Source: Bradyrhizobium mercantei
Lineage (GTDB): Bacteria > Pseudomonadota > Alphaproteobacteria > Rhizobiales > Xanthobacteraceae
Length of the DNA: 64,000 nucleotides
Assembly (NCBI RefSeq): GCF_001982635.1
Contig: NZ_MKFI01000003.1
Location: 496,001-560,000, forward strand
Direction of reading: 5' to 3'
This document shows, in pieces, positions 1 through 64,000 of the stretch. Under the pieces are notes generated by a model. The model saw only the letters and a program-made list of their open reading frames with translations. It had not been told where the DNA came from and did not search any database. The position numbers and the translations under genes were made by a program. How positions within the stretch are numbered: the first letter of the stretch is position 1; every line of letters begins with the position of its first letter.

Positions 1-278
1 CGCGCGGTCTCGATCGCGTACGTCGCGTCGTTCGCGCTACGCGCGGTCGCGCCCTTGGCCCAGTCCTGCAGAGCAGTGATCTTCTCGGCCACCGAGGCGG
101 TGGAATTGAATCTGCGGAAAAGCTCCCAGGCTTCGTTCGATTCGATCTGGATCTGCTCGAACCAGTGCCGGTTTGCCTCGATCAGTTTCTCCGAGAATTC
201 CGACTGAACCGCCATCGCGCGCTTCGCGTAGCTCTGGATGGCGTCGGAGACGGGACGGGCTTCGCTAAAGTTTGTCAT
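1..278 (-). CDS. Phasin-family protein (3' end outside window)
   Basis: The minus-strand reading frame opens with MTNFSEARPVSDAIQSYAKR at 278 and runs off the left edge, so only about 92 residues are visible. The piece is helical and hydrophilic, with many Gln, Glu, Ala and Lys residues (EKLIEANRHWFEQIQIESNE and a later AEKITALQDWAKGAT stretch). This is the pattern of the phasin family, which coats polyhydroxyalkanoate granules. An AAGGATGT stretch just before the ATG can act as ribosome binding site. A perfect TTGA-N6-TCAA box lies 57 bp upstream, which suggests induction at low oxygen. The family call rests on composition and sequence style. The C-terminus is not seen. Confidence 0.7.
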   Translation of the reverse strand, partial: MTNFSEARPVSDAIQSYAKRAMAVQSEFSEKLIEANRHWFEQIQIESNEAWELFRRFNSTASVAEKITALQDWAKGATARSANDATYAIETA

Positions 279-334
279 TTCCAACATCCTTCGTTGTGGG
301 GAGCATTGTTTCTCATGCGGGCGGCTCATGCGCG

Positions 335-348
335 TTGACGCGTGTCAA
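335..348. promoter_or_regulatory. FixK/FNR-type box (strict)
   Basis: TTGACGCGTGTCAA is a perfect TTGA-N6-TCAA palindrome. It matches the Bradyrhizobium FixK2 consensus TTG(A/C)-N6-(T/G)CAA. It lies 57 bp upstream of the phasin start on the minus strand, and the 387-581 gene ends on its other side, so the phasin gene is the likely target. Confidence 0.7.
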
Positions 349-386
349 CTCGATAGCTTTTGGCCCGCGTGATTCTCGCGATCAGG

Positions 387-581
387 CTAGCTGCGCTTGG
401 GACTGACGACGGCACCGGTTCGCAGATTGATGAAGTGGACGCCGTCGCAGGCAGCGCAGGAGATCGAGTGCAGTTCGTCAGCCAGGGGCTCGGATGCGTC
501 GGCAGGTAGCAGGCCTTGAACTCGATCGCCGGTGTTTGGACACGAGAAGATGATGGGGCGCCAAGCCCTTATGTCTGCCAT
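387..581 (-). CDS. Small hypothetical protein with paired cysteines (64 aa)
   Basis: The protein begins MADIRAWRPIIFSCPNTGD and ends with GVHFINLRTGAVVSPKRS. It carries one cysteine near residue 14 and a C-x2-C pair in SISCAACDGVHF. This looks like a compact zinc- or metal-binding fold, but I cannot assign a family. A longer frame extends upstream to 896, but its sequence there is arginine/proline-rich and not protein-like, so I place the start at the ATG at 581. That start is 52 bp downstream of a perfect FixK-type box, which fits a promoter arrangement. Function unknown; probably part of the microaerobic regulon. Confidence 0.6.
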   Translation of the reverse strand: MADIRAWRPIIFSCPNTGDRVQGLLPADASEPLADELHSISCAACDGVHFINLRTGAVVSPKRS

Positions 582-632
582 TTGCGCGATCCTGACGGAT
601 GACCATCCTAAACGGTGGCGCGGCGCTCCGTT

Positions 633-646
633 TTGACGCAGGTCAA
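633..646. promoter_or_regulatory. FixK/FNR-type box (strict)
   Basis: TTGACGCAGGTCAA sits inside a longer palindrome, TTTTGACGCAGGTCAAAA (631-648). It is 52 bp upstream of the 64-aa gene on the minus strand, so that gene is the likely target. Confidence 0.7.
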
Positions 647-685
647 AATTCCGGTCGGTTGGTCGGATCGGGGGCAGGCGGCGGC

Positions 686-829
686 CTAGAACGGTCGGCG
701 CCGATGGAGCTGGCGGGTGCTCGACTTGGCGGGCTGCCTGAGCGGCCGCCTTGGCGGCAAGTGCATCCTGGCGAACGTCACGACGACGACCGCCAGCACT
801 CCCATCGAGGCAAGCAGGTTCTGCAACAT
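686..829 (-). CDS. Possible 47-aa membrane microprotein
   Basis: The frame from the ATG at 829 reads MLQNLLASMGVLAVVVVTFA and then a short Arg/Pro-rich tail ending HRRRPF. It would make one hydrophobic segment (about residues 5-20) followed by a basic cytoplasmic tail. An AGGAGAT-like ribosome binding site lies upstream (minus strand of about 836-844). A FixK-type box is centred about 60 bp upstream. No family is recognised. The frame is very short, so it may not be a gene; the promoter arrangement is the best support. Confidence 0.4.
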   Translation of the reverse strand: MLQNLLASMGVLAVVVVTFARMHLPPRRPLRQPAKSSTRQLHRRRPF

Positions 830-882
830 GATTTTGATCTCCTGACAGGGCGTCAGCATCGTCGATCATCGGTCGCGTCGCC

Positions 883-896
883 TTGATTTCCGTCAA
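883..896. promoter_or_regulatory. FixK/FNR-type box (strict), divergent
   Basis: TTGATTTCCGTCAA matches TTGA-N6-TCAA. It lies between the minus-strand 47-aa frame (start 829) and the plus-strand CBS-BON gene (start 976), about 55-80 bp from each, and could serve both. Confidence 0.65.
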
Positions 897-975
897 GCGC
901 AGGCGTTGAGGGAGATCAAAGCAGATGAGCCTGTTGCGTGTGACCTTGGTCGCGGGCGATGGAAGGAGATCAGAA

Positions 976-1725
976 ATGCGCGCACATCAGATCATGGCAA
1001 GACACGTCATCACCGTTACAACCGAGACATCCATTCTCGATGCCGCCAAGCTGATGATGGATCACCATATCAGTGGCCTGCCGGTGGTCGATGTGGCCGG
1101 AAGACTGGTCGGAATCCTGTCGGAGAGCGATTTTCTGCGGCGAAGCGAGATCGGCACGCAACGCCGGCGTGGCCGTTGGTTTCAGTTCCTTCTCGGCTCC
1201 GGCTATGCAGCTTCGGACTTCGTCCACGAGCGCGGGCAGAAGGTCGGAGAGATCATGTCGTGCGATCCCGTCACCGTGACGGAGGAAACGCCTCTGCCTG
1301 ACCTCGTCGATCTCATGGAAAAGAAGGGCGTTAAGCGCCTGCCGGTGATGAGCGATGGGCGCCTCGTGGGCCTCGTGACACGCGCGGACCTGCTGCGGGC
1401 AGTAGCGTCCATCGCACACCAGGTTCCGGATCCCACGGCGGATGACGAGCACATCCACGATCGTATCGTACGGGCACTCGACGGTGCAAACTGGTGTCCG
1501 CTCGGACTGCAAGTCTCGGTGCGCGACGGCGTGGTGCATCTCCGTGGGGTCATCTTGGATGAGCGGGCGAGGCAGGCGGCGATTGTTGCCGCGGAGAATG
1601 CTGCCGGCGTCAAGGAAGTGCACGATCATCTGTGCTACGTCGATACCTATTCCGGCTTCTATATCCAATCCGCGGAAGACGAACGAGCGGGGACCGCCAA
1701 AGCGGCGAAGGAGACGGTAGGATGA
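976..1725 (+). CDS. CBS-pair and BON domain protein
   Basis: This 249-residue protein has two CBS motifs (about residues 1-60, with TVTTETSILDAAKLMMDHHI and ISGLPVVD, and about 90-150, with VGEIMSCDPVTVTEETPLPD and GRLVGLVTRADLL). A C-terminal BON domain follows (about 165-230; LGLQVSVRDGVVHLRGVI). CBS pairs bind adenosine nucleotides and act as energy sensors; BON domains associate with membranes or phospholipids. The start at 976 is chosen because a strong GGAAGGAGAT ribosome binding site precedes it; an in-frame ATG at 925 has none as good. A FixK-type box at 883-896 lies upstream. Proteins of this type are common in low-oxygen or stress regulons of rhizobia. The target process is unknown. 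The gene overlaps the next one by 4 bases. Confidence 0.85.
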   Translation: MRAHQIMARHVITVTTETSILDAAKLMMDHHISGLPVVDVAGRLVGILSESDFLRRSEIGTQRRRGRWFQFLLGSGYAASDFVHERGQKVGEIMSCDPVTVTEETPLPDLVDLMEKKGVKRLPVMSDGRLVGLVTRADLLRAVASIAHQVPDPTADDEHIHDRIVRALDGANWCPLGLQVSVRDGVVHLRGVILDERARQAAIVAAENAAGVKEVHDHLCYVDTYSGFYIQSAEDERAGTAKAAKETVG

Positions 1726-1931
1726 TCATCCGTCCCGCAGTCATACTGATCCCGTTGATCGCGACCGCCGTGGTCGGCGCCGATGTCGTGGGAATCGCCG
1801 CAACGCTGCTTACGATCTGCGCGATCATTGGTTTCGCGATCGCGGCCGCCGGATGGACCGTCAACGGTAAGACGAAGTCGATACCGGCGGTCCGGCCGTC
1901 GTCCGCGGACTGGACATCTCACCACAAATAG
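1722..1931 (+). CDS. Small two-helix membrane protein (69 aa)
   Basis: The start codon overlaps the stop of the CBS-BON gene (ATGA at 1722), so the two are translationally coupled. The protein has two hydrophobic stretches (about residues 5-22, PAVILIPLIATAVVGADVVG; and 24-45, ending FAIAAAGWTV) and a polar tail. It is probably an inner-membrane partner of the CBS-BON protein. No family is recognised. Confidence 0.6.
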   Translation: MIIRPAVILIPLIATAVVGADVVGIAATLLTICAIIGFAIAAAGWTVNGKTKSIPAVRPSSADWTSHHK

Positions 1932-2082
1932 CACCTCGTCTGATCTGGTCTCAGCTCCGGATGATGAGAGTTGGACGTCGCGGAAAGCGCGTCACCCGTG
2001 GTCCTTGCGGTCGAGGTCGTTCAAGGGGTTTGGTCGCCCCGGATGTCCTCCGCAACAAGGCAGCCGCTTTCAGGGCAGTCCG

Positions 2083-2096
2083 TTGCGACAGATCAA
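2083..2096. promoter_or_regulatory. FixK-type box (strict)
   Basis: TTGCGACAGATCAA matches TTGC-N6-TCAA. It is 59 bp upstream of the 75-aa gene at 2155, a usual distance for class II activation with a short leader. Confidence 0.6.
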
Positions 2097-2154
2097 TACG
2101 GGCATCGCGCGCCAATGGCAGCATGAGGATAGAATCAGCCCACGTGAGGGTGCC

Positions 2155-2382
2155 ATGCCATCATTCGACGTTCGTTTCATCAAAACGGTTTGCGACGATA
2201 CCGGCCACGAACACCGCGCCTGCCAGGCAGCGTTCAAGGTCGACGCCGCCTCGCTTTCCACGGCTGCACAACTGGCCGAAGCCGACTTCTGCAGACAAAA
2301 GGGTGTTCGCGACTGGACGATCTTTGCCGACTCCATGGAGCTTCGAACACCGCCGGCATTGGAATCAGCCTGGGGCGGCTAG
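2155..2382 (+). CDS. Hypothetical protein (75 aa)
   Basis: It starts MPSFDVRFIKTVCDDTGHEH and continues as a soluble, compact sequence with two further cysteines (HRACQAAF; EADFCRQKG) and a C-terminal DWTIFADSMEL stretch. A GTGAGGG ribosome binding site precedes the ATG. The longer frame upstream to 1783 is arginine-rich and not credible. The gene has its own FixK-type box at 2083. Small proteins of this type occur in rhizobial microaerobic gene sets, but I know of no assigned function. Confidence 0.65.
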   Translation: MPSFDVRFIKTVCDDTGHEHRACQAAFKVDAASLSTAAQLAEADFCRQKGVRDWTIFADSMELRTPPALESAWGG

Positions 2383-2426
2383 CGATCTTGAGCGCGGTCG
2401 CGATCGATTGCCGCGACATTGCGCGT

Positions 2427-2440
2427 TTGACCAAGATCAA
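2427..2440. promoter_or_regulatory. FixK/FNR-type box (strict) of the cbb3 operon
   Basis: TTGACCAAGATCAA matches TTGA-N6-TCAA. It lies 54 bp before the gene at 2495, which overlaps ccoN, so this is the probable promoter element of the 2495-ccoNOQP operon. In Bradyrhizobium diazoefficiens fixNOQP is a classic FixK2 target. Confidence 0.8.
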
Positions 2441-2494
2441 ATCGGAGACCGGATCTCTCCGCTAGAGGTGGAGAACCAGAACGGGGCTTGAGAA

Positions 2495-2992
2495 ATGACC
2501 GACCGATCAGCTGGCAATAGCTCGCCGCAATTCGAGAATCTACTCGGCCGCTTGCGAGCATTTCTTGCTCGGCGACACGAATTCGATCTCATGACGCCCC
2601 GAGAGGTCGACGAGATCGCTCACGAGCTCAACCTCTCGACGTCGGACCTTCGTGCGCTTGCCCGTGAGCAAGGCTCGCCGGAGCTACTCAGAAAGCGTCT
2701 TGCGCATGCAGGCTTGTCCGAGCAGATGCTCGCGTCGTCCCATTGCGATGTGCTGCGTGATCTGCAGCGGGTGTGCGGTCTATGCCGCGATAAGCCACGC
2801 TGCGCCGAGGATCTCGCGCGGGAGCGGCGGGCAAGTCCGGCAAAATATTGTCCGAATGAAATGACCCTGACCGCGCTGAGCCGCGGCGCCGGCGGCACGC
2901 AGCATGGCGCCGAAATTGATGCCGATCAAGCGGCTGGCAGCGAGACTGTGATTTTCATGCCGTCAGCGCATCCAAAGAAGGCCTCCACATGA
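2495..2992 (+). CDS. Cysteine-motif protein upstream of ccoN (DUF6455-like)
   Basis: This 165-residue soluble protein has a helical N-terminal half ([20 protein letters not shown], followed by LRALAREQG). A cysteine cluster follows at about residues 90-125 ([10 protein letters not shown], then KYCPNEMTL). The C-x2-C-x5-C spacing with a later CPN resembles the DUF6455 family of small cysteine proteins; the match is from memory and not certain. Its stop overlaps the ccoN start by 4 bases, so it is co-translated with the oxidase, and the FixK box upstream drives both. A role in cbb3 assembly or redox sensing is possible but inferred from position only. Confidence 0.7.
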
Positions 2993-4653
2993 CAAGTCCA
3001 TCTTCCGTTTCCAAGTCGATTTCCAAGTCGATGACGATGGGCGAAGCCGGTTTGGCATCGGGACTCGCGGTTTTTGCCTTCGTCTCCTTTCTCGGCGCGG
3101 CGATGGGGCACGATGCGGCGTTCAGTTTTCACGCGTCGCTTGCTTGCGCCGCCAGCCTGATCTCCGTGATCATGATCGGCAACCGCTATCTTGATCGTCC
3201 GGCCGAACTGCCTCCGGCTGAGATCGGCGGACGCCCCAACTACAATCTCGGTCCGATCAAGTTCGCTTCCGCCATGGCGATGTTCTGGGGCATCGCGGGT
3301 TTTTCCGTGGGTCTGATCATTGCCATGCAGCTGGCGTGGCCGGCGCTTAACTTCGACTTGCCCTGGACCACATTCGGCCGGCTGCGACCGCTGCATACGT
3401 CAGCCGTGGTCTTCGCGTTCGGCGGCAACGTTCTGATCGCAAGTTCGCTTTACGTCGTGCAGAAGACTTGCCGCACGCGCCTCGCCGGCGACCTCGCGCC
3501 CTGGTTTGTCGTGGTCGGGTACAACTTCTTCATTCTGATTGCGGGTACCGGCTATTTGTTGGGTGTCACGCAGTCGAAGGAGTACGCCGAGCCGGAGTGG
3601 TACGCCGACCTCTGGCTGACGATCGTCTGGGTGACGTATCTGCTCGTCTTCCTGATGACGTTGGTGAAGCGCAAGGAGCCGCATATCTTCGTCGCCAACT
3701 GGTTCTACCTGGCGTTCATCATCACGATCGCGGTGCTCCATCTCGGCAACAATCCAGCGCTGCCAGTCTCCTTCCTCGGCTCGAAGTCCTACATCGCCTG
3801 GGGCGGCGTGCAGGACGCGATGTTCCAGTGGTGGTACGGGCACAACGCGGTCGGCTTCTTCCTGACCGCCGGCTTCCTGGCGATCATGTACTACTTCATT
3901 CCGAAGCGGGCGGAGCGTCCGGTCTATTCCTACCGGCTGTCGATCATCCATTTCTGGGCGCTGATCTTCCTCTACATCTGGGCGGGTCCGCATCACCTGC
4001 ACTACACGGCACTACCCGATTGGGCGCAGACCCTCGGCATGACGTTCTCGATCATGCTCTGGATGCCGTCCTGGGGCGGCATGATCAACGGCCTGATGAC
4101 GCTGTCGGGAGCCTGGGACAAGCTGCGCACAGATCCTGTGTTGCGCATGATGGTCGTGTCGGTCGCCTTCTACGGAATGGCGACGTTCGAAGGCCCGATG
4201 ATGTCGATCAAGGTGGTCAATTCGCTGAGCCACTATACCGACTGGACCATCGGCCATGTGCACTCCGGTGCATTGGGCTGGGTCGGCTTCGTGTCGTTCG
4301 GCGCGCTGTACTGCCTCGTCCCATGGCTCTGGAATCGCCAGCTCTATAGCCTGAAGCTCGTCAACTGGCACTTCTGGATCTCGACGATCGGCATCGTGCT
4401 CTACATTTCCGCGATGTGGGTATCGGGGATCCTGCAGGGCTTGATGTGGCGTGCCTACACCTCGCTCGGCTTCCTTGAATACTCCTTCATCGAGTCGGTC
4501 GAGGCGATGCACCCCTTCTACATCATCCGCGCGGCCGGCGGCGCGCTGTTCCTGGTCGGCGCCCTGATCATGGCCTTCAATCTCTGGATGACGGTCAACG
4601 CCGGCCGAGCCAGCGAAACCGAGGGTGCCGGCGCCCTTCAGCCTGCCGAATAG
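2989..4653 (+). CDS. ccoN: cbb3-type cytochrome c oxidase subunit I
   Basis: This is the catalytic subunit of the high-affinity cbb3 oxidase, which reduces oxygen to water at low oxygen and pumps protons across the inner membrane. The 554-residue protein has about 12 membrane segments. Heme and copper ligands are visible: H136 in RPLHTSAV, H285 in [11 protein letters not shown]335/H336 in AGPHHLHYT, and H423/H425 in [10 protein letters not shown]. The Tyr next to His285 (YGH) is the usual position of the cross-linked His-Tyr region in this family. The N-terminal 25 residues are Ser/Lys-rich and variable. It starts within the stop of the 2495 gene and is followed after 8 bases by ccoO. Equivalent to fixN. 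Confidence 0.97.
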
Positions 4654-4661
4654 GTCACACA

Positions 4662-5396
4662 ATGTCTCTCTGGAACAGACACAAGATCTTTGAGAAGAAC
4701 TCGATCATCCTGATCGTCGGCATCCTGGTGGTCATTGCGATCGGCGGACTGGTCGAGATCACGCCGCTGTTCTACCTGAAGAGCACGATCGAGGCGGTCG
4801 ACGGCGTGCGGCCCTATACGCCGCTCGAACTCGCGGGCCGCAACATCTATGTCCGCGAGGGCTGCTACCTCTGCCACTCGCAGATGATTCGACCACTCCG
4901 CGACGAGGTTGAGCGTTATGGCCATTATTCGCTCGCTGCGGAGAGCATGTACGACCATCCATTCCAGTGGGGTTCGAAGCGCACCGGGCCGGATCTCGCG
5001 CGCGTCGGCGGCAAGTACTCCGACGATTGGCACGTGACTCACCTGATCAATCCGCGGTCGATTGTCCCCCAGTCGGTGATGCCCGGATACCCCGCGCTCG
5101 CGAAGACGGAGATCGACCCGTCCGACGTCGCAGCTCATCTGCGGACGAATCGCGCAGTCGGCGTGCCCTACACGGACGAGCAGATCGCCAACGCGGCCGC
5201 CGATCTGAAGGCGCAGACCGATCCTGACGGTCCCGGCTCCGACGCTTTCCAGAAGCGTTATCCGAAGGCCGTGGTTCGCAACTTCGACGGCAAAGCGGGA
5301 AATCCGACTGAGCTCGACGCGCTGATCGCCTATTTGCAGATGCTCGGCACGCTGGTCGACTTCAAGCTCTACAACGAAAAAGCCAACCTGCGCTGA
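4662..5396 (+). CDS. ccoO: cbb3 oxidase monoheme cytochrome c subunit II
   Basis: The subunit carries one c-type heme and passes electrons from CcoP to CcoN. The 244-residue protein has an N-terminal membrane anchor (about residues 12-32, [20 protein letters not shown]). The heme motif is C68-YL-C71-H72, and a probable axial Met lies in [10 protein letters not shown] signal-anchor rather than a cleaved signal peptide fits the family. It lies 8 bases after ccoN and 10 before ccoQ in the fixNOQP order. Confidence 0.97.
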
Positions 5397-5406
5397 GGGC
5401 ACGAGC

Positions 5407-5571
5407 ATGAAAGCAATCATTCAAGTCGAGAATTTTGCGTCGAGCCTGGTCGGCACGCTCTGGACCCCTGTCTTTGTCGGAATCTTCATCGCCATCGTCG
5501 CCTACGCGCTTTGGCCCCGTAACAAAACCCAATTCGACGCCGCAGCTCGGATGCCGCTGAGTGAGGACTGA
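5407..5571 (+). CDS. ccoQ: cbb3 oxidase small subunit
   Basis: The 54-residue protein has one membrane helix (about residues 14-33, GTLWTPVFVGIFIAIVAYAL) followed by WPRNKTQFDAAARMPLSED. The WPRNK-F-x-A pattern after the helix is typical of CcoQ/FixQ, which stabilises the complex and the CcoP association. It lies between ccoO and ccoP, with 6 bases to ccoP. Confidence 0.95.
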   Translation: MKAIIQVENFASSLVGTLWTPVFVGIFIAIVAYALWPRNKTQFDAAARMPLSED

Positions 5572-5577
5572 ACGATC

Positions 5578-6450
5578 ATGAGCGAGCACGACGAGATTGA
5601 CCGCGTGTCCGGCCGCAGCACGACCGGTCACGAGTGGGACGGCATCAAGGAGCTCAATACGCCGCTGCCGCGGTGGTGGGTCCTGACGTTCTATGCGACG
5701 ATCATCTGGGCAATCGGCTACTGGGTCGTCTACCCGGCCTGGCCGCTGGTCTCGGGTTACACAACCGGCTTGTTCCAGTATTCCACCCGCGCCAGTGTCG
5801 TCACCGACCTTGCCGATCTCGAGAAGCTGCGCGGCGAGAAGATGGCGGTGCTCGGCAACGCGTCGCTGGCCGACATCGAGAAGGATCCGGCCCTGCTGGC
5901 GTTGGCGCGTGCCCGCGGCAAGACCGTGTTCGCCGACAATTGCGCGCCCTGCCACGGCAGCGGCGGCGCCGGTGCAAAGGGCTATCCGAACCTGAACGAC
6001 GACGACTGGCTGTGGGGCGGCTCGCTCGACCAGATCATGCAGACGATCCAGTTCGGTGCACGGTCGGGACACGCAAAGACGCATGAAGGGCAGATGCTGG
6101 CATTCGGCCGTGATGGGGTTCTCAAGAAGGACGAGATTGTTACGGTCGCCAACTATGTGCGCTCGCTCTCCGGTCTCTCCACCGCGCCGAAATTCGACGC
6201 TGCCGCCGGCAAGAAGATCTTCACCGAGAATTGCACCAGCTGTCACGGCGATAACGGCAAGGGTAACCAGGAGGTCGGTGCGCCTGATCTCACCGACAAG
6301 ATCTGGCTTTATGGCTCCGACGAGGACACGCTCGTCGAGACCATCACCAACGGCCGCGCTGGCGTTATGCCCGCCTGGGTCGGCCGGCTGGATCCGGTCA
6401 CGGTCAAGGCGCTCGCGGTCTATGTGCACTCACTGGGCGGCGGCAAGTAG
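5578..6450 (+). CDS. ccoP: cbb3 oxidase diheme cytochrome c subunit III
   Basis: This subunit takes electrons from periplasmic cytochrome c or the bc1 complex. The 290-residue protein has a membrane anchor near residues 38-60 (WVLTFYATIIWAIGYWVVYP). Two heme c sites follow: C122-AP-C125-H126 and C219-TS-C222-H223. Probable axial methionines sit in the sequences after each motif (QMLAFG; GVMPAWVG). It is the last gene of ccoNOQP. The 101-base gap after it holds a FixK box for ccoGHIS. Confidence 0.97.
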   Translation: MSEHDEIDRVSGRSTTGHEWDGIKELNTPLPRWWVLTFYATIIWAIGYWVVYPAWPLVSGYTTGLFQYSTRASVVTDLADLEKLRGEKMAVLGNASLADIEKDPALLALARARGKTVFADNCAPCHGSGGAGAKGYPNLNDDDWLWGGSLDQIMQTIQFGARSGHAKTHEGQMLAFGRDGVLKKDEIVTVANYVRSLSGLSTAPKFDAAAGKKIFTENCTSCHGDNGKGNQEVGAPDLTDKIWLYGSDEDTLVETITNGRAGVMPAWVGRLDPVTVKALAVYVHSLGGGK

Positions 6451-6481
6451 CCGCCGCCGCAGGGCGGAGCCCGCAGGTTCG

Positions 6482-6495
6482 TTGACCAAGGTCAA
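6482..6495. promoter_or_regulatory. FixK/FNR-type box (strict) of ccoGHIS
   Basis: TTGACCAAGGTCAA, a near-perfect palindrome flanked by G and C, lies 56 bp upstream of the ccoG ATG. This is the expected place for the FixK-dependent promoter of fixGHIS. Confidence 0.8.
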
Positions 6496-6551
6496 CTCCA
6501 GTCTTGGCGCGGGGATGTAGGCTTGAAGGATAGCCTCATTCGAGCAAACCG

Positions 6552-8009
6552 ATGAACAAGCCCGTGTCGCCTGATGAACTCATAACCGACGAGGATGGGC
6601 CGCTCTACGCGCCTCGCAAAAAGGTGTTCCCGCAGAGCGTCTCCGGCCGCTTCCGCTCGATCAAATGGCGGTTGATGATCGTCTGTCTCGGTGTCTACTA
6701 CTTTTTACCCTTCGTGCGCTGGCATCGCGGCCTCGGCGCGCCGAATCAGGCGGTTCTGATCGATTTTCCGAATAGCCGCTTCTATTTCTTCTTCATCGAA
6801 CTCTGGCCGCAGGAGGTCTATTACTTCACTGGCCTGCTGGTGCTCGCCGCACTCACCTTGTTCCTGATGAATGCGCTGGGCGGCCGCATCTGGTGCGGCT
6901 ATCTCTGCCCGCAGACGGTGTGGACCGATCTGTTCTATGCGGTCGAGCGTCTCGTCGAGGGCGACCGCCGCGCGCAGATCAAGGCCGATGCGGGGCCGAT
7001 GACCGTCAAGCGCGCCGGTCGCCGCCTGCTGAAGCATGCGATCTGGCTGGTGATCGCCTGGTGGACAGGCGGCGCCTGGGTGCTCTATTTCGCCGATGCG
7101 CCGACGCTGGTGCATGATCTGGCGACCTTTCAGGCCCCGGCGGTCGCCTATATCTGGATCGCGGCCCTGACCGCGTCGACCTATCTGCTGGCGGGCCATA
7201 TGCGCGAGCAGGTCTGCGTCTATATGTGCCCGTGGCCGCGGATTCAGGCCGCGCTGACCGACGAATGGGCACTCAACGTCACATACAAATACGATCGCGG
7301 TGAGCCGCGTTGCTCGGTCAAGAAGGCGTTCGACATTCGCTCGCTCGGCGAGAAGGCCGGCGATTGTATCGATTGCAACCAGTGCGTTGCGGTGTGCCCG
7401 ACCGGGATCGACATTCGCGATGGCGCGCAGCTTGGCTGCATCCAGTGCGGCCTATGCATCGATGCCTGTGACGCCGTCATGACCAAGGTCAGCCGCAAGA
7501 CCGGTCTGATCGGATACGATAACGATATCAACGTTCAGCGGCGCGTCGCCGGCAAGCAGGAGATATTCAAGCCCGTTCGCGCCCGTACCGTCGTCTATGC
7601 CAGCCTGATCACTATAGTCTGCGCGGTGATGCTCTACGCCCTGATGTCGCGGACGCTGCTCGACGTCAACGTGCTGCACGACCGCAATCCCATCGCGGTG
7701 CGTCTCAGCGACGGTGAGATACGCAACGGCTACACGATACGTTTCCTCAACAAGCGCGGCTTCGACCGCGTGATCGCGATCGATGTCGATGGACCGGCCG
7801 ACGCGAAGCTGCATGTCATCGGTGCGGACTCCGTGACGCCAGACCGGCCGATGATCGTCATTGGCCGCGACACCACCACCGAGCTTCGCGTGCTGGTGAC
7901 GGCGCCGTTCGATGAAAAGGCGGAAAAGTCGGTGCCGGTCACGTTCCGCGTCACTGATATCGGCCTCGGAGAGGTCGCTTCCGCGACCGACCACTTCGTG
8001 CTTCCCTAA
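6552..8009 (+). CDS. ccoG: cbb3 oxidase accessory ferredoxin/cupric reductase
   Basis: CcoG is a membrane-bound polyferredoxin that reduces copper during cbb3 oxidase assembly. The 485-residue protein has about five membrane helices in the first half. Cysteine pairs at helix ends (CGYLCPQT; CVYMCPWPR) are typical of the family. Two ferredoxin motifs follow (CIDCNQCVAVCPTG and CIQCGLCIDACDA), then a C-terminal immunoglobulin-like periplasmic domain (about residues 370-485). It is the first gene of ccoGHIS with its own FixK box. A second, diverged copy is encoded at 37839-39263. Confidence 0.96.
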   Translation: MNKPVSPDELITDEDGPLYAPRKKVFPQSVSGRFRSIKWRLMIVCLGVYYFLPFVRWHRGLGAPNQAVLIDFPNSRFYFFFIELWPQEVYYFTGLLVLAALTLFLMNALGGRIWCGYLCPQTVWTDLFYAVERLVEGDRRAQIKADAGPMTVKRAGRRLLKHAIWLVIAWWTGGAWVLYFADAPTLVHDLATFQAPAVAYIWIAALTASTYLLAGHMREQVCVYMCPWPRIQAALTDEWALNVTYKYDRGEPRCSVKKAFDIRSLGEKAGDCIDCNQCVAVCPTGIDIRDGAQLGCIQCGLCIDACDAVMTKVSRKTGLIGYDNDINVQRRVAGKQEIFKPVRARTVVYASLITIVCAVMLYALMSRTLLDVNVLHDRNPIAVRLSDGEIRNGYTIRFLNKRGFDRVIAIDVDGPADAKLHVIGADSVTPDRPMIVIGRDTTTELRVLVTAPFDEKAEKSVPVTFRVTDIGLGEVASATDHFVLP

Positions 8010-8025
8010 CCACGGAAACCTCGTC

Positions 8026-8526
8026 ATGGCAGCCTCTCGTCCAGCCGCGCGGCCCATCACCGGACGTTTCGTCCTGGTCGCGACGATCGCATTCTTCGCC
8101 GTCATCATCAGCGTGAATATGGTCATGATGCGCCTTGCCATTTCGACGCTTCCGGGCACAGAGGTCGACAGCGCCTACAGTGCGAGCCTCGCCTATCAAC
8201 GCGAGATCGATGCGGCCAGGCAGCAGAACGAGCGCGACTGGCGGGTCCAGGCCCATGTCGATCGGCGGCCTGACGGCAGCGCCGCAATTGCACTCGAGGC
8301 GCGCGACCACGCCGGCGCACCGCTTACGGGGATGAGTTTCCTTGCCCGGCTCGAACGACCGATCGATCGTCGCGCCGACCGGGCAATCGAGATTGGCGAG
8401 GCTGGAGGTGGGAGCTATAGCGGCCGCGCCGAAGGCGTCGCGGCAGGGCAGTGGGACCTCGTAATCGAGGGCGACGCCGATGGCCGGCGCATGTTCCTGT
8501 CGAAGAACCGAATCCTGCTGAACTGA
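8026..8526 (+). CDS. ccoH: cbb3 oxidase assembly protein FixH/CcoH
   Basis: The 166-residue protein has one N-terminal membrane helix (about residues 12-35, RFVLVATIAFFAVIISVNMV) followed by a periplasmic domain that begins with the family's DSAYSASLAYQREIDAARQQ stretch. FixH is needed for stable cbb3 oxidase, probably during copper delivery with CcoI. The ATG at 8026 is chosen because the upstream in-frame sequence to 7912 overlaps ccoG and is not FixH-like. It lies 16 bases after ccoG and 11 before the copper ATPase. Confidence 0.93.
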   Translation: MAASRPAARPITGRFVLVATIAFFAVIISVNMVMMRLAISTLPGTEVDSAYSASLAYQREIDAARQQNERDWRVQAHVDRRPDGSAAIALEARDHAGAPLTGMSFLARLERPIDRRADRAIEIGEAGGGSYSGRAEGVAAGQWDLVIEGDADGRRMFLSKNRILLN

Positions 8527-8537
8527 AGGTGCATCCC

Positions 8538-10724
8538 ATGCAGGCGGATATCGATTTCTCTCACTATCTCAAGAGCGCGGGCACCGGGCTCATGCATCTC
8601 GATCTCGCAGTCGAGGGCATCAACTGCGCGGGCTGCATGGCCAAGATCGAGCGCAATCTGTCAGCCATACCGGACGTCACCTCGGCCCGCGTGAACTTGA
8701 CGGACAGTCGCCTTGCGCTGGAATGGAAGGCGGGTGCTCTCGAACCGGCGCTGTTCGTAAGTCGGCTCGCGGAGCTCGGCTACAAGGCCTATCCCTTCGA
8801 GCGCGATGATGCCGAAACCCTGGAGGCTCGACGTGCGCAAGGCCTGTTGCGCAGGCTAGGCGTCGCGGCCTTTGCCGCCATGAACGTGATGATGCTGTCG
8901 GTCCCGGTGTGGTCCGGCAACGTCTCCGACATGCTGCCGGAGCAGCGAGATTTCTTCCACTGGCTGTCGGCGCTGATCGTGCTGCCGGCCGCAGCCTATT
9001 CGGCGCAGCCCTTCTTCTCGTCGGCGCTGTCAGCCCTGCGAGCGCGCGGCGTCAACATGGACGTTCCGATCAGTATCGGCATCATTTTGGCGCTGGCAAC
9101 CTCGGTGATCGAGACCGTAAACCACGCCGAACATGCCTATTTCGATGCCGCGATCATGCTGATCGCTTTCCTGCTCGCCGGTCGCTATCTCGACCAGAAC
9201 ATGCGGCGGCGCACTCGCGCCTTTGCCGGCAACCTGGCTGCCCTCAAGGCGGAGACCGCGACAAAGTTCATCAGTCCGACCGAGATCAGAACGGTCCCGG
9301 CAGCTGCGATCCGGCCCGGCGACGTCGTGCTGCTGCGGCCCGGCGAACGTTGCGCGGTCGATGGTAACGTGATCGAAGGCCGCTCGGAGATCGACCAGAG
9401 CCTGATCACGGGCGAAACCTTGCCAGCGATGGCGACGCCTGGCAGTGCTGTGTTTGCGGGGACGCTGATCCGTTCCGGCACGTTGCGTGTCCGCGCATCG
9501 GCCGGCTCGGGTGGTACATTGCTGGATGAGATATCTCAGCTGCTCGATCGCGCGCTGCAGGCGCGCTCGCGCTATCTTCGATTGGCGGAGCGCGCCTCGA
9601 GGCTCTATGCCCCGGTGGTCCACGCCACCGCATTGCTCACGATGCTGGGCTGGCTGGCCTATGGCGCGAGCTTTCATGATTCGATCGTGACAGCGATTGC
9701 AGTCCTGATCATCACCTGTCCCTGCGCACTAGGTCTTGCCATTCCGGCGGTGCAGACCGTCGCATCCGGTGCGCTATTCGGCTCGGGCGTGCTGCTCAAC
9801 GTCGGCGATGCGATCGAGCGGACTGCCGAGATCGACCGGGTGATCTTTGACAAGACAGGTACATTGACGCTGCCCGAGCTCGACGTCGCCAATCTCGCGG
9901 AAATCCCGGACGATGTCGTGCAGCTTGCAGGCCGGCTGGCGCTCTCGAGCCGTCATCCGGTCGCTGCCGCGGTCGCGCGTAAGGCGGGTGTGGCCTCACC
10001 GTTGCCCGATATCCAGGAAGAGCCGGGCCAAGGTGTCTACGGCCTTTACGAGGGACGTCCGATCTGGCTGGGCCGCCCGTCATTCTGCGGCGCTGATGAC
10101 CTGGCCAACGAGATCCTGTGCCACGATCCGGAAGCATCCGTCGTCGCATTCAGGTATGGCGAGAGCAGATATGCCTTCGCGGTTCGGCAACGGCTGCGGC
10201 CGGACGCGGCCGAGGTCGTGGCGGCGCTGACGCACATGGGCATCGCCGTCGAGATCGTGTCCGGAGATCGCGAGCCCGCGGTCCGGCTCGCGGCTGAGGT
10301 GCTCGGCGTGCATGAATGGCGTGCCGAGGTGTCCCCGGTCGACAAGATCGACCGGATCGAGGAGCTGGCGCGCCAAGGCTGCAAGGTGCTGATGGTCGGC
10401 GATGGTCTAAACGATGCGCCGGCCCTGGCCGCAGCGCACGCCTCGATGTCACCTGTTACGGCCACGGATATGAGCCAGGCGGTCGCCGATGCTGTCTTCC
10501 TTGGCGAGCGTCTTGCGCCGGTGCTGGCCGCGGTCAAGGTGTCGCGCAAGGCGTTGCGCTTGATGCGACAGAACCTCTGGCTTGCCGTCGTTTACAATGT
10601 GCTGGCGGTCCCGATCGCCGTTGCCGGCCTGGTCACACCGCTGATCGCCGCGGCGGCGATGTCGGGTTCATCGGTGATCGTGATGCTGAACGCGCTGAGA
10701 GCACGAACGAGGGAGATGGGCTGA
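8538..10724 (+). CDS. ccoI: Copper-transporting P-type ATPase for cbb3 assembly
   Basis: This P1B ATPase (FixI/CcoI, CtpA/CopA2-like) moves copper across the inner membrane for the CuB site of CcoN. The 728-residue protein has an N-terminal heavy-metal domain with GINCAGC (about residue 32), then eight membrane helices. The transport motif is C394-P-C396. The phosphorylation site is D438 in DKTGTLT, with a hinge GDGLNDAPALA near residue 625. The start at 8538 is 12 bases after ccoH; an upstream in-frame ATG at 8451 lies inside ccoH and is rejected. The stop overlaps the ccoS start by one base. Confidence 0.95.
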   Translation: MQADIDFSHYLKSAGTGLMHLDLAVEGINCAGCMAKIERNLSAIPDVTSARVNLTDSRLALEWKAGALEPALFVSRLAELGYKAYPFERDDAETLEARRAQGLLRRLGVAAFAAMNVMMLSVPVWSGNVSDMLPEQRDFFHWLSALIVLPAAAYSAQPFFSSALSALRARGVNMDVPISIGIILALATSVIETVNHAEHAYFDAAIMLIAFLLAGRYLDQNMRRRTRAFAGNLAALKAETATKFISPTEIRTVPAAAIRPGDVVLLRPGERCAVDGNVIEGRSEIDQSLITGETLPAMATPGSAVFAGTLIRSGTLRVRASAGSGGTLLDEISQLLDRALQARSRYLRLAERASRLYAPVVHATALLTMLGWLAYGASFHDSIVTAIAVLIITCPCALGLAIPAVQTVASGALFGSGVLLNVGDAIERTAEIDRVIFDKTGTLTLPELDVANLAEIPDDVVQLAGRLALSSRHPVAAAVARKAGVASPLPDIQEEPGQGVYGLYEGRPIWLGRPSFCGADDLANEILCHDPEASVVAFRYGESRYAFAVRQRLRPDAAEVVAALTHMGIAVEIVSGDREPAVRLAAEVLGVHEWRAEVSPVDKIDRIEELARQGCKVLMVGDGLNDAPALAAAHASMSPVTATDMSQAVADAVFLGERLAPVLAAVKVSRKALRLMRQNLWLAVVYNVLAVPIAVAGLVTPLIAAAAMSGSSVIVMLNALRARTREMG

Positions 10725-10891
10725 TGGAAGTTCTGATCATCCTGGTGCCGTTGGCGCTCGCGCTTGGCTTTGCCGGGCTACTCGGCTTTCTATGGTCGCT
10801 CAAGAGCGGCCAATATGATGACCTCGATGGCGCGGCATGGCGCGCCATCGCCGACGATGAGCCGGTCAACGGTCAGGGTCAGTCCAAATAA
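10724..10891 (+). CDS. ccoS: cbb3 oxidase maturation protein CcoS/FixS
   Basis: The 55-residue protein has one membrane helix (about residues 2-24, EVLIILVPLALALGFAGLLG) then FLWSLKSGQYDDLDG. The W-S-x-x-SGQ-x-DDL-x-G sequence is the CcoS signature. CcoS is needed for cofactor insertion into the cbb3 oxidase. It overlaps the ccoI stop by one base and ends ccoGHIS. Confidence 0.96.
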   Translation: MEVLIILVPLALALGFAGLLGFLWSLKSGQYDDLDGAAWRAIADDEPVNGQGQSK

Positions 10892-11043
10892 TGAAAATAC
10901 ACAAGTGAAACCGCCGATGCGATCGTCAATGCGGTGCAGGCGAACGCCAGCAGGAGTGTCCAGTCCGTTCGCCGCGATTGCGGCACCCGAGATCGCAGGA
11001 GCAGGACCGAGACCAGCCGGTTGATGGCGCCAAACCGCGCCAT
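10879..11043 (-). CDS. Possible 54-aa membrane protein
   Basis: The frame from the ATG at 11043 reads MARFGAINRLVSVLLLRSRV, then a hydrophobic segment (TLLLAFACTALTIASAVSLV) ending YFHYLD. The ATG lies two bases after the stop of the next gene upstream on this strand, which suggests a two-gene unit. The 3' end overlaps ccoS by 13 bases in the opposite direction. No family is known. A longer frame reaching 11382 is arginine-rich upstream of this ATG and is not accepted. Confidence 0.4.
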   Translation of the reverse strand: MARFGAINRLVSVLLLRSRVPQSRRTDWTLLLAFACTALTIASAVSLVYFHYLD

Positions 11044-11045
11044 CG

Positions 11046-11291
11046 TCAGCAGCAGCACATTGGCAGCACGTCGGGCTGCCAATAGCGCCAGTGTGTCGCG
11101 GACACTGTGACGGGTCGCATCGTGGTGGCATCGAACCATCCGTCGGCGTGCCGAATGCAGGGGAAACCGAGCGGATCTTGATCGGCATCGATTGCGGCAA
11201 GCTGGATCGCGCAACCGAACGGGGCGGATGCGATGTCTCGCCATCCTATCAAGGTCAGCCGTCGAATCATCGAGGTCAAAAGCCAACGCAT
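11046..11291 (-). CDS. Hypothetical protein of the 'DIASAPFG...AVIDADG' type
   Basis: The 81-residue protein contains WRDIASAPFGCAIQLAAIDA, then PLGFPCIRHADGWFDATT and VSATHWRYW. This pattern (an ATAPF-like start, an IDAD core, FPC-R, and a closing THWR-W) is a small uncharacterised family frequent in Bradyrhizobium. A GCGGAG ribosome binding site lies before the ATG at 11291; an internal ATG at 11270 is the alternative start. The C-terminal CCC is unusual and may reflect frame decay at the end. Confidence 0.55.
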   Translation of the reverse strand: MRWLLTSMIRRLTLIGWRDIASAPFGCAIQLAAIDADQDPLGFPCIRHADGWFDATTMRPVTVSATHWRYWQPDVLPMCCC

Positions 11292-11486
11292 ATCGCAAGT
11301 TACTCCGCTGATGCAGCCATCGTGCCATGCTCACTCGCTTGAACCGTTGACGTAGCGCAATTGCAGAGCTGCGATCCGACACTTTCGATGAAACGATTGA
11401 GGCTTTGCTTGAGCGCCTACCCGCGAAGGCCCACTTAGCACAGAAATGAGGCCCGCAATGTCTCCAAATGGAGAAGTCCCCGGGCC

Positions 11487-11500
11487 TTGTCCTAGGTCAA
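11487..11500. promoter_or_regulatory. FNR-type box (relaxed) in the 11292-11613 gap
   Basis: TTGTCCTAGGTCAA fits TTG-N8-CAA with a palindromic CCTAGG centre, but has T rather than A/C at position 4. It lies 114 bp upstream of the 49-aa gene at 11614. Apart from this, the 322-base gap shows no gene I can support. Confidence 0.35.
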
Positions 11501-11613
11501 AGCGCCACCATCGATCCGCTATAGATTGAAATTCTAGTCCGACCAATTCCCGTTCTATTGCTGGAACCTGTCGCCTCAAATAGCGAGGCTGTGTCAGGCA
11601 CGTCGAGAGAGTG

Positions 11614-11763
11614 ATGATACTGCTAGCTGATGCCGAAGCAATACTCGACGAAATTGAGCGCGACGCTGCCGAGTTGCTATCCGCGGAGCTTCGGAAACGA
11701 GTACAGCAATACGTTGACGAACAACGCGCAGCCCTCAAGGTGCTTCGCAAGCTCTATCAATAG
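11614..11763 (+). CDS. Small helical hypothetical protein (49 aa)
   Basis: The frame starts MILLADAEAILDEIERDAAE and ends LKVLRKLYQ. The whole product is predicted to be one or two amphipathic helices rich in Glu, Ala, Leu and Arg, with a coiled-coil look. GAGAGAG before the ATG can act as ribosome binding site. No family is recognised. A relaxed FNR-type box lies 114 bp upstream. Confidence 0.5.
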   Translation: MILLADAEAILDEIERDAAELLSAELRKRVQQYVDEQRAALKVLRKLYQ

Positions 11764-12315
11764 GAGTTTGGCTCGACAAAGAAGAGGTGTCTGTGTGTCT
11801 GTGGTCTCGAGTGGGAGGCAACTGAAGCTTGTCGTGCAGGCAAACGCAAACTCTTCAATGCGGGCGGTTACGGCCGGTCGGCATATTTGGATCGCTGGCG
11901 CTGTGCTGCGGGACCTTTTCGCGAACGGTGTGGGTCGTGCGTTGTTAGATAGCGACAAGCCTTGTTCAGCCTTTTGCGCCGGCTTCGTGGCGGATGCCAT
12001 GATCTTCGTGCCCGGGGGCGTCGAGCAGGAACGCAAACGAAGAATTCTCGGTTTCGACTCCTTGGAGCGATACGTCCAGTCGCGGCATGCAGGGCAGCCC
12101 GGCAGGAAGTTTCCCTGCCGGGCCGCGTCATCGGCGTTCCCGAGGGCAGGTCGGGCCGCTCAATGACCGGTGATCGCAGTTGCCTTTGTGGCGGCGCGTT
12201 GGACGTTCGGCGCCCATCGGACTGTCGAGTTTTCTTTTAGGCGCCAATGAGCATCACGGCTGCAATCGGATGAGCAAGGAGGCGACGCCCTCCGAGCTGA
12301 ACAGGGCACCAGCGC
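11764..12315. other. Gap of about 550 bases without a supported gene
   Basis: A plus-strand frame through about 12166 reads acceptably in places (for example IWIAGAVLRDLFANGVGRAL) but has no clear start, no family and a degenerate end. It may be a decayed gene. Composition is less GC-rich than the neighbouring operons. No RNA gene, repeat or insertion sequence is visible. Confidence 0.4.
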
Positions 12316-12600
12316 TCAGATATCGCCGAGTCGGCACCAGGCGAGGTCGATTAACGTCCCGATCCGCCTAGATTGCGCTTGTAGTTGTTTGCGGTTCTCC
12401 GGATTTTCGATCTTTCCGATCACGATGGATGTCCGGGCATGAGTGATCTGAAGAGCGAAAACCGCCTCTTGTAGCGCTTCGCGCGCTTTCTGCCGGTGAG
12501 CGCTACAAAGCTCAAACGAATCGATCGGTGCTGTTCCGCATGCCAGCGACAGCGTGGGGCGGTGACGTTTACGTCGATCGAGGTTCGCGATGTCAGGCAT
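12316..12600 (-). CDS. Hypothetical helical protein (94 aa)
   Basis: The protein starts MPDIANLDRRKRHRPTLSLA. Its C-terminal two thirds are helical (HRQKAREALQEAVFALQITH; RKQLQAQSRRIGTLIDLAWC). GGAGAAGCGCC in front of the ATG at 12600 is a good ribosome binding site, so the longer frame to 12681 is not used. No family is recognised. It is divergent from the MarR gene, with a palindromic operator candidate in between. Confidence 0.55.
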   Translation of the reverse strand: MPDIANLDRRKRHRPTLSLACGTAPIDSFELCSAHRQKAREALQEAVFALQITHARTSIVIGKIENPENRKQLQAQSRRIGTLIDLAWCRLGDI

Positions 12601-12682
12601 GGCGCTTCTCCCTTGGCGTGTGCTCGGTGTTGATGTCCTTTCGAGAGGATATTGAGGGCGCCGCCTTAATTGCTTGATCAAT

Positions 12683-12766
12683 CCGATTATCGGAATCCGG
12701 CAAATCGTGGGAATTTTGTGATTAACCTTTTGAAAACGGCATATGCCGATAGATTATCGGTATATG
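12683..12766. promoter_or_regulatory. Palindromic operator candidates before the MarR gene
   Basis: Two elements share GATTATCGG. The first is CCGATTATCGG at 12683-12693. The second spans 12740-12766, where CATATGCCGATA and TTATCGGTATATG form an imperfect inverted repeat (11 of 13 positions pair). The second lies 20 bases before the MarR start codon. This fits autoregulation by a MarR dimer and possible control of the divergent 94-aa gene. Confidence 0.6.
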
Positions 12767-12785
12767 CAGATAATGCAGGTGCTCG

Positions 12786-13265
12786 ATGAAGCAGGTTGTG
12801 TTGCCAATGCCCGAGGAACTGGCCGTGGTGGGCAGTTGCTGCGCCGCATTCAATGTCCGGAAGGCAAGCCGGGTGATTACTCGGCTGTATGCCGAGGCCT
12901 TTGCGCCCGTCGGCATCGAGCCGACGCAATTTATGCTGCTCGCCGCCTGTGCACGGCAGAGGACCGTGACCGTGGGAGCTCTTGCGGAGAGGATGGCGAT
13001 GGACCCGAGCGCGCTTGCCCGCAATATTGCGGTACTCGAGCGCCGTGGGCTGGTGAAGGTCGCATTTGGAGTGGACCGGCGGGTGCGGAATATCTCGATA
13101 TCCGCCCGAGGCAAGCAAACTCTGTCCCGCGCGCTGCCCCGCTGGCGGGCCATGCAGGCGAAGCTGGCCGCACAGTTTGGCGAAGACAATTTTCAGGCGA
13201 CCATCGATCTGATGAAAAAGATGAAGCAGGCCGGCGAGGCGCTGCTCATCGATCCAAACCCATAA
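12786..13265 (+). CDS. MarR-family transcriptional regulator
   Basis: The 159-residue protein has the MarR winged-helix arrangement: an N-terminal dimer helix (RKASRVITRLYAEAFAPVGI), then the HTH (TVGALAERMAMDPSALARNI) and the wing (GLVKVAFGVDRRVRNISISA). The D-R-R wing motif is typical. A small ligand or oxidant usually relieves repression in this family. Two cysteines near the N-terminus (SCCAAF) could be redox-active, but this is a guess. It lies 9 bases before an AraC regulator gene, so the two are probably one operon. Confidence 0.85.
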   Translation: MKQVVLPMPEELAVVGSCCAAFNVRKASRVITRLYAEAFAPVGIEPTQFMLLAACARQRTVTVGALAERMAMDPSALARNIAVLERRGLVKVAFGVDRRVRNISISARGKQTLSRALPRWRAMQAKLAAQFGEDNFQATIDLMKKMKQAGEALLIDPNP

Positions 13266-13274
13266 GAGGTCACG

Positions 13275-14222
13275 ATGCCCGTCCGCTGGCTCGATCCGTC
13301 GCCGGTGCTGCGTGTCGAGCGTTTCAACAGTTTCGACGAATTTCGCCCCAACGATGTTATCGGCGGAATGAGAAGCACGCCGCTGGATGCGTCGCCCATC
13401 TCGGTCTCGCGGAGCATTCTGGCGCTTCCTGATTGCCTTCTCGTGCTACAGCGATCTTTCGCCCGGCGAATGGAGGGCGATCTCGGCGCAAATCGCGGCG
13501 TTGGGGTCGTTGTTCCTTTAGCCTTCCACGCAACGCTGAACGGCAGTGAGGTCGGCGATTCCACGATCGGCGTCATCCGCGGCCGAGCACCCGTCGATGT
13601 CGTCGAACGGCATGCAAACACCTATCTCATGCTGCGCTTCGGCTCCGACATGCAGAATCGCGGATGGACCAACTCCGGGAGAGGAATCGAGCTGTTCAGG
13701 CTGACGTCGGCGAAGATGCTGGCAATCCGATCGGCAATTCTTGACATGTTTTGCCTGGCGTCCACCTGCAGCGAACTCAGGGAATTCGAGCTGTTGAGCG
13801 GAAAGCTGCAGGAAACGCTTATCGCCGGGCTCGACAGCGCGCTCGTCGAGGATAGCGTCAAGCGAGCGCTTCCCGGCTCTTTCGACCGGCATCGAAAGCT
13901 GATCGAGCGCCTGGATGAACTGGTGGCGGCCGCCGCCGAGGCCGATCTCTACAGCGCCGGCCTCGCGCAGACCCTGGGCGTTTCCGTTCGTACGCTCCAA
14001 ACCGCCGTACAGCACGTCTGTGGCGTTAGCCTGCATCAACACTTGCGATCGAAACGCATGTGGTCGGTCCGCAAGCTCCTCGTCAAAGGAGGCCCGCTCC
14101 TCACCGTGACCGCGGCGGCACGGGCCAACGGCTTCTGGCACATGAGCGACTTCGCTGGAAGCTATAGCCGTGCATATGGCGAGATGCCCTCGGAAACCCT
14201 GGCACGGGCGCGAGGGCTCTAG
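13275..14222 (+). CDS. AraC-family transcriptional regulator
   Basis: The 315-residue protein has an N-terminal cupin-like AraC binding domain (about 1-200) and a C-terminal double-HTH domain (about 215-315; LAQTLGVSVRTLQTAVQHVC and later WHMSDFAGSYSRAYGEMPSE). The second part matches the AraC signature. GAGGT 5 bases before the ATG is the ribosome binding site. It follows the MarR gene by 9 bases. Neither the inducer nor the target can be read from the sequence. Confidence 0.85.
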   Translation: MPVRWLDPSPVLRVERFNSFDEFRPNDVIGGMRSTPLDASPISVSRSILALPDCLLVLQRSFARRMEGDLGANRGVGVVVPLAFHATLNGSEVGDSTIGVIRGRAPVDVVERHANTYLMLRFGSDMQNRGWTNSGRGIELFRLTSAKMLAIRSAILDMFCLASTCSELREFELLSGKLQETLIAGLDSALVEDSVKRALPGSFDRHRKLIERLDELVAAAAEADLYSAGLAQTLGVSVRTLQTAVQHVCGVSLHQHLRSKRMWSVRKLLVKGGPLLTVTAAARANGFWHMSDFAGSYSRAYGEMPSETLARARGL

Positions 14223-14422
14223 TCCGGCAAGAACGTCATGCGTCCGTTAATCCTTAACCTCTCCGCCGTCAGTCGGATTGCGTTCGTTGCCGGTTCGATC
14301 ATGCAGCCCGACAGCCGTCGCGGGACATAGCGGAGGTGCCGCCTGCGCGGGAGGCCTCGAGATGACGTGCCTCTTTGATCAACCAATCTGCCGCTCGCAA
14401 CCCCTTGGGCTTGAATACACAC

Positions 14423-15148
14423 TCACGAATTTGGGTCGTCGATGAACCTTTGTGGACGCGCGAAAGCCTCCAGCAGGTCTCTTCGGTCTATGATGATTTC
14501 TCGGCCACGGATGCGCACGCCATGCTCGGTCAGATGCGCTAGATTGCGCGAAAGGTTCTCGCGGGTCGTGCCGATGTGGGATGCCAGGGTGGCGCGGTCG
14601 AACGGCAGGACGAGATGCTTGCCTGATGCGGCGCTTTGCGCCTCTGACAGGATCCAGTTGGCCAGACGTTCGACGCTTGATCGCGCCACATAGCCCTTCA
14701 ATTTCTTCACTGCGCCGCGATAGGCCGATGCAAGCTCGCTCGTGACCGTCTGGGCAAACCCGATCTCCCGCCCCAGGATCGTCCGCACGCTTTGTGCCGG
14801 GATCAGCAGAATGCGGGATTCCTTCAACGTTCTCGCCGAGTTCAGGTAGCGCTGGTCGCCCACGACGGCCGCAAGGATGAAGGTCGAGACCGGTGCGAGC
14901 AGGGAAATTCCCCACTCGACTTCGTCTTGTTCGGTAAAGATTTCAACCAGACCATCGACCAGGACGTGCAGGAAGTCGGGAGGATCGCCCTCGTGAATGA
15001 GGTGCACACCGATCGGAAACTGCTGCAGCAGCGCGCCTTGCAGCAGGTCATCGAGACTTTGCTCGGTCATCCGCGCGAACAGAGGCAAGGACTTCACCTG
15101 GTCGAAATCATCAGAGCGCAACTGGTCAATCTCCGTGACGTGTGACAA
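14423..15148 (-). CDS. Crp/Fnr-family regulator without cysteines
   Basis: The 241-residue protein has an N-terminal cyclic-nucleotide-binding-type beta barrel (GVHLIHEGDPPDFLHVLVDG) and a long dimer helix. The C-terminal HTH has the recognition helix TTRENLSRNLAHL. E-x2-S-R in that helix is the FNR/FixK-type reading head for TTGA half-sites. There is no cysteine at all, so it cannot carry an FNR iron-sulfur cluster. It may sense heme-bound NO or CO like DNR, or respond through another regulator. It diverges from narK with a TTGA-type box at 15236-15249 between them, so it is the best local candidate for nitrate-operon control. Confidence 0.85.
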   Translation of the reverse strand: MSHVTEIDQLRSDDFDQVKSLPLFARMTEQSLDDLLQGALLQQFPIGVHLIHEGDPPDFLHVLVDGLVEIFTEQDEVEWGISLLAPVSTFILAAVVGDQRYLNSARTLKESRILLIPAQSVRTILGREIGFAQTVTSELASAYRGAVKKLKGYVARSSVERLANWILSEAQSAASGKHLVLPFDRATLASHIGTTRENLSRNLAHLTEHGVRIRGREIIIDRRDLLEAFARPQRFIDDPNS

Positions 15149-15235
15149 ATATCAAATCATGATGCCACAAATTGCAATTAGAGGGACGTGTTTTTGCAAA
15201 TTCAGGGTGCCTTTCTCACACCATCGACGAGATCA

Positions 15236-15249
15236 TTGATCTGGAACAA
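15236..15249. promoter_or_regulatory. FNR-type box (relaxed) upstream of narK
   Basis: TTGATCTGGAACAA has a perfect TTGAT left half and ACAA at right. It lies 63 bp before the narK ATG at 15313 and 87 bp from the divergent regulator start. Confidence 0.6.
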
Positions 15250-15312
15250 CCACGGACGCGCTGATCTTTGCGCATGAGTACCTCCAATGCCGGTGGGTGA
15301 TTGGAGACATCA

Positions 15313-18057
15313 ATGGGCGCAACTGGTTCAAGCTCTTCGCATAGTGGTCGAGCGCTCTGGCTTTCGACAATTTCCTTCACGATCTGCTTTGCGGTCTGGA
15401 CGATATTCTCGATCATCGGCATCCGGATCAAGCAGGAGCTCGGTCTGAACGACACCGAGTTCGGGCTGCTGGTAGGCACCCCGATCCTCAGCGGCTCGCT
15501 GATCCGCCTCGTGCTTGGTATCTGGACTGACCAGTATGGCGGGCGGCGCGTCTACACGGTTGTGATGCTCGCTGCCGCGGCCGCTACCTACCTGCTGACG
15601 TGGGCGCACACCTATCCTGAATTCCTAATCGCCGCACTTTTCGTCGGTGTCGCGGGAGGGTCCTTTGCGGTCGGCGTCGCCTACGTGTCCCGCTTTTTCC
15701 CGACCGCCAGGCAGGGCACGGCGCTCGGCATTTTCGGCGCCGGCAATGTCGGCGCCGCGGTCACGAAATTCCTCGCTCCGTTCGTGCTGGTTGCCTATGG
15801 CTGGCAGACGACTGCGCAGGTCTGGGCGGCCGTGATCGGCGTGATGGGTATCTTGTTCTGGCTCCTTTCCGAGGAAGACCCGGTGGTGCGCGAGCGGCGT
15901 GCCAGAAACGAGAAGCCGAAGAGCGCCTGGCTCGAGCTCGAGCCGCTCAAGAACATCCAGGTGTGGCGCTTCTCGCTCTATTACTTCTTCGTGTTCGGGG
16001 CCTTCGTCGCGCTCTCGCTGTGGCTGCCGCAGTATCTGATTAAGGTCTACGGCGTCGATATCAAGATTGCCGGGATGCTGGCGGCGATGTTCTCGTTTCC
16101 GGCGAGCGTTTTCCGCGCCTATGGCGGCCATCTCTCGGACCGCTATGGCGCGCGTCGCGTCATGTATTGGACGTTCCTGGTCGGAGTAGCGGCAACCTTT
16201 GTGCTGTCCTACCCGCCGACCGACTATCTCGTGAAGACCGTGAACGGCACCGTCGGCTTCCATCTGGAGATGGGGCTGGTGCCGTTCGTGGTGACTGTGT
16301 TCGTTCTGGGCTTCTTCATGGCGCTCGGAAAGGCTGCGGTCTACAAGCACATCCCAGTCTACTATCCGCAGAACGTCGGCGCGGTGGGCGGTCTGGTCGG
16401 CATGATCGGCGGTCTCGGCGGTTTCGTGCTGCCCATCGCCTTCGGCGCGCTCGTCGATCTGACTGGACTCCGGACCAGCTGCTTCATGCTGCTGTTCCTT
16501 TTGGTCACGATCGCGCTGGTTTGGATGCACGTCTCCATCAGGCAGATGGAGCGCGGCGTGGTCGGCGAAGCACTCAAGAAACTTCCAGAACTCCCGGAGA
16601 TGCAGGAGATTCACCGACCGCAGCATGTCGGCGCTCTGTCCGGCGCCGTCCTCACCGACTGGCGGCCGGAGGACGCGGCGTTCTGGGCGGGCGGCGGCCG
16701 TGCCATCGCCCGGCGCAATCTCTGGATCTCGATCCCGGCGCTGCTGCTGTCTTTCGCGGTCTGGCAGGTCTGGTCGGTGGTGGTGGCCAAGCTGCCTTCG
16801 GTCGGATTCAGCTTCACGACTGACCAGCTGTTCTGGCTTGCGGCGCTGCCCGGCATATCGGGTGCGGTGCTGCGGATCTTCTACTCCTTCATGGTGCCGA
16901 TCTTCGGCGGCCGGCTGTGGACCACGCTTGCCACTTGGTCGCTGCTGCTGCCCGCTGTCGGTATCGGCTATGCCGTGCAGAATCCGGCGACGCCGTATCC
17001 GGTCTTCCTGGGGCTCGCGCTGTTGTGCGGATTCGGCGGCGGCAATTTTGCCTCCTCGATGGCCAACATCTCGTTCTTTTTCCCTCGCGCGGAGAAGGGA
17101 AACGCGCTCGCGCTCAATGCGGGGCTCGGCAATCTCGGCGTCAGCGTCGTGCAGTTCGTCGTGCCGATCGTGATCACCGTGGGCGTGTTCGGTTGGTTCG
17201 GCGGCGATCCGACCGCGGTCAAGAGCGGGAGCACCGATGTGCCGCTCTGGCTGCAGAATGCCGGCTTCGTCTGGGTGCCGTTCATCGTGGCCAGCGCCTT
17301 TGCTGCCTGGTTCGGCATGAACGACATTGCGTCCGCCAAAGCCTCCTTTGCCGACCAGGCGGTGATCTTCCAGCGTAAGCACAACTGGATCATGTGCTGG
17401 CTCTACACCGGCACATTCGGTTCGTTCATCGGCTATTCAGCCGGCTTCCCCCTACTGACGAAGACCCAATTTCCCGCTGTCGATGCGTTGCAATTCGCCT
17501 TCCTGGGCCCGCTGGTCGGTGCGCTCTCGCGCTCGGCCACGGGGTGGATGGCCGACAAATGGGGCGGCGGCCGCGTCACCGTCGGCGTGTTCGCGCTGAT
17601 GATGGTCGGCGTGCTTGGGGTGCTCTATTTCCTCGGCATCAAGGATCAACCTGGCGCGTTCTGGGGCTTCTTCGCGATGTTCCTGCTGTTGTTCTTCGCG
17701 ACCGGGGTTGGCAACGCGTCGACCTTCCAGATGATCCCCAACATCATGCGGCGGGAGATGGACCGGCTGATGCCGACCGCTGATCCCGCGACCCGGCTGC
17801 GGCAGGCCGAGAAGGAATCGGCCGCCATCACCGGCTTCACCTCGGCGATCGCTGCGTTCGGTGCGTTCTTCATTCCGAAGTCGTTCGGTACTTCGATCGA
17901 TCTCACTGGCGGCGTTCAGGCGGCATTGTGGGGATTTTTCATCTTCTATGTAACCTGCATCGTCATCACCTGGGCTGTCTATACCCGCAAGGGTGGCCTG
18001 CTTCATGACATTGAACGGCGCGCTCGGATCTCGCCCGCCACCCAGCCCGCGGAATAA
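15313..18057 (+). CDS. narK: Fused NarK1-NarK2 nitrate/nitrite transporter
   Basis: The 914-residue protein is two major facilitator units in one chain. The first (about 1-430; TEFGLLVGTPILSGSLIRLV, GVAGGSFAVGVAYVSRFFP) resembles NarK1-type nitrate/proton symporters. The second (about 470-905; LPGISGAVLRIFYSFMVPIF, GFGGGNFASSMANISFFFP) resembles NarK2-type nitrate/nitrite antiporters. Each carries the nitrate signature G-x3-G-x-G-N-F/G-A-x3-S region. Fusions of this kind are known from Paracoccus. The start is taken at 15313, where GGAG lies 6 bases upstream; a TTG at 15301 is in frame. It is the first gene of the nar operon, 11 bases before narG. Confidence 0.93.
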   Translation: MGATGSSSSHSGRALWLSTISFTICFAVWTIFSIIGIRIKQELGLNDTEFGLLVGTPILSGSLIRLVLGIWTDQYGGRRVYTVVMLAAAAATYLLTWAHTYPEFLIAALFVGVAGGSFAVGVAYVSRFFPTARQGTALGIFGAGNVGAAVTKFLAPFVLVAYGWQTTAQVWAAVIGVMGILFWLLSEEDPVVRERRARNEKPKSAWLELEPLKNIQVWRFSLYYFFVFGAFVALSLWLPQYLIKVYGVDIKIAGMLAAMFSFPASVFRAYGGHLSDRYGARRVMYWTFLVGVAATFVLSYPPTDYLVKTVNGTVGFHLEMGLVPFVVTVFVLGFFMALGKAAVYKHIPVYYPQNVGAVGGLVGMIGGLGGFVLPIAFGALVDLTGLRTSCFMLLFLLVTIALVWMHVSIRQMERGVVGEALKKLPELPEMQEIHRPQHVGALSGAVLTDWRPEDAAFWAGGGRAIARRNLWISIPALLLSFAVWQVWSVVVAKLPSVGFSFTTDQLFWLAALPGISGAVLRIFYSFMVPIFGGRLWTTLATWSLLLPAVGIGYAVQNPATPYPVFLGLALLCGFGGGNFASSMANISFFFPRAEKGNALALNAGLGNLGVSVVQFVVPIVITVGVFGWFGGDPTAVKSGSTDVPLWLQNAGFVWVPFIVASAFAAWFGMNDIASAKASFADQAVIFQRKHNWIMCWLYTGTFGSFIGYSAGFPLLTKTQFPAVDALQFAFLGPLVGALSRSATGWMADKWGGGRVTVGVFALMMVGVLGVLYFLGIKDQPGAFWGFFAMFLLLFFATGVGNASTFQMIPNIMRREMDRLMPTADPATRLRQAEKESAAITGFTSAIAAFGAFFIPKSFGTSIDLTGGVQAALWGFFIFYVTCIVITWAVYTRKGGLLHDIERRARISPATQPAE

Positions 18058-18068
18058 GGAGACGAGGG

Positions 18069-21000
18069 ATGAGCCATTTCCTGGACAGGTTGACATTCTT
18101 CACGCGCGCCAAGCCGGATTTTGCCAACGGTCACGGCGTCACAACAACCGAGGATCGCTCCTGGGAGGACGGCTACCGGAGACGCTGGCAGCACGACAAG
18201 ATCGTGCGGTCGACGCATGGCGTGAACTGCACCGGCTCCTGCTCGTGGAAGGTCTACGTCAAGGGTGGCATCGTCACTTGGGAAACCCAGCAGACCGACT
18301 ATCCGCGCACGCGCCCGGACCTGCCCAACCATGAACCTCGCGGCTGCGCGCGCGGCGCCAGCTACAGCTGGTACCTCTATTCCGGCAATCGCGTGAAATA
18401 TCCGCTAGTGCGCTCGCGGCTGCTGAAATTGTGGCGCGAGGCGCGCGCAGTGATGACGCCGGTCGTTGCCTGGAAATCGATCGTCGAAGATCCGACGAAG
18501 CGAGCCGCTTATGTGCAGAAGCGCGGCCTTGGCGGCTTCGTCCGCGCCAGCTGGACCGAGGTCAACGAGATCGTGGCCGCCGCAAACGCCTACACCGCGA
18601 AAACCTATGGTCCAGACCGCGTCTTCGGTTTCTCGCCGATTCCGGCGATGTCGATGGTGAGCTACGCGGCAGGCGCACGCTATCTCTCTTTGCTCGGCGG
18701 CGTCTGTATGTCGTTCTACGACTGGTATTGCGATCTGCCGCCGGCCTCGCCGCAGACCTGGGGCGAGCAGACCGATGTGCCCGAAAGCGCGGACTGGTAC
18801 AATTCTGGCTTCCTGATCCTGTGGGGATCGAACGTCCCGCAGACCCGCACGCCGGACGCCCATTTCTATACCGAGGTCCGCTACAAGGGCGCCAAGAGCG
18901 TCGTGATCTGCCCGGACTATTCAGAAGCTTCGAAATTCGCCGATCTGTGGGTGTCACCCAAGCAAGGCACCGACGCGGCGTTGGCGATGGCCATGGGGCA
19001 CGTGATCCTCAAGGAATTCCACGTCGATAGGCAGACCAGATACTTCAACGACTATGCGCGCCAGTATACGGACATGCCATTTCTGGTGCGGCTGGTGAAA
19101 TCCGAGGGACGGCTCGTACCCGAGCGGTTCGTGCGCGCCTCGGATTTCGCCACTTCTCTCGACGAAGCCAACAATCCCGAGTGGAAGACTGTGGCCTATG
19201 ATGAGGCGACCGGTGAGATCGTGGTGCCGAACGGCTCGGTCGGCTTCCGCTGGGGCGAGCAGGGCAAATGGAATCTGGAGGAGCGGGACTCAAAGAGCCG
19301 CGACACCAGGCTGCAGCTTTCGCTCGCCGATACCAGGGATGAACTGGCCGAGGTCGCATTCCCTTATTTCGGCAATCGCGAGCACGATCATTTCCAGGGT
19401 ACCGATCATCCGGACGTCTTGACGCGCAAGGTGCCGGCCAGGCGCATCCAGCTCAAGGACGGCGAGGCGCTGGTGGCGTCCGTCTATGACCTGTTCGTCG
19501 CCAATTACGGTGTCGATCGCGGCTTCGGCGACGATCATCTCGGCAATACCTACGACGAGGTCGAACCCTACACGCCGGCCTGGGCGGAGAAGATTACCGG
19601 CGTGCCACGCGACCAGATCATCACGGTGGCGCGCGAATTCGCCGCCAATGCCGAGAAGACCGGCGGCCGCTCCATGGTCATCCTCGGCGCCGGGTTGAAC
19701 CACTGGTACCACATGGACATGAACTACCGCGGCATCATCAACATGCTGGTAATGTGCGGATGCATCGGACAATCCGGCGGAGGCTGGTCGCACTACGTCG
19801 GCCAGGAGAAGCTGCGGCCGCAGTCCGGCTGGACGCCGCTCGCCTTCGGTCTCGACTGGGGCCGTCCGCCGCGTCAGATGAACTCGACCTCGGCCTTCTA
19901 CGCCCACACCGATCAATGGCGTTACGAGACATTGGACGTGAAGGAAATCCTGTCGCCGACGGCGCCGCAAGGTCCGTGGGATGGCGCGCTGATCGATTAT
20001 AATGTTCGCGCCGAGCGGATGGGATGGCTGCCTTCCGCACCGCAACTCGAGACCAATCCGCTGGAGGTTGCGAAGCTCGCGGCAGCCGCCGGGCTGGAGC
20101 CCAGGGACTACGTCGCGAAATCGCTTCGGTCGGGCGATTTGAAGCTGTCATGCGATGATCCGGACGGACCGAAGAACTGGCCGCGCAACATGTTTGTCTG
20201 GCGCTCGAACCTGCTGGGCGCATCAGGCAAGGGGCATGAATATTTCCTGAAACATCTGCTCGGCACCAAACACGGCGTGCTGGGTAAGGATCTCGGCGAG
20301 GACGGCAGGAAAAAGCCGCTTGAGGTCAAATGGCACGAAGATGCCCCGGAGGGAAAGCTCGACCTGCTGGTTACGCTGGACTTCCGGATGTCCACGACCT
20401 GCATGTACTCGGACATCGTGCTGCCGACCGCGACCTGGTACGAGAAGAACGATCTCAATACCTCCGACATGCATCCCTTCATTCACCCGCTATCGGCGGC
20501 GATCGATCCAGTCTGGGAATCCCGCAGCGACTGGGACATCTACAAGGGAATCGCGGAAGCCTTTTCGAAGGTCGCGCCGGAAGTCCTGGGCGTCGAGAAG
20601 GACGTCGTCCTCACCCCGATCATGCATGACAGCCCCGGCGAGATCGCCCAGCCTTTCGACGTCAAGGACTGGAAGACGGGTGCGATTGATCCGATCCCGG
20701 GCAAGACGATGCCGGCCGTGACCGTGGTCGAGCGCGACTACCCGAACCTCTACAAGCGTTTCACCTCGCTCGGGCCGCTGATGAACAAGCTCGGTAATGG
20801 CGGCAAGGGCATGAGCTGGAACACCGATCATGAGGTCGAGCTGCTCAAGAAGCTGAACGGCGTCGTAACGGAGGAAGGCGCGTCCAAGGGGCTTGCCCGC
20901 ATCGAGAGTGCGATCGACGCCTGCGAAGTCATCCTTAGCCTCGCTCCGGAAACCAACGGTGAGGTCGCGGTCAAGGCATGGTCATCCCTCGGTAATTTCA

Positions 21001-21821
21001 CCGGGCGAGATCACACCCATCTGGCCGTCCCGAAGGAAGACGAGAAGATCCGCTACCGCGACGTGGTCGCGCAGCCGCGCAAGATCATCTCCTCGCCGAT
21101 CTGGTCGGGCCTGGAATCCGAGAAGGTCTGCTACAACGCCTGCTACACCAACGTCCACGAATTGATCCCGTGGCGCACGCTGACCGGCCGTCAGCAGCTC
21201 TATCAGGATCATCTGTGGATGCGTGCCTTCGGGGAAGGTTTCTGCGTCTACCGGCCGCCGATCGACACCAAGACGGTCAAGCCGGTGATCGACCGCAGGC
21301 CGAACGGCAACGACTCCGTGGTCTTGAACTTCATCACGCCGCACCAGAAGTGGGGCATTCACTCGACCTATACCGACAATCTCCTGATGCTGACGCTGTC
21401 GCGCGGCGGTCCGATCGTGTGGATCAGCGAACTCGACGCCAAGGCGGCGGGCATCGTCGATAACGACTGGATAGAAGCCTACAACACCAACGGCGCGCTG
21501 GTCGCACGCGCGGTGGTCTCGCAACGCGTCCGACAAGGCATGTGCATGATGTATCATGCACAGGAGAAGATCGTGAATGTCCCGGGCTCCGAGCAGACCG
21601 GCCAGCGCGGCGGCATCCATAACTCGGTTACCCGTACCGTGCTCAAGCCGACCCACATGATCGGCGGCTACGTACAGCAAGCCTACGGCTTCAATTACTA
21701 CGGCACGGTCGGCGCCAATCGCGATGAATTCGTCATCGTTCGCAAGATGTCGAAAGTCGACTGGCTCGACACGCCCGCCGCAGATCAACCCGGGACGTCC
21801 CAGCTGGAGGCCGCACAATGA
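18069..21821 (+). CDS. narG: Respiratory nitrate reductase alpha subunit
   Basis: This catalytic subunit reduces nitrate to nitrite at a bis-MGD molybdenum centre on the cytoplasmic face. The 1250-residue length is normal. The N-terminal FS0 cluster ligands are visible: H50, C54, C58 in HGVNCTGSCSWKVYVKGG (the His ligand is diagnostic of NarG). The molybdenum-ligand Asp is near residue 242 in ESADWYNSGF. The protein lacks a twin-arginine leader, as expected for the cytoplasmic enzyme. It overlaps narH by 4 bases. Confidence 0.98.
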   Translation: MSHFLDRLTFFTRAKPDFANGHGVTTTEDRSWEDGYRRRWQHDKIVRSTHGVNCTGSCSWKVYVKGGIVTWETQQTDYPRTRPDLPNHEPRGCARGASYSWYLYSGNRVKYPLVRSRLLKLWREARAVMTPVVAWKSIVEDPTKRAAYVQKRGLGGFVRASWTEVNEIVAAANAYTAKTYGPDRVFGFSPIPAMSMVSYAAGARYLSLLGGVCMSFYDWYCDLPPASPQTWGEQTDVPESADWYNSGFLILWGSNVPQTRTPDAHFYTEVRYKGAKSVVICPDYSEASKFADLWVSPKQGTDAALAMAMGHVILKEFHVDRQTRYFNDYARQYTDMPFLVRLVKSEGRLVPERFVRASDFATSLDEANNPEWKTVAYDEATGEIVVPNGSVGFRWGEQGKWNLEERDSKSRDTRLQLSLADTRDELAEVAFPYFGNREHDHFQGTDHPDVLTRKVPARRIQLKDGEALVASVYDLFVANYGVDRGFGDDHLGNTYDEVEPYTPAWAEKITGVPRDQIITVAREFAANAEKTGGRSMVILGAGLNHWYHMDMNYRGIINMLVMCGCIGQSGGGWSHYVGQEKLRPQSGWTPLAFGLDWGRPPRQMNSTSAFYAHTDQWRYETLDVKEILSPTAPQGPWDGALIDYNVRAERMGWLPSAPQLETNPLEVAKLAAAAGLEPRDYVAKSLRSGDLKLSCDDPDGPKNWPRNMFVWRSNLLGASGKGHEYFLKHLLGTKHGVLGKDLGEDGRKKPLEVKWHEDAPEGKLDLLVTLDFRMSTTCMYSDIVLPTATWYEKNDLNTSDMHPFIHPLSAAIDPVWESRSDWDIYKGIAEAFSKVAPEVLGVEKDVVLTPIMHDSPGEIAQPFDVKDWKTGAIDPIPGKTMPAVTVVERDYPNLYKRFTSLGPLMNKLGNGGKGMSWNTDHEVELLKKLNGVVTEEGASKGLARIESAIDACEVILSLAPETNGEVAVKAWSSLGNFTGRDHTHLAVPKEDEKIRYRDVVAQPRKIISSPIWSGLESEKVCYNACYTNVHELIPWRTLTGRQQLYQDHLWMRAFGEGFCVYRPPIDTKTVKPVIDRRPNGNDSVVLNFITPHQKWGIHSTYTDNLLMLTLSRGGPIVWISELDAKAAGIVDNDWIEAYNTNGALVARAVVSQRVRQGMCMMYHAQEKIVNVPGSEQTGQRGGIHNSVTRTVLKPTHMIGGYVQQAYGFNYYGTVGANRDEFVIVRKMSKVDWLDTPAADQPGTSQLEAAQ

Positions 21822-23338
21822 AGATCCGCGCCCAGATCGCAATGGTGCTGAACCTCGACAAGTGCATCGGGTGTCACACCTGCAGCGTCACCTGCAAGAA
21901 CGTGTGGACCAGCCGCGAAGGCATGGAATATGCGTGGTTCAACAACGTCGAGACCAAGCCCGGCATCGGCTATCCCAAGGATTGGGAGAACCAGGCGCGT
22001 TGGAAGGGTGGTTGGAAGCGCAATCGCAACGGCTCGATCCAGCCGCGCATCGGCGGCAAGTGGCGGGTGCTGGCGAACATCTTCGCCAATCCCGACCTGC
22101 CCGAGATCGACGACTATTATGAGCCGTTCACCTTCGACTACCAGCATTTGCAGCAGGCGCCGGAAATGAAGGCGATGCCGACGGCGCGGCCGCGCTCGCT
22201 GGTGTCGGGCGAGCGGATCGAGAAGATCCAGTGGGGCCCGAACTGGGAGGAGATCCTCGGTGGCGAGTTCGAAAAGCGCGCGCAGGATTACAATTTCGAA
22301 GGGGTGCAGAAGGACATCTACGGTCAGTTCGAAAACACGTTCATGATGTACCTGCCGCGGTTGTGCGAGCACTGCCTTAATCCGGCGTGCGTCGCCGCTT
22401 GTCCATCGGGCGCCATCTATAAGCGCGAAGAGGACGGCATCGTCCTGATCGACCAGGACAAGTGCCGCGGCTGGCGCATGTGCGTCTCCGGCTGCCCTTA
22501 CAAGAAGATCTACTACAACTGGTCATCGGGAAAATCGGAGAAGTGCATCTTCTGCTACCCGCGCATCGAAGCCGGCCAGCCGACGGTGTGTTCGGAGACC
22601 TGCGTCGGCCGTATCCGCTATCTCGGCGTCGTGCTGTACGACGCCGACCGTATCGCGGAAGCAGCGAGCAAGCCTGACGAACGTGATCTCTACCAGGCCC
22701 AACTCGACATCTTCCTCAATCCGAACGATCCGCAGGTGATCGCCGAGGCCGAGCGGCAGGGCATTCCGCATGCCTGGCTCGAGGCGGCGAAGACCTCGCC
22801 GATCTGGAAGATGGCGATGGAGTGGAAGGTCGCATTCCCGCTGCATCCGGAATACCGTACCTTGCCGATGGTCTGGTATGTGCCGCCGCTGTCGCCGATC
22901 ACTTCGGCCGCCTCCGCGGGCAGGATCGGTCTTAACGGTGGCATGCCGGACGTGAAGTCGTTGCGGATTCCGATGCGCTACCTGGCCAATCTGCTGACCG
23001 CGGGCGATGAAGCGCCGGTGACGCTGGCGCTCGAACGCATGATGGCGATGCGCGCCTATATGCGGGCCAAGACGCTCGACGGAGTCGTCGACGAAGCCAT
23101 CGCCAGACGGGTTGGGCTGGAGCCGGCCCAAATCGACGAGATGTACCAGATCATGGCGATCGCCAACTACGAGGATCGTTTCGTGATCCCGACTGCGCAT
23201 CGTGAACTTGGCGCCGACGCCTTCGACATCCGTGGCTCCTGCGGCTTCACCTTCGGCAATGGCTGCTCCGGCGGCGAGACTGAAACCAACCTGTTCGGTT
23301 CGCCCCGCAAGGCAAAGAATCCGATGGAGATCGCGTAA
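21818..23338 (+). CDS. narH: Respiratory nitrate reductase beta subunit
   Basis: This electron-transfer subunit carries three [4Fe-4S] clusters and one [3Fe-4S]. The 506-residue protein shows four cysteine groups: CIGCHTCSVTCKNVWT near residue 16; CEHCLNPACVAACPSG near 184; CRGWRMCVSGCP near 217, where Trp replaces a Cys as expected for the [3Fe-4S] site; and CIFCYPRI with a later Cys near 245. It overlaps narG by 4 bases and narJ by one. Confidence 0.98.
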   Translation: MKIRAQIAMVLNLDKCIGCHTCSVTCKNVWTSREGMEYAWFNNVETKPGIGYPKDWENQARWKGGWKRNRNGSIQPRIGGKWRVLANIFANPDLPEIDDYYEPFTFDYQHLQQAPEMKAMPTARPRSLVSGERIEKIQWGPNWEEILGGEFEKRAQDYNFEGVQKDIYGQFENTFMMYLPRLCEHCLNPACVAACPSGAIYKREEDGIVLIDQDKCRGWRMCVSGCPYKKIYYNWSSGKSEKCIFCYPRIEAGQPTVCSETCVGRIRYLGVVLYDADRIAEAASKPDERDLYQAQLDIFLNPNDPQVIAEAERQGIPHAWLEAAKTSPIWKMAMEWKVAFPLHPEYRTLPMVWYVPPLSPITSAASAGRIGLNGGMPDVKSLRIPMRYLANLLTAGDEAPVTLALERMMAMRAYMRAKTLDGVVDEAIARRVGLEPAQIDEMYQIMAIANYEDRFVIPTAHRELGADAFDIRGSCGFTFGNGCSGGETETNLFGSPRKAKNPMEIA

Positions 23339-24048
23339 TGAAGACGTTCAAGGTCCTGTCGGCCCTCCTGAGCTATCCGACTGAGGCGTTGATCGCGGCC
23401 GCGCCGGAATTTCCGGCGGTGCTCGATGCCGAGAGACTGGTGCCGGCGGCGTGCCGTGGTGCCGTCGATGTGCTGATCGAGGAAATCGCCATCGGCGATC
23501 TCTACGACCTGCAGGAGCGTTATGGCCTGCTGTTCGATCGCAGCAAGACGCTCGCGCTGCATCTCTTCGAGCATGTCCACGGTGAAAGCCGCGATCGCGG
23601 CCAGGCCATGGTCGATCTCAAAGCCATGTACGAGAATGCGGGGTTGGCGATCGCGGCAAACGAATTACCTGATTACGTGCCGCTCTTCCTTGAATTCCTG
23701 GCGACGCAACCGTTTGCGGAGGCACGCGAGCTTCTCGGGCAGACCGCGCATATTTTCGCGGCGCTCGCCGAACGGCTCGGGCGACGCGAGTCGAGCTATA
23801 AGGGCGTTTTCGACACGCTAGTCAAGATCGCTGCCGAAGCGCCGCGCCGCGATATTGTCGACGAGCTTCTGAAGGCGCCCGAGACCGACCCGATGGACCT
23901 GGTGGCGCTCGACGCAGCTTGGGAAGAGGAAGAAGTCCGCTTCGGGCCCGGCGCCCAGGGTCAGAGCGCCTGCGGTCACGAAACCCTGATCGCAAAGCTT
24001 CGGCACGCCCGCCGCGCCGTGGGGCCGGCGCCGTCACACCCGCAGTAG
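23338..24048 (+). CDS. narJ: Nitrate reductase molybdenum-cofactor chaperone
   Basis: NarJ binds apo-NarG and is needed for cofactor insertion and membrane attachment; it is not part of the final enzyme. The 236-residue helical protein shows the family features LSALLSYPTEAL at the N-terminus, SLHLFEHVHGESRDRG-type region (LFEHVHGESRDRGQAMVDLK), and LPDYVPLFLEFLA. Its start overlaps the last base of narH, and narI follows after 11 bases. Confidence 0.97.
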   Translation: MKTFKVLSALLSYPTEALIAAAPEFPAVLDAERLVPAACRGAVDVLIEEIAIGDLYDLQERYGLLFDRSKTLALHLFEHVHGESRDRGQAMVDLKAMYENAGLAIAANELPDYVPLFLEFLATQPFAEARELLGQTAHIFAALAERLGRRESSYKGVFDTLVKIAAEAPRRDIVDELLKAPETDPMDLVALDAAWEEEEVRFGPGAQGQSACGHETLIAKLRHARRAVGPAPSHPQ

Positions 24049-24059
24049 AGGGCCAGATC

Positions 24060-24785
24060 ATGCAGACGCTCAATGCCATCGTCTTCGGCTGGTATCCGTA
24101 CCTCTGCCTCACCGTCTTTCTGTTCGGAAGCCTCATGCGCTTCGACCGCGAGCAGTATACCTGGCGCAGTGGATCCAGCCAGTTGCTGCGGCGACGGCAG
24201 CTCGTCTGGGGCTCGAACCTGTTCCACGTCGGAATTCTCTTCATCTTCTTCGGCCACCTCGTGGGACTGCTGACCCCGATCTGGGTATTCGACATGCTCG
24301 GCGTCTCGCATGGCTTCAAGCAGATGCTGGCGATCGTCGCGGGCGGCACCGCCGGACTGATGTGCCTGGTCGGGATTTCTCTGTTGACGCACCGGAGGCT
24401 GTTCGATCCGCGCATTCGCGCCAACTCCTCCTTCGGCGACACTGCAATCCTCTTGATCCTGTTTGTCCAGCTGCTTCTCGGCCTTGCGACCATTCCCGTA
24501 TCGCTCGGGCATCTGGATGGGCATGAGATGGTGAAGTTCATGGGATGGGCGCAGGGCATCCTGACGCTGCAGCCAGGCATCGCCGCCAACGTTCTGGACG
24601 TGCACCCGATTTTCAAGGCGCACCTCGTATTGGGTATGACGATCTTCCTCATCTTCCCCTTTACGCGATTGGTCCATATCTGGAGCGCGCCGGTCTGGTA
24701 TCTCGGCCGCCGCGGCTATCAGGTCGTGCGCCGCCGCGACGCTGCGTCGCGCGGCGCCAGCCGTCCTGTGCAACCTGCGGAGTAG
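24060..24785 (+). CDS. narI: Respiratory nitrate reductase gamma subunit (cytochrome b)
   Basis: This membrane anchor oxidises quinol and passes electrons through two b hemes to NarH. The 241-residue protein has five membrane segments. The heme ligand positions match the family: H56 and H66 in LFHVGILFIFFGHLVG, and H188 and H206 in FKAHLVLG and TRLVHIWSAP. The ATG at 24060 is used because the upstream in-frame sequence overlaps narJ and is not NarI-like. Confidence 0.97.
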   Translation: MQTLNAIVFGWYPYLCLTVFLFGSLMRFDREQYTWRSGSSQLLRRRQLVWGSNLFHVGILFIFFGHLVGLLTPIWVFDMLGVSHGFKQMLAIVAGGTAGLMCLVGISLLTHRRLFDPRIRANSSFGDTAILLILFVQLLLGLATIPVSLGHLDGHEMVKFMGWAQGILTLQPGIAANVLDVHPIFKAHLVLGMTIFLIFPFTRLVHIWSAPVWYLGRRGYQVVRRRDAASRGASRPVQPAE

Positions 24786-24789
24786 AGCC

Positions 24790-25614
24790 ATGGATTGCTC
24801 GCTCGCCGACAGCCTCCCCAAGCCGAAGACCGTCAGCGTCAATGGCACCATCATTCCGCGCGAGGCAATCGCGCGCGAGGTGCAGAACCACCCGGCGGAA
24901 AAGCCGATCCTGGCCTGGCAGGCAGCAGCACGGGCTTTGGTCGTGCGGGAATTGTTGCTGCAGGAGTCACGGCGCCTCGAAGTTTCCGCGGAGCCGCTGC
25001 GTGACGCCGAAGGTCGGAGCGAAACCCCGGAAGAGGCGGCAATGCGCGCACTGATCGAACGGGAGGTCGTCACGCCCGAACCGAACGATGCCTCATGCCT
25101 GCGCTTCTACGAACAGAACCAACATCGTTTCAGGACCGGTGATCTCTACGAGCCAGCCCATATCCTCATCGCGGCTCCGCCGAATGATGCTGCTGCGCGA
25201 AGTGGAGCCCGCGAGATCGCGGAGAAGATATTTTCATCCGTGCGGGAAGGCCCCGCCCTGTTTGATCAGCTGGCGCGCAGCCGTTCCGATTGCCGGACCT
25301 CGGCGGAGAACGGAGGTCGCCTCGGCCAGGTGACGCGTGGCCAGACGATCGAGGAATTCGAGGTGGCGCTGGCCCGCATGCACGAGGGCGAGCTCGCTAT
25401 CGTCGAAACCCGCTATGGCTTACATATCGTTCGGCTCGATCGGCACGCGCCGGGGCAAGTCCTGCCGTTTGAACTCGCCCGCGACCGCATCGCCGACTAC
25501 CTCGCAACAAGCGTGCAGCACCGATCGCTCGCTCAATATGTCGCCGTACTGGCCGGCCGTGCAGAGATCACCGGAATTGCACTCGCGGGCGCCAGCTCGC
25601 CGCTTCTGCAATAG
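24790..25614 (+). CDS. Parvulin-type peptidyl-prolyl isomerase (PpiC/NifM-like)
   Basis: The 274-residue protein has an N-terminal chaperone-like part (PREAIAREVQNHPAEKPILA) and a PPIC rotamase domain at about residues 120-225 (EPAHILIAAP, RSRSDCRTSAENGGRLGQVT, ETRYGLHIVRLDRHAPGQVL). There is no obvious signal peptide, so it probably acts in the cytoplasm. It starts 4 bases after narI. Isomerase genes at this place are known in other nar operons (for example narC-type annotations), with a presumed role in NarGHI folding. That role is inferred from position. Confidence 0.9.
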   Translation: MDCSLADSLPKPKTVSVNGTIIPREAIAREVQNHPAEKPILAWQAAARALVVRELLLQESRRLEVSAEPLRDAEGRSETPEEAAMRALIEREVVTPEPNDASCLRFYEQNQHRFRTGDLYEPAHILIAAPPNDAAARSGAREIAEKIFSSVREGPALFDQLARSRSDCRTSAENGGRLGQVTRGQTIEEFEVALARMHEGELAIVETRYGLHIVRLDRHAPGQVLPFELARDRIADYLATSVQHRSLAQYVAVLAGRAEITGIALAGASSPLLQ

Positions 25615-25623
25615 GGAAACACC

Positions 25624-25962
25624 ATGCAGCTCGGGCAAATCATCAGGAATTTCAGCGAAGAGGCTGTCGCGGCCGATGCGCTGCTCAGCTGTGGTGATCT
25701 TACTCTGTTGGCGCGCATCGGTTCCACGGCTGATCGCTTTGACGAGACGGTCGGAGAATACGCCGCAGGCGCGGTGCGGCGTTTTGCCAACTCAGCATCG
25801 AGCGAGGACTGGCTTGCGTTGATGAATACGGTCGAACGCACCGACGACCCGGGCTTCCGCTGCCTGACGCACATGCTGCACTGGTCACTGAAGCGGGACG
25901 AAGCCCAGGGCACCGTATCGCACGTGGGGTGTTCATGTGGAGGCGGCGGGGGGTGCACATGA
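25624..25962 (+). CDS. Hypothetical nar-operon protein with Cys/Gly tail (112 aa)
   Basis: The first 95 residues are helical and acidic (EEAVAADALLSCGDLTLLAR; VGEYAAGAVRRFANSASSED). The end is HVGCSCGGGGGCT, with three cysteines among glycines and a preceding His. Such a tail could bind a metal or an Fe-S cluster, or carry sulfur. No family is recognised with certainty. It is 9 bases after the isomerase gene and overlaps the MogA-type gene by 4 bases, so it belongs to the nar operon. Confidence 0.75.
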   Translation: MQLGQIIRNFSEEAVAADALLSCGDLTLLARIGSTADRFDETVGEYAAGAVRRFANSASSEDWLALMNTVERTDDPGFRCLTHMLHWSLKRDEAQGTVSHVGCSCGGGGGCT

Positions 25963-26528
25963 GCGACAAGCGTGAAATCGGCGGCACGGGCTGCTCCCGA
26001 AGCCTTGCGCGGATCGGCATTCTCGTGGTGTCTGACCGCGCCAGCCGAGGCGAGTACAAGGACCAGGGTGGGGAGGCAATCAACAGCTTCCTAGCTCGGA
26101 CCATCCGTTCGAACTGGATCGCGATCGTCAAGATCATCCCGGATGGTGTTGAAAGCGTTGCCGGCGCACTGATCGAAATGTCGGATCGGGAGACCTGCGA
26201 CCTGATATTGACGACCGGCGGGACAGGGCCGGCGCCGCGCGATTTGACACCGGAGGCCACACGCAGCGTGATTACACGCGAGCTTGCCGGCTTCGGCGAA
26301 CTGATGCGCCGGGTCAGCCTGGAGCAGGTTCCGACCGCGATCCTCTCGCGGCAGACCGCTGGGACACGAGGCCACTGTCTGATTGTCAATCTGCCCGGGC
26401 GGCCATCGTCGATCGACATCTGTCTCGGCGCTGTCTTCCCGGCCATTCCCTATTGCCTTGATTTGATAGGCGCACGTCCCATTGAGGTGAATCAAGATGT
26501 CTGTCACGCTTTCCGCCCGGACGCCTGA
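25959..26528 (+). CDS. Molybdopterin adenylyltransferase-type protein (MogA/MoaB)
   Basis: The 189-residue protein has the MoCF/MogA fold signature: IGILVVSDRASRGEYKDQGG near the N-terminus and LILTTGGTGPAPRDLTPEAT in the middle, then IVNLPGRPSSI. The TTGGTG-P-RD motif binds molybdopterin. MogA adenylates molybdopterin before molybdenum insertion, which is needed for NarG. The ATG at 25959 overlaps the stop of the gene before it. It may serve as a dedicated supply gene for the nar operon or act as a second copy beside a housekeeping mogA elsewhere. Confidence 0.88.
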   Translation: MSDKREIGGTGCSRSLARIGILVVSDRASRGEYKDQGGEAINSFLARTIRSNWIAIVKIIPDGVESVAGALIEMSDRETCDLILTTGGTGPAPRDLTPEATRSVITRELAGFGELMRRVSLEQVPTAILSRQTAGTRGHCLIVNLPGRPSSIDICLGAVFPAIPYCLDLIGARPIEVNQDVCHAFRPDA

Positions 26529-27072
26529 AGTCGTACCGCCGCGCACGCCATCGCTGGCGGCAATCGTTTATCCGCAGAACAAATACCCTGCGGCGGCCTT
26601 TGAGGCGCTGGTCGCATCGTGTCGTCGCAGCAGATTGTCGCTTGCCGGCGTCTTGCAGCATCTGGTTGACGCGGCGTCGGAGCGACGATGCGATGTCCTC
26701 CTGGAGGATCTAAGCACCGGTCATCGCACGTCGATCTATGAGGATCGCGGTGCCGGCGCGTCGGGCTGCCGGCTCGACGAGTCGGCGCTTGCAGAGGTCG
26801 CCGCGCAGATCGAAGGCTGCCTGGCAGATGCACCGGATGTGCTGGTGCTCAACAAATTCGGCAAGGCCGAATGCGGCGGTGGCGGACTGCTCGACCTCAT
26901 CGCCAAGGCGATGGAGCGTAATATTACCGTAGTGATTGGCGTTCCCCAGAACAATTTGGCCGCGTGGCGCGGTTTTGCTGGTGATTTCGGAACGGAGCTG
27001 TCGACCGACACCAGCGAGATCGAGAGATGGGTGAAGGTCCTGCGCGAGCTCGCGGTCCCACGTAGTGGATAG
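26497..27072 (+). CDS. DUF2478 protein, molybdenum-associated
   Basis: The 191-residue protein has an N-terminal AAIVYPQNKYPAAAFEALVA and a central VLVLNKFGKAECGGGGLLDL stretch, the pattern of DUF2478. That family is often found beside molybdenum transport or molybdoenzyme genes and resembles a P-loop fold (residues LEDLSTGHRTSIYEDRG and NKFGKAE). The start overlaps the MogA-type gene by 32 bases, more than usual; a later ATG is not evident. It is the last gene of the nar operon. Confidence 0.85.
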   Translation: MSVTLSARTPEVVPPRTPSLAAIVYPQNKYPAAAFEALVASCRRSRLSLAGVLQHLVDAASERRCDVLLEDLSTGHRTSIYEDRGAGASGCRLDESALAEVAAQIEGCLADAPDVLVLNKFGKAECGGGGLLDLIAKAMERNITVVIGVPQNNLAAWRGFAGDFGTELSTDTSEIERWVKVLRELAVPRSG

Positions 27073-27642
27073 GACGTCGTCGACGTCGAAGCCGCGAGCG
27101 AGTTCGAACCGCGGGAAAACGGATGGGGAGTCTTCGCTGAGTTGCCGGCCGACCCGATGATGTGGGTGCGGATATTCAGCGAGCTCGCAGTCTTCGGTCT
27201 CCTCCTCGGAGCCTTTTCGGTCGCTTGAGCGGTGGACCCCTCGCGCGGCGCTGCCTGCGATCTATCGCTAACTGACACAGCAAACGGCGGAAAAAAGAAG
27301 CCCAGCAACTCGGCCGGGCTCTGAGTGTCGAGACAACGCCAAAGGGAGGAATGGGTCGCTCGTCTTGAACGGTGCAATTGAAGCACGCTGCGGCTCGATC
27401 GTATTTGAGCCAGCGCAAACTAAACCTACGATCCTTGTCTACTCGGAGCCCGCTCCCGATTCGGGGAGTTTTCGTCGTGCAGATCGTCTTCGAGCGGGTC
27501 GCGATCATCGACCAATAGACGCATCGGCATTGCGAAATCGGTCGCAACGAACCAAGTCTTCCAGGCAAGCCGTTGCCGGCGACGCCTGGCCCGAAGGCGA
27601 ATTGCGGAACTGGAGAGCATCCTTGGTCCTCGTGTTTCGGTC
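27073..27642. other. Gap of about 570 bases, possibly degraded coding sequence
   Basis: No gene is supported. Near 27470-27510 a frame reads VQIVFERVAIIDQ before a stop. The next frame (from about 27520) reads RRIGIAKSVATNQVFQASRC and continues as RRRIAELESILG into the small gene at 27643, which looks like a frameshifted or decayed gene. An antisense frame (WKTWFVATDFAMPMRLLVDD) is equally readable, so the strand is not certain. No terminator with a clear T-run is seen after the nar operon. Confidence 0.35.
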
Positions 27643-27822
27643 ATGAGAACCCGTCACCGCATTGCCATGGTTGACGTGGCGCAAGAAGTGATGGCCGCGG
27701 TAATACGGGTGACAGGCCAGACGATGAGCATTCGCGAAGATATGCAGGTGCTGCGCCTGTTGACGGCGTTCTTGAGGATCGGAGGCCCGGATGCGCCGGC
27801 GGATCATGCCCAACTGTCTTGA
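27643..27822 (+). CDS. Small hypothetical protein or gene remnant (59 aa)
   Basis: The frame MRTRHRIAMVDVAQEVMAAV continues to TMSIREDMQVLRLLTAFLRI and ends HAQLS. It has codon use like coding sequence and a helical pattern. The frame is open further upstream (ARRRIAELESILGPRVSV) without a good start, so this may be the tail of a broken gene. A TTG-N8-CAA sequence lies inside it and is not treated as a site. No family is recognised. Confidence 0.4.
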   Translation: MRTRHRIAMVDVAQEVMAAVIRVTGQTMSIREDMQVLRLLTAFLRIGGPDAPADHAQLS

Positions 27823-27914
27823 GGAGGGGACCGCCCGAACGGATCGAGATCCGGACGAACGCCGTTAGCCGGTTCGATCAGCAGAAACGGCAGCGTACTT
27901 GCAGATTGCGCTTC

Positions 27915-29267
27915 TCAGACGGCGCGGCTGTGGAGCGCCGTGGACCGGGCGAGATGAGCGTCAAATGCGGAAGCCAAGCTCCGGACCAGAAATTCAGCGC
28001 CAGCGGTTACCGAGATCAGATCGTTCCTCATGGTCACCGCTCCATCCGCGACGAGGCTTTCGAGTCGTGATCGGTCCACGATGGCCGCATCCGGATCGCG
28101 GCCGTGCGACCTGGCGATCTTGGAGAGATCGACGGCCATGTCGCACATGACACGTTCGATAATGTCGCCGCGGAAGCGGTCGTCTCCGGTGAACGCGTAG
28201 CCCTTGATGGTCGCGAGTCGCTCCTCGGCGATGCGCGCTAGGTAGTCGCGTGTCGCGACCGCGTTCTGAACGAAGCCCTGCCGCATCCGCCCGATGGCGC
28301 TTGCGCCGAGGCCGACAAGCGTTTCGGCGGCATCGTTGGTGTAGCCCTGGAAGTTCCGCCGCAATCGGCCCTCCCGCTTCGCAACGGTGAGTTCGTCCGA
28401 GGGGAGTGCGAAGTGATCGAAGCCGATGCGCACGTAGCCCGCATCGGCGAGCGCCTCGGCTATCGCTTCGGACTGCAGATGTCGTTCGGTGCTGTCAGGC
28501 AATGCGCCTTCATCGATCTTGCGCTGGTGCTTCTTGAACGAGGGGACATGCGCATAGCCGAACACGGAGAACCGATCCGGCCGAAGTTCGATGCACCTCG
28601 CGACGGTGTCGAGGCAGGAACTCACCGTCTGAAGCGGCAGCCCATACAGCAGATCGAAATTGAGTTTGCCGATGCCGTTCCTTCGCAGGCCCTCGACGCA
28701 CCGGGCAGTCTGGTCGAAGCCCTGTAAGCGGTTGATGGCGCGCTGGACCGCGGGGTCGAAGCTCTGCACGCCCAGGCTGGCGCGGTTGACCCCACTGAAG
28801 CCCAGAGCCTCAGTCATCGGCTCGGTCAACGTGCGCGGGTCGATCTCGACGGCGATCTCGGCTTCGGGTACCACGAAGAAGGAATAGCGCAGCGCGCCGA
28901 CCAGATCGGCGAAGGTCTCGGGTGTCATGATCGTCGGCGTGCCACCTCCAAAGTGGATGTGCGAGATCGGCTGCCGATGGCCGATACTTTCCGCAACAAG
29001 ATGCGCCTCGGTGCGCAGGCCCGAGGCGTAGATGGCGATCGGATCGTCCTTCTTAGTGACCGAGGTGTGGCAGCCGCAGTACCAGCACATGGACCGGCAG
29101 AACGGTACGTGCAGGTAGATAGAGGCCGACCGTCGTGGGGAGATCGACTTCAGCCATCCGCGATATTCGGCTTCGCCGATCGACGGATTGAAGTGCGGGG
29201 CCGTTGGATAGCTGGTGTAGCGGGGGAGCCGGTCCTGACCGTACCGTCTTGCGAGATCCGAGCGCAT
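27915..29267 (-). CDS. hemN: Oxygen-independent coproporphyrinogen III oxidase (radical SAM)
   Basis: HemN converts coproporphyrinogen III to protoporphyrinogen IX without oxygen, supplying heme for the respiratory enzymes at low oxygen. The 450-residue protein starts MRSDLARRYGQDRLPRYTSY. It has the radical-SAM motif C57-RSM-C61-WY-C64, the glycine-rich FGGGTPTIM, and the HemN C-terminal domain. The start at 29267 is chosen because GGAAAGG lies 6 bases upstream; an in-frame ATG at 29282 is the alternative. A FixK-type box at 29320-29333 fits low-oxygen induction. Rhizobia often have more than one hemN; this copy belongs to the nir cluster. Confidence 0.95.
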   Translation of the reverse strand: MRSDLARRYGQDRLPRYTSYPTAPHFNPSIGEAEYRGWLKSISPRRSASIYLHVPFCRSMCWYCGCHTSVTKKDDPIAIYASGLRTEAHLVAESIGHRQPISHIHFGGGTPTIMTPETFADLVGALRYSFFVVPEAEIAVEIDPRTLTEPMTEALGFSGVNRASLGVQSFDPAVQRAINRLQGFDQTARCVEGLRRNGIGKLNFDLLYGLPLQTVSSCLDTVARCIELRPDRFSVFGYAHVPSFKKHQRKIDEGALPDSTERHLQSEAIAEALADAGYVRIGFDHFALPSDELTVAKREGRLRRNFQGYTNDAAETLVGLGASAIGRMRQGFVQNAVATRDYLARIAEERLATIKGYAFTGDDRFRGDIIERVMCDMAVDLSKIARSHGRDPDAAIVDRSRLESLVADGAVTMRNDLISVTAGAEFLVRSLASAFDAHLARSTALHSRAV

Positions 29268-29319
29268 CGTCTGCCTTTCCATTGTACGAGGACATTGCCG
29301 GATGCGGCGTTCCCGAACG

Positions 29320-29333
29320 TTGCGTCAGGTCAA
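29320..29333. promoter_or_regulatory. FixK-type box (strict) upstream of hemN
   Basis: TTGCGTCAGGTCAA matches TTGC-N6-TCAA and lies 52 bp upstream of the chosen hemN start. The 3' end of ccmE lies on its other side. Confidence 0.7.
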
Positions 29334-29380
29334 CTTCGGAGCAGTTGGAAGGGACGCCGGACAGGTCAAGGCCGTGTCTC

Positions 29381-29821
29381 TCAAGGCGTGTCGTTCTTCC
29401 AATGACCCTGCTTCTTCAGAGCGTCGGCTACCTCCCTGGGCATGTAGTTTTCGTCGTGCTTCGCCAGAACAGTGTCGGCGCGAAACACGCCGGCTCCGTC
29501 CAGGGCGCCTTCGGCGACGACGCCTTGACCTTCCCTGAACAGATCGGGGAGGGTGCCTCTGAAGCTCACAGGGATGCTGCCTCCTCCATCAGCGATACTG
29601 AATGTGGCGGCCAGACTGTCTCCGCGCGTCAGCGAGCCTGGCTGGACCAGCCCGCCGAGGCGGAAGCGCTTGCCTGATGCGATGTGCCTCTCCGCTGCCA
29701 TCGTGGGTGTGGTGAAGAACACGATGGAGTCGCGGAGCGCGTTGAGGACAAGTCCCGTCGCGATGGCGAGCACCGCGAGCGAACTTCCGATCATCGCCAT
29801 CCGTCGTTGTCTACGTTTCAT
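29381..29821 (-). CDS. ccmE: Cytochrome c maturation heme chaperone
   Basis: CcmE binds heme covalently in the periplasm and hands it to CcmFH for attachment to c-type cytochromes. The 146-residue protein has an N-terminal membrane anchor (about 8-27, [20 protein letters not shown]), the OB-fold core ([13 protein letters not shown]) and the heme-binding H122 in [10 protein letters not shown]. It is a single ccm gene apart from other ccm genes, between nirV and hemN, so it may be an extra copy for anaerobic cytochrome production. A FixK-type box lies 80 bp upstream. Confidence 0.93.
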
Positions 29822-29901
29822 GCCTTAACCGCGATCGGTTTGCGCCGTGCGCTCGGAGGACATTGCGACAGCCCTTGTAGGGGCTGAGCCGCGGCCGGAC
29901 C

Positions 29902-29915
29902 TTGCGCCAGCTCAA
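29902..29915. promoter_or_regulatory. FixK-type box (strict) upstream of ccmE
   Basis: TTGCGCCAGCTCAA matches TTGC-N6-TCAA. It lies in the 111-base gap between nirV (ends at 29933) and ccmE (starts at 29821), 80 bp before the ccmE start. This gives ccmE its own promoter candidate. Confidence 0.6.
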
Positions 29916-29932
29916 GATGGGTTCCGAATTGT

Positions 29933-30796
29933 CTATGCCCGTCGCAGCAGCTTCACGGCTTTCCGGAAAGCGTCGGCGACGGCAGCTCCGGGACGTTCGA
30001 CGATCAGGCGGAAGCCGAGGTTCGTCGGCGGAACTCCGGCCGCGCAACCGCCCGACTTCGGATCGCGGACGAAGTCGGTCATGTAGGCGCGATGGGCCCC
30101 TTCGACGACGCGTACGCCGCAATTGGTGTTCGTCACCTGCTCGCGATTCCCCTCCAACGAGGCGCGGATGAAGCACGTATTCGTCCACTCCCAGATGTTT
30201 CCGGCCAGGTCGTCGAGGCCCTTGCTATTGGTCCCGAACGTGCCGCCGGGCTGCGGGGCGGTCTCGGCCGGTTTCGAACGGTTCGATTCGGCTTCGTAGC
30301 GCGCGATCCATGCCTGGGCGGGGTCGGCGGGGTCGACGACCGGCAGCGCTTCGTCGCGTGCCTTTTCGGCCGCGGCGAAAGTCCATTCCTCGTCGGTTGG
30401 CAGCCGATGCGTGACGCCTGTCTTCAGAGAGATCCAGGCTGCGTAGGTTGAAGCGTCGTGCCAGCTGACGCCGACTATGGGAACGTCCCGCCGTCCGGAC
30501 TGAAATCCGACGCGCGGACAGGCGCCTTCTTCGACGCATCGGTCGTATTCCGCGACCGTGACCTGCCGCTTCATGACGAACAGGTCCGCCGGCAGGCCGA
30601 GCCTGCGCAGCGGCCCTTCCACCGGCTTGCCGCTTCGCGAGAAGTCGCCGGCGGCGCGGTAGCTGAAGGAGGCTGGCGCCAGGCGGCTGATCCCCTCCGG
30701 ATCGACCTGGGTCGGAGGCGTAAGAACGGTCGCGAGCGCGGGCGCGGCCAGCGCGCCGGCGAGCATCGCAATCTTGATCTTCATCAGCATCAGCAT
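29933..30796 (-). CDS. nirV: NirV: formylglycine-generating-enzyme-like protein
   Basis: The 287-residue protein has a signal peptide (MKIKIAMLAGALAAPALA) and an SUMF1/FGE-type domain (YDRCVEEGACPRVGF, PIVGVSWHDASTYAAWISLK, HRLPTDEEWTFAAAEKARDE, LDDLAGNIWEWTNTCF, LGFRLIVERPG). NirV is the usual neighbour of copper nitrite reductase genes. Its exact role is not known, and it is not expected to make formylglycine in a sulfatase here. The ATG at 30796 has GAGGAGA upstream; ATGs at 30790 and 30784 are also possible. It lies downstream of nirK, separated by a strong hairpin. Confidence 0.93.
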   Translation of the reverse strand: MLMLMKIKIAMLAGALAAPALATVLTPPTQVDPEGISRLAPASFSYRAAGDFSRSGKPVEGPLRRLGLPADLFVMKRQVTVAEYDRCVEEGACPRVGFQSGRRDVPIVGVSWHDASTYAAWISLKTGVTHRLPTDEEWTFAAAEKARDEALPVVDPADPAQAWIARYEAESNRSKPAETAPQPGGTFGTNSKGLDDLAGNIWEWTNTCFIRASLEGNREQVTNTNCGVRVVEGAHRAYMTDFVRDPKSGGCAAGVPPTNLGFRLIVERPGAAVADAFRKAVKLLRRA

Positions 30797-30818
30797 CACG
30801 GGTCTCCTCAAGAAGAAC

Positions 30819-30840
30819 GGCCCGCGGCGAACCGCGGGCC
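30819..30840 (-). terminator. Hairpin between nirK and nirV
   Basis: On the minus strand GGCCCGCGG-TTCG-CCGCGGGCC is a perfect 9-bp stem with a UUCG tetraloop, followed by GTTCTTCTT. It lies 15 bases after the nirK stop and 22 bases before the nirV start. It probably works as an attenuating terminator or as a 3'-end stabiliser of the nirK message. Confidence 0.75.
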
Positions 30841-30854
30841 GCGCTCGACGCCAC

Positions 30855-31982
30855 CTACCGGGTGACGGCCACCGGATCGGCGGCGCCGACCTTGTCGGGG
30901 GGGACGGGGCTGGGAGGGGTGACCTGCTTCATCAGGTCATCGTTCCACTTTCCTTCGACCTTGAAGTGTGCGGCGGCACCCAGTTCGACCGCCTCGATCA
31001 GGTTATGGTTCACGTAGGCGTAGATTCCGGGCTCGCGGAAAGTATAGAGTGCGGCACCGGCCGAACCGCCCCGGACGAACCAGGTCTCAAGGTCCTTCTC
31101 CGGCGGATTGTTGAATTTGCCGGTCTCCCAGACGTAGTCGCCGTGGCCACCGATCAGGTGCGGACGGGTGTCGCGATTGGCCTGCGAGTGCACGATCAGC
31201 ACGGTCTCGCCGACCTTCGCGGTCATGGCGTTCTTGCCGGTAAGCGAGCCGACGCTGCCATTGAAAACGACATGCGTCGGAATCAGCTTGCGCATGACCT
31301 CGGTCGTGTCGGCATAGGATTCACCGAGCGTCTCATAGGTCTTGTATTTACCGTTCTCGTCCTTCGGCACGTAGAGATCGTTCTCGCCGATGTAGTAGAT
31401 CTTGTCGTAGTGTAGCGACCTGCCCGCGCCGTCCTTCAGACCGTCGCGCGGCAGCACCATGACGGTGCCGTGCATGCCCGACACGACGTGCCAGGGGATC
31501 ATGCCTTCGGGCGCGCAGTGGTAGACGAACACGCCGGGACGCGTGGCCTTCCAGCGCAGCTTCACTTGCTCGCCCGGATTAACCTTCGTCAACGCGCCGC
31601 CGCCGAGGCCTCCCGTCGCCGAATGCAGGTCGATATTGTGCGGCATGGAGTTGGTCTCGGGATTGACCAGTGTGAGCTCCATATAGTCGCCTTCATGCAG
31701 CACCATCATCGGGCCCGGCATCGAGCCGTCGTAGGTCATCGCCCAGAACTTGGTTCCTGCAGAATCGATCACGACCTCCTTCTCGCGGATCGTCAGCTTG
31801 AACTCGACGATCTTGGGGCCTGACTTGGTCGCCTGGTCGTGAGGATGCACGGCGGGCGGCGCCACCAGCGTCACCTTCTCGCGCGGAAGATTCAGCTCGT
31901 CCGCAGTCTCCGCGATGGCCGGTGCCGTCATCATCAACGCCGCGATCGCGGCGCCCATCAAAGCAGTCCTTCGCGTGAGCAT
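30855..31982 (-). CDS. nirK: Copper-containing nitrite reductase
   Basis: This periplasmic enzyme reduces nitrite to nitric oxide. The 375-residue protein has a leader with an RR pair ([18 protein letters not shown]) and two cupredoxin domains. Type 1 copper ligands: H115, C156, H165, M170. Type 2 copper ligands: H120, H155 and H326 (YVNHNLIEA). Catalytic Asp118 lies in HNIDLH and His275 in [10 protein letters not shown]. All expected residues are present, so the enzyme should be active. A TTGT-N6-ACAA box lies 70 bp upstream. Pseudoazurin (33284) is a likely electron donor. No NO reductase gene is visible in the window. Confidence 0.98.
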
Positions 31983-32051
31983 GATCGCTCTCCATCGGTT
32001 GATCTCTGCAATTCGATGGGTGGATCATGAGCCATGCAGACGCGAAGGTCT

Positions 32052-32065
32052 TTGTGCTGGAACAA
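32052..32065. promoter_or_regulatory. NnrR/FNR-type box (relaxed) upstream of nirK
   Basis: TTGTGCTGGAACAA is a palindrome of the form TTGT-N6-ACAA, 70 bp upstream of the nirK ATG. The T/A at position 4 departs from the FixK form and may suit an NnrR-type reader. Confidence 0.6.
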
Positions 32066-32373
32066 CGTTCGCGATGGATCTGCGAAACAGTTCTTCGGCG
32101 GAGGGTTGCGTTAGGAGCAAAAAGAGCTTGAGCGCGACCGGTTACGGTGGCTGCATGGCAAAGGATGCAATCCCAAGTACTGGGATGCCCGTCGACGACG
32201 TGATGCACCGTTGGCGCTCACGGTCCGCGTTTTCCTGGATTCTAGGATGCGATGCGTCGGCTGTCCGATCGTATCATTTCAATCGATCGCCGAGGCGTGC
32301 GCCGAGCATTCCGTTGATGCCCGAAGTCTTTCTGCCAAAGATACTGGCTGCCAAGGATACTGGACGCGGCTGC
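32066..32373. other. Gap between the nirK promoter and the nnrR-type gene
   Basis: About 300 bases with no supported gene. Open frames here have poor codon use and no family. Since nnrR ends at 32374 on the minus strand, this stretch holds its 3' untranslated region and the upstream part of the nirK promoter. Confidence 0.4.
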
Positions 32374-33096
32374 CTAAGGTCCGCGCCGGCGTAACTGGAT
32401 GGCTTCGTCGCCTTCGGCGAGGCCGTGCAGCCGATGCGCGTTGCGGAGCACGATGCGCTGCCTGCCGCCCTCGACCAGCCCCTCGTTTTCCCAGGCGCTG
32501 AGGATCCGACTGACGGTGTGCAACGTCGTTCCGGTCATCTCGGCGATGTCTTGTCGGCTGATCGGAAAATCGATCTCGACGCCGGTATCGACCTTCTTTC
32601 CGGCCTGCTTGGCCAGGCGCAGCAGCGCATGCGCCACCCGCTGCTCCACCTGCTCATTCGAGATCTCGATCACACGTGCCTGGGTGTCCTGAAGGCGGCT
32701 GCCCACCGTCTGTAGTGCGCTCGCGGCAAGCGTCGGATACTTGACGATCAGCCGCTGCCACGACGATGACGGCCACGCCAACGCGATGCTGTCGACGGCG
32801 GCGACAGATGTCGCCGGATAATGCGTCATGTTCATGGCCTGCGCGACGCCGAAGAGTTCGCCGGCGGAGACGTAGCGTACCACGGTCTGCTGGCCTTGCG
32901 GTGTCGTCTTCTCGACGCGGAGGTGGCCGTGCAGCAGTAGAAAGAAGCGGTCGGCGTGAGTGCCTTGGTCGAAGACCGCGCTGCCTTTGATGTAACGGAC
33001 CGAACGTGCCTCGCGCAGCAACTCGTCCTGCTCGAGGGGAGACAACCCCGCGAACATGGGCAGATTAGCGACCAGCGACCGGTCGACTGCGGCCAT
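32374..33096 (-). CDS. nnrR: NnrR/DNR-type Crp/Fnr regulator
   Basis: The 240-residue protein has a Crp-type barrel (FDQGTHADRFFLLLHGHLRV; RYVSAGELFGVAQAMN) and a C-terminal HTH (SRQDIAEMTGTTLHTVSRIL). It has no cysteine, which excludes an FNR iron-sulfur cluster and fits the NO-responsive NnrR/DNR branch. The recognition helix has His-x2-Ser-Arg instead of FNR's Glu-x2-Ser-Arg, so it should read a different half-site. It lies between nirK and pseudoazurin, the usual location of a nitrite-reductase regulator. A TTGC-N6-GCAA box is 95 bp upstream and shared with pseudoazurin. Confidence 0.85.
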   Translation of the reverse strand: MAAVDRSLVANLPMFAGLSPLEQDELLREARSVRYIKGSAVFDQGTHADRFFLLLHGHLRVEKTTPQGQQTVVRYVSAGELFGVAQAMNMTHYPATSVAAVDSIALAWPSSSWQRLIVKYPTLAASALQTVGSRLQDTQARVIEISNEQVEQRVAHALLRLAKQAGKKVDTGVEIDFPISRQDIAEMTGTTLHTVSRILSAWENEGLVEGGRQRIVLRNAHRLHGLAEGDEAIQLRRRGP

Positions 33097-33190
33097 AAGA
33101 AACCCCTCAGATAAGGCCGGGAGACTACCCGCCTGGGAGCAAGCCTCAACGTGCTGGCCTGTTTCTTACCCCGGCAAACCGTCCAGAAAC

Positions 33191-33204
33191 TTGCGCTGGC
33201 GCAA
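33191..33204. promoter_or_regulatory. FixK/NnrR-type box (strict), divergent
   Basis: TTGCGCTGGCGCAA is a TTGC-N6-GCAA palindrome between the nnrR start (33096, minus) and the pseudoazurin start (33284, plus), about 80-95 bp from each. Confidence 0.7.
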
Positions 33205-33283
33205 TCTCTGGGACCTGGAAGCGGTTTATGTGCTGCTGCGGGGCCCGACCATCCCGGGCTGGATGTTTCATAGGAACGCGAAG

Positions 33284-33742
33284 ATGAGAATGATCGCGAA
33301 GATGGCTGTCGCGGCGGCCCTCGTTCTGGCCGGGGGCACCGCGCGCGGAGCCGAGGTCGAAGTCAAACTGCTTAACAAGGGAAGCGACGGCGCCATGATG
33401 GTGTTCGAACCGGCGCTGGTGAAGGTTGCACTGGGCGATACCGTGAAGTTCGTCGCGACTGACAAGGGCCACAATGCCGAGACCATCAAGGGCATGCTGC
33501 CCGAGGGCGCGGCTGCGTTCCAGGGCAAGAACGGCGAGGACGTCGCCGTGAAGTTTGATCAGGAAGGCGTCTACGGGGTGAAGTGCCTGCCCCACTACGG
33601 AATGGGCATGGTGGCGATGATCGTCGTCGGGTCGCCCACCAATCTCGATCAAGCCAGAGCCGTGCCCCAGGTCGGCAAGGCGAAGCAGGTGTTCGCGACG
33701 CTGTTCGACAAGCTCGAAGCGAGTAAGACCGCGGCCAAGTGA
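33284..33742 (+). CDS. Pseudoazurin, periplasmic electron donor
   Basis: The 152-residue protein has a signal peptide (MRMIAKMAVAAALVLAGGTARGA) and a type 1 copper domain. Ligands are H63 in DKGHNAETIKG, C101, H104 and M109 in CLPHYGMGM, with the C-x2-H-x4-M spacing of pseudoazurin. It carries electrons from the bc1 complex to NirK. The ATG at 33284 is used because the longer upstream frame covers the promoter and is not protein-like. The last 30 residues (DQARAVPQVGKAKQVFATLF) form the C-terminal helices typical of the family. Confidence 0.95.
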   Translation: MRMIAKMAVAAALVLAGGTARGAEVEVKLLNKGSDGAMMVFEPALVKVALGDTVKFVATDKGHNAETIKGMLPEGAAAFQGKNGEDVAVKFDQEGVYGVKCLPHYGMGMVAMIVVGSPTNLDQARAVPQVGKAKQVFATLFDKLEASKTAAK

Positions 33743-33911
33743 TCGCTGCGGCTATCGCCGCCATACGCCCCAGTGCGGATGGACGAGGACTGCCTCGTCC
33801 GACCGTGCGCTGTACTAGACGCTGGAACGGCGCCGGCTCGGGAAGCGAAGGCGTGTTCGATCCCGAACGCGCGTATGTTGCCGAGTTCGCGTTCGCAATC
33901 ATCGATCGAGC

Positions 33912-34127
33912 TTACGGCCGCATGAACATGAAATCGGTGTCCGGATCGCAGTTGTCGGCGACGAAGTGCAGTTCGGACTGCACATCGGCGACACCTCTGT
34001 TGACCAGATACTGGGACACGACCAAACCGAGTAACGCGCGGCATAGACCATCACGGTCGACGCCCGTGGCATCGGCTTGTTTGAGGGCGGCATCGAAGTG
34101 ATGCCTGGCGATATCCGAAGCGGACAA
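33912..34127 (-). CDS. Small hypothetical protein of the nir region (71 aa)
   Basis: The protein starts MSASDIARHHFDAALKQADA, continues DRDGLCRALLGLVVSQYLVN and ends ADNCDPDTDFMFMRP. It is soluble, mostly helical at the N-terminus, with two cysteines. The ATG at 34127 follows a small AAGGAGAC ribosome binding site on the minus strand. It is 18 bases downstream of the 60-aa gene, so the two probably form an operon. No family is assigned. About 170 bases between pseudoazurin and this gene hold nothing recognisable. Confidence 0.6.
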   Translation of the reverse strand: MSASDIARHHFDAALKQADATGVDRDGLCRALLGLVVSQYLVNRGVADVQSELHFVADNCDPDTDFMFMRP

Positions 34128-34145
34128 TTTTGTCTCCTTGCTGAG

Positions 34146-34328
34146 CTATCGATTCTCCGCTTCCGCCGAGCAGCAGGTGCAGCAGTTCGGCTTGGCGCCG
34201 GCTAAGATCGTTGCAGCAACTTCATCGTCGATGCGGCGGAGGGGGTCCGTGACGACGGTCTCGGCCAGCCTCCGCTCGATGCCGCTGTCGTTGCGGCCCT
34301 TGCCGCGTAATCTCTCGAAAATCCGCAT
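34146..34328 (-). CDS. Small hypothetical protein with CCTCC motif (60 aa)
   Basis: The protein reads MRIFERLRGKGRNDSGIERR, then LAETVVTDPLRRIDDEVAAT, and ends LAGAKPNCCTCCSAEAENR. The C-terminal CC-T-CC group could bind copper or zinc or take part in metal delivery. The first gene of a two-gene minus unit with the 71-aa gene. The relaxed box at 34379-34392 lies 50 bp upstream of its start. Short length leaves some doubt, but the intact frame, the spacing and the motif support it. Confidence 0.55.
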   Translation of the reverse strand: MRIFERLRGKGRNDSGIERRLAETVVTDPLRRIDDEVAATILAGAKPNCCTCCSAEAENR

Positions 34329-34378
34329 TTTGCCCTCTGTTTGACGGTTCGAAAATAGCGCGAGTGCCGATCCGATCT

Positions 34379-34392
34379 TTGTCGTGGATCAA
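34379..34392. promoter_or_regulatory. FNR/NnrR-type box (relaxed), divergent
   Basis: TTGTCGTGGATCAA (TTG-N8-CAA, with one extra A on the right) lies between the 60-aa gene (34328, minus) and NnrS (34488, plus). Its distance of 95 bp to the 34488 start also argues against an NnrS start at 34401. Confidence 0.5.
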
Positions 34393-34487
34393 ACAGATCG
34401 GTGAATGAGGAGCTAGTTTGCGCTCCGACAAAGAAAGGCCGACCGCACGCGTCTAATCTGGCGTCTATTCGATCGGGAACGGCGACC

Positions 34488-35666
34488 ATGGCGACGATGC
34501 AGAAGTTGAGGAACTACAGAGGCCCGGCGCTCCTGTCGCATGGCTTCCGACCGTTCTTCCTGTTCGCCGCCATCTATGCCGGGGCGGCGATTCCGTTGTG
34601 GCTTGCGATCTTTGCCGGCCATGTTTGGCTGCCGACGGCGTTCGCGCCACGGGACTGGCACGTCCATGAGATGCTGTTCGGCTATGTGGGCGCCGTCGTT
34701 GCGGGCTTTCTCTTGACCGCGATCCCCAATTGGACGGGACGGCTGCCGATCCAGGGAGTGCCGCTCGCGCTGCTGTTCGGATCCTGGGTCGCCGGGCGGG
34801 CCGCAACGTCGTTCTCCGATATGATCGGCTGGCGAGCCGCGCTCGCGATCGACGCCGCTTTTCTGGTTCTTCTCGCGGCGGCGGCCGCGCGAGAAATCGT
34901 CGTCGGACGAAAGTGGAACAACCTGAAAGTCGTCGCGATCGTCTCCTTGCTTGCCGGCGCAAACATCGCCTTCCATATCGAAGCTCATATCACCGGGCTT
35001 GCGGAGTATTCGACGCGCGCCGGTGTGGCCTTGGTCGTTACGCTCGTTTGCATCATTGGCGGCCGGATCGTGCCGAGCTTCACGCGCAACTGGCTCGCGC
35101 GCCGCCCCCCGGGACGACTACCAGTTCCTTTCAATCGGTTCGACGCGGTCGCGATGGTCGCCGGCGTCTGCGCCATGGCCGCGTGGGTGATGTTCCCGAC
35201 GGGGCGGTCAACGGCCGTCGCTCTTGCGGCTGCCGGTCTATTGCATTTCGTTCGTCTGCTGCGTTGGGCCGGAGACCGGACCTTCTCCGATCGCCTCGTC
35301 TTGGTCCTGCACGTCGCCTACGCCTTCGTGCCAGTTGGGTTCTTCCTCTGCGGGCTTTCCGCGGTCGATTTCGTCTCCCCCGGTGCGGGCCTGCATGCCT
35401 GGACCGGAGGCGCGATTGGCTCGATGACGATCGCGGTCATGACGCGTGCATCGCTCGGACATACCGGACAGGCGCTCAAGGCTTCAGGGCCCGTTCAAGC
35501 CGTCTACGCCGCCATCGTGATCGCCGCCGTCGCACGTGTCTGCGCCGCGATCGAGCCGAGCCACTCGGTTGCCCTTCTGATGGTGTCCGGCATCGCATGG
35601 ACGTTTGCCTTTCTCGGTTTCGTGGCCGCCTACGCGCCGCTTCTCTGCCGCGCACGGAAGTTCTGA
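34488..35666 (+). CDS. nnrS: NnrS-family membrane protein
   Basis: NnrS is a heme- and copper-containing inner-membrane protein that protects cells from NO-dependent iron-thiol damage during denitrification. The 392-residue protein has about 12 membrane segments and the family motifs SHGFRPFFLFAAIYAG near the start, WHVHEMLFGYVGAVVAGFLL, TAIPNWTGR, and GGRIVPSFTRNWL in the middle. The ATG at 34488 (or 34497) is preferred to the in-frame ATG at 34401 because the N-terminal SHGFRPFF sequence follows closely and a promoter box lies between them. It is the first gene of a plus-strand unit whose next gene starts 2 bases on. Confidence 0.92.
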   Translation: MATMQKLRNYRGPALLSHGFRPFFLFAAIYAGAAIPLWLAIFAGHVWLPTAFAPRDWHVHEMLFGYVGAVVAGFLLTAIPNWTGRLPIQGVPLALLFGSWVAGRAATSFSDMIGWRAALAIDAAFLVLLAAAAAREIVVGRKWNNLKVVAIVSLLAGANIAFHIEAHITGLAEYSTRAGVALVVTLVCIIGGRIVPSFTRNWLARRPPGRLPVPFNRFDAVAMVAGVCAMAAWVMFPTGRSTAVALAAAGLLHFVRLLRWAGDRTFSDRLVLVLHVAYAFVPVGFFLCGLSAVDFVSPGAGLHAWTGGAIGSMTIAVMTRASLGHTGQALKASGPVQAVYAAIVIAAVARVCAAIEPSHSVALLMVSGIAWTFAFLGFVAAYAPLLCRARKF

Positions 35667-35668
35667 TC

Positions 35669-37006
35669 ATGATCGGCACGAACCTATCCCGATGGACGAT
35701 GACTTATTTCGCGGCGGCGCTCGCGTGGCTGTTCGTCGCGCTTGGTCTGCTGGTCGCCGGAGTCGGCTATCCCGCCGGCGACATCGCGTCGCCCGACACT
35801 CTCGTCCTCGTTCACGTGATCTGCATCGGATGGTTGAGCCTTGCGATGTGCGGAGCGTTGTTCCAATTCGTGCCTGTTCTGGTCGCCAAGCCGCTGTTTT
35901 CCGACAAATGCGCTTTGCCGGCGCTTGCCTTGCTGACGGTGGGGCTTCTGTCGCTGCTCGGAGGGTTTCTTTGCTTGGGCGGCCGTCTCCCGCCGACGCT
36001 CTGGTTGCTGCCACTCGGTGCCATTCTGCTCGTCGTAGGCTTCGGTTTGGTTGTCCTCGATCTCGGTTTGACGGCTTGGCTGCGTCCAATCGGGCCGGCT
36101 CGCTTCGTCCTTGTGGGGCTGGCTTCACTGTGTGCCACCATGGTACTCGGTGCCATTTTCGCGTTCGCGCTCGCCGGATGGGCGGGGTCGGTGGGAGGAG
36201 TGGTTCTCGCAAGCGGCATCCCGCTGCACGCCATCGCCGGCCTCGGCGGCTGGCTTACCTTGACCGCCATGGGCGTCAGCTACCGTCTTCTGGCAATGTT
36301 CATGCTGGCGCCCGACGTCGACGACCGGCAAAGCGGCGTCACGCTCGCTGTGGGGGCGGTGGCCGTTGCCTTCGCCGTGGCGAGCGGAGCGCTTGCGATT
36401 GGGCTCGCCGCCGGTCTGCAGATCGTGCTGTCGATCGCTGGGGTCCTTGGCATCGCATCGGCTGCCCTTTACGGGCGAGACGTCGTCGGCATCTTCAGCA
36501 ACCGCAAGCGTCGCCATCTCGAGCTCAACATGCGGATGGCGACGCTGTCGTTCGCGAGCCTTGCAGGCGTGGCACTGCTCGGAATCGCGCTCGTCGCGTT
36601 CGGCGCCTTCCTCGCGAACGTGGGCGCGTTCGCTTTCCTCGCGATTTTCGGCTGGCTGTCGGGTCTGGTCCTCGCGAAACTCTACAAGATCGTCGCATTC
36701 CTGACCTGGCTGGAGACCTATGGCCCCGTGATGGGGCGCGCTCCGACCCCGCGCGTCCAGGATCTCGTTGCCGAGGACCGGGCGACGAAATGGTTCGTTA
36801 TCTACTATGCGGCCGTTTGGGCCGGTACAGCGGCTCTGCTGGGCGGCGAACCGGCCGCGTTGCGCGTGGCCGCAGCGGCAATGACCGTCTGCGTGGTCGG
36901 CATCGTCCACGAAATCGTTCGGATCCGTCGGCTTGCCGACGTCGCTAGACCGCTGCGGCTACCCGTCGGCGCGGTCGCGCCGCACCTGCTGTTCGCAAGA
37001 AAATGA
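35669..37006 (+). CDS. Multi-pass membrane protein resembling a heme-copper oxidase subunit
   Basis: The 445-residue protein has about 12 hydrophobic segments. Two sequences resemble the histidine helices of the NorB/CcoN group: DTLVLVHVICIGWLSLAMCG (H at residue 49) followed by FQFVPVL, and GIPLHAIAGLGGWLTLTAMG followed by YRLLAMFML. The pattern H-x-x-x-x-G-W-L-x-L plus Y/F-x-x-x-P occurs in uncharacterised heme-copper-like proteins of denitrifiers. The full set of six metal ligands is not evident, so it is probably not a working oxidase or NO reductase. It starts 2 bases after nnrS and 3 bases before the DUF2249 gene. The ATG at 35669 is used; the frame is open upstream to 34730 but that part lies inside nnrS. 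Confidence 0.75.
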   Translation: MIGTNLSRWTMTYFAAALAWLFVALGLLVAGVGYPAGDIASPDTLVLVHVICIGWLSLAMCGALFQFVPVLVAKPLFSDKCALPALALLTVGLLSLLGGFLCLGGRLPPTLWLLPLGAILLVVGFGLVVLDLGLTAWLRPIGPARFVLVGLASLCATMVLGAIFAFALAGWAGSVGGVVLASGIPLHAIAGLGGWLTLTAMGVSYRLLAMFMLAPDVDDRQSGVTLAVGAVAVAFAVASGALAIGLAAGLQIVLSIAGVLGIASAALYGRDVVGIFSNRKRRHLELNMRMATLSFASLAGVALLGIALVAFGAFLANVGAFAFLAIFGWLSGLVLAKLYKIVAFLTWLETYGPVMGRAPTPRVQDLVAEDRATKWFVIYYAAVWAGTAALLGGEPAALRVAAAAMTVCVVGIVHEIVRIRRLADVARPLRLPVGAVAPHLLFARK

Positions 37007-37009
37007 GAG

Positions 37010-37522
37010 ATGAATATCATGACCCAGTACATCGACGTCGACGTCCGTCCGATCCTGCGTGCTGGAGGCGAGCCGTTCTCGGTGATCATGTCGGCGCTGG
37101 AGAACCTCGCGCCGGGGCAGGGATTGCGACTCTACGCGACGTTCAGGCCGATTCCTCTGTTCGCGGTGATGCAGAAGAAAGGCTTCGCGCACACCGAACA
37201 GTCTCTCGAAGGCGGCGAGTGGGAAGTCCTCTTCACTCCCGCCGAGACGCAGTCCGAGGAGCACGCGGTGGCGGCATCGAGCTTCGACAACTGGCCAGAC
37301 CCCGCAGTCACGCTGGACAACCGGGATCTCGACCCTCCGGAGCCGATGGTCCGGATCCTCGCGGAAGCGGACAAACTTGGGCCCGGTGAGACGTTGTCGG
37401 CACTGCTGCGCCGGGAGCCGGTGTTCCTGTTTCCGCAGCTCGAGAAGCGTGGTTTCCGCTGGCTCGGCGGCTTCACTTCGGACGGCACCGCTTACGAGCT
37501 GACTGTCCGGGCCCCATCATGA
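37010..37522 (+). CDS. Tandem DUF2249 protein (170 aa)
   Basis: Two related halves are visible. The first, DVDVRPILRAGGEPFSVIMS and LYATFRPIPLFAVMQKKGFA with EVLFTP at its end, is a standard DUF2249 domain. The second, TLDNRDLDPPEPMVRILAEA with LLRREPVFLFPQLEKRGFRW and YELTVRAPS, repeats the same plan. DUF2249 is a small SirA/TusA-like fold common in gene sets for NO response (with hemerythrins and NnrS). Here each half keeps the D-x-R start (DVDVRP, LDNRDL). The role is unknown. It starts 3 bases after the membrane gene (alternative ATG at 37019) and overlaps the next gene by 4. Confidence 0.88.
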   Translation: MNIMTQYIDVDVRPILRAGGEPFSVIMSALENLAPGQGLRLYATFRPIPLFAVMQKKGFAHTEQSLEGGEWEVLFTPAETQSEEHAVAASSFDNWPDPAVTLDNRDLDPPEPMVRILAEADKLGPGETLSALLRREPVFLFPQLEKRGFRWLGGFTSDGTAYELTVRAPS

Positions 37523-37833
37523 CCAGCGAACTCGTCGACCGCGTGCGCGATGCGCTGCGGGCCGTGATCGATCCGGAACTCGGCGAGAACATCGTCGATC
37601 TCGGGTTCGTCTACGACATCACCGCCGAAGCAGGGGCGGTCCGGATCACAATGACGGCGACGACCCCAGGATGCCCGGCGACCGGTTTCCTGAGGGAAGG
37701 GGCACAGGCTGCCGCGTCCACCGTTTCAGGGGTCGTCTCTGCCGACGTGACGATGACTTTCGAGCCGGCATGGGACCCGTCCTACATCGAACCCGCCGTC
37801 CGGGCCTCTCTCGGCTTCGCCGCAGTGAACTGA
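37519..37833 (+). CDS. DUF59/MIP18 metal-sulfur cluster protein (SufT-like)
   Basis: The 104-residue protein matches the DUF59 (FeS assembly P, SufT/PaaD-like) pattern: VRDALRAVIDPELGENIVDL, then DLGFVYDI, with TMTATTPGCPATGFLREGAQ containing the conserved Cys in TPGCP. This family helps to mature Fe-S proteins. Here it starts 4 bases inside the DUF2249 gene and ends 5 bases before the second CcoG-type gene, whose product has two [4Fe-4S] clusters, so it may mature that ferredoxin or repair Fe-S damage caused by NO. Confidence 0.92.
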   Translation: MTSELVDRVRDALRAVIDPELGENIVDLGFVYDITAEAGAVRITMTATTPGCPATGFLREGAQAAASTVSGVVSADVTMTFEPAWDPSYIEPAVRASLGFAAVN

Positions 37834-37838
37834 CCGCC

Positions 37839-39263
37839 ATGGCCCTTACCATCGAGATCGATCACGCCAAGACCCGCGCCAGGGCCGCAGCCGCCGCCGG
37901 CCAGCCGGTCGTGCCCCAGTCCGTCAAAGGCCCGATCCGCAGGATCAAATGGGCTGTCCTGCTCCTGACGTTGTCGATCTACTACGTCACGCCGTTCATC
38001 CGTTGGGACCGGGGGCTTAACGCACCGGACCAGGCTGTCCTGCTCGATTTCGCCAACGGTCGCCTTTACGCCTTCTTCGTCGAGATTTGGCCGCAGGATC
38101 TCTATCTCGTCACCGGTCTGTTGGTGCTCGCGGCCACCATCCTGATCCTGACCAATGCGCTTGCGGGCCGCCTGTGGTGCGGATTCGCCTGTCCGCAGAC
38201 GGTCTGGACCGACCTGTTCCTGCTGGTCGAGCGGCTGATCGAAGGTGATCGCCGCCTGCGGCTGAAGAACAGAGATGCGTCCCTGACTCCGAAGCGGGCG
38301 GCGCAGGTCGTCGCGAAGCACGCGGCTTGGCTGCTGATCTCCTTCGCGACCGGCGGTACGCTGATCTTCTACTTCACCGATGCGCCGGGCCTGCTACGGG
38401 GGTTCGCTTCCGGAGAGGTGTCCACGAACGCGTTGACCTGGATCGTCGTCTTCGCCGGCACGACCTACGGCCTGGCCGGCTTCGCGCGCGACCAAGTCTG
38501 CACCTTCATGTGTCCGTGGCCCCGGCTGCAGGGTGCGATCTGGGATCCGGAGGCGTACACCGTCAATTATCGCGACTACCGCGGTGAACTGCGGATGTCC
38601 GCGAAGAAGGCCGCGGCAGTCCGGCTCGAGGGCAAGCCCGCCGGCGACTGCGTCGATTGCGGCCAGTGCGTCGCCGTTTGTCCGATCGGTATCGACATCC
38701 GCGAGGGACCGAACTTCGCATGTATCAACTGCGGGCTCTGCGTCGATGCCTGCGACGGGGTCATGTCCAAACTCGGTCGTGCCCGCGGTCTAATTGACTA
38801 CGAAAGCTGGACCAACATCGAGCGCGGCCGTCGGAAGGAGGCGCCCGTCAACCGCCTGGTGCGGCCGAAGACGATCGGCCTGACGGCCGCAAGCCTCGCG
38901 CTTGCCGGCATCATCATGGTCGCGTTCGCGACCAAGACCACGGCGATCCTTTCGGTCCAGCACGACCGGGATCCCGTGGCGGTCAAGCTCTCGGACGGCT
39001 CGCTGCGTAACGCCTATACGGTGAAGCTTCTGAACAAGTCGTCGGCTCCCCACACCTATGCGCTGTCCGTCAGCGGCGTCGATGCGAGGCTTGCCATTGT
39101 GGGCGTCGAACACGGCTCATCGGTCGTGATTGGGCCCGAGACTTCCGAAGCGTTGCGGGTCACCTTGACGGGGGCGGCGGACAGTCAGGGCGACGTCGTG
39201 TTCACGGCGCGGGACGAGACCAACCTCGTCCTTTCAGCAAAGGACAGATTCGTCGACCGATGA
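37839..39263 (+). CDS. Second CcoG/RdxA-like membrane ferredoxin
   Basis: The 474-residue protein is a paralogue of CcoG (6552): the same membrane part (CGFACPQTVWTDLFLLVERL; CTFMCPWPRLQ), the same two ferredoxin motifs (CVDCGQCVAVCPIG and CINCGLCVDACDG) and the same C-terminal immunoglobulin-like domain (RNAYTVKLLNKSSAPHTYAL). It is not next to cbb3 genes but ends the NnrS / DUF2249 / DUF59 unit. It may supply electrons to that unit or to a copper or Fe-S repair process, or assist NirK copper. The ATG at 37839 is used; the longer frame upstream overlaps the DUF59 gene. Confidence 0.93.
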   Translation: MALTIEIDHAKTRARAAAAAGQPVVPQSVKGPIRRIKWAVLLLTLSIYYVTPFIRWDRGLNAPDQAVLLDFANGRLYAFFVEIWPQDLYLVTGLLVLAATILILTNALAGRLWCGFACPQTVWTDLFLLVERLIEGDRRLRLKNRDASLTPKRAAQVVAKHAAWLLISFATGGTLIFYFTDAPGLLRGFASGEVSTNALTWIVVFAGTTYGLAGFARDQVCTFMCPWPRLQGAIWDPEAYTVNYRDYRGELRMSAKKAAAVRLEGKPAGDCVDCGQCVAVCPIGIDIREGPNFACINCGLCVDACDGVMSKLGRARGLIDYESWTNIERGRRKEAPVNRLVRPKTIGLTAASLALAGIIMVAFATKTTAILSVQHDRDPVAVKLSDGSLRNAYTVKLLNKSSAPHTYALSVSGVDARLAIVGVEHGSSVVIGPETSEALRVTLTGAADSQGDVVFTARDETNLVLSAKDRFVDR

Positions 39264-39286
39264 CCGCATGTCTCGATCGACGAATC
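39247..39286. terminator. Inverted repeat at the end of the nnrS unit
   Basis: GATTCGTCGA (39247-39256) and TCGACGAATC (39277-39286) form a 10-bp stem with a 20-base loop that spans the stop codon of the second CcoG-type gene. There is no T-run, so it may be a Rho-linked terminator, a message-stabilising stem or a protein site. Confidence 0.35.
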
Positions 39287-39397
39287 TTCGACGCGCTCGA
39301 CTTCGTCAAGGAGACCGTAAAGTCCCGGATTAGGGCTTTACCGGATTTGCAAGTTCGCCCGAAACGGACCTAAGTCGGTTACCTTTGGAGCATGCGC

Positions 39398-41230
39398 ATG
39401 ACAACCGTCGAACACTTCGAGCCCTACGCCGCCGGTCCGTCCCGGTCGAGCGAGTTTGCGAAGACACGCGATGCGACGCCGACGAGGCGCATGGGCCTGC
39501 GTCCTCTGATTTCGTTGTATCCCTATATCGCCCGCTATCGCGGGCGCGCGATGCTCGCATGCGTGTCGCTCACGGTTGCGGCGGTCACCACGCTCGCGAT
39601 TCCTGTTGCGGCACGACGGATGGTCGATTTCGGCTTCGATCCGGATGGCCTTTCGGCGATCGACGGCTACTTCGCGGCCATGATCGCGGTTGTGGCCGTG
39701 CTGGCCTGCGCCAGCGCCTGCCGATATTATTTCGTGGCGACGTTGGGTGAGCGCGTGGTGGCTGACGTCCGGCGGGATGTCTTCGGTCATTTGCTCCGAC
39801 TGTCACCTTCTTTCTTCGATCGATCGAGTAGCGGCGATCTCACGTCGCGGCTGACGGCAGACACCACGCAGATCAAGGCGGCGGTCGGCGCATCTGCTTC
39901 CGTGGCTTTGCGCAACCTGATCATGCTGCTCGGGGCGATCGTCATGATGACGGTCACAAGCCCGAAGCTTTCCGCAATGGTCCTGCTCGTCATTCCTGCC
40001 GTCGTGATCCCCCTGATCGCATGCGGTCGGTGGGTCCGGCGGCTTTCCCGCAACGCTCAGGATACGCTCGCCGATGCAACCGCCTACGCTTCGGAGCTGA
40101 TCGGCGCGATCAGAACGGTACAGGCCTACAACGGCACGACGATCGCCACCGATCGCTTCGGTCGCGAGGTGGACGAAGCCTATGAGGCCTCTCGCGTTTC
40201 GACCAGGGCGAGGGCCGTTCTGACCCAGATCGTCATCTTCATCGTATTCAGCAGTGTTGTGGTCATTCTCTGGGCCGGCTCTCGCGACGTGGCGATGGGA
40301 GCCATGAGCGCCGGACGTCTCGGTCAATTCATACTCTACGCGGTCTTGGCTGCGACGAGCCTCGGCCAGCTCAGCGAGGTCTGGGGCGAAGTGTCCGCGG
40401 CCTCGGGCGCAGCGGAGCGCCTGTTCGAGATACTGCGCCTCAAGCCCGAGATCGCAGCCCCGAGCCGGCCGTTGAACCTGCCGCTGGCCGGTCAGGGAAG
40501 CCTGGCGTTCGAAGCCGTCAGCTTCGCCTATCCGGGAAGGCCGGACGTTCGGGTGCTCGACGACGTCGCGTTCTCCGTGCGCTCCGGTGAGAAAGTCGCC
40601 ATCGTCGGGTCGTCTGGAGCCGGCAAGAGTACGTTGTTTCACCTTCTCTTGCGGTTCTATGATCCGAGTTCGGGACTGGTCTCGCTCGACGGAGTTGCCG
40701 TCCACGAGGCCGATCCCGAAGAAATCCGCTCGCGCATCGCCCTGGTTCCGCAGGATCCGGTCATCTTTGCCGCCTCCGCCCGAGACAACATCCGCTTCGG
40801 GCGCCCCTCCGCGACGGATGCCGAGGTAGAGCGCGCCGCCGACCTGGCCTCAGCTTCCGGGTTTCTGGCCGTGCTGCCGGATGGACTCGATACGCGACTG
40901 GGCGAACGTGGCGTCATGCTGTCCGGTGGGCAGCGCCAGCGTATCGCCATCGCGCGCGCGATACTGCGCGATGCTCCCCTTCTGCTGCTCGACGAGGCCA
41001 CCTCGGCGCTCGATTCCGAGAGCGAGGCCGTGGTCCAGGCCGCGCTGCAGGGGCTCATGAAGGGACGAACCACTCTCGTCATCGCGCACCGTCTTGCTAC
41101 CGTCCTGTCCTGCGACCGCATTCTGGTGATGGATCGCGGCAAGATCGTCGAACAGGGCACCCATGAGGAGCTGTCGTCGGCCGGCGGTCTTTACGCCCGC
41201 CTTGCGCGGTTGCAGTTCGGAACGAACTGA
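39398..41230 (+). CDS. MsbA-type ABC exporter (permease fused to ATPase)
   Basis: The 610-residue protein has an N-terminal membrane domain with six helices (LISLYPYIARYRGRAMLACV; FDRSSSGDLTSRLTADTTQI) and a C-terminal ATPase with Walker A GSSGAGKST, signature LSGGQRQ and Walker B LLLLDEATS. This is the half-size exporter plan of MsbA/multidrug/lipid ABC proteins and works as a homodimer. GGAG lies 6 bases before the ATG at 39398; an ATG at 39392 is also in frame. It has about 130 bases of upstream sequence and could have its own promoter. The substrate is unknown; its place among NO and copper genes hints at envelope lipid, heme or metal-complex export. Confidence 0.9.
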   Translation: MTTVEHFEPYAAGPSRSSEFAKTRDATPTRRMGLRPLISLYPYIARYRGRAMLACVSLTVAAVTTLAIPVAARRMVDFGFDPDGLSAIDGYFAAMIAVVAVLACASACRYYFVATLGERVVADVRRDVFGHLLRLSPSFFDRSSSGDLTSRLTADTTQIKAAVGASASVALRNLIMLLGAIVMMTVTSPKLSAMVLLVIPAVVIPLIACGRWVRRLSRNAQDTLADATAYASELIGAIRTVQAYNGTTIATDRFGREVDEAYEASRVSTRARAVLTQIVIFIVFSSVVVILWAGSRDVAMGAMSAGRLGQFILYAVLAATSLGQLSEVWGEVSAASGAAERLFEILRLKPEIAAPSRPLNLPLAGQGSLAFEAVSFAYPGRPDVRVLDDVAFSVRSGEKVAIVGSSGAGKSTLFHLLLRFYDPSSGLVSLDGVAVHEADPEEIRSRIALVPQDPVIFAASARDNIRFGRPSATDAEVERAADLASASGFLAVLPDGLDTRLGERGVMLSGGQRQRIAIARAILRDAPLLLLDEATSALDSESEAVVQAALQGLMKGRTTLVIAHRLATVLSCDRILVMDRGKIVEQGTHEELSSAGGLYARLARLQFGTN

Positions 41231-41243
41231 GCCGACGCTTCGG

Positions 41244-41591
41244 ATGTCAGATGCTGTGAACATCGAAGATGAACCGCAGGCGCGATATCGAAGCTCGCGG
41301 TCGTTCGACTCGAGCGCGTTTCCGTCGTCGTGTTCGGATCTCGATTTTCTGACTGCATTGGGCGAACGTCTTCGCGAACTTCGTACGGCTCGCGGCATGT
41401 CGCGCAGCGAGCTCGCCGACGCCTCGGGAGTGTCCGAACGCTGGATCGCGCGGATCGAGAGCGGCAAGGGCAACGTCACGATCCTCCTGCTACGGCGTCT
41501 GGCTTCGGTGTTTCGTCAACGACCGGTTCAGCTGGCGGTGGATATCGAGACGAGTTTGCGCTGCAACAAGGAGTTGTCGGACGGTATGTGA
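41244..41591 (+). CDS. Short XRE-family regulator (115 aa, HTH only)
   Basis: The helix-turn-helix lies at about residues 45-105 (LGERLRELRTARGMSRSELA; ERWIARIESGKGNVTILLLR). The ARIESGKGN-ILLLRR stretch resembles the N-terminal domain of BzdR/BoxR-type regulators, which normally carry a shikimate-kinase-like sensor domain of about 170 residues. Here the protein ends after the HTH (ETSLRCNKELSDGM), so it is either a naturally short form or truncated. It starts 13 bases after the ABC gene and may control it. The upstream frame to 41163 overlaps the ABC gene and is not used. Confidence 0.8.
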   Translation: MSDAVNIEDEPQARYRSSRSFDSSAFPSSCSDLDFLTALGERLRELRTARGMSRSELADASGVSERWIARIESGKGNVTILLLRRLASVFRQRPVQLAVDIETSLRCNKELSDGM

Positions 41592-41638
41592 GACCTTCGT
41601 TCAGGAAGGCTTCGGCGTGAGCCTAACGGAGATGGACG

Positions 41639-41884
41639 ATGAATATCGATATCAAGGCGGATGAGACCTTCTGGCGCAATACCATGCTGCCTGAGGGCTT
41701 CGTGACGAAGTGGCTGGTTGCCGACGGTGAACTGGCAAAAGAGGGGCACGGCATCGCCGTTGTCCGTATCGAAGGCGCGCTGCACGATATCGTCGCTCCG
41801 TGCCACGGCCGCGTGAAGATCGAGACGGGCGTCAACCACGTTATCGAGCCCGGATCGCTGCTCGCCACGCTCGTTCCCGCCTGA
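41639..41884 (+). CDS. Lipoyl/biotinyl-like small protein without the lysine
   Basis: The 81-residue protein has the barrel-sandwich fold pattern: DETFWRNTMLPEGFVTKWLV, DGELAKEGHGIAVVRIEGAL, then HDIVAPCHGRVKIETGVNHV and EPGSLLATL. At the turn where lipoyl and biotinyl domains carry the modified lysine (E-T-D-K-A or E-A-M-K-M) this protein has I-E-G-A-L, so it cannot be modified there. Single-domain proteins of this kind are seen in rhizobia. It lies 47 bases after the XRE gene and 13 before the copper chaperone gene. GACGATG before the start is a weak ribosome binding site. Confidence 0.75.
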   Translation: MNIDIKADETFWRNTMLPEGFVTKWLVADGELAKEGHGIAVVRIEGALHDIVAPCHGRVKIETGVNHVIEPGSLLATLVPA

Positions 41885-41897
41885 CGGGAGAAACGCC

Positions 41898-42746
41898 ATG
41901 CTGAAGGTCGCAAGCATCATCTTGGTCGCTGTAGCGCTGCTCGCATTCGTAAGCTCCGCTCCATCGCTTGCCGAGCATGAACGCGTCGCCGTCAGCCAGG
42001 CCTGGACCCGTGCCACGCCTAAGGGTGCCAAGGTCGCGGGCGGCTATCTCGCCGTCGAGAACCGCGGTGCTCGCGCTGATCGCCTGCTGTCGGCAGTAAG
42101 CCCCGCCGCCCGCAAGGTCGAAATTCACAGCATGACCATGCAAGACGGCATCATGACGATGCGTCCCCTCGACGACGGGCTGGCAATCCCTCCGGATGCG
42201 ACGGTCACTCTCGCGCCAGGCGGCGACCACATCATGTTCATCGGATTGACCACGCCGTTCGAGGAGGGACAACGTATTCCGGTGTCGCTGAATTTCGAAC
42301 GCGCAGGCAGGGTCGAGGTCACGTTCGAGGTCGTCAGCGTTGGCGCAAAGGGGCCGCGGCTGCAGATCGTGTCGGGCGATCCGGCACCGCTGACGGTCTT
42401 GCCGGCAAATGCGGTCCCGCGCGGCGAGCCCTTCTTCACCCATATCTGCGGAACGCGGGTGATGGCTGACGTCACGGTCACGCCTCGCCCCGGCGGGCCT
42501 GTCGAGATCGACGTGAAGCTGGAGGACGGCGATGAGAAGCCGCTCGCGGTCGATGGGCTCTCTGTGGCCTTGTCGAATCCGGACAAGCACATCGCTCCGG
42601 TAGAGGCCACGGCCGAACGAATCGCGGCGGACAGCTGGCGCGTCCGCATGACGGCCGCAGTAAATGGCAAGTGGTCGCGGTCTCTCGGAATCGACACGAC
42701 GAAGGAGGATCACATCGACATTGCGGCTCCAATCATCATCGAGTGA
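41898..42746 (+). CDS. Periplasmic copper chaperone: PCuAC domain with extra C-terminal domain
   Basis: The 282-residue protein has a signal peptide (about 1-26, ending SAPSLAEHE), then a PCu(A)C domain (about 28-150; VEIHSMTMQDGIMTMRPLDD and LAPGGDHIMFIGLTTPFEEG). These keep the H-x-M-x-M, M and H-x-M copper ligand pattern. A second domain follows (about 165-282; FTHICGTRVMADVTVTPRPG, VRMTAAVNGKWSRSLGIDTT), of beta type, resembling YtkA/FixH-like or CopC-type periplasmic domains. The fusion is not the usual single-domain PCuAC length (about 160). It probably delivers copper to NirK, pseudoazurin or CcoN. Confidence 0.88.
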   Translation: MLKVASIILVAVALLAFVSSAPSLAEHERVAVSQAWTRATPKGAKVAGGYLAVENRGARADRLLSAVSPAARKVEIHSMTMQDGIMTMRPLDDGLAIPPDATVTLAPGGDHIMFIGLTTPFEEGQRIPVSLNFERAGRVEVTFEVVSVGAKGPRLQIVSGDPAPLTVLPANAVPRGEPFFTHICGTRVMADVTVTPRPGGPVEIDVKLEDGDEKPLAVDGLSVALSNPDKHIAPVEATAERIAADSWRVRMTAAVNGKWSRSLGIDTTKEDHIDIAAPIIIE

Positions 42747-43103
42747 TGGGTAATCCGTCGAACTGGCAGCTGCGCCAGGGACATGCCGGTAAGGCTCTCC
42801 GCCGACGTCAGCGAGATCGAGCGCTGGCGGCGCTCCTGCGGATGGGATGGGCAAGTCGCCCAAGCTCTACTTGTTTTCGGCATTCCTCGTAGCCCAGCTT
42901 GCCGCTACCAGCGCCTTCTGAATGCTCCGGGGCGGCGTTTGCACCTGAAAGAACAAACTAGGCCGTGTACCCAGAAGCCCGGCGGCGTGATGCGACTAAG
43001 ACAATGTCTGCTTTGCTCCTATAGCGACCGACTTCGGGCGGCAGCGCAATATGTCGCGATGGGCCAGTACCGGACGACAGGCTGCTATCGCGCCATGGTA
43101 GCG
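42747..43103. other. Gap of about 360 bases without a supported gene
   Basis: A plus-strand frame (42783-43187) has no recognisable domain, poor coding character and overlaps the DUF6428 gene on the other strand. No terminator with a T-run is seen. This is the join between the respiratory genes and the arsenic cassette. Confidence 0.4.
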
Positions 43104-43631
43104 TTAAGGGCAGCAGGGCCGCTTGGATCTCGGAGCACGGCAGGCTTGCTGTTCCTGCAGCCATCGGTCGCGCGGTTTGCAGCTTGACGGACGTGCCGAG
43201 AGATAAATCCGGACCACAGTGTCCCTGTTATCCATGCGCTCCGCACGATAGATTTGCATCGGCCGGACGCCGTCGCTCACCTCAAAGGTCAGTTTGGCTT
43301 GCGGATCAAAGCCGACCGCCTCGTCGACCTTGCGGATGATCGCGAGAAACTTCCCGGCGGGCATGTGGCCGCTGTTCTCCTCCTCGATGTCCCAGAGCTG
43401 AATGAAGGTCTCGCTCCAGGCCTCGGGGTTCGCGCCGCAGTCGAGCGCCTTGAACGCGCCGGTTTTGACTTCGGTGACGTGGTAGCTGGGACGGATGTCC
43501 CTGCCGTCGTAACTGAAGATCAGCGGCTTCGCCTTGTGTGCCTCAAGGTTGGATAGGAGAACGGCGAACGAAAGTTCTTCCACCGGCAGCAGGGCCCCAA
43601 CCGTCGAGCGGGTATTGGCAAGCGTGTTCAT
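43104..43631 (-). CDS. DUF6428 family protein, arsenic-cassette partner
   Basis: The 175-residue protein starts MNTLANTRSTVGALLPVEEL. Its core (IFSYDGRDIRPSYHVTEVKT, AWSETFIQLWDIEEENSGHM, GKFLAIIRKVDEAVGFDPQA) is the pattern of DUF6428 proteins, which often lie beside arsR. The last 30 residues (PSSCKPRDRWLQEQQACRAP and on) are Cys/Arg-rich and unlike the family end, so the frame may read past a former stop. The ATG at 43631 with GAGG upstream is used. It diverges from arsR with a small palindrome between them. Confidence 0.8.
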   Translation of the reverse strand: MNTLANTRSTVGALLPVEELSFAVLLSNLEAHKAKPLIFSYDGRDIRPSYHVTEVKTGAFKALDCGANPEAWSETFIQLWDIEEENSGHMPAGKFLAIIRKVDEAVGFDPQAKLTFEVSDGVRPMQIYRAERMDNRDTVVRIYLSARPSSCKPRDRWLQEQQACRAPRSKRPCCP

Positions 43632-43646
43632 GGCTGCTATCCTCAT

Positions 43647-43662
43647 TTCAATGATTGTTGAA
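43647..43662. promoter_or_regulatory. ArsR operator candidate
   Basis: TTCAATGATTGTTGAA is a perfect 5-bp inverted repeat (TTCAA-N6-TTGAA) in the 49-base AT-rich gap between the divergent DUF6428 and arsR genes. ArsR-type repressors typically bind such AT-rich dyads. Confidence 0.6.
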
Positions 43663-43680
43663 TTATAGGATTGTCGAAAG

Positions 43681-44040
43681 ATGGAGGAGCGTCAAGCCCG
43701 AACCGCCTTTGCCGCGCTGTCGCAGGAAACGCGGCTGCGGATCGTGCGGTTGCTGGTCCAGGCCGGCCCCGATGGGATGGCTGCGGGAGCCATTGCCGAG
43801 GCGGTCGACGTATCGCCATCCAACGTCTCCTTCCATCTGAAGGACCTGGAGCACGCCGGCATGATCGTTCCCCGCCGCGAGGCGCGCTCGATCATCTACT
43901 CGGCGGATTTCACCGGCCTGCGCGATCTGATCGCATTTCTGATGAAGGATTGCTGCGCAGGCCATCCGGAAATCTGCGCGCCAGCGCTCGCCGATGCCCA
44001 GTGCAAGCCCTCCATAAAAAAGAAGAAGGCGCACGCCTGA
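43681..44040 (+). CDS. arsR: ArsR-family repressor
   Basis: The 119-residue protein has the ArsR winged helix (TRLRIVRLLVQAGPDGMAAG; VSPSNVSFHLKDLEHAGMIV; RREARSIIYSADF). A cysteine cluster lies in the C-terminal part (LMKDCCAGHPEICAPAL, then AQC). The adjacent CC with a later Cys is a C-terminal arsenite-binding arrangement as in Acidithiobacillus/Agrobacterium-type ArsR, rather than the alpha-3 site of E. coli ArsR. The stop overlaps the aquaporin start by one base. Confidence 0.9.
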   Translation: MEERQARTAFAALSQETRLRIVRLLVQAGPDGMAAGAIAEAVDVSPSNVSFHLKDLEHAGMIVPRREARSIIYSADFTGLRDLIAFLMKDCCAGHPEICAPALADAQCKPSIKKKKAHA

Positions 44041-44726
44041 TGCGCGGCTTCGATCTGCCACGGCGCCTGGTGGCCGAGGGCCTCGGGACGTTGCTGCTGG
44101 TCACGACCGTCGTAGGCTCCGGCATCATGGCCGAGACCCTGACCAGGGACGTGGCGCTGGCGCTGCTCGGCAACACACTTCCGACCGGCGCCATTCTGGT
44201 GGTGCTGATCACGATCCTCGGTCCGATATCCGGCGCACACTTCAATCCGGCGGTCACGCTCGTGTTCATGCTCAAGGGTGAACTCCGCCCGCCGCACGCG
44301 GCGCAATACATCGCGGCACAGGTGCTTGGCGGAATTCTGGGGGCGATGGTCGCGCACGCCATGTTCGGCCTGCCGCTCCTGGAGTTCTCCGCAAAGGCCA
44401 GGACAGGGTTTCCGCAGTGGTTTGCGGAATTCGTTGCCGCATTCGGACTGCTCGCAACGATTATCGGCGGCATTCGATTTCGTGAGGCCGCAATCCCGTG
44501 GCTGGTGGGGCTCTACATCACGGCCGCCTACTGGTTCACCGCGTCAACGTCCTTCGCCAATCCGGCCGTTGCCATCGCGCGATCATTCACCGACACGTTT
44601 TCCGGCATCCGCGCGCAGGATCTGCCGGGATTCATCGTCGCCGAACTGTTGGGGGCCATGGTCGCGCTGGCATTCATGACATGGCTGCTGCGGGGCGCGG
44701 AAACCACAAAGGAAGCGATCCGATGA
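44040..44726 (+). CDS. Aquaglyceroporin of the arsenic operon (AqpS-like)
   Basis: The 228-residue membrane protein has six helices and both NPA boxes (HFNPAVTLVF; FANPAVAIAR). In rhizobia such as Sinorhizobium meliloti AqpS in an ars operon lets arsenite out along its gradient, replacing ArsB. It starts one base inside the arsR stop and overlaps arsC by 4 bases. Confidence 0.92.
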   Translation: MRGFDLPRRLVAEGLGTLLLVTTVVGSGIMAETLTRDVALALLGNTLPTGAILVVLITILGPISGAHFNPAVTLVFMLKGELRPPHAAQYIAAQVLGGILGAMVAHAMFGLPLLEFSAKARTGFPQWFAEFVAAFGLLATIIGGIRFREAAIPWLVGLYITAAYWFTASTSFANPAVAIARSFTDTFSGIRAQDLPGFIVAELLGAMVALAFMTWLLRGAETTKEAIR

Positions 44727-45157
44727 CGATCACGATCTATCACAATCCAAGTTGCGGGACGTCGCGTAACACCCTGGCCATGATCCGCCAAAGCGGGGAA
44801 GAGCCGGAGATCGTCGAATATCTCAACAATCCGCCTTCGCGCGACAAGCTTGTCTCGCTGATCGCCGTCATGGGCATGACCCCGCGCGCGCTGCTCCGCG
44901 AGAAGGGTACGCCTTATGCCGCGCTCGATCTTGCCAATCCGAAATGGAGCGATGACGAACTGATCGATGTCATGATGGCGCATCCGATCCTGATCAACCG
45001 GCCGATCGTGGTCTCGCCGAAGGGTGTCAGATTGTGCCGGCCGTCGGAGGCCGTCCTCGATCTGCTCGCCGCCGACATCGGCCAATTCGTCAAGGAAGAC
45101 GGCGAGGTGATATCGCCCAAGGAACCAGGCAAGCCGCCGGGTGCGCGCGCCGGATGA
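44723..45157 (+). CDS. arsC: Glutaredoxin-type arsenate reductase
   Basis: ArsC reduces arsenate to arsenite with glutathione and glutaredoxin. The 144-residue protein has the catalytic C11 in YHNPSCGTSRN. The family's arginines are in ILINRPIVV and GVRLCRPSE. It is in the arsR-aqp-arsC-MFS operon with 4-base overlaps on both sides. Confidence 0.95.
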   Translation: MTITIYHNPSCGTSRNTLAMIRQSGEEPEIVEYLNNPPSRDKLVSLIAVMGMTPRALLREKGTPYAALDLANPKWSDDELIDVMMAHPILINRPIVVSPKGVRLCRPSEAVLDLLAADIGQFVKEDGEVISPKEPGKPPGARAG

Positions 45158-46317
45158 GCCACCGTGCCGATAACGTTCTGATCGTCGCGCTCGGTACCAC
45201 GCAAACCCTTGCCTGGGCGTCGAGCTATTATCTGCCTGCCATTCTCGCGGACCCGATTGCGCGGGACCTCGGCATCTCGACCAACTGGCTGTTCGCCGCG
45301 TTCTCGATGGCGCTGGTGATTTCCGGACTGCTCGGTCCGCGCGTCGGCCGCCAGATCGACCGCATGGGTGGGCGCGACGTGCTATGCGCGTCCAACCTCA
45401 TTCTGGCGTCCGGTCTGATCCTGCTCGGGCTTTCGCAGGGTGGCTTCCTGATGGCGGTGAGCTGGCTGTTGCTCGGCGTCGGCATGGGGCTTGGCCTATA
45501 TGACGCGGCCTTCGCCGCGCTCGGGCGCATCTACGGCAACGCCGCGCGCCGCTCCATCACCGGCATTACCTTGATCGCGGGGTTTGCCAGCACGATCGGC
45601 TGGCCGCTCAGCGCGTGGGGACTTGCCACCATCGGCTGGCGCTGGACCTGCTTCGGCTGGGCGGCTGCGCACATTCTGATCTGCTTGCCGCTCAATGGTC
45701 TCCTGATCCCCAAGCTGAAGCGGGAGCACCGGATCGCGGCCGATACGCCGAAACCGCATATTCCGATCGACCGTGCGATGGTGCTGCTCGCGTTTGCGTT
45801 CGCGGCGGCCTGGAGCGTCACGTCGGCGATGGCGGTTCATCTGCCGCGCATCCTGGAGTCACTCGGCGCGACGCAAACGCAGGCGATTGCGGCGGGCGCG
45901 TTGATCGGCCCGGCGCAGGTGGCAGCGCGGATTGTCGAGGCGAGCCTGCTGAAGCGCTTCCATCCGCTATGGTCGGCGCGATTGGCCTGCATCACGCACC
46001 CGCTGGGCGCCTGCGTCATCGGCCTGTTCGGCGGTGGTTTCGCCGGAATCTTCGCGCTGTTGCACGGCGCGGGAAACGGAATCCTGACGATCGCGCGCGG
46101 CACGCTGCCGCTCGCGATATTCGGTCCAAAGGATTACGGCTATCGCCTCGGATTGCTCGGCGCTCCGTCGCGCCTGTCGCAAGCTCTTGCGCCTCTGATA
46201 TTCGGCTTCCTGATTTCGCCGCTCGGCGGCTATACGCTTGCGGTCACATCGGCGCTCAGTCTGGCCGCGCTTCTGGCGCTGATCGTACTTACGGCGGAGA
46301 AAAAGTCTTCTACGTAA
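45154..46317 (+). CDS. MFS transporter, probable arsenic efflux (ArsK-like)
   Basis: The 387-residue protein has 12 membrane segments (TTQTLAWASSYYLPAILADP; GLLGPRVGRQIDRMGGRDVL with the MFS loop motif). Major facilitator proteins in alphaproteobacterial ars operons (ArsK in Agrobacterium) export arsenite, antimonite and related compounds. The assignment rests on operon position: it overlaps arsC by 4 bases and closes the cassette. The substrate could also be another arsenical. A frame open upstream to 45034 lies inside arsC and is not used. Confidence 0.82.
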   Translation: MSHRADNVLIVALGTTQTLAWASSYYLPAILADPIARDLGISTNWLFAAFSMALVISGLLGPRVGRQIDRMGGRDVLCASNLILASGLILLGLSQGGFLMAVSWLLLGVGMGLGLYDAAFAALGRIYGNAARRSITGITLIAGFASTIGWPLSAWGLATIGWRWTCFGWAAAHILICLPLNGLLIPKLKREHRIAADTPKPHIPIDRAMVLLAFAFAAAWSVTSAMAVHLPRILESLGATQTQAIAAGALIGPAQVAARIVEASLLKRFHPLWSARLACITHPLGACVIGLFGGGFAGIFALLHGAGNGILTIARGTLPLAIFGPKDYGYRLGLLGAPSRLSQALAPLIFGFLISPLGGYTLAVTSALSLAALLALIVLTAEKKSST

Positions 46318-46391
46318 CAAGATCGCCTGGATGACCGTCGTCCGCTTCGGGTCACAAGGCGACATCCCAGGGGAATGGGGTCGCGTGCGGC

Positions 46392-47705
46392 TCAGCCCTC
46401 GAAAGCGGACATCCCGGATTCATGAGTACGCGCCCGAGCAGTCCCGTGGGAGAAGCCAGGATGAGAGTGGCCGGCTCCCGCTATCACGGTGTCAACACGT
46501 CCCGACCTTTGGGCGGGCAGGGCCGCGACATGTCCTGCCCAGCGTTCAAGCGCCTCGCGCATCTCGGCTGCGTACCGGGCGCGGTTATATACGCCGGCAA
46601 CGCCCGCCCGATGGCCGCTGACATGGTTTAGGATCGCCTCCACGATGTGAGGCAACACGCCAAGCCGATCGGCCATCACCGTGGACGCTGATCTCCGAAG
46701 ATCATGAACCGTCCAATGGGGCAGGGGTTCGCCCAGAGCATCCGCGATACGCGCATCAAGCGCTGCCTTCGATTTTGACCAGCCGGAGAACCCGCGGTGC
46801 GGGTCACCACTGCGTCGGGGTCCCTCGCCAAAGAGGAAGTCTCGGCCATTTCGGCGGGGTGGGACCAGGGCCAAGGCCGCGGGAACCAATGGCAGCAAGT
46901 GCTCGCGATGGTTCTTGGTCCGAGTGGCTGGCAGCGTCCAGAGTCCCGAACTGGTATCAAGTTCGGCCCATTGCATACTGCCTACTTCGTCACGGCGTTG
47001 GGCTGTGAGTAGCAACAACCGCACGATGCGACCGTAGTCGTCATCGCCACAGGCCTGCCAAATGGCTGATAGCTCCGTTTCCGTGAGGACCCGTTCGCGA
47101 CTTCCCGGCTGCGTTGGTCGATTGGTGCCGAGAACCGGGTTCGCGGCAATGTCGAGCCCCTCGCGTATTGCCCAATTGAACATTGAGGACAGGGCTGTGC
47201 GTGCGCGGGCTGCTGAGACGGCTCCATGAGCTGATGCGATGTCAGCGATACGAGCCGAGATATGACGGCGGGTGATTTGGAAAACCGAGACCGGATGTAG
47301 GGGTTTCCAGCTGACCAACAAGTAGCGTTCGACTTCCGAATAGGTCCGGGGCTTCAGCCTTTCTTTGGCGTTCCGGAGATATTGATCCGCGATTACCGAA
47401 AGCGTGTCGGCCGCCTGCAGGCGCGCCTTGGCTTTCTCGTCCGCGGGGTCTTTGCCGTTGGCAACCAGGCCCAAAAGCCGCTTGGCTTCCTTGCGTGCCA
47501 GCTCGGGTGTCCACGGCGCGCCGTGAGGACCGATGGTGACAAAGCGCTGCCGACCGAACACTCGATACTTTAGGACGTAGGTCGCTTGGTCGCGTTGACG
47601 CCGAACACCAAAGCCCCGCACCGCTTCGCGGTGGTCTGCATCCCAAATAGTCTCGCCCGGCTTGAGCGCTTGCACTGCGCGGATCGTTATACTCGAAACA
47701 GCCAT
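46392..47705 (-). CDS. Tyrosine recombinase (phage/island integrase)
   Basis: The 437-residue protein has the N-terminal DUF4102-type arm-binding domain (AVQALKPGETIWDADHREAV; VLKYRVFGRQRFVTIG), a central SAM-like domain (LSVIADQYLRNAKERLKPRT) and the catalytic domain. Catalytic residues are visible: Arg in LLLTAQRRDEVGSMQW, H-x2-R in TVHDLRRSAST, His in LNHVSGHRAG and Tyr in VYNRARYAAEM. All parts look intact. The start at 47705 lies about 150 bases from a tRNA-like 3' fragment, a typical attachment-site arrangement. It would mobilise the DNA to its left, or once did. Confidence 0.95.
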   Translation of the reverse strand: MAVSSITIRAVQALKPGETIWDADHREAVRGFGVRRQRDQATYVLKYRVFGRQRFVTIGPHGAPWTPELARKEAKRLLGLVANGKDPADEKAKARLQAADTLSVIADQYLRNAKERLKPRTYSEVERYLLVSWKPLHPVSVFQITRRHISARIADIASAHGAVSAARARTALSSMFNWAIREGLDIAANPVLGTNRPTQPGSRERVLTETELSAIWQACGDDDYGRIVRLLLLTAQRRDEVGSMQWAELDTSSGLWTLPATRTKNHREHLLPLVPAALALVPPRRNGRDFLFGEGPRRSGDPHRGFSGWSKSKAALDARIADALGEPLPHWTVHDLRRSASTVMADRLGVLPHIVEAILNHVSGHRAGVAGVYNRARYAAEMREALERWAGHVAALPAQRSGRVDTVIAGAGHSHPGFSHGTARARTHESGMSAFEG

Positions 47706-47852
47706 CGATCGCCTCTGTAGCTACCACGTAGCTACCACCATAGCGGTAATTGCAGCGCAGGTAAGGCGAGAACCGGCGGACTTATTTATTGATAATACTA
47801 CAGTTTTCGCACGAAGGGCGGGAATGGCGTAGCTCCGGCGGAGCCCTTGCTG

Positions 47853-47900
47853 TGTCTGTGGAACAGGAGGTCGGTGGTTCGAGCCCACCCAACTGTACCA
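47853..47900 (+). other. tRNA 3'-end-like fragment, probable attachment site (attR)
   Basis: The 48 bases contain an anticodon-stem-like TGT..GTGGA..ACAGG, the variable stretch AGGTC, a perfect T-arm GGTGG-TTCGAGC-CCACC and a 3' end CAACTGTA-CCA. A matching 5' half is not present: the upstream sequence has no normal D-arm spacing or acceptor partner beyond a 6-of-7 match near 47810. I read it as the 3' part of a tRNA left at the end of an integrated element. The 359-base gap 47706-48064 holds nothing else. Confidence 0.55.
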
Positions 47901-48064
47901 TCCACACGACCACCACCCAACGCGATATCGCTGGATCGGACCATCGCAGGCTCGCTTGCCGCGTCGTTGATCGCCGCCAGCGTGTCATTGCGTCCGCTTG
48001 CACTTCGTCGTCGCATCACCCACACTCCGCGCAACGACGCTTAAGCAGCACCTTGGGGGGACGC

Positions 48065-48394
48065 ATGGGGACCGCCGGTTCAAGGAGTTTTTCGTTTGCG
48101 TTGATATCAGCTGTCGGGCTTGCCGCGTTGCTGCTGCCGGGCCGAAGCGAGGCCTACACGGCCGACCAGCAGCAGGCCTGCACCCCGGACGCATTCCGGC
48201 TCTGTGGCCCCGAGATTCCCGACGTCGATCGCATCACGGCCTGCATGATCAGGAACAGGGCGCTGCTGTCGCCGGCCTGCCGCGTGTTCTTCCGCGGCGG
48301 TCCCGAGCTGCGTGAGGCGAGCGAACGCGTCGAGCGACGGCCAGCCAAGCGGAAGGTCGTCAAGCCGCACAAGCCGAAGAAGTCGGCCCACTGA
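48065..48394 (+). CDS. Secreted small hypothetical protein (109 aa)
   Basis: The protein has a signal peptide (about 1-30, SFALISAVGLAALLLPGRSE with a cut near AEAYT), followed by QACTPDAFRLCGPEIPDVDR, then ACMIRNRALLSPACRVFF and a basic Lys/Pro tail (KRKVVKPHKPKKSAH). The spacing of four cysteines resembles small periplasmic proteins widespread in Bradyrhizobium. The function is unknown. The ATG at 48065 is used because the upstream frame covers the tRNA-like fragment. Confidence 0.75.
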   Translation: MGTAGSRSFSFALISAVGLAALLLPGRSEAYTADQQQACTPDAFRLCGPEIPDVDRITACMIRNRALLSPACRVFFRGGPELREASERVERRPAKRKVVKPHKPKKSAH

Positions 48395-48622
48395 AGTCCA
48401 GCTTCCTGGTTCCCACCGCGCGCACGCCAAAGCCCGGCGCGTTGTCGTGACACGAATTGCTTTTCGCTCCGCGCGACGCGCGTGGTGGATCGCGCGGTGG
48501 CGATTTCAAGACTGCGATGCGCGACAGACTGACGCCTTGTGACGCTGTCACGCAGCATCATCTCTGGGCTTGTGTTGTTTGCCAAATTCGTTCCGCCTTT
48601 TGGAACGGATGGAGTGAGATGC

Positions 48623-48952
48623 GTGAGCGAAGACTACAAGCAAGAGATCGATCGGCACTTCGCCTGGTTCGAGGCCAAGCTTCCGGACAAGCCGTCGCGC
48701 TTTGTCGCGTGGCTGCGCAAGCCGTCGTCGCGCTATGTGCGGATTCCGCTCGCGGTCCTCCTGATCATCGGCGGCATCTTCAGCTTCCTGCCGGTGCTCG
48801 GACTCTGGATGCTGCCGCTCGGACTCCTTTTGTTCGCGCAGGATGTTCCGTTCCTACAGAAACCCACCGCGCAATTGCTCGGCTGGATCGAGCGCAAGTG
48901 GATCGCGCGCGAACGCGCCAAGGATGCTGCAAAGGCTGCCGAAAAGCGCTAG
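48623..48952 (+). CDS. Small membrane protein (109 aa)
   Basis: From a GTG at 48623 with GGAGTGAG upstream, the product reads VSEDYKQEIDRHFAWFEAKL, then two membrane segments (RIPLAVLLIIGGIFSFLPVL; LWMLPLGLLLFAQDVPFL) and a basic tail rich in Arg/Lys/Ala. Proteins of this plan, with FLPVLGLWMLPLGLLLFAQD, are common in alphaproteobacteria (tryptophan-rich/PGPGW-like small membrane proteins). A longer frame begins at 48539 but has no ribosome binding site. Confidence 0.7.
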   Translation: MSEDYKQEIDRHFAWFEAKLPDKPSRFVAWLRKPSSRYVRIPLAVLLIIGGIFSFLPVLGLWMLPLGLLLFAQDVPFLQKPTAQLLGWIERKWIARERAKDAAKAAEKR

Positions 48953-49134
48953 GCCTTGAGTCAAATCAATCGCTTAGCGCTTCCATTTTCGGTTGTGTCA
49001 TAAGTGCAGTGTGACTCAAAAAGCAAAATGCACCGGTAATCTTGGCCGCTTTGCGGATTGCAAGAAGTTTTTTCTTTCGCGAATCAGCGCGCTGATTCAT
49101 TTTCGCCTCCTGGGGTCAATCTGGAGGCCAACGT

Positions 49135-49815
49135 ATGAACGTGATTGTTTTCGCTTCGCGTAAGGGGGGCTCGGGAAAAAGTACCCTGGCTGCTCACCTC
49201 GCTGCGCAAGTGCACAAGGCAACGAAGCCCTGTCTGCTGATCGATGCCGATCCGCAGGGCTCGCTGACGCTCTGGCACAAGCTGCGCGGCACCAACGAGC
49301 CGGCGATCAAGACGGCGGTGAACTCGGTCAGCGGGATCATTGCTCAAGCCAAGCGCGACGGCATCGAGTGGGTGTTCATCGACACGCCGCCGAATCTGTC
49401 GGCCGTGGTCGACGACTCGATCAAGAACGCCACGATGGTGATCATTCCGGCGCGGCCCGGCGTGTTCGACGTCAACGCGGTGCAGGAAACCATTCAGACC
49501 TGCCGCTCGATGCGCAAGCCCTATGCCGTCGTGATCAACGGTGCGCCCGCGCAGCGTGACGGCGCCGAAAGCCGCATCGTCGCGATCGCGCGCGAGGCGC
49601 TGGCGAAATTCCGCGCGCCGGTGTGGAGCGGCCAGATCACCAACCGCGCCGATCTGCTGATGGCGCTCGGCCAGGGTGAAGGCGCCCGCGAATATTACGC
49701 GGAAGGCCGCGCCGCCGCCGAGATCAATCGGCTGTGGGCTGCGATCGAGCGTTCGATCAAGGCGATTCGCGGCACGGCGTCGGCGTCCGGCGCGATGCAC
49801 AAGCAGGCGGCGTAA
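49135..49815 (+). CDS. ParA/MinD-type ATPase (orphan)
   Basis: The 226-residue protein has the deviant Walker A K10-GGSGKST, a Walker B VFIDTPPN and an LLIDADPQGS strand. No parB lies beside it. Orphan ParA proteins of this kind position protein complexes, such as chemotaxis clusters or carbon granules, in alphaproteobacteria. It has its own terminator at 49843. The upstream gap of 180 bases is AT-richer and may hold the promoter. Confidence 0.88.
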   Translation: MNVIVFASRKGGSGKSTLAAHLAAQVHKATKPCLLIDADPQGSLTLWHKLRGTNEPAIKTAVNSVSGIIAQAKRDGIEWVFIDTPPNLSAVVDDSIKNATMVIIPARPGVFDVNAVQETIQTCRSMRKPYAVVINGAPAQRDGAESRIVAIAREALAKFRAPVWSGQITNRADLLMALGQGEGAREYYAEGRAAAEINRLWAAIERSIKAIRGTASASGAMHKQAA

Positions 49816-49842
49816 CAACGCCGCTTTCGTTCGAACCGGAAG

Positions 49843-49867
49843 AACGCGCGGTGCCCGCGCGTTTTTT
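49843..49867 (+). terminator. Rho-independent terminator after parA
   Basis: AACGCGCG-gtgcc-CGCGCGTT forms an 8-bp stem followed by TTTT, 28 bases after the parA stop. Confidence 0.8.
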
Positions 49868-49931
49868 GCGCGCTGAAGCGACGAGGCAATCGCTGATTGT
49901 CTCGCTTGCGCCTGCGGCGGGATGGATGGCG

Positions 49932-50078
49932 CTAGGCCACCATCAGCAGATAAAATACGATCACCGGCGCCAGGGTCAGGATCACCGACCAGATGCCGAC
50001 AGCCCATAAAATATCCTCGGTCGTGAAGCCCGGCTCGGCACCCGGCCTCACGGCAGCAAAACCATTCCTGGAATTCAC
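49932..50078 (-). CDS. Small membrane protein (48 aa)
   Basis: A frame from a GTG at 50078 reads MNSRNGFAAVRPGAEPGFTT, then EDILWAVGIWSVILTLAPVI and ends VFYLLMVA. It has one membrane segment at the C-terminus and a polar start. Acceptable coding character and a hydrophobic end support it. The GTG start and missing family leave doubt. Confidence 0.5.
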   Translation of the reverse strand: MNSRNGFAAVRPGAEPGFTTEDILWAVGIWSVILTLAPVIVFYLLMVA

Positions 50079-50228
50079 GACGCCCCCGCGTTGGTCTTGG
50101 CAATGCGGAGGCTGATACGCGGCCGGCTTTAAGATCCCGGCCGGAATTTCGCTGGCATTTGCGCGCGGGCACTACTTCGGATTAACCACGGCATGGGCGG
50201 CACGCCGCCTCCGGCCGGGCCGAAAGCC

Positions 50229-50528
50229 TCAGTGCATTGCCCCATCCCGGTCGCGGATCGCGCCGAGATGCTCGTTGATCCGGAATACGATCAGGATGAA
50301 CTCGGCGCAGATGCGCGAGAACACGACGCCGACGAACACGCTGGCGATCGACGCGAGCAGCTGGATGAAGCCGACGAACGGGCTGATCGCCATCGCGGTG
50401 AGGCTCCACAGGATGCCGGAGATCCCGAACAGCACGATCACCGCGATCACCAGCCAGTAGAACGTCTTGATGATCGTGGGCGTGATGAAGCGGTCCCACT
50501 GAAACAGATCCTGGAAATCGAACATCAT
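50229..50528 (-). CDS. DUF4282 membrane protein
   Basis: The 99-residue protein starts MMFDFQDLFQWDRFITPTII. It has two membrane segments (KTFYWLVIAVIVLFGISGIL; IASVFVGVVFSRICAEFILI) and ends IFRINEHLGAIRD-like. The F-R-x-N-E-x-L end and the LF-WDRFITP start are the DUF4282 pattern. GGGAGA precedes the ATG. The function is unknown. Confidence 0.85.
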   Translation of the reverse strand: MMFDFQDLFQWDRFITPTIIKTFYWLVIAVIVLFGISGILWSLTAMAISPFVGFIQLLASIASVFVGVVFSRICAEFILIVFRINEHLGAIRDRDGAMH

Positions 50529-50835
50529 GGTTCTCCCGGCCACCGAAATATGATTCGCGTCTCGTGCATCCTACTGCGTCACCCCCGGCGTGATCACTTC
50601 ATCCCGGGAGCCCGCAAAGAGGCGTCGATCAGGACGAGGCGTTACGCCGGCCAATGGTTCGGGATCGCGCCGGAGCGCCTCCGCACCAGGGGGATCGCAG
50701 AAGCCCAATCGGTCTCGCCTGCGCGAGCCCCGGACCGGGCGCCGGCAGTCCAGGGGCGAGCTATGCGAGTGGGCCGGTTGTGATTGCCGCAAATAACGGC
50801 CACAATCGGGCTTCCCTCCGGCATATCCTCATCCA
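50529..50835. other. Gap of about 300 bases
   Basis: Open frames in this stretch on both strands are arginine/serine-rich with no family. I see no gene, repeat or RNA here. It probably holds the promoters of the divergent DUF4282 and MaoC genes. Confidence 0.4.
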
Positions 50836-51294
50836 ATGACCACGCTGACCTTCGAAGACTTCAAGCCCGGCCGCTTCGGCACGTTCGGCCCGCGCCACGT
50901 TTCCCGCGAGGAAATCCTCGCCTTCGCCGCCGAATTCGACCCGCAGCCGATGCATCTCGACGAGGAGGCGGCGAAGAAATCCATGCTCCGCGGCCTGTCG
51001 GGCTCGGGCTGGCATCTCGGCTCGCTGATGATGCGGATGCTGTTCGACGGCTTCATCGGCCGCACCGCCTCGCTCGGCTCGCCCGGGGTCAACGAGATGC
51101 GCTGGGTGGCGCCGCTGCGTCCGGGCGACGATTTGACGCTGGATGTCGACGTGGTCGAGGCGCGGGTCTCGAAGAGCCGGCCGGAGACCGGCATCGTCAC
51201 CTTCAAGGGCACCATCCGCAACGCGCGCGGCGAGATGCTGTGCGAGATGGAGTCGCCGATCATCATCAGCCGCCGCGACGGCGCGGGCGCATAG
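50836..51294 (+). CDS. MaoC-type hydratase (first of two)
   Basis: The 152-residue hot-dog fold protein starts LTFEDFKPGRFGTFGPRHVS. It carries the MaoC motif FAAEFDPQPMHLDEEAAKKS followed by LSGSGWHLGSLMMRM. The D-x2-P-x-H-x-D motif holds the catalytic Asp and His of enoyl-CoA hydratases. It lies 8 bases before a related gene, so the two may form one heteromer or act in one pathway. Confidence 0.9.
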   Translation: MTTLTFEDFKPGRFGTFGPRHVSREEILAFAAEFDPQPMHLDEEAAKKSMLRGLSGSGWHLGSLMMRMLFDGFIGRTASLGSPGVNEMRWVAPLRPGDDLTLDVDVVEARVSKSRPETGIVTFKGTIRNARGEMLCEMESPIIISRRDGAGA

Positions 51295-51302
51295 GAGACA
51301 TC

Positions 51303-51785
51303 ATGCGCTTTTTTGAAGATATCGAGATCGGCGCGCGGCGCGAGTTCGGCTCATTCACCTTCACGCCCGAGGACATCAAGCGCTTTGCCGCGCAGTTCGA
51401 TCCGCAGCGCTTCCACCTCGACGAGGAGGAGGGGCGCAACTCGCTGTTCGGCGGGCTCGCCGCATCGGGCTGGCATGTCGCCAGCGTCTGCATGAAGCTG
51501 CTCGTCGCCGACGGCAAGCGGCTTGCGGCGGAAGCCGCCGCGCGCGGCGAGAAGGTCGCGGTGTGGGGACCATCGCCCGGCTTCCGCGAGTTGCGCTGGA
51601 TCCGCCCGGTGCTGGCAGGCGATACCATCAGCTTCACCAACCAGGTCGAGACCAAGCGCACGTCCGAGAAGCGGCCCGAATGGGGCATCCTTCAGGCCCG
51701 CAACACCGGCGTTAATCAGCGCAATGAGGTGGTGTTCTCGTTCCTCGCGACCGCCTTCGTGCCGCGCCGGAATCCCGGTTCCTGA
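51303..51785 (+). CDS. MaoC-type hydratase (second of two)
   Basis: The 160-residue protein starts MRFFEDIEIGARREFGSFTF and has FAAQFDPQRFHLDEEEGRNS with FGGLAASGWHVAS. The D-x2-R/P-x-H-x-D site is kept with Arg in place of Pro (DPQRFHLD). It is about a third identical by eye to the first copy. Broad-specificity hydratase on acyl-CoA is likely; the substrate is unknown. Confidence 0.9.
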   Translation: MRFFEDIEIGARREFGSFTFTPEDIKRFAAQFDPQRFHLDEEEGRNSLFGGLAASGWHVASVCMKLLVADGKRLAAEAAARGEKVAVWGPSPGFRELRWIRPVLAGDTISFTNQVETKRTSEKRPEWGILQARNTGVNQRNEVVFSFLATAFVPRRNPGS

Positions 51786-51957
51786 TGTTGCCCGCACGCC
51801 TCTGATGTTGCCCGGACGCCATGGTGGCAGACTAAGTCTGCTGCCGACGGAGTTGTGCGTTGCGTGGAACTCATTTTTTGCTAACGCATTTTGAACCTTT
51901 GTCACTGCTCTATGATTTGAGAGCACGGACATCCGGGCAAGGACGACTGGGGATACC

Positions 51958-52101
51958 ATGGCAGATCGCAGCGCGCTGAAACTCGTCGGCATTATCTTCG
52001 CGACGGTAACGCTGGTGGTGATGCTGGCGACCGGATTGGTCGTGAAGGGTTTTGCCGACGGCAATTATTCCTTCGAGACCACCGCGAGCATCGATCGCTG
52101 A
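51958..52101 (+). CDS. Small membrane protein (47 aa)
   Basis: The frame MADRSALKLVGIIFATVTLV continues VMLATGLVVKGFADGNYSFE and ends TTASIDR. It has one membrane helix (about residues 7-28) with a short periplasmic tail. GGGGA lies 8 bases before the ATG. Similar single-helix proteins occur across Bradyrhizobium; no function is known. Confidence 0.6.
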   Translation: MADRSALKLVGIIFATVTLVVMLATGLVVKGFADGNYSFETTASIDR

Positions 52102-52206
52102 TCGACCGTCTGTAACCGTCGGCGCTCGGGGGAGCGCCAGCCAGCGCCTGTTTGCGCCCTTCAGTGTGACTCGTCGGCGGACCGCGTCACACTTCGTCTC
52201 CCCGGA

Positions 52207-52347
52207 TTAACGATTCCAGATCAGCACCATCACGACGGTCGCGGCGGCCAGGATGCCGATGAACCGGATCATGATCGTGCCTATGCCCTGCTGCCGCTGG
52301 CGCAGCGGGATGGGATCGGCGGCGTTGTCCGGCCGGACGCTCTGCAT
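52207..52347 (-). CDS. Small membrane protein (46 aa)
   Basis: The frame MQSVRPDNAADPIPLRQRQQ continues GIGTIMIRFIGILAAATVVM and ends VLIWNR. It has one C-terminal membrane helix. AGAGCATTC upstream gives a modest ribosome binding site. No family is assigned. Confidence 0.5.
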   Translation of the reverse strand: MQSVRPDNAADPIPLRQRQQGIGTIMIRFIGILAAATVVMVLIWNR

Positions 52348-52519
52348 GAATGCTCTCCAAATCGATGCCCCGCTCAGGCGCGGTCCGGTGGTCAACTCCG
52401 GATTGGACGCGGGCCCGGCATCTCCAGTTCAAATCGGCTTCGGCAAAAATGACGTCGCCGGAGTTTACACCGCGACAAATAACGAATTGTTCTACGCGGA
52501 GCCGGGCACGCAAAACGAA

Positions 52520-52550
52520 GCCGCCGCCTCACGAGGAGGCGGCGGCTTTT
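52520..52550. terminator. Strong bidirectional-type terminator
   Basis: GCCGCCGCCTC-acgag-GAGGCGGCGGC forms an 11-bp stem followed by TTTT on the plus strand and TTCGTTTT on the minus strand. It lies 25 bases after the end of the 52575-52994 gene and serves it. Confidence 0.85.
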
Positions 52551-52574
52551 GCCGGTTTGCAGACCTGATCGGGA

Positions 52575-52994
52575 TCAGCTGTTGCGCAGGCCGTCGGCGG
52601 CGCGCTTCCACTGCGAGACGTTGTCGGCGATCATGCGCGTCGACTTCATCGCGGCCTGGCTGAGCTGGGCATAGCCGGAGATCTCGCGCTGGACGCGCTG
52701 GCCCTCGGCATGCAGCAGGTCGCGCAGGCTCTCGAGCTCGCCGATCAGCTTCTCGATCTCGGCGAGCGAGGTGCCGGCGACGCGCTGGATCAGCGAGTTG
52801 ACGTTGCTGACGGTGGCGTCGGTGTTGGCGTCGGTCGGCGCGGTCTCCGGGCTCGCCACCGGGCGGCGCAGATAGGCGATGTCGTTGCGCACGAAGTCGC
52901 GGATGCCGGCTTCGACTTCCGAGACCGCAGCGAGGTTGGTGTCGACCTCGGAAGCAGGCGTTTCAGCTTCCTCGGTCCGGTTGGTGGCGTTCAT
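52575..52994 (-). CDS. Hypothetical helical protein (139 aa)
   Basis: The protein starts MNATNRTEEAETPASEVDTN, continues with an acidic helical middle and has a coiled-coil second half (SLAEIEKLIGELESLRDLLH; EGQRVQREISGYAQLSQAAM; NVSQWKRAADGLRNS). The ATG at 52994 has GGGGAAAG upstream. The longer frame to 53111 lies outside it and is not used. No known family; the final helix pattern resembles phasin-like or chemotaxis-linked helical proteins. Confidence 0.7.
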   Translation of the reverse strand: MNATNRTEEAETPASEVDTNLAAVSEVEAGIRDFVRNDIAYLRRPVASPETAPTDANTDATVSNVNSLIQRVAGTSLAEIEKLIGELESLRDLLHAEGQRVQREISGYAQLSQAAMKSTRMIADNVSQWKRAADGLRNS

Positions 52995-53147
52995 CGGCTT
53001 TCCCCTGGTCGCAATAGCGAAGCGCGGCTTGTCCCCCGCACGACGAATTGATGAAGTTACGGACCTATCAGTGCCGCCGAATTTGACCGCATCTGGGCCA
53101 AGTTGGGGCAATGCCTGATCATTAGCGCGACAGGGCTAACAGATCGT

Positions 53148-54116
53148 TCACCATGTGCGCTTGTAGCCGGCGCTGATGCTCTTGCTGGTCGTGCCCTGGG
53201 AGGTCTCGCCGACCGAGCCGGAGACGGTGACGCCGTCGAACAGCTTCTGCTCGGCGCCGATCCGGCGCAGCCATTTGTCGTCGGAGGTCGACAGGGTCTG
53301 GCCCGCGGTGATGCTGGTGCCGGTGTCGTTCACGGAGAGGCGTGCCGACTGATCGGTATCGTAGCTGCGCGATGGGTGGCCGTCGATGCCGGGCACCGGG
53401 ACTACGCCCTGCTGGATCAAATTGTAGCCGCTCTGCAGCGTCAGCGAATACTGCTCCGACAGCGGCACCGACTTGCTCAGGGAGGTGCCGACCTTGCTCT
53501 GGTCGGCGCCCGGATCGACCCGCGCCTCGACCGAGGTCTTGTCCCAGATCGAAGCCACGCCGCCGGTCGAGATCGAAGCCCAGGCCGAGCCGCCGGATTG
53601 GGGCAGGCTGCCGCCATTGGCGAGCCGCTCCGACAATTGCTCCGATGTCGTGGTCGAGCCCTGCTGCCTGGCGACCGTCATGTCGGCGCCGATGCGGGTG
53701 TCGAGGAAGGGCGAGATCGACTGCTTGACCGACACCGCCGAGGAGCCGTTGGCGTTGTTGTTGGTGGTCCAGGACGGATCGTTGCCGGCGATGCCGCTGC
53801 GCTTGGCCGCGCTCTTCGGCGCCAGCGTGGGCAGGCTGGTGGAGTCGGTGTCGAGCTGGCTCCAGTCGAGCTTGCTCTCGTCGATGTCCTTCAGGAGGTC
53901 GGCATCATTGGCATCGGCCGCCGGCGGCGCCTCGTCGGCCGCGGCACCCGCGCCAGCGTCGGCGTCGTCCTTTACGCTGTCCTTGGCGTCGTTCTGGGCG
54001 GCGGGCGTGATCTGCAAGGGCGGGCTCTGCGCCGCGGCCGAAACCGCTATCGCCACGCTGAAGCCGGCCGCCAGCACCGGCAGCCTCGCCCAGCCAAATC
54101 GCAATGTGGAGGTCAT
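53148..54116 (-). CDS. Secreted protein, probable outer-membrane beta-barrel
   Basis: The 322-residue protein has a signal peptide (about 1-30, LPVLAAGFSVAIAVSAAAQS) and a Gln/Asp/Ala-rich linker (DDADAGAGAAADEAPPAADA). A second half of repeated beta strands with alternating Ser/Thr/Val follows (ISPFLDTRIGADMTVARQQG; SITAGQTLSTSDDKWLRRIG) and it ends SKSISAGYKRTW. A C-terminal aromatic residue and the strand pattern point to an outer-membrane barrel. No family name can be given. Confidence 0.7.
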   Translation of the reverse strand: MTSTLRFGWARLPVLAAGFSVAIAVSAAAQSPPLQITPAAQNDAKDSVKDDADAGAGAAADEAPPAADANDADLLKDIDESKLDWSQLDTDSTSLPTLAPKSAAKRSGIAGNDPSWTTNNNANGSSAVSVKQSISPFLDTRIGADMTVARQQGSTTTSEQLSERLANGGSLPQSGGSAWASISTGGVASIWDKTSVEARVDPGADQSKVGTSLSKSVPLSEQYSLTLQSGYNLIQQGVVPVPGIDGHPSRSYDTDQSARLSVNDTGTSITAGQTLSTSDDKWLRRIGAEQKLFDGVTVSGSVGETSQGTTSKSISAGYKRTW

Positions 54117-54276
54117 TCCCAGCCCGCAAATTCCAGAGCGGCAGCATGCATTTGCCGTGGCGCAAAATTGTGGCAACGGCGCCGCGAAAGCAAGTGATAG
54201 GCCCGTGATATGCGGGTGCAATCGTCACGTCCCGGGCGGGCCCGGGACATGACGAAGCCGTGAAATCGGGAAGCCG

Positions 54277-54711
54277 TCAGACCGCGATGCGCGGCAGATG
54301 GATCGGGTAGCCGACGGTCTGCTCGACCAGGTCGAAACTGTCGACCATCATGCGGAAGCTGGTCAGCTTGCCGGCCTTGAACTGCGTGAAATGCGCCACC
54401 CGCAGCGAGATCGGCTTGTTGGAGTCGAGCGCGGTCAGCGAATAGCGCAGCATCGAGGCCGCGGAGTCCGCCCCCAGCATGATCGACTCGCGGTCGAAAC
54501 GGTGAACCCTGAGGTTCTCGCCGATCTGCCTGATCACCTCGAGCACGGCGGCCTTGCCGCGGCGCGCGCCGAAGAAGGAAAACAGGTCGATCGGCCCGTA
54601 GATGGCCCACTCGACCTCGTCATCGAGCAGCGGCTCGATGTCTGCAAGCTGGCGTTCGTTGATCGCGCGATGCAATGCGCGCGAAAAACGCCAGAGGCTA
54701 TGCTCTGTCAT
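54277..54711 (-). CDS. SnoaL/NTF2-like protein
   Basis: The 144-residue protein has the NTF2-like pattern: ALHRAINERQLADIEPLLDD, then WAIYGPIDLFSFFGARRGKA and VRVAHFTQFKAGKLTSFRMM. The core conserved positions (a pocket with Trp, Asp, Arg) are seen in SnoaL-like isomerases and polyketide cyclases, but the substrate is unknown. A similar protein is encoded at 55299. Confidence 0.8.
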   Translation of the reverse strand: MTEHSLWRFSRALHRAINERQLADIEPLLDDEVEWAIYGPIDLFSFFGARRGKAAVLEVIRQIGENLRVHRFDRESIMLGADSAASMLRYSLTALDSNKPISLRVAHFTQFKAGKLTSFRMMVDSFDLVEQTVGYPIHLPRIAV

Positions 54712-54912
54712 TTCGGTTCTCGTCCTGAAACTGGATTTTCAACGCAAACGAATGGCAGGGGGTCAGCGCCGACGCCCTGCCAGGTTGCTGCACATCGCTA
54801 TTGCCGGCTGAAATAGTGCGGAACGGCAAAAACGCAAATGACATTTTTGCAATGCACAATTGCAGCGGTCATGACCGAAATGTGTGACCACCCGCTAGGT
54901 TGCCACCGCAAT

Positions 54913-55173
54913 TCAGCGGTCGCGCTGCCGCAGCGGTTGCCGTTCGATCACGATCTCGGCGTCGCGGATCGCCACCACGGCGAACAGCAGCGCGCCGCCG
55001 ACGCCGCCGATCGCGGCGCCGAGCGGCATGAAGGTGAAAAACACCAGCGTTCCGCTGTCGATGCCGGAGGTTTTGGCCATTCCGATCCAGGTGAGCCCGG
55101 CTCCGATGCCGAGCGCGGCGCCGCCAAGGGCGCCCAGTGCAAGACCAAGCACAGCGAGCAATGCGACTTTCAT
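54913..55173 (-). CDS. Small Gly-rich membrane protein (86 aa)
   Basis: The protein starts MKVALLAVLGLALGALGGAA, has three hydrophobic stretches (also TLVFFTFMPLGAAIGGVGGA and LLFAVVAIRDAEI) and ends VIERQPLRQRDR. Glycine repeats in helices (G-x3-G) suggest tight helix packing. No family is assigned. Confidence 0.6.
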   Translation of the reverse strand: MKVALLAVLGLALGALGGAALGIGAGLTWIGMAKTSGIDSGTLVFFTFMPLGAAIGGVGGALLFAVVAIRDAEIVIERQPLRQRDR

Positions 55174-55298
55174 GGTAATTCCAGCCCCGACCGCAACAAG
55201 CCCAGTGATAGGTCAGCGCGGGGCCGTCGAGGTTCAACGCCGGCGGGGGAATTTGCGGGACGGGGCGGGCGGATGCGCTGCCGTGGTTTTCCGGCAGC

Positions 55299-55763
55299 TT
55301 ACTCCGCGGTCTGCCCGATCAGCGCTGCGGCGATGTCGCGCTCCAGCACCTGCTGGACGAGGTCGTAGGTGTCGATGATCTCGCGGATCTCGGTGATCTT
55401 GCCGTCGCGCAGCGTGTAGAACACCGCGACGTCGAACTGCACCACACGGCGGTTGCCACGCTTGCGCAAGAACACGCGCAGCTGGGCTGCGACCTTGTCG
55501 CCCTGGGCCACCACGACCGGTGCCTCGTAGCGCATCTCGGAATAGCGTTCGTGGATCGTGGTCCACATCTGGCGCAGCGCGGGCTTGCCGCGGTGCTGGC
55601 CCATATGCGGGAGAATGTCGATCGGGGCGTTGGCCAGGAACGCGACGTCGTCGCTGCAGCGCTCCAGCGCGCCCTCGATGCCGCCGGCATAGTAGACGTC
55701 GAGGAAGTTCAAGACGCGCTGCCGGTTCAATTCCTCGCCCATGATCGACTCCGCCGGTTCCAT
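55299..55763 (-). CDS. SnoaL/NTF2-like protein (second)
   Basis: The 154-residue protein starts MEPAESIMGEELNRQRVLNF. It has LDVYYAGGIEGALERCSDDV, then a Q-G-D-K-V-A-A-Q-L-R-V strand, and VAVFYTLRDGKITEIREIID at the end. This is the SnoaL-like/ketosteroid-isomerase fold (NTF2). A start at the second Met (55742) is possible. The gene lies in the same direction as 54277 and is related to it, probably as a duplication. Confidence 0.8.
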   Translation of the reverse strand: MEPAESIMGEELNRQRVLNFLDVYYAGGIEGALERCSDDVAFLANAPIDILPHMGQHRGKPALRQMWTTIHERYSEMRYEAPVVVAQGDKVAAQLRVFLRKRGNRRVVQFDVAVFYTLRDGKITEIREIIDTYDLVQQVLERDIAAALIGQTAE

Positions 55764-56053
55764 CCGACTCGCCTTGATTTGCTTGGCCCACATTGTGACC
55801 CGAAGCCTTGCACAATCAAACACATGTTTGACGCGCGAAAGGCGATTAGGTTCGGCAACCAACGCGTGCATTGTGGCGTAAAATGGGTGCCATGCCCCGG
55901 GTCGCCGCGGGTGGCCAGGACGGCGTGGCCTGCAATTTATTCCGCGCCGGCGCGGCCGAATCTTCGCCTTCGTGACCTTGCCGGGACCAGGCCGGCCCGT
56001 ATGCTTCGCGGCGGAAGGCGGCCGGACAGAGCCGCCACACTGGGGAGAAACCG

Positions 56054-57172
56054 ATGAAGCGCATCGCCCGATTTGCCGCCGTGCTGTCGCTGCTCGCATG
56101 GCCGGCGCTCCTGCCCGCCCTCGCACACACACCGCAGCAGCCGCCGCACCAGCTCTACAATGAAGGCGACCTCAAGCTCGAGAGCGGCGAGGCGATCAAG
56201 GACTTCTCGATCTCCTACGTGACGCACGGCACGCTGAACGCGAAGAAGTCCAACGCCATCCTGATGGTGACCGCGATCTCGGGCAATCATCACCGGCTCG
56301 ATTTCATGATCGGCCCGGGCAAGGCGCTCGACACCGACAAATATTTCATCGTCTGCACCGATGCGATCGGCAACGGGCTGACCACGTCGCCGAGCAATTC
56401 GAAGGCGCAGCCGCGGATGCAGTTTCCGAAATTCGTCATTCGCGACATGGTGGAATCGCAGTACCGGCTGATGAAGGAGAAGCTCGGCATCGACCATGTC
56501 GTCGCCGCGGTCGGCCCCTCGATGGGCGGCATGCAGGCCTTGCAATGGGGTGTCAGCCATCCGGATTTCATGGACGCGCTGGTCGCGATGGTGCCGCTTG
56601 CGAAGACGCCGGCCTGGTCCGTCGCGGTGATGGAGGCCTCGCGCAAGGCGATCATGAACGACCCGGCGTGGCAGGACGGCAATTACCAGGCGCCGCCGGA
56701 GAAGGGCCTGAAACTGTTCCGCGACATCGTCGCGCTGCTCGCGGCGCGCACGCCCGACATGTATGTGGCGCAGTTCAAGTCCGGCCCCGACGTGCTGCCC
56801 TGGATGGCCGAGCAGGAAACCGCGCTGTGGAAGCTGTTCGACGCCAATGACTGGATCTACCAGAGCTGGGCCTATGACCGGCACGATGTCGGCACCACGG
56901 CCGGTTTCGGCGGCGACACCGCCAAGGCGCTGGCCTCGATCAGGGCGAAGACGCTGATCCTCACCGGCACCAAGGATTTGCTCAATCCCGAGTTCGAGCC
57001 GAACGAGATGGGCAAGAATATCCCCGACGTGACGATCAAGACAATCAGTCCGGGCAGCGTGACCGGCCACGCCTCGGCCGGCGGCTTCTTCCCGGCGGAT
57101 GTCGCGTTTCTCAACCGTGAAACCGGCGCGTTCCTCGACGGCGTGACCGACAACGGCAAGAAGCTGAACTGA
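56054..57172 (+). CDS. Exported alpha/beta hydrolase of the MetX family
   Basis: The 372-residue protein starts with a signal peptide (MKRIARFAAVLSLLAWPALL), then has FSISYVTHGTLNAKKSNAIL, the nucleophile elbow GPSMGGMQALQWGVSHPDFM and the C-terminal GHASAGGFFP with the catalytic His. Homoserine O-acetyltransferases (MetX) have this plan but are cytoplasmic. The export signal suggests a secreted hydrolase or acyltransferase with a different substrate. Related exported MetX-like proteins are known as hypothetical in rhizobia. About 290 bases lie upstream without a gene. Confidence 0.85.
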   Translation: MKRIARFAAVLSLLAWPALLPALAHTPQQPPHQLYNEGDLKLESGEAIKDFSISYVTHGTLNAKKSNAILMVTAISGNHHRLDFMIGPGKALDTDKYFIVCTDAIGNGLTTSPSNSKAQPRMQFPKFVIRDMVESQYRLMKEKLGIDHVVAAVGPSMGGMQALQWGVSHPDFMDALVAMVPLAKTPAWSVAVMEASRKAIMNDPAWQDGNYQAPPEKGLKLFRDIVALLAARTPDMYVAQFKSGPDVLPWMAEQETALWKLFDANDWIYQSWAYDRHDVGTTAGFGGDTAKALASIRAKTLILTGTKDLLNPEFEPNEMGKNIPDVTIKTISPGSVTGHASAGGFFPADVAFLNRETGAFLDGVTDNGKKLN

Positions 57173-57698
57173 TGAAACCGCACTGATCGCGTCTCAAAGA
57201 CGTGAAGAACCGCGGGGCAGGTGGCCGCGAATTAATGAAACCTCGCCCTGCGCGCCCGGTTGGTCCGGCATGGGCGACGCATCCGCGATCAGGAGTTTCG
57301 TCATGAGCACCACCATGCCGCTTGCGGTCGCCAGTTTTCCTGTCTGCAGATAGCTCATGTGAGCGCGCGCCGCGCGACGGTGAGCCGGCGCCGACGCCGG
57401 TCCTGGCCTTGAGCTCCTCCGGGGCCGATCGGAGCCATCACGCCGGCTCGCTGTCGCGGCGCGCCTAGCTTTCCCTCGCCCCGCTTGCGGGGAGAGGTCG
57501 GATCGCATCGCAAGATGCGATCCGGGTGAGGGGGTACAGGTCTAACCTCGTTCCCAACTCGCGGAAGCAGCCCCTCACCCCAGCCCTCCAAGAGCAAGCT
57601 CGCTTGTCTCGGCCCCATAAGAACGGGGCGAGGGAGCGCGCCGCCATCGCGGCTGCTGCTCAACCTAATCTCGCCACGCTAATCCGCCGGCGCGGCCT
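57173..57698. repeat. Intergenic stretch with REP-like repeats
   Basis: Between 57465 and 57640 are arms such as CTCGCCCCGCTTGCGGGG and GGTCGGATCGCATCGCAAGA with inverted copies (GATGCGATCCG; AACGGGGCGAGGGAG). They form two nested hairpin arrays and include the CCCCTCACCC element typical of Bradyrhizobium and Rhodopseudomonas REP-like repeats. A minus frame (57194-57358) could make a 54-aa product starting MSYLQTGKLATASGM, but support is weak. Confidence 0.6.
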
Positions 57699-58532
57699 TT
57701 ATTCCGCCGGCGCGGCCTTGCCGCTCACGAGGTCGATGATGAAGCGCCTTTTCTTCTCGTTGCCCTCCGGCACGAAGGCCTCGCCGGGCAGCAGGTCGTG
57801 AAACAGTTCCTTCGGCTTCGCAAAGCCTTCGCCGCAGGCGGTGCGGATAATCTCGTCGTCGGCATAGTCGACGTCGACCGCAACCGTGTTGCGGCGCGGG
57901 CCGGCGGCGAGGTTGGAGAGGCCGAAATATTTCGGGCCCTCGTTGCACATCACGACGTTGGCGCCATAGGCGCTGACCGCATCCTCGGCGCGGAGCAGGA
58001 AGTCCGGCGCGATCTCGATCCGCTTGCCGGCCTTCTTGGCAAACTCCATCCGCGCCACCGCGCTTTCGAGGATGCCCTGTCCCATGTGACCGACCGAGCA
58101 CACCAGCGCATCCTGCTGCTCGTTCCTGGGGACCACGATGCAGTCGTGGCCCTGCGCGCCGGGCAGGAAGCGCAAGAAACGGTTGGCAAAGCGGGTGGCC
58201 GCGCCGTTCTGCTCGAACAGCGCGACGCCGCCGAAATCGGTCGCGTGTGGCTCGCACTCGCTTTCATAATTGACGACGAGCAGCGCATTCCCGGCGATGA
58301 AGCGTCCAGTGTAGCGCTCCTTGGTCAGCTTGACGTCGCAGGCGCGGCCGCCGGGATAGGATTTGGCCCGCGTGCAGGTCGATCCCTTGATGTTGGCGGG
58401 CGCGCAGAATGTCGCGAGCAGCGCGCGGTCGCTGTCCTCGGCGCGGGCCGGGCTGGAGATGAACTGGCTGGTGACGAACAGGATCGCTGCGCCAAGCGCC
58501 GGCGCGAGGAGGGCAATATGTGATGTCCGCAT
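57699..58532 (-). CDS. Secreted hypothetical protein (277 aa)
   Basis: The signal peptide is MRTSHIALLAPALGAAILFV with a cut near SPARAED. The mature part has paired cysteines (LATFCAPANIKGSTCTRAKS; GRACDVKL; ESECEPHATDFGG; DCIVVPRNEQQ) that could form disulfides, and a stretch DYADDEIIRTACGEGF. It ends GKAAPAE. No domain is recognised. The ATG at 58532 is used; the frame open upstream to 59012 is not protein-like. Confidence 0.7.
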   Translation of the reverse strand: MRTSHIALLAPALGAAILFVTSQFISSPARAEDSDRALLATFCAPANIKGSTCTRAKSYPGGRACDVKLTKERYTGRFIAGNALLVVNYESECEPHATDFGGVALFEQNGAATRFANRFLRFLPGAQGHDCIVVPRNEQQDALVCSVGHMGQGILESAVARMEFAKKAGKRIEIAPDFLLRAEDAVSAYGANVVMCNEGPKYFGLSNLAAGPRRNTVAVDVDYADDEIIRTACGEGFAKPKELFHDLLPGEAFVPEGNEKKRRFIIDLVSGKAAPAE

Positions 58533-58673
58533 GATTTTCAAAACACTGTCCGCAATGCGGCGGCATTTAGAGCATGATCGAGGCCTGTGCGCAGCGTATT
58601 TCTGCGGCGAAGCGGCGGGAACCGGCGGGGTGGCTCGGCCGTTGATGCCTGACAATTCCATTGGAGCTGCATC

Positions 58674-58913
58674 ATGAAATCCATTCTTGTCGCATCCATT
58701 ATTGCAGTCAGTGCGCTTGCCGCAACTTCGCCCGCCGACGCCAAGGGCTGCATCAAGGGCGCAGTCGTCGGCGGCGTTGCCGGCCACTACGCTGGCCATC
58801 ACGGCATGCTCGGCGCCGCCGCGGGATGCCTCTACGGCCGCCATCATGCCAGGCAGCAGGAACGTCAGCGCCAACAGCAACAGGCGCAGCCCTCGCAGCA
58901 GGAGAAGCTGTGA
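58674..58913 (+). CDS. Small glycine-zipper exported protein (79 aa)
   Basis: The protein has a signal peptide (MKSILVASIIAVSALAATSP) and a glycine-zipper stretch (GCIKGAVVGGVAGHYAGHHG; GMLGAAAGCLYGRHHA), then a Gln-rich tail (RQQERQRQQQQAQPSQQEKL). It is probably an envelope protein. A perfect hairpin terminator lies 31 bases downstream. Confidence 0.75.
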   Translation: MKSILVASIIAVSALAATSPADAKGCIKGAVVGGVAGHYAGHHGMLGAAAGCLYGRHHARQQERQRQQQQAQPSQQEKL

Positions 58914-58944
58914 GGCCCGGCCTGTTGTAATGTCGCGTTTCCGG

Positions 58945-58968
58945 AACGCCGCCCGTACGGGCGGCGTT
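58945..58968. terminator. Palindromic terminator
   Basis: AACGCCGCCCGTACGGGCGGCGTT is a perfect 24-base palindrome followed by GTCTTGTT. It lies 31 bases after the glycine-zipper gene. Confidence 0.75.
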
Positions 58969-58990
58969 GTCTTGTTGCGTAACGGAGACG

Positions 58991-59185
58991 ATGATGACGA
59001 AACCAAAGACAAAGACCATCCAGCCCGTTCCCGACGATAACAAGAGCCACAAGGGCCCCGGCAGCGCCCCCGCCGTTCCCCTCGACACCACCAAGGGCCA
59101 TCGCGACGACGAGAAGCACAACATCCGCGAGCAGGCCGCGCACGGCAACCTGACCCAGAACACGAGCAACAAGCGGTCGGGGTAG
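58991..59185 (+). CDS. Small hydrophilic protein (64 aa)
   Basis: The protein reads MMTKPKTKTIQPVPDDNKSH, KGPGSAPAVPLDTTKGHRDD, then EKHNIREQAAHGNLTQNTSN and ends KRSG. It is entirely polar and looks unstructured. GGAG precedes the ATG. Proteins with a NIREQA-GNLTQNT motif are frequent in Bradyrhizobium and related genera; no function is known. Confidence 0.6.
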   Translation: MMTKPKTKTIQPVPDDNKSHKGPGSAPAVPLDTTKGHRDDEKHNIREQAAHGNLTQNTSNKRSG

Positions 59186-59623
59186 GGGCGTGATCGCTCG
59201 GTAATCTCCGCCGTCGTCCCGGCGAAAGCCGGGACCCATAACCACCGCATTCGATTGTGAACGGGATCGTGGCCCCCAGCGTGGCGCAACAATGCGCATC
59301 TTGGGTAATGGGTCCCGGCCTTCGCCGGGACGACGGTAGGAATCCGTTTCACCTCTCAAACAGCGTACTCGGCGTCATCACCCGCGCATGCGGGTGATCC
59401 AGTATTCCAGAGGCCGCGGTGCTTGAATCGAGAAGCCGCGGCGTACTGGATCGCCCGGTCGAGCCGGGCGATGACAGTTCCTGGGATGGGTGGAGCGAAT
59501 TCAGGAGCGAAGCGATACCCATCATCTCGCCACGCGGCATACGTGACCCGCATCACGGCACCGGCGAGGGGGCGCCGCTAGCGTGGCGGCATCGGATCAC
59601 CCGATCGCCAAGGAAACGCCGCC
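59186..59623. repeat. Two families of REP-like inverted repeats
   Basis: The first is an inverted pair: CCGTCGTCCCGGCGAAAGCC (about 59210) and GGCCTTCGCCGGGACGACGG (ends about 59337). The second holds ATCACCCGCGCATGCGGGTG (59379), CCAGTATTCCAGAGG and GTACTGGATCGCCCGGTCGA followed by GCCGGGCGATGACA (ends about 59474). Both are common in Bradyrhizobium-type genomes as dispersed elements. No gene is in this gap of about 440 bases. Confidence 0.65.
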
Positions 59624-60010
59624 ATGAACGCCATTGCTGCACCGAAATCGCCTGCACAGAACCGGCTCGAAGGCTTTGCACTCACCGCCATCCTTCAGGG
59701 CCTGCCGATCTTCGCCGCCGCCGTGCTGGTGCTGAAGATCATGGACGCCCCGGAAATCGTCGGCGAACGCTATGGCGCGGTGATCTACGTCGTGCTGGCG
59801 TCACTGGTCTACGCCGCGATCACGCCATGGCTCGCCGCCAGATTTCCGAACCGGCTCGCACACGCCTACGCGCCGGTGTTCTTCGATGCCAGCCTCACGT
59901 TCTCCGAGAAGATCGCGCAATGGCGGAGCCAGCCGAATGTTTCGCTGCAACTCATGACCACGATGATCATGCTGTCGCTGCTGGCGGTCGCGGTGGTGAG
60001 CGCGGGCTGA
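59624..60010 (+). CDS. Membrane protein (128 aa)
   Basis: The protein starts MNAIAAPKSPAQNRLEGFAL and has three to four membrane segments (TAILQGLPIFAAAVLVLKIM; AVIYVVLASLVYAAITPWLA; LMTTMIMLSLLAVAVVSAG). A soluble loop (ARFPNRLAHAYAPVFFDASL) lies between. No family is assigned. Confidence 0.65.
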   Translation: MNAIAAPKSPAQNRLEGFALTAILQGLPIFAAAVLVLKIMDAPEIVGERYGAVIYVVLASLVYAAITPWLAARFPNRLAHAYAPVFFDASLTFSEKIAQWRSQPNVSLQLMTTMIMLSLLAVAVVSAG

Positions 60011-60047
60011 GCTTGCGCTTCCGTGCCGACCGGCCTTATCTGCGCGC

Positions 60048-60548
60048 ATGCAGATCAGGGACGAACGCCCCGAGGACACTGCGGCGATCAGCGCGATCAC
60101 GGCGGCAGCCTTCGCGAACGCGCCGCACGCCAGCGGCACCGAAGCCCGCATCGTCGAGGCACTGCGCGAGGCCGGCGCGCTGACGCTCTCGCTCGTGGCG
60201 ACATCGGATGATGGCAGCATCCGCGGCCATGTCGCGTTCTCGCCGGTGCAGATCGACGGCGCAGCAGGGCGTTGGTATGGCCTCGGCCCGGTGTCGGTCA
60301 CGCCGGACATGCAACGCCAGGGCATCGGCCGCGCGCTGATCCGCAAAGGGTTGGATCGGCTCGCAGCACTGGGCGCCGACGGCTGCGTCGTGCTCGGCGA
60401 TCCCACCTATTACGGACACTTCGGCTTCGTCAGCGATCCCGCGCTGACCTATGGCGGCGAACCGAGTCGATACTTCCAGCGCCGCGTGCTGAAGGGCGAT
60501 CCGCCGGAGGGGGGTGTCAGGTACCATCCGGCGTTTGATGTTGCGTGA
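60048..60548 (+). CDS. GNAT N-acetyltransferase (YhbS-like)
   Basis: The 166-residue protein has the GNAT fold with HVAFSPVQIDGAAGRWYGLG, the acetyl-CoA loop MQRQGIGRALIRKGLDRLAA (Q/R-x2-G-x-G/A), and VLGDPTYYGHFGFVSDPALT near the end. GDP-x-YY-x-x-FGF is the COG3153 YhbS-like signature. The substrate is unknown. Confidence 0.9.
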   Translation: MQIRDERPEDTAAISAITAAAFANAPHASGTEARIVEALREAGALTLSLVATSDDGSIRGHVAFSPVQIDGAAGRWYGLGPVSVTPDMQRQGIGRALIRKGLDRLAALGADGCVVLGDPTYYGHFGFVSDPALTYGGEPSRYFQRRVLKGDPPEGGVRYHPAFDVA

Positions 60549-60566
60549 TTGAGCGATGCACGCGAA

Positions 60567-60983
60567 CTACGGCACCGTCATCTCCTCGATCCTTGTCGGC
60601 ATCGCGCCAAAATCGCTGAACCGCACCCAGTTCGGCTTCACGCGCACATAGCCGATGTTCGGCCACGCCTCGCGGGTCGGCCCGTCGGGCCACGCTGCGA
60701 AATACACCTGCTTGCACGCGGCGAGCTCGGCGCCGCTCGGAAAATCGGCGACGCCCTCGACTTGCGCGGTCTGCTCGGCATCCCAGCCGATCACCAGCGC
60801 TGTACGGGGATCGGCGCGGAGGTTCTGGTATTTGCGCGAGGTGGTCAGCGTATCGAAGATGATCTCGAGATCATCGCTGACCGCGATGCCGACCACGGCG
60901 GCCTGCGGCGCGCCGTCGTGAACTGTACTGACCACCGCGAGCCGATGCATCCGCAGAAACGCGAGAAGCTCGGCGCGCGTCAT
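60567..60983 (-). CDS. Pyridoxamine 5'-phosphate oxidase-like flavin protein
   Basis: The 138-residue protein has the split-barrel FMN-binding pattern: LAVVSTVHDGAPQAAVVGIA, then LEIIFDTLTTSRKYQNLRAD and PRTALVIGWDAEQTAQVEGV. The tail FSDFGAMPTRIEEMTVP is typical. It probably binds FMN or F420 or heme. Its start lies 4 bases after the uvrB stop on the same strand, so it may be read with it. Confidence 0.85.
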   Translation of the reverse strand: MTRAELLAFLRMHRLAVVSTVHDGAPQAAVVGIAVSDDLEIIFDTLTTSRKYQNLRADPRTALVIGWDAEQTAQVEGVADFPSGAELAACKQVYFAAWPDGPTREAWPNIGYVRVKPNWVRFSDFGAMPTRIEEMTVP

Positions 60984-60986
60984 GAT

Positions 60987-63914
60987 CTACCTCTTCTTCC
61001 ACCCGCCCCGTTTCCCCGGCGCGCCTCCGCTGCTTCGCGGCGACGGCCCGAACTCCGGCCCCGACTGCCGCGAGTCTGTCGGCTGAATAATCCGGCTGGT
61101 CGTGCCGAACGGCTTGGCCGGCAGCGCGCCGCTCGGGCGGAACGGCAGCGATTCCGGGCCGTGCATTTCGTCGAGATCGGGCTTGTGCACGCGGGAGCCG
61201 GATTTGCCGCTGCGGCTCGCCTTGAGCGAGGTCTGCGCGGTCTTGTTCTTCAGCGCGCTGACCGGGAGGTTGGCGGCATCGCCGTACTTTCTGGTGCCGG
61301 CATAGGCGCCGGCCTGCTTCTGCACGTTGCGCTGCTTGGCAGTGGGGTCGTCGACCACGGCCATCTCGGTGGCGCGCAGCCGCTTGACCTCGTCGCGTAG
61401 GCGGGCGGCTTCCTCGAAGTTCAGATCGGCCGCGGCCTCGCGCATCCGCGTTTCGAGGTCGCTCAGCACGGCCTCGAAATTGTGCCCGATCGAGATCACG
61501 TCGTCGGCCATGCCGCCGTCGCCGATCTCGACCAGCACGTGGTCGCGCTCGTAGACCGAGTTGAGGATGTCGCCGATCGACTTCTTCACGCTCTCCGGCG
61601 TGATGCCGTTGGCCTCGTTGTATTCGACCTGCTTCTCGCGGCGCCGCGTGGTCTCGGCCATCGCGCGCTCCATCGAGCCGGTCATCCCATCGGCATAGAG
61701 GATCACCTTGCCGTCGACATTGCGCGCGGCGCGGCCGATGGTCTGGATCAGCGAGGTCTCGCTGCGCAGGAAACCTTCCTTGTCGGCGTCGAGGATCGCG
61801 ACCAGCGCGCATTCGGGAATGTCGAGGCCCTCGCGCAGCAGGTTGATGCCGACCAGCGCGTCGAACGCGCCGAGGCGAAGGTCGCGGATGATCTCGATGC
61901 GCTCGATGGTGTCGATGTCCGAGTGCATGTAGCGGACGCGGATGCCCTGCTCATGCAGATATTCGGTGAGGTCTTCCGCCATGCGTTTTGTCAGCACCGT
62001 GATCAGCGAGCGATAGCCGGCCGCGGCCGTGGCACGCACCTCGCCGACGAGGTCGTCGACCTGGGTGCGGGCCGGGCGGATGTCGACCGGAGGATCAATC
62101 AGCCCGGTCGGGCGGATCACCTGCTCGACGAACACGCCGCCGCTTTCGTTCAGCTCCCAGCCGCTCGGCGTCGCCGACACCGCGACCGTCTGCGGCCGCA
62201 TCATGTCCCATTCCTCGAAGCGGAGCGGGCGGTTGTCCATGCAGGAGGGCAGGCGGAAGCCGTATTCGGCCAAGGTCGCCTTGCGGCGGAAGTCGCCGCG
62301 GAACATGCCGCCGATCTGCGGCACGGTGACGTGGCTCTCGTCGGCGAACACCAGCGCGTTGTCGGGCACGTATTCGAACAGCGTCGGCGGCGGCTCGCCG
62401 GGGCGGCGGCCGGTGAGATAGCGCGAATAGTTCTCGATGCCGGCGCAGCTTCCGGTCGCCTCCATCATCTCGAGATCGAAGGTGGTGCGCTGCTCGAGCC
62501 GCTGCGCCTCCAGCAGGCGGCCCTGGTCGTTGAGCTGGTCGAGCCGCATCTTCAATTCGCTCTTGATCGACTTGATCGCCTGCACCAAGGTCGGGCGCGG
62601 CGTCACATAGTGCGAATTGGCGTACATCTTGATGAATTCGAGCTCGTCCTGCTTGTGGCCGGTGAGCGGATCGAACTCCTCAATGGTCTCGATGGTGTCG
62701 CCGAACAGGTTCACGCGCCAGGCGCGGTCTTCATAGTGCGCCGGGAAGATGTCGATGACGTCGCCGCGGACGCGGAAGGTGCCGCGGGTGAACTCGGCCT
62801 GGGTGCGCTTGTATTGCAGCGCCACCAGGTCGGCGATCAATTGCCGCTGGTCGATGCGCTCGCCCTTCTTCAGCGCGAAGGTCATCGCGGTGTAGGTCTC
62901 GACCGAGCCGATACCGTAGATGCACGACACCGAGGCGACGATGATGACGTCGTCGCGTTCGAGCAGCGCACGCGTTGCCGAGTGGCGCATGCGGTCGATC
63001 TGCTCGTTGATCGAGGAATCCTTCTCGATATAGGTGTCGGTCCGCGGCACGTAGGCCTCGGGCTGGTAGTAGTCGTAATACGAGACGAAATACTCGACCG
63101 CGTTGTCGGGGAAGAAGCTCTTGAACTCGCCATAGAGCTGGGCGGCCAGCGTCTTGTTCGGCGCCAGGATCAGCGCCGGGCGCTGCGTCGCCTCGATCAC
63201 CTTGGCCATGGTGTAGGTCTTGCCTGAGCCGGTGACGCCGAGCAGCACCTGGGTGCGGTCGCTGCGCTCGATGCCCTCGACCAGTTCGGCGATCGCGGTC
63301 GGCTGGTCGCCCTTCGGCTCGTAGGAGGACTTGATCTCGAAGCGCACGCCGCCTTCGGATTTTTCCGGGCGCGGCGGGCGGTGCGGGGTCCATACCCGCA
63401 TCGAGCCGTCGTCCTTGCGGAACTCGGGGCGGCCGTCGCGGATCAGGTTTTCCAGCGCGTCGGCGGTCGCCTTGACGCCGAGCGCCTCCATCTTGCTGCG
63501 CGGCGGACGGGCCAGCGCTTCGTCGTCGTCCTCGGCGGTCGGCAGGCCGAGCTGCCGCGCCAGTTCCGGATCGAGGGTCGGGATCGTGGCCGAGGTGCCG
63601 TAATTGGCCTGCGGGGCTTCCTCGAGGCCGGACGCATCGCGCTTGGCAACGCCCTCGCTGGTCTCGCGCGTCGACGCCCGGGCGCGATGCGCCGCGGCCT
63701 CGCCGCCGGCGCGGCGGTCCCAGGAATTGTCCGGCGGCGGCTGCAAGCCGGTGCCCGAACCCATGCCGGCATCGCCGCGGTTGATCGCGGGATTGAGCAA
63801 TTCAGCGAGCGCCGGACCGATCGGCTGGACCTCGGGCCTCGACGCCTTAGAACTTGGCGCTTTGGATTTGGGGGATTTGCCGGGCTTTTTCGGAGTGTTC
63901 GGTGTCTTCGCCAT
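60987..63914 (-). CDS. uvrB: Excinuclease ABC subunit B
   Basis: UvrB loads on damaged DNA with UvrA and recruits UvrC in nucleotide excision repair. The 975-residue protein has a Lys/Ser/Pro-rich N-terminal extension of about 190 residues before the core. The Walker A is GVTGSGKT at 226-233. The beta-hairpin region [20 protein letters not shown] follows, then helicase motifs ([40 protein letters not shown]), the UVR domain ([20 protein letters not shown]) and a basic tail ending GGWKKR. The extension makes it about 300 residues longer than the E. coli protein (673), a known feature of Bradyrhizobium and relatives. The 86 bases to the right edge hold its promoter region only. Confidence 0.97.
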
Positions 63915-64000
63915 GGCCGGAATATGGGACGAGTCCGGCAGCGAGAAAAGGGTAATCGACGCCTGGATTTGCGCCCAGGCGAGGCTGCTGACAGCAGGGT

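Follow-up and report, generated by a model that had tools for sequence, protein, structure and literature searches.

Several of the closest described systems involve DUF2249, which we take to be the same family as COG4309. In Thermus thermophilus, DrpA (a single DUF2249) and DrpB (DUF1858 and a tandem DUF2249) belong to a nitrate-respiration cluster under a denitrification regulator, in which the available part of the paper names neither DUF59 nor an equivalent of the membrane protein termed P2 below (PMC6282519). A connection of COG4309 with nor genes was published in 2005 (Rodionov et al., PMC1274295), in a source whose available text does not name P2, DUF59 or the module as a whole, and a study of oxidase-superfamily families (Pei et al., 2014) is cited, in the accessible portion of PMC11218638, for a tie between DUF2249 and the heme-copper oxidase superfamily. 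The latter study (10.1002/pro.2503) is also cited in the accessible text of PMC4602095. The sequence-only reading of the locus presented here as an undescribed system is thus half true, as the links of DUF2249 to nor genes and to the oxidase superfamily are, according to the available parts of these sources (PMC1274295; PMC11218638), already in print.

The window, a stretch of 64,000 nucleotides from Bradyrhizobium mercantei, holds at positions 34488 to 39263 five tightly packed plus-strand genes, separated, as read from the sequence, by gaps of 2, 3 and 5 bases and one 4-base overlap; the packed unit, as originally described, was confirmed when coordinates and spacing were re-read. The first gene, nnrS (34488..35666), encodes a NO-response membrane protein of 392 aa (PF05940, E 8.5e-111, 371.3 bits against a cut-off of 28), followed after 2 bases by P2 (35669..37006, 445 aa), after 3 more by a tandem DUF2249 protein (37010..37522, 170 aa), with a 4-base overlap by a DUF59/FeS_assembly_P protein (37519..37833, 104 aa) and after 5 bases by a CcoG/FixG-type protein (37839..39263, 474 aa). 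Upstream lie nirK for the copper nitrite reductase (30855..31982, minus strand; TIGR02376, E 8.4e-159), an NnrR-like Crp/Fnr regulator (32374..33096, minus strand) with 53% identity to a Crp/Fnr protein of the Sinorhizobium meliloti nirK region, and an ORF with pseudoazurin in its C-terminal part (33056..33742, plus strand; TIGR02375, E 1.1e-45). The literature searched, with most subscription papers outside its coverage, yielded no experiments on P2 or its module, no mention of NnrS together with DUF2249 and none of SMa1253, SMa1255, SMa1257, SMa1259 and SMa1261, the locus tags which we take to be the S. meliloti counterpart region.

Two FNR-type boxes precede the operon, TTGTCGTGGATCAA of the FNR/FixK2/NnrR type at 34379..34392 (-109 from the NnrS start codon) and TTGCGCTCCGACAA of the FNR/NnrR type at 34418..34431 (-70), neither being assigned to a strand. 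The pair, 39 bases apart, is kept in several Bradyrhizobium relatives, and the second box is similar to TTGCGCCCTGACAA, given for norC in PMC6710368. A TTGN8CAA box is present within 300 bases upstream of 37 of 42 loci versus 10.4% in the control, the scan covering 39 of the 54 P2 loci and three plasmid loci but neither L002, near-identical to the window, nor 14 other loci, and several starts of single-DUF2249 genes being approximate. The conserved promoter supports the original view of one transcription unit, which is predicted to be NO-inducible.

P2 has no family at E 0.1 in the Pfam or NCBIfam libraries, PF00115 included, and its profile-profile comparisons with NorB, NnrS and CcoN are non-significant (E 0.07-0.31, from shallow alignments), so that the structural match was used instead; a local match of P2 TM2 to CcoN TM10 (E 0.07) was dropped as evidence. 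The predicted model (pLDDT 91.6) finds the cbb3 oxidase 3mk7 as best Foldseek match (E 4.9e-7; VIA Z 33.5, rmsd 3.2 over 391 aligned residues) and aligns about as well with NorB 4xyd (VIA Z 33.0), which places P2, as modelled, in the heme-copper oxidase superfamily at the level of the 12-helix catalytic subunit fold. Heme-copper oxidases and NO reductases possess six ligand histidines (one in TM2, one in TM6, two in TM7 and two in TM10). P2 does not have this set; H49 in TM2 and H187 in TM6 are its sole histidines invariant in 57 of 57 aligned sequences (41 near ones, window included, and 16 distant ones). TM7 of the window protein is free of histidine and, when matched by eye, its two TM10 ligand positions are occupied by phenylalanine (F321 and F323); at 323, all 41 near sequences have F or Y. 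In 26 of the 41 near sequences, not including the window protein, a histidine lies where TM10 starts (position 317), and the distant group conserves additional histidines specific to it (alignment positions 86, 141 and 349).

The predicted structure and the alignments thus bear out what had been read from the letters, that P2 is related to heme-copper oxidases but has an incomplete set of ligands. It is like CcoN and NorB in its fold over the whole length, in its TM2 and TM6 histidines on ligand helices and in having TM2, TM6 and TM10 as the most conserved helices (0.86, 0.90 and 0.82, with TM7 lowest at 0.54), but is unlike them in sequence (about 13% identity), in the missing TM7 pair, TM10 ligands and PF00115 match, and in its gene partners, which are DUF2249 and DUF59 proteins rather than subunits II and III. 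Its cytoplasmic loops are more conserved than the periplasmic ones (0.75 versus 0.55), and its positive residues lie predominantly on the cytoplasmic side. The novel families described within the oxidase superfamily by Pei et al. (2014) may include P2.

The five genes do not form a conserved set. DUF2249 adjoins P2 in 52 of 54 loci and DUF59 does so in 50, which makes P2-DUF2249-DUF59 the core of the module, whereas NnrS is directly upstream of the core in 13 loci (two of them with remnants), CcoG is within 2.6 kb of the trio in 17, all Bradyrhizobium, and both accompany the trio in 8. CcoG as an obligate part is therefore rejected, and NnrS and CcoG are optional additions to the core. P2 is patchy (15 of 60 relatives), and a nir, nor or nos gene lies within the fetched flanks of only 22 of the 54 loci. 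Neighbourhoods were obtained for 16 of the 24 more distant matches in the phylum; in 11 of them a hemerythrin-type ORF lies no more than 500 bases from P2, and in 9 DUF2249 is beside P2. Three loci have neither (L105, L114 and L118, the last with a sequence that ends soon after P2), and in L112 the nearest hemerythrin is 2.5 kb away. With hemerythrin ORFs beside 11 of 16 distant P2 genes, DUF2249 therefore appears to be an adaptor serving an iron protein. A further distant P2, on the short stretch L099, is without the neighbours sought.

The tandem DUF2249 protein (DUF2249 E 9.5e-34; PF10006, 115.5 bits against a cut-off of 29.5, in two stretches) has a second half of TusA fold (PF01206, E 2e-8; VIA Z 10.4 with TusA 3lvj_C over 74 aligned residues), while its first half gives IF3-type matches at Z about 7 and no TusA among the matches listed. 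YeeE-YeeD (8k1r), in which a TusA-like domain was solved with a membrane protein, is matched at VIA Z 12.2. Sulfur chemistry had been proposed for DUF2249; the window protein has no cysteine at all, including the catalytic one of TusA, and no column of an 80-row alignment has cysteine in at least half of the rows, although some rows have one or two, and sulfur transfer is rejected because no cysteine is conserved. The tandem protein shows RPIP and REP where the single-domain type has HDP and thus lacks the conserved histidine, which is kept in 12 of 12 rows of single DUF2249 proteins adjoining P2 (HDP in 11). The original identification of a DUF59 protein holds up, its cysteine included: the protein (E 1.2e-21; FeS_assembly_P, 77.2 bits against a cut-off of 23.5) has DPE and GCP motifs and the GCP cysteine is present in 72 of 72 rows; it scores below the NCBIfam SUF-associated and SufT equivalog cut-offs (80.3 of 143.4 and 62.6 of 202.6 bits).

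These proteins invite comparison with DrpA and DrpB, and a somewhat unlikely reading of the operon is that the module works in the same manner, as a membrane sensor of NO, nitrate or redox state in which P2 and the DUF2249 proteins adjust the expression of denitrification genes. Loss of DrpA/DrpB makes nar and dnr expression independent of nitrate, according to the available part of the study (PMC6282519), and a single DUF2249 gene next to P2, besides the tandem one, recurs in 8 of 54 loci. Several Bradyrhizobium loci also have a DUF1858 gene near nirK, which in the window is separate and seemingly frameshifted whereas in DrpB DUF1858 is fused; the tandem protein of the window has no DUF1858 match in Pfam, and both DUF2249 domains found in the B. 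mercantei genome are in this protein. Against sensing, DUF59 is an assembly-type protein and no known signal module, and neither it nor a P2 equivalent is named in the available part of the Thermus paper, where the drpAB double mutant has normal protein levels but hardly any activity of nitrate reductase (PMC6282519), a result that is in keeping with maturation too.

Maturation itself, in which the unit would equip NirK, Nor, Nos or cbb3 oxidase with copper, heme or Fe-S cofactors instead of repairing NO damage, is an unlikely purpose. It draws on CcoG, which the accessible text of PMC7558416 describes as reducing Cu(II) and as a requirement for cbb3 oxidase, a description that does not support the initial idea that the operon protein brings electrons to the membrane. 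The operon protein (TIGR02745 at 457 bits, above the cut-off of 316.7), likely a cupric reductase, shares the dicluster and FixG_C domains of CcoG/RdxA/FixG, but is encoded outside ccoGHIS in a NO-type operon. It is 47% identical to FixG of the fix cluster in the window and is, as had been noted, the second CcoG there, but the third of the genome. A PCuAC copper chaperone gene follows in the window (41898..42746, plus strand), and in six relatives (L003, L004, L006, L007, L012 and L014) PCuAC comes within about 200 bases after CcoG; nos genes lie in the flanks of 9 of the 54 loci and also in L061 and L062. Maturation is opposed by the presence of CcoG near the trio in only 17 of 54 loci, all Bradyrhizobium, and by the many distant P2 homologues that pair with hemerythrin, an iron protein. 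We know of no copper motif in the P2-DUF2249-DUF59 core, which also counts against it.

The original link of the unit to NirK and NO is supported by genome associations. With kinship ignored, NirK is found in 20 of 24 P2 genomes versus 68 of 353 others (p 1.8e-10), four P2 genomes having no NirK match, and NnrS in all 24. NnrS is present in 23 of 23 genomes with P2 versus 47 of 57 NirK genomes without P2, a tie that is weak because p is 0.026 one-sided and 0.055 two-sided, again with kinship ignored; the 57 are drawn from the 68 NirK genomes without P2 after exclusion of 8 with weak NirK matches and of G167, G173 and G227. NorB occurs in 11 of 20 NirK genomes with P2 versus 28 of 68 without (p 0.31, kinship ignored), so P2 is not enriched in NOR-less NirK genomes. 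That P2 is a diverged NO reductase-like enzyme replacing NorB where NOR is missing is, despite its predicted NorB fold and a B. mercantei genome with NirK but no cNorB match at E 1e-60 and no clear NorB among five COX1-family loci, highly improbable, as the association within NirK genomes does not support it and P2 of the window lacks the TM7 and TM10 ligand histidines and therefore has no known heme b3/FeB site.

The explanation we tentatively prefer, at less than even confidence, is that the operon is a NO-inducible accessory unit of NirK denitrification for protection or repair of iron centres, with P2, DUF2249 and DUF59 as its core; the sequence-only reading is, overall, partly supported. 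In such a unit, P2 would bind one b-type heme or another redox metal via H49 and H187 and would take electrons from the quinol pool or react with NO. An electron or signal would then pass to the conserved cytoplasmic face of P2 and on to a docked DUF2249 protein, which would serve an iron protein (DUF59 here, a di-iron hemerythrin in distant lineages) and thereby allow Fe-S or other iron centres struck by NO to be protected or rebuilt. NnrS, which is credited with shielding the iron pool against dinitrosyl iron complexes (Stern, 2013, from a citation in the available part of PMC11526790), would limit iron-nitrosyl formation, and CcoG and PCuAC would keep copper flowing to NirK. A bolder and decidedly doubtful version is that, within the heme-copper oxidase fold, P2 stands for a separate branch which has given up O2 and NO reduction and become a redox or NO-reactive two-histidine conduit, delivering electrons (or NO) through the membrane to DUF2249 as a cytosolic adaptor with a client that is swapped between lineages (the Fe-S assembly protein DUF59 in rhizobia, di-iron hemerythrin in other Proteobacteria). 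If this conduit reading were true, the module would act on iron centres as a repair or detoxification machine powered from the membrane, most useful where NirK makes NO without a NO reductase, as seems to be the case in B. mercantei.

Denitrification by rhizobia yields NO, a poison for Fe-S enzymes and nitrogenase. A conserved module that accompanies NirK and NnrS offers a direct handle on how these bacteria survive NO, and is also relevant to NirK strains in which no NO reductase was found, such as B. mercantei. Next to a membrane protein of one kind, DUF59 is exchanged for a hemerythrin, DUF2249 being found in either setting, and DUF2249, a long-standing unknown, thereby gains a role open to testing: as an adaptor, it would link an oxidase-like membrane protein to an iron protein.

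The operon at 34488-39263 on the + strand, in a Bradyrhizobium-like genome of 8.84 Mb, encodes according to sequence reading and Pfam/NCBIfam profiles NnrS, a heme-copper-oxidase-like membrane protein (P2; 35669..37006), a tandem DUF2249 protein, a DUF59 protein and CcoG, and has its closest locus in Bradyrhizobium sp. C9 (P2 identity 96%). As claimed by the sequence-only reading, the five genes are tightly packed on one strand, with 2, 3 and 5 bases at three of the junctions and a 4-base overlap at the fourth. Upstream, on the opposite strand, lie nirK and the gene of a Crp/Fnr protein 53% identical to the one from the nirK region of S. meliloti, with a pseudoazurin ORF between this pair and the operon. 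Between nirK and the Crp gene, a gene for a DUF1858 protein (about 32155-32335) is seemingly frameshifted; several relatives (fetched loci L002, L005, L007, L008, L010, L013, L016 and L049) have an uninterrupted reading frame over the matched stretch, and L006 has an internal stop there. Downstream, an MsbA-type ABC transporter gene (39392-41230) separates CcoG from PCuAC, which in six relatives is found within about 200 bases after CcoG.

Among 54 loci with P2, DUF2249 adjoins P2 in 52 and DUF59 is near it in 50 (L019 being scored without DUF59 through ORF calling alone, as tblastn detects it there; P2 is frameshifted in L046 and partial in L055). NnrS is directly next in 13 of the 54 loci, CcoG is located within 2.6 kb of the P2-DUF2249-DUF59 trio in 17, and both occur together in 8; the fetched flanks contain a nir, nor or nos gene in 22. 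On S. meliloti pSymA the order is DUF2249-P2-DUF2249-DUF59, bounded by hemN and nnrS-nirK, while an Aminobacter plasmid carries P2-DUF2249 and DUF59, and a Mesorhizobium plasmid P2-DUF2249, near nos genes. These neighbour counts and plasmid loci show that the trio is the conserved three-gene module and the five-gene order a local variant of it. P2 itself is patchily distributed, being present in 15/60 relatives. In two Afipia loci (L020, L022) the 'NnrS' just upstream of P2 is a 44-residue remnant, as if NnrS had been lost from the operon. In one Bradyrhizobium group (13/54 loci; L025-L030, L032-L036, L038 and L045) the trio is near UbiX/UbiD-, SCP2- and U32-peptidase-like genes, which we take to resemble genes of oxygen-independent ubiquinone synthesis.

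P2 matches no Pfam or NCBIfam family and no PDB sequence. Its model, predicted from a 41-sequence alignment (mean pLDDT 91.6, pTM 0.92), has twelve transmembrane helices by our own count, all 20 Foldseek matches at E ≤0.001 are oxidase or NO-reductase entries, and VIA-align superimposes it on cbb3 oxidase 3mk7 (Z 33.5, rmsd 3.2, 391 residues) and NO reductase 4xyd (Z 33.0). Because of these structure matches, the earlier supposition of a heme-copper oxidase relative with incomplete ligands proved right, and the histidine set is indeed reduced. Window P2 has five histidines (49, 187, 283, 414 and 439), of which only H49 (TM2) and H187 (TM6) are conserved family-wide, in 41/41 near sequences (the window's included) and in 16/16 distant homologues from the phylum-wide search. 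By by-eye alignment, offset from a shared GW motif, F321 and F323 occupy the two TM10 histidine positions of CcoN; a histidine at position 317, where TM10 begins and away from the ligand positions, occurs in 26/41 near sequences, and the distant group has three additional, group-specific conserved histidines. Conservation is highest in TM2, TM6 and TM10 and lowest in TM7, which bears copper ligands in oxidases and has no histidine in window P2. Assuming an oxidase-like topology, most of the positive charges fall on the cytoplasmic loops, which also exceed the periplasmic ones in conservation (0.75 vs 0.55; permutation p 1e-4 with the C-tail excluded). This pattern of helices, loops and charges suggests that P2 may hold a cofactor and may meet a soluble partner at its cytoplasmic face.

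With respect to the partners, the model of the tandem DUF2249 protein shows two alpha/beta domains, the arrangement of which is not fixed by the model (pTM 0.43). The second is TusA-like (VIA Z 12.2 to the YeeE-YeeD complex 8k1r and 10.4 to TusA); the first has IF3-type rows only among the matches listed (Z about 7), so that its assignment rests on the DUF2249 profile. The own genome yielded no DUF2249 domains beyond these two, and the tandem protein has no cysteine conserved across 80 rows. The DUF59 protein has a cysteine in 72/72 rows and a DPE motif in at least 95%, some rows being one genome twice. A single DUF2249 gene adjoins P2 in 8/54 loci, mostly non-Bradyrhizobium, with a histidine retained in 12/12 rows. 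In half of these 12 rows, from S. meliloti and relatives, it has a cysteine-rich tail (L063 14674-14955; also L060, L048, L051, L078 and L079).

The phylum survey covered 387 genomes, 38 with a P2 match, and 19 regions were fetched, 3 with near homologues and 16 with distant ones (of 24 distant matches). In L100, whose near homologue belongs to another class, NorB-like and NirK-like ORFs surround the trio. Among the 16 distant loci, a hemerythrin-type ORF is located within 500 bases of P2 in 11 and about 2.5 kb away in L112, and DUF2249 stands beside P2 in 9 (L103, L107-L111, L113, L115 and L116), with a NirK-like ORF nearby in L116 (E 5e-40) and consecutive hemerythrin, DUF2249 and P2-like genes in L115; no hemerythrin, DUF2249 or NirK-like ORF was seen in L105, L114 and L118. 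Pfam hemerythrin matched 7/7 neighbour ORFs from L102-L104, L107, L110, L111 and L113, 5 of which also matched DUF2249 (E ≤0.01), 3 above the curated cut-off; in L106 one scanned ORF was matchless and another is recognised by a hemerythrin model derived from those seven. Based on these neighbourhoods, DUF2249 is a frequent companion of the oxidase-like P2 family, and the iron protein varies. Near the P2/hemerythrin pair of L106 a protoglobin-GGDEF protein (7603-9003) is likely a gas-sensing neighbour.

A survey of the order, covering 377 genomes, found P2 in 24, NirK in 88 and cNorB in 70. Without correction for kinship, P2 genomes are enriched for NirK (20/24 vs 68/353 others, p 1.8e-10) and NorB (11/24 vs 59/353, p 0.0014), with no clear P2-NorB link inside NirK genomes (11/20 vs 28/68, p 0.31); the 4/24 P2 genomes with no NirK match count against the association. 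In 12/24 P2 genomes, the own genome among them, the starts of P2 and nirK are no more than 8 kb apart. NnrS is present in the own and 23/23 other P2 genomes, within 7 kb of P2 in 13 of the 23, and in 47/57 NirK genomes without P2 (57 compared of 68); NosZ occurs in 8/24 P2 genomes, one match being weak and partial. The own genome has no cNorB and no NosZ match, and just two of the five COX1-family loci there match the NorB profile, both weakly: the CcoN gene and a CcoN fragment. On contig C72 (about 99.4-103.4 kb; L088, L092), one ORF has the C-terminal half of CcoN fused behind an N-terminal part that resembles a type VI sheath protein; next come an ORF we take to be FixO-like and a gene for FixG, making this a second fix cluster interrupted at a chimeric junction, genuine or an assembly error.

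Two TTGN8CAA boxes precede the operon at -109 and -70, spaced by 39 bases, the second resembling the B. diazoefficiens norC box listed in PMC6710368. At least one box is found within 300 bases upstream in 37/42 loci vs 10.4% of random stretches (first gene NnrS 10/10, single DUF2249 5/9, P2 22/23), and the 39-base pair occurs with NnrS first (e.g. L003, L006, L007) as well as with P2 first (L004, L008, L010, L049). Putative NnrR or FixK2 control, and therefore NO induction, is likely. The window as a whole is rich in FNR/FixK-type boxes (27 matches vs a shuffle mean of 8.9, maximum 17).

Gene order, predicted fold, residue conservation, associations and promoter boxes are established; NO induction, heme, electron transfer, docking and repair we infer. 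Sensing, as with DrpA/DrpB of Thermus (PMC6282519), and cofactor maturation are rival readings, poorly distinguished by these data from the one that follows. Most economically, the whole unit would be an NO-induced accessory module for protection or repair of iron centres, with P2 as its membrane part, DUF2249 as adaptor and DUF59 or hemerythrin as iron part. NnrS points toward iron-centre protection as well, because it is said to shield the iron pool against dinitrosyl iron complexes (Stern et al. 2013, cited in PMC11526790). CcoG, described as a cupric reductase (PMC7558416), and PCuAC would serve copper supply to NirK.

No description of the P2-DUF2249-DUF59 module or its hemerythrin swap was found in the literature searched, most subscription papers lying outside its coverage. 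DUF2249 corresponds to COG4309. A tie between COG4309 and nor genes goes back to Rodionov et al. 2005 (PMC1274295). PMC11218638 describes denitrification-induced expression of four Haloferax mediterranei DUF2249 genes and, with reference to Pei et al. 2014, connects DUF2249 with the oxidase superfamily; P2 may already be one of the families of Pei et al. 2014. The proposed undescribed system was partly foreseen in print, and it stands as a real, conserved and NO-linked unit.
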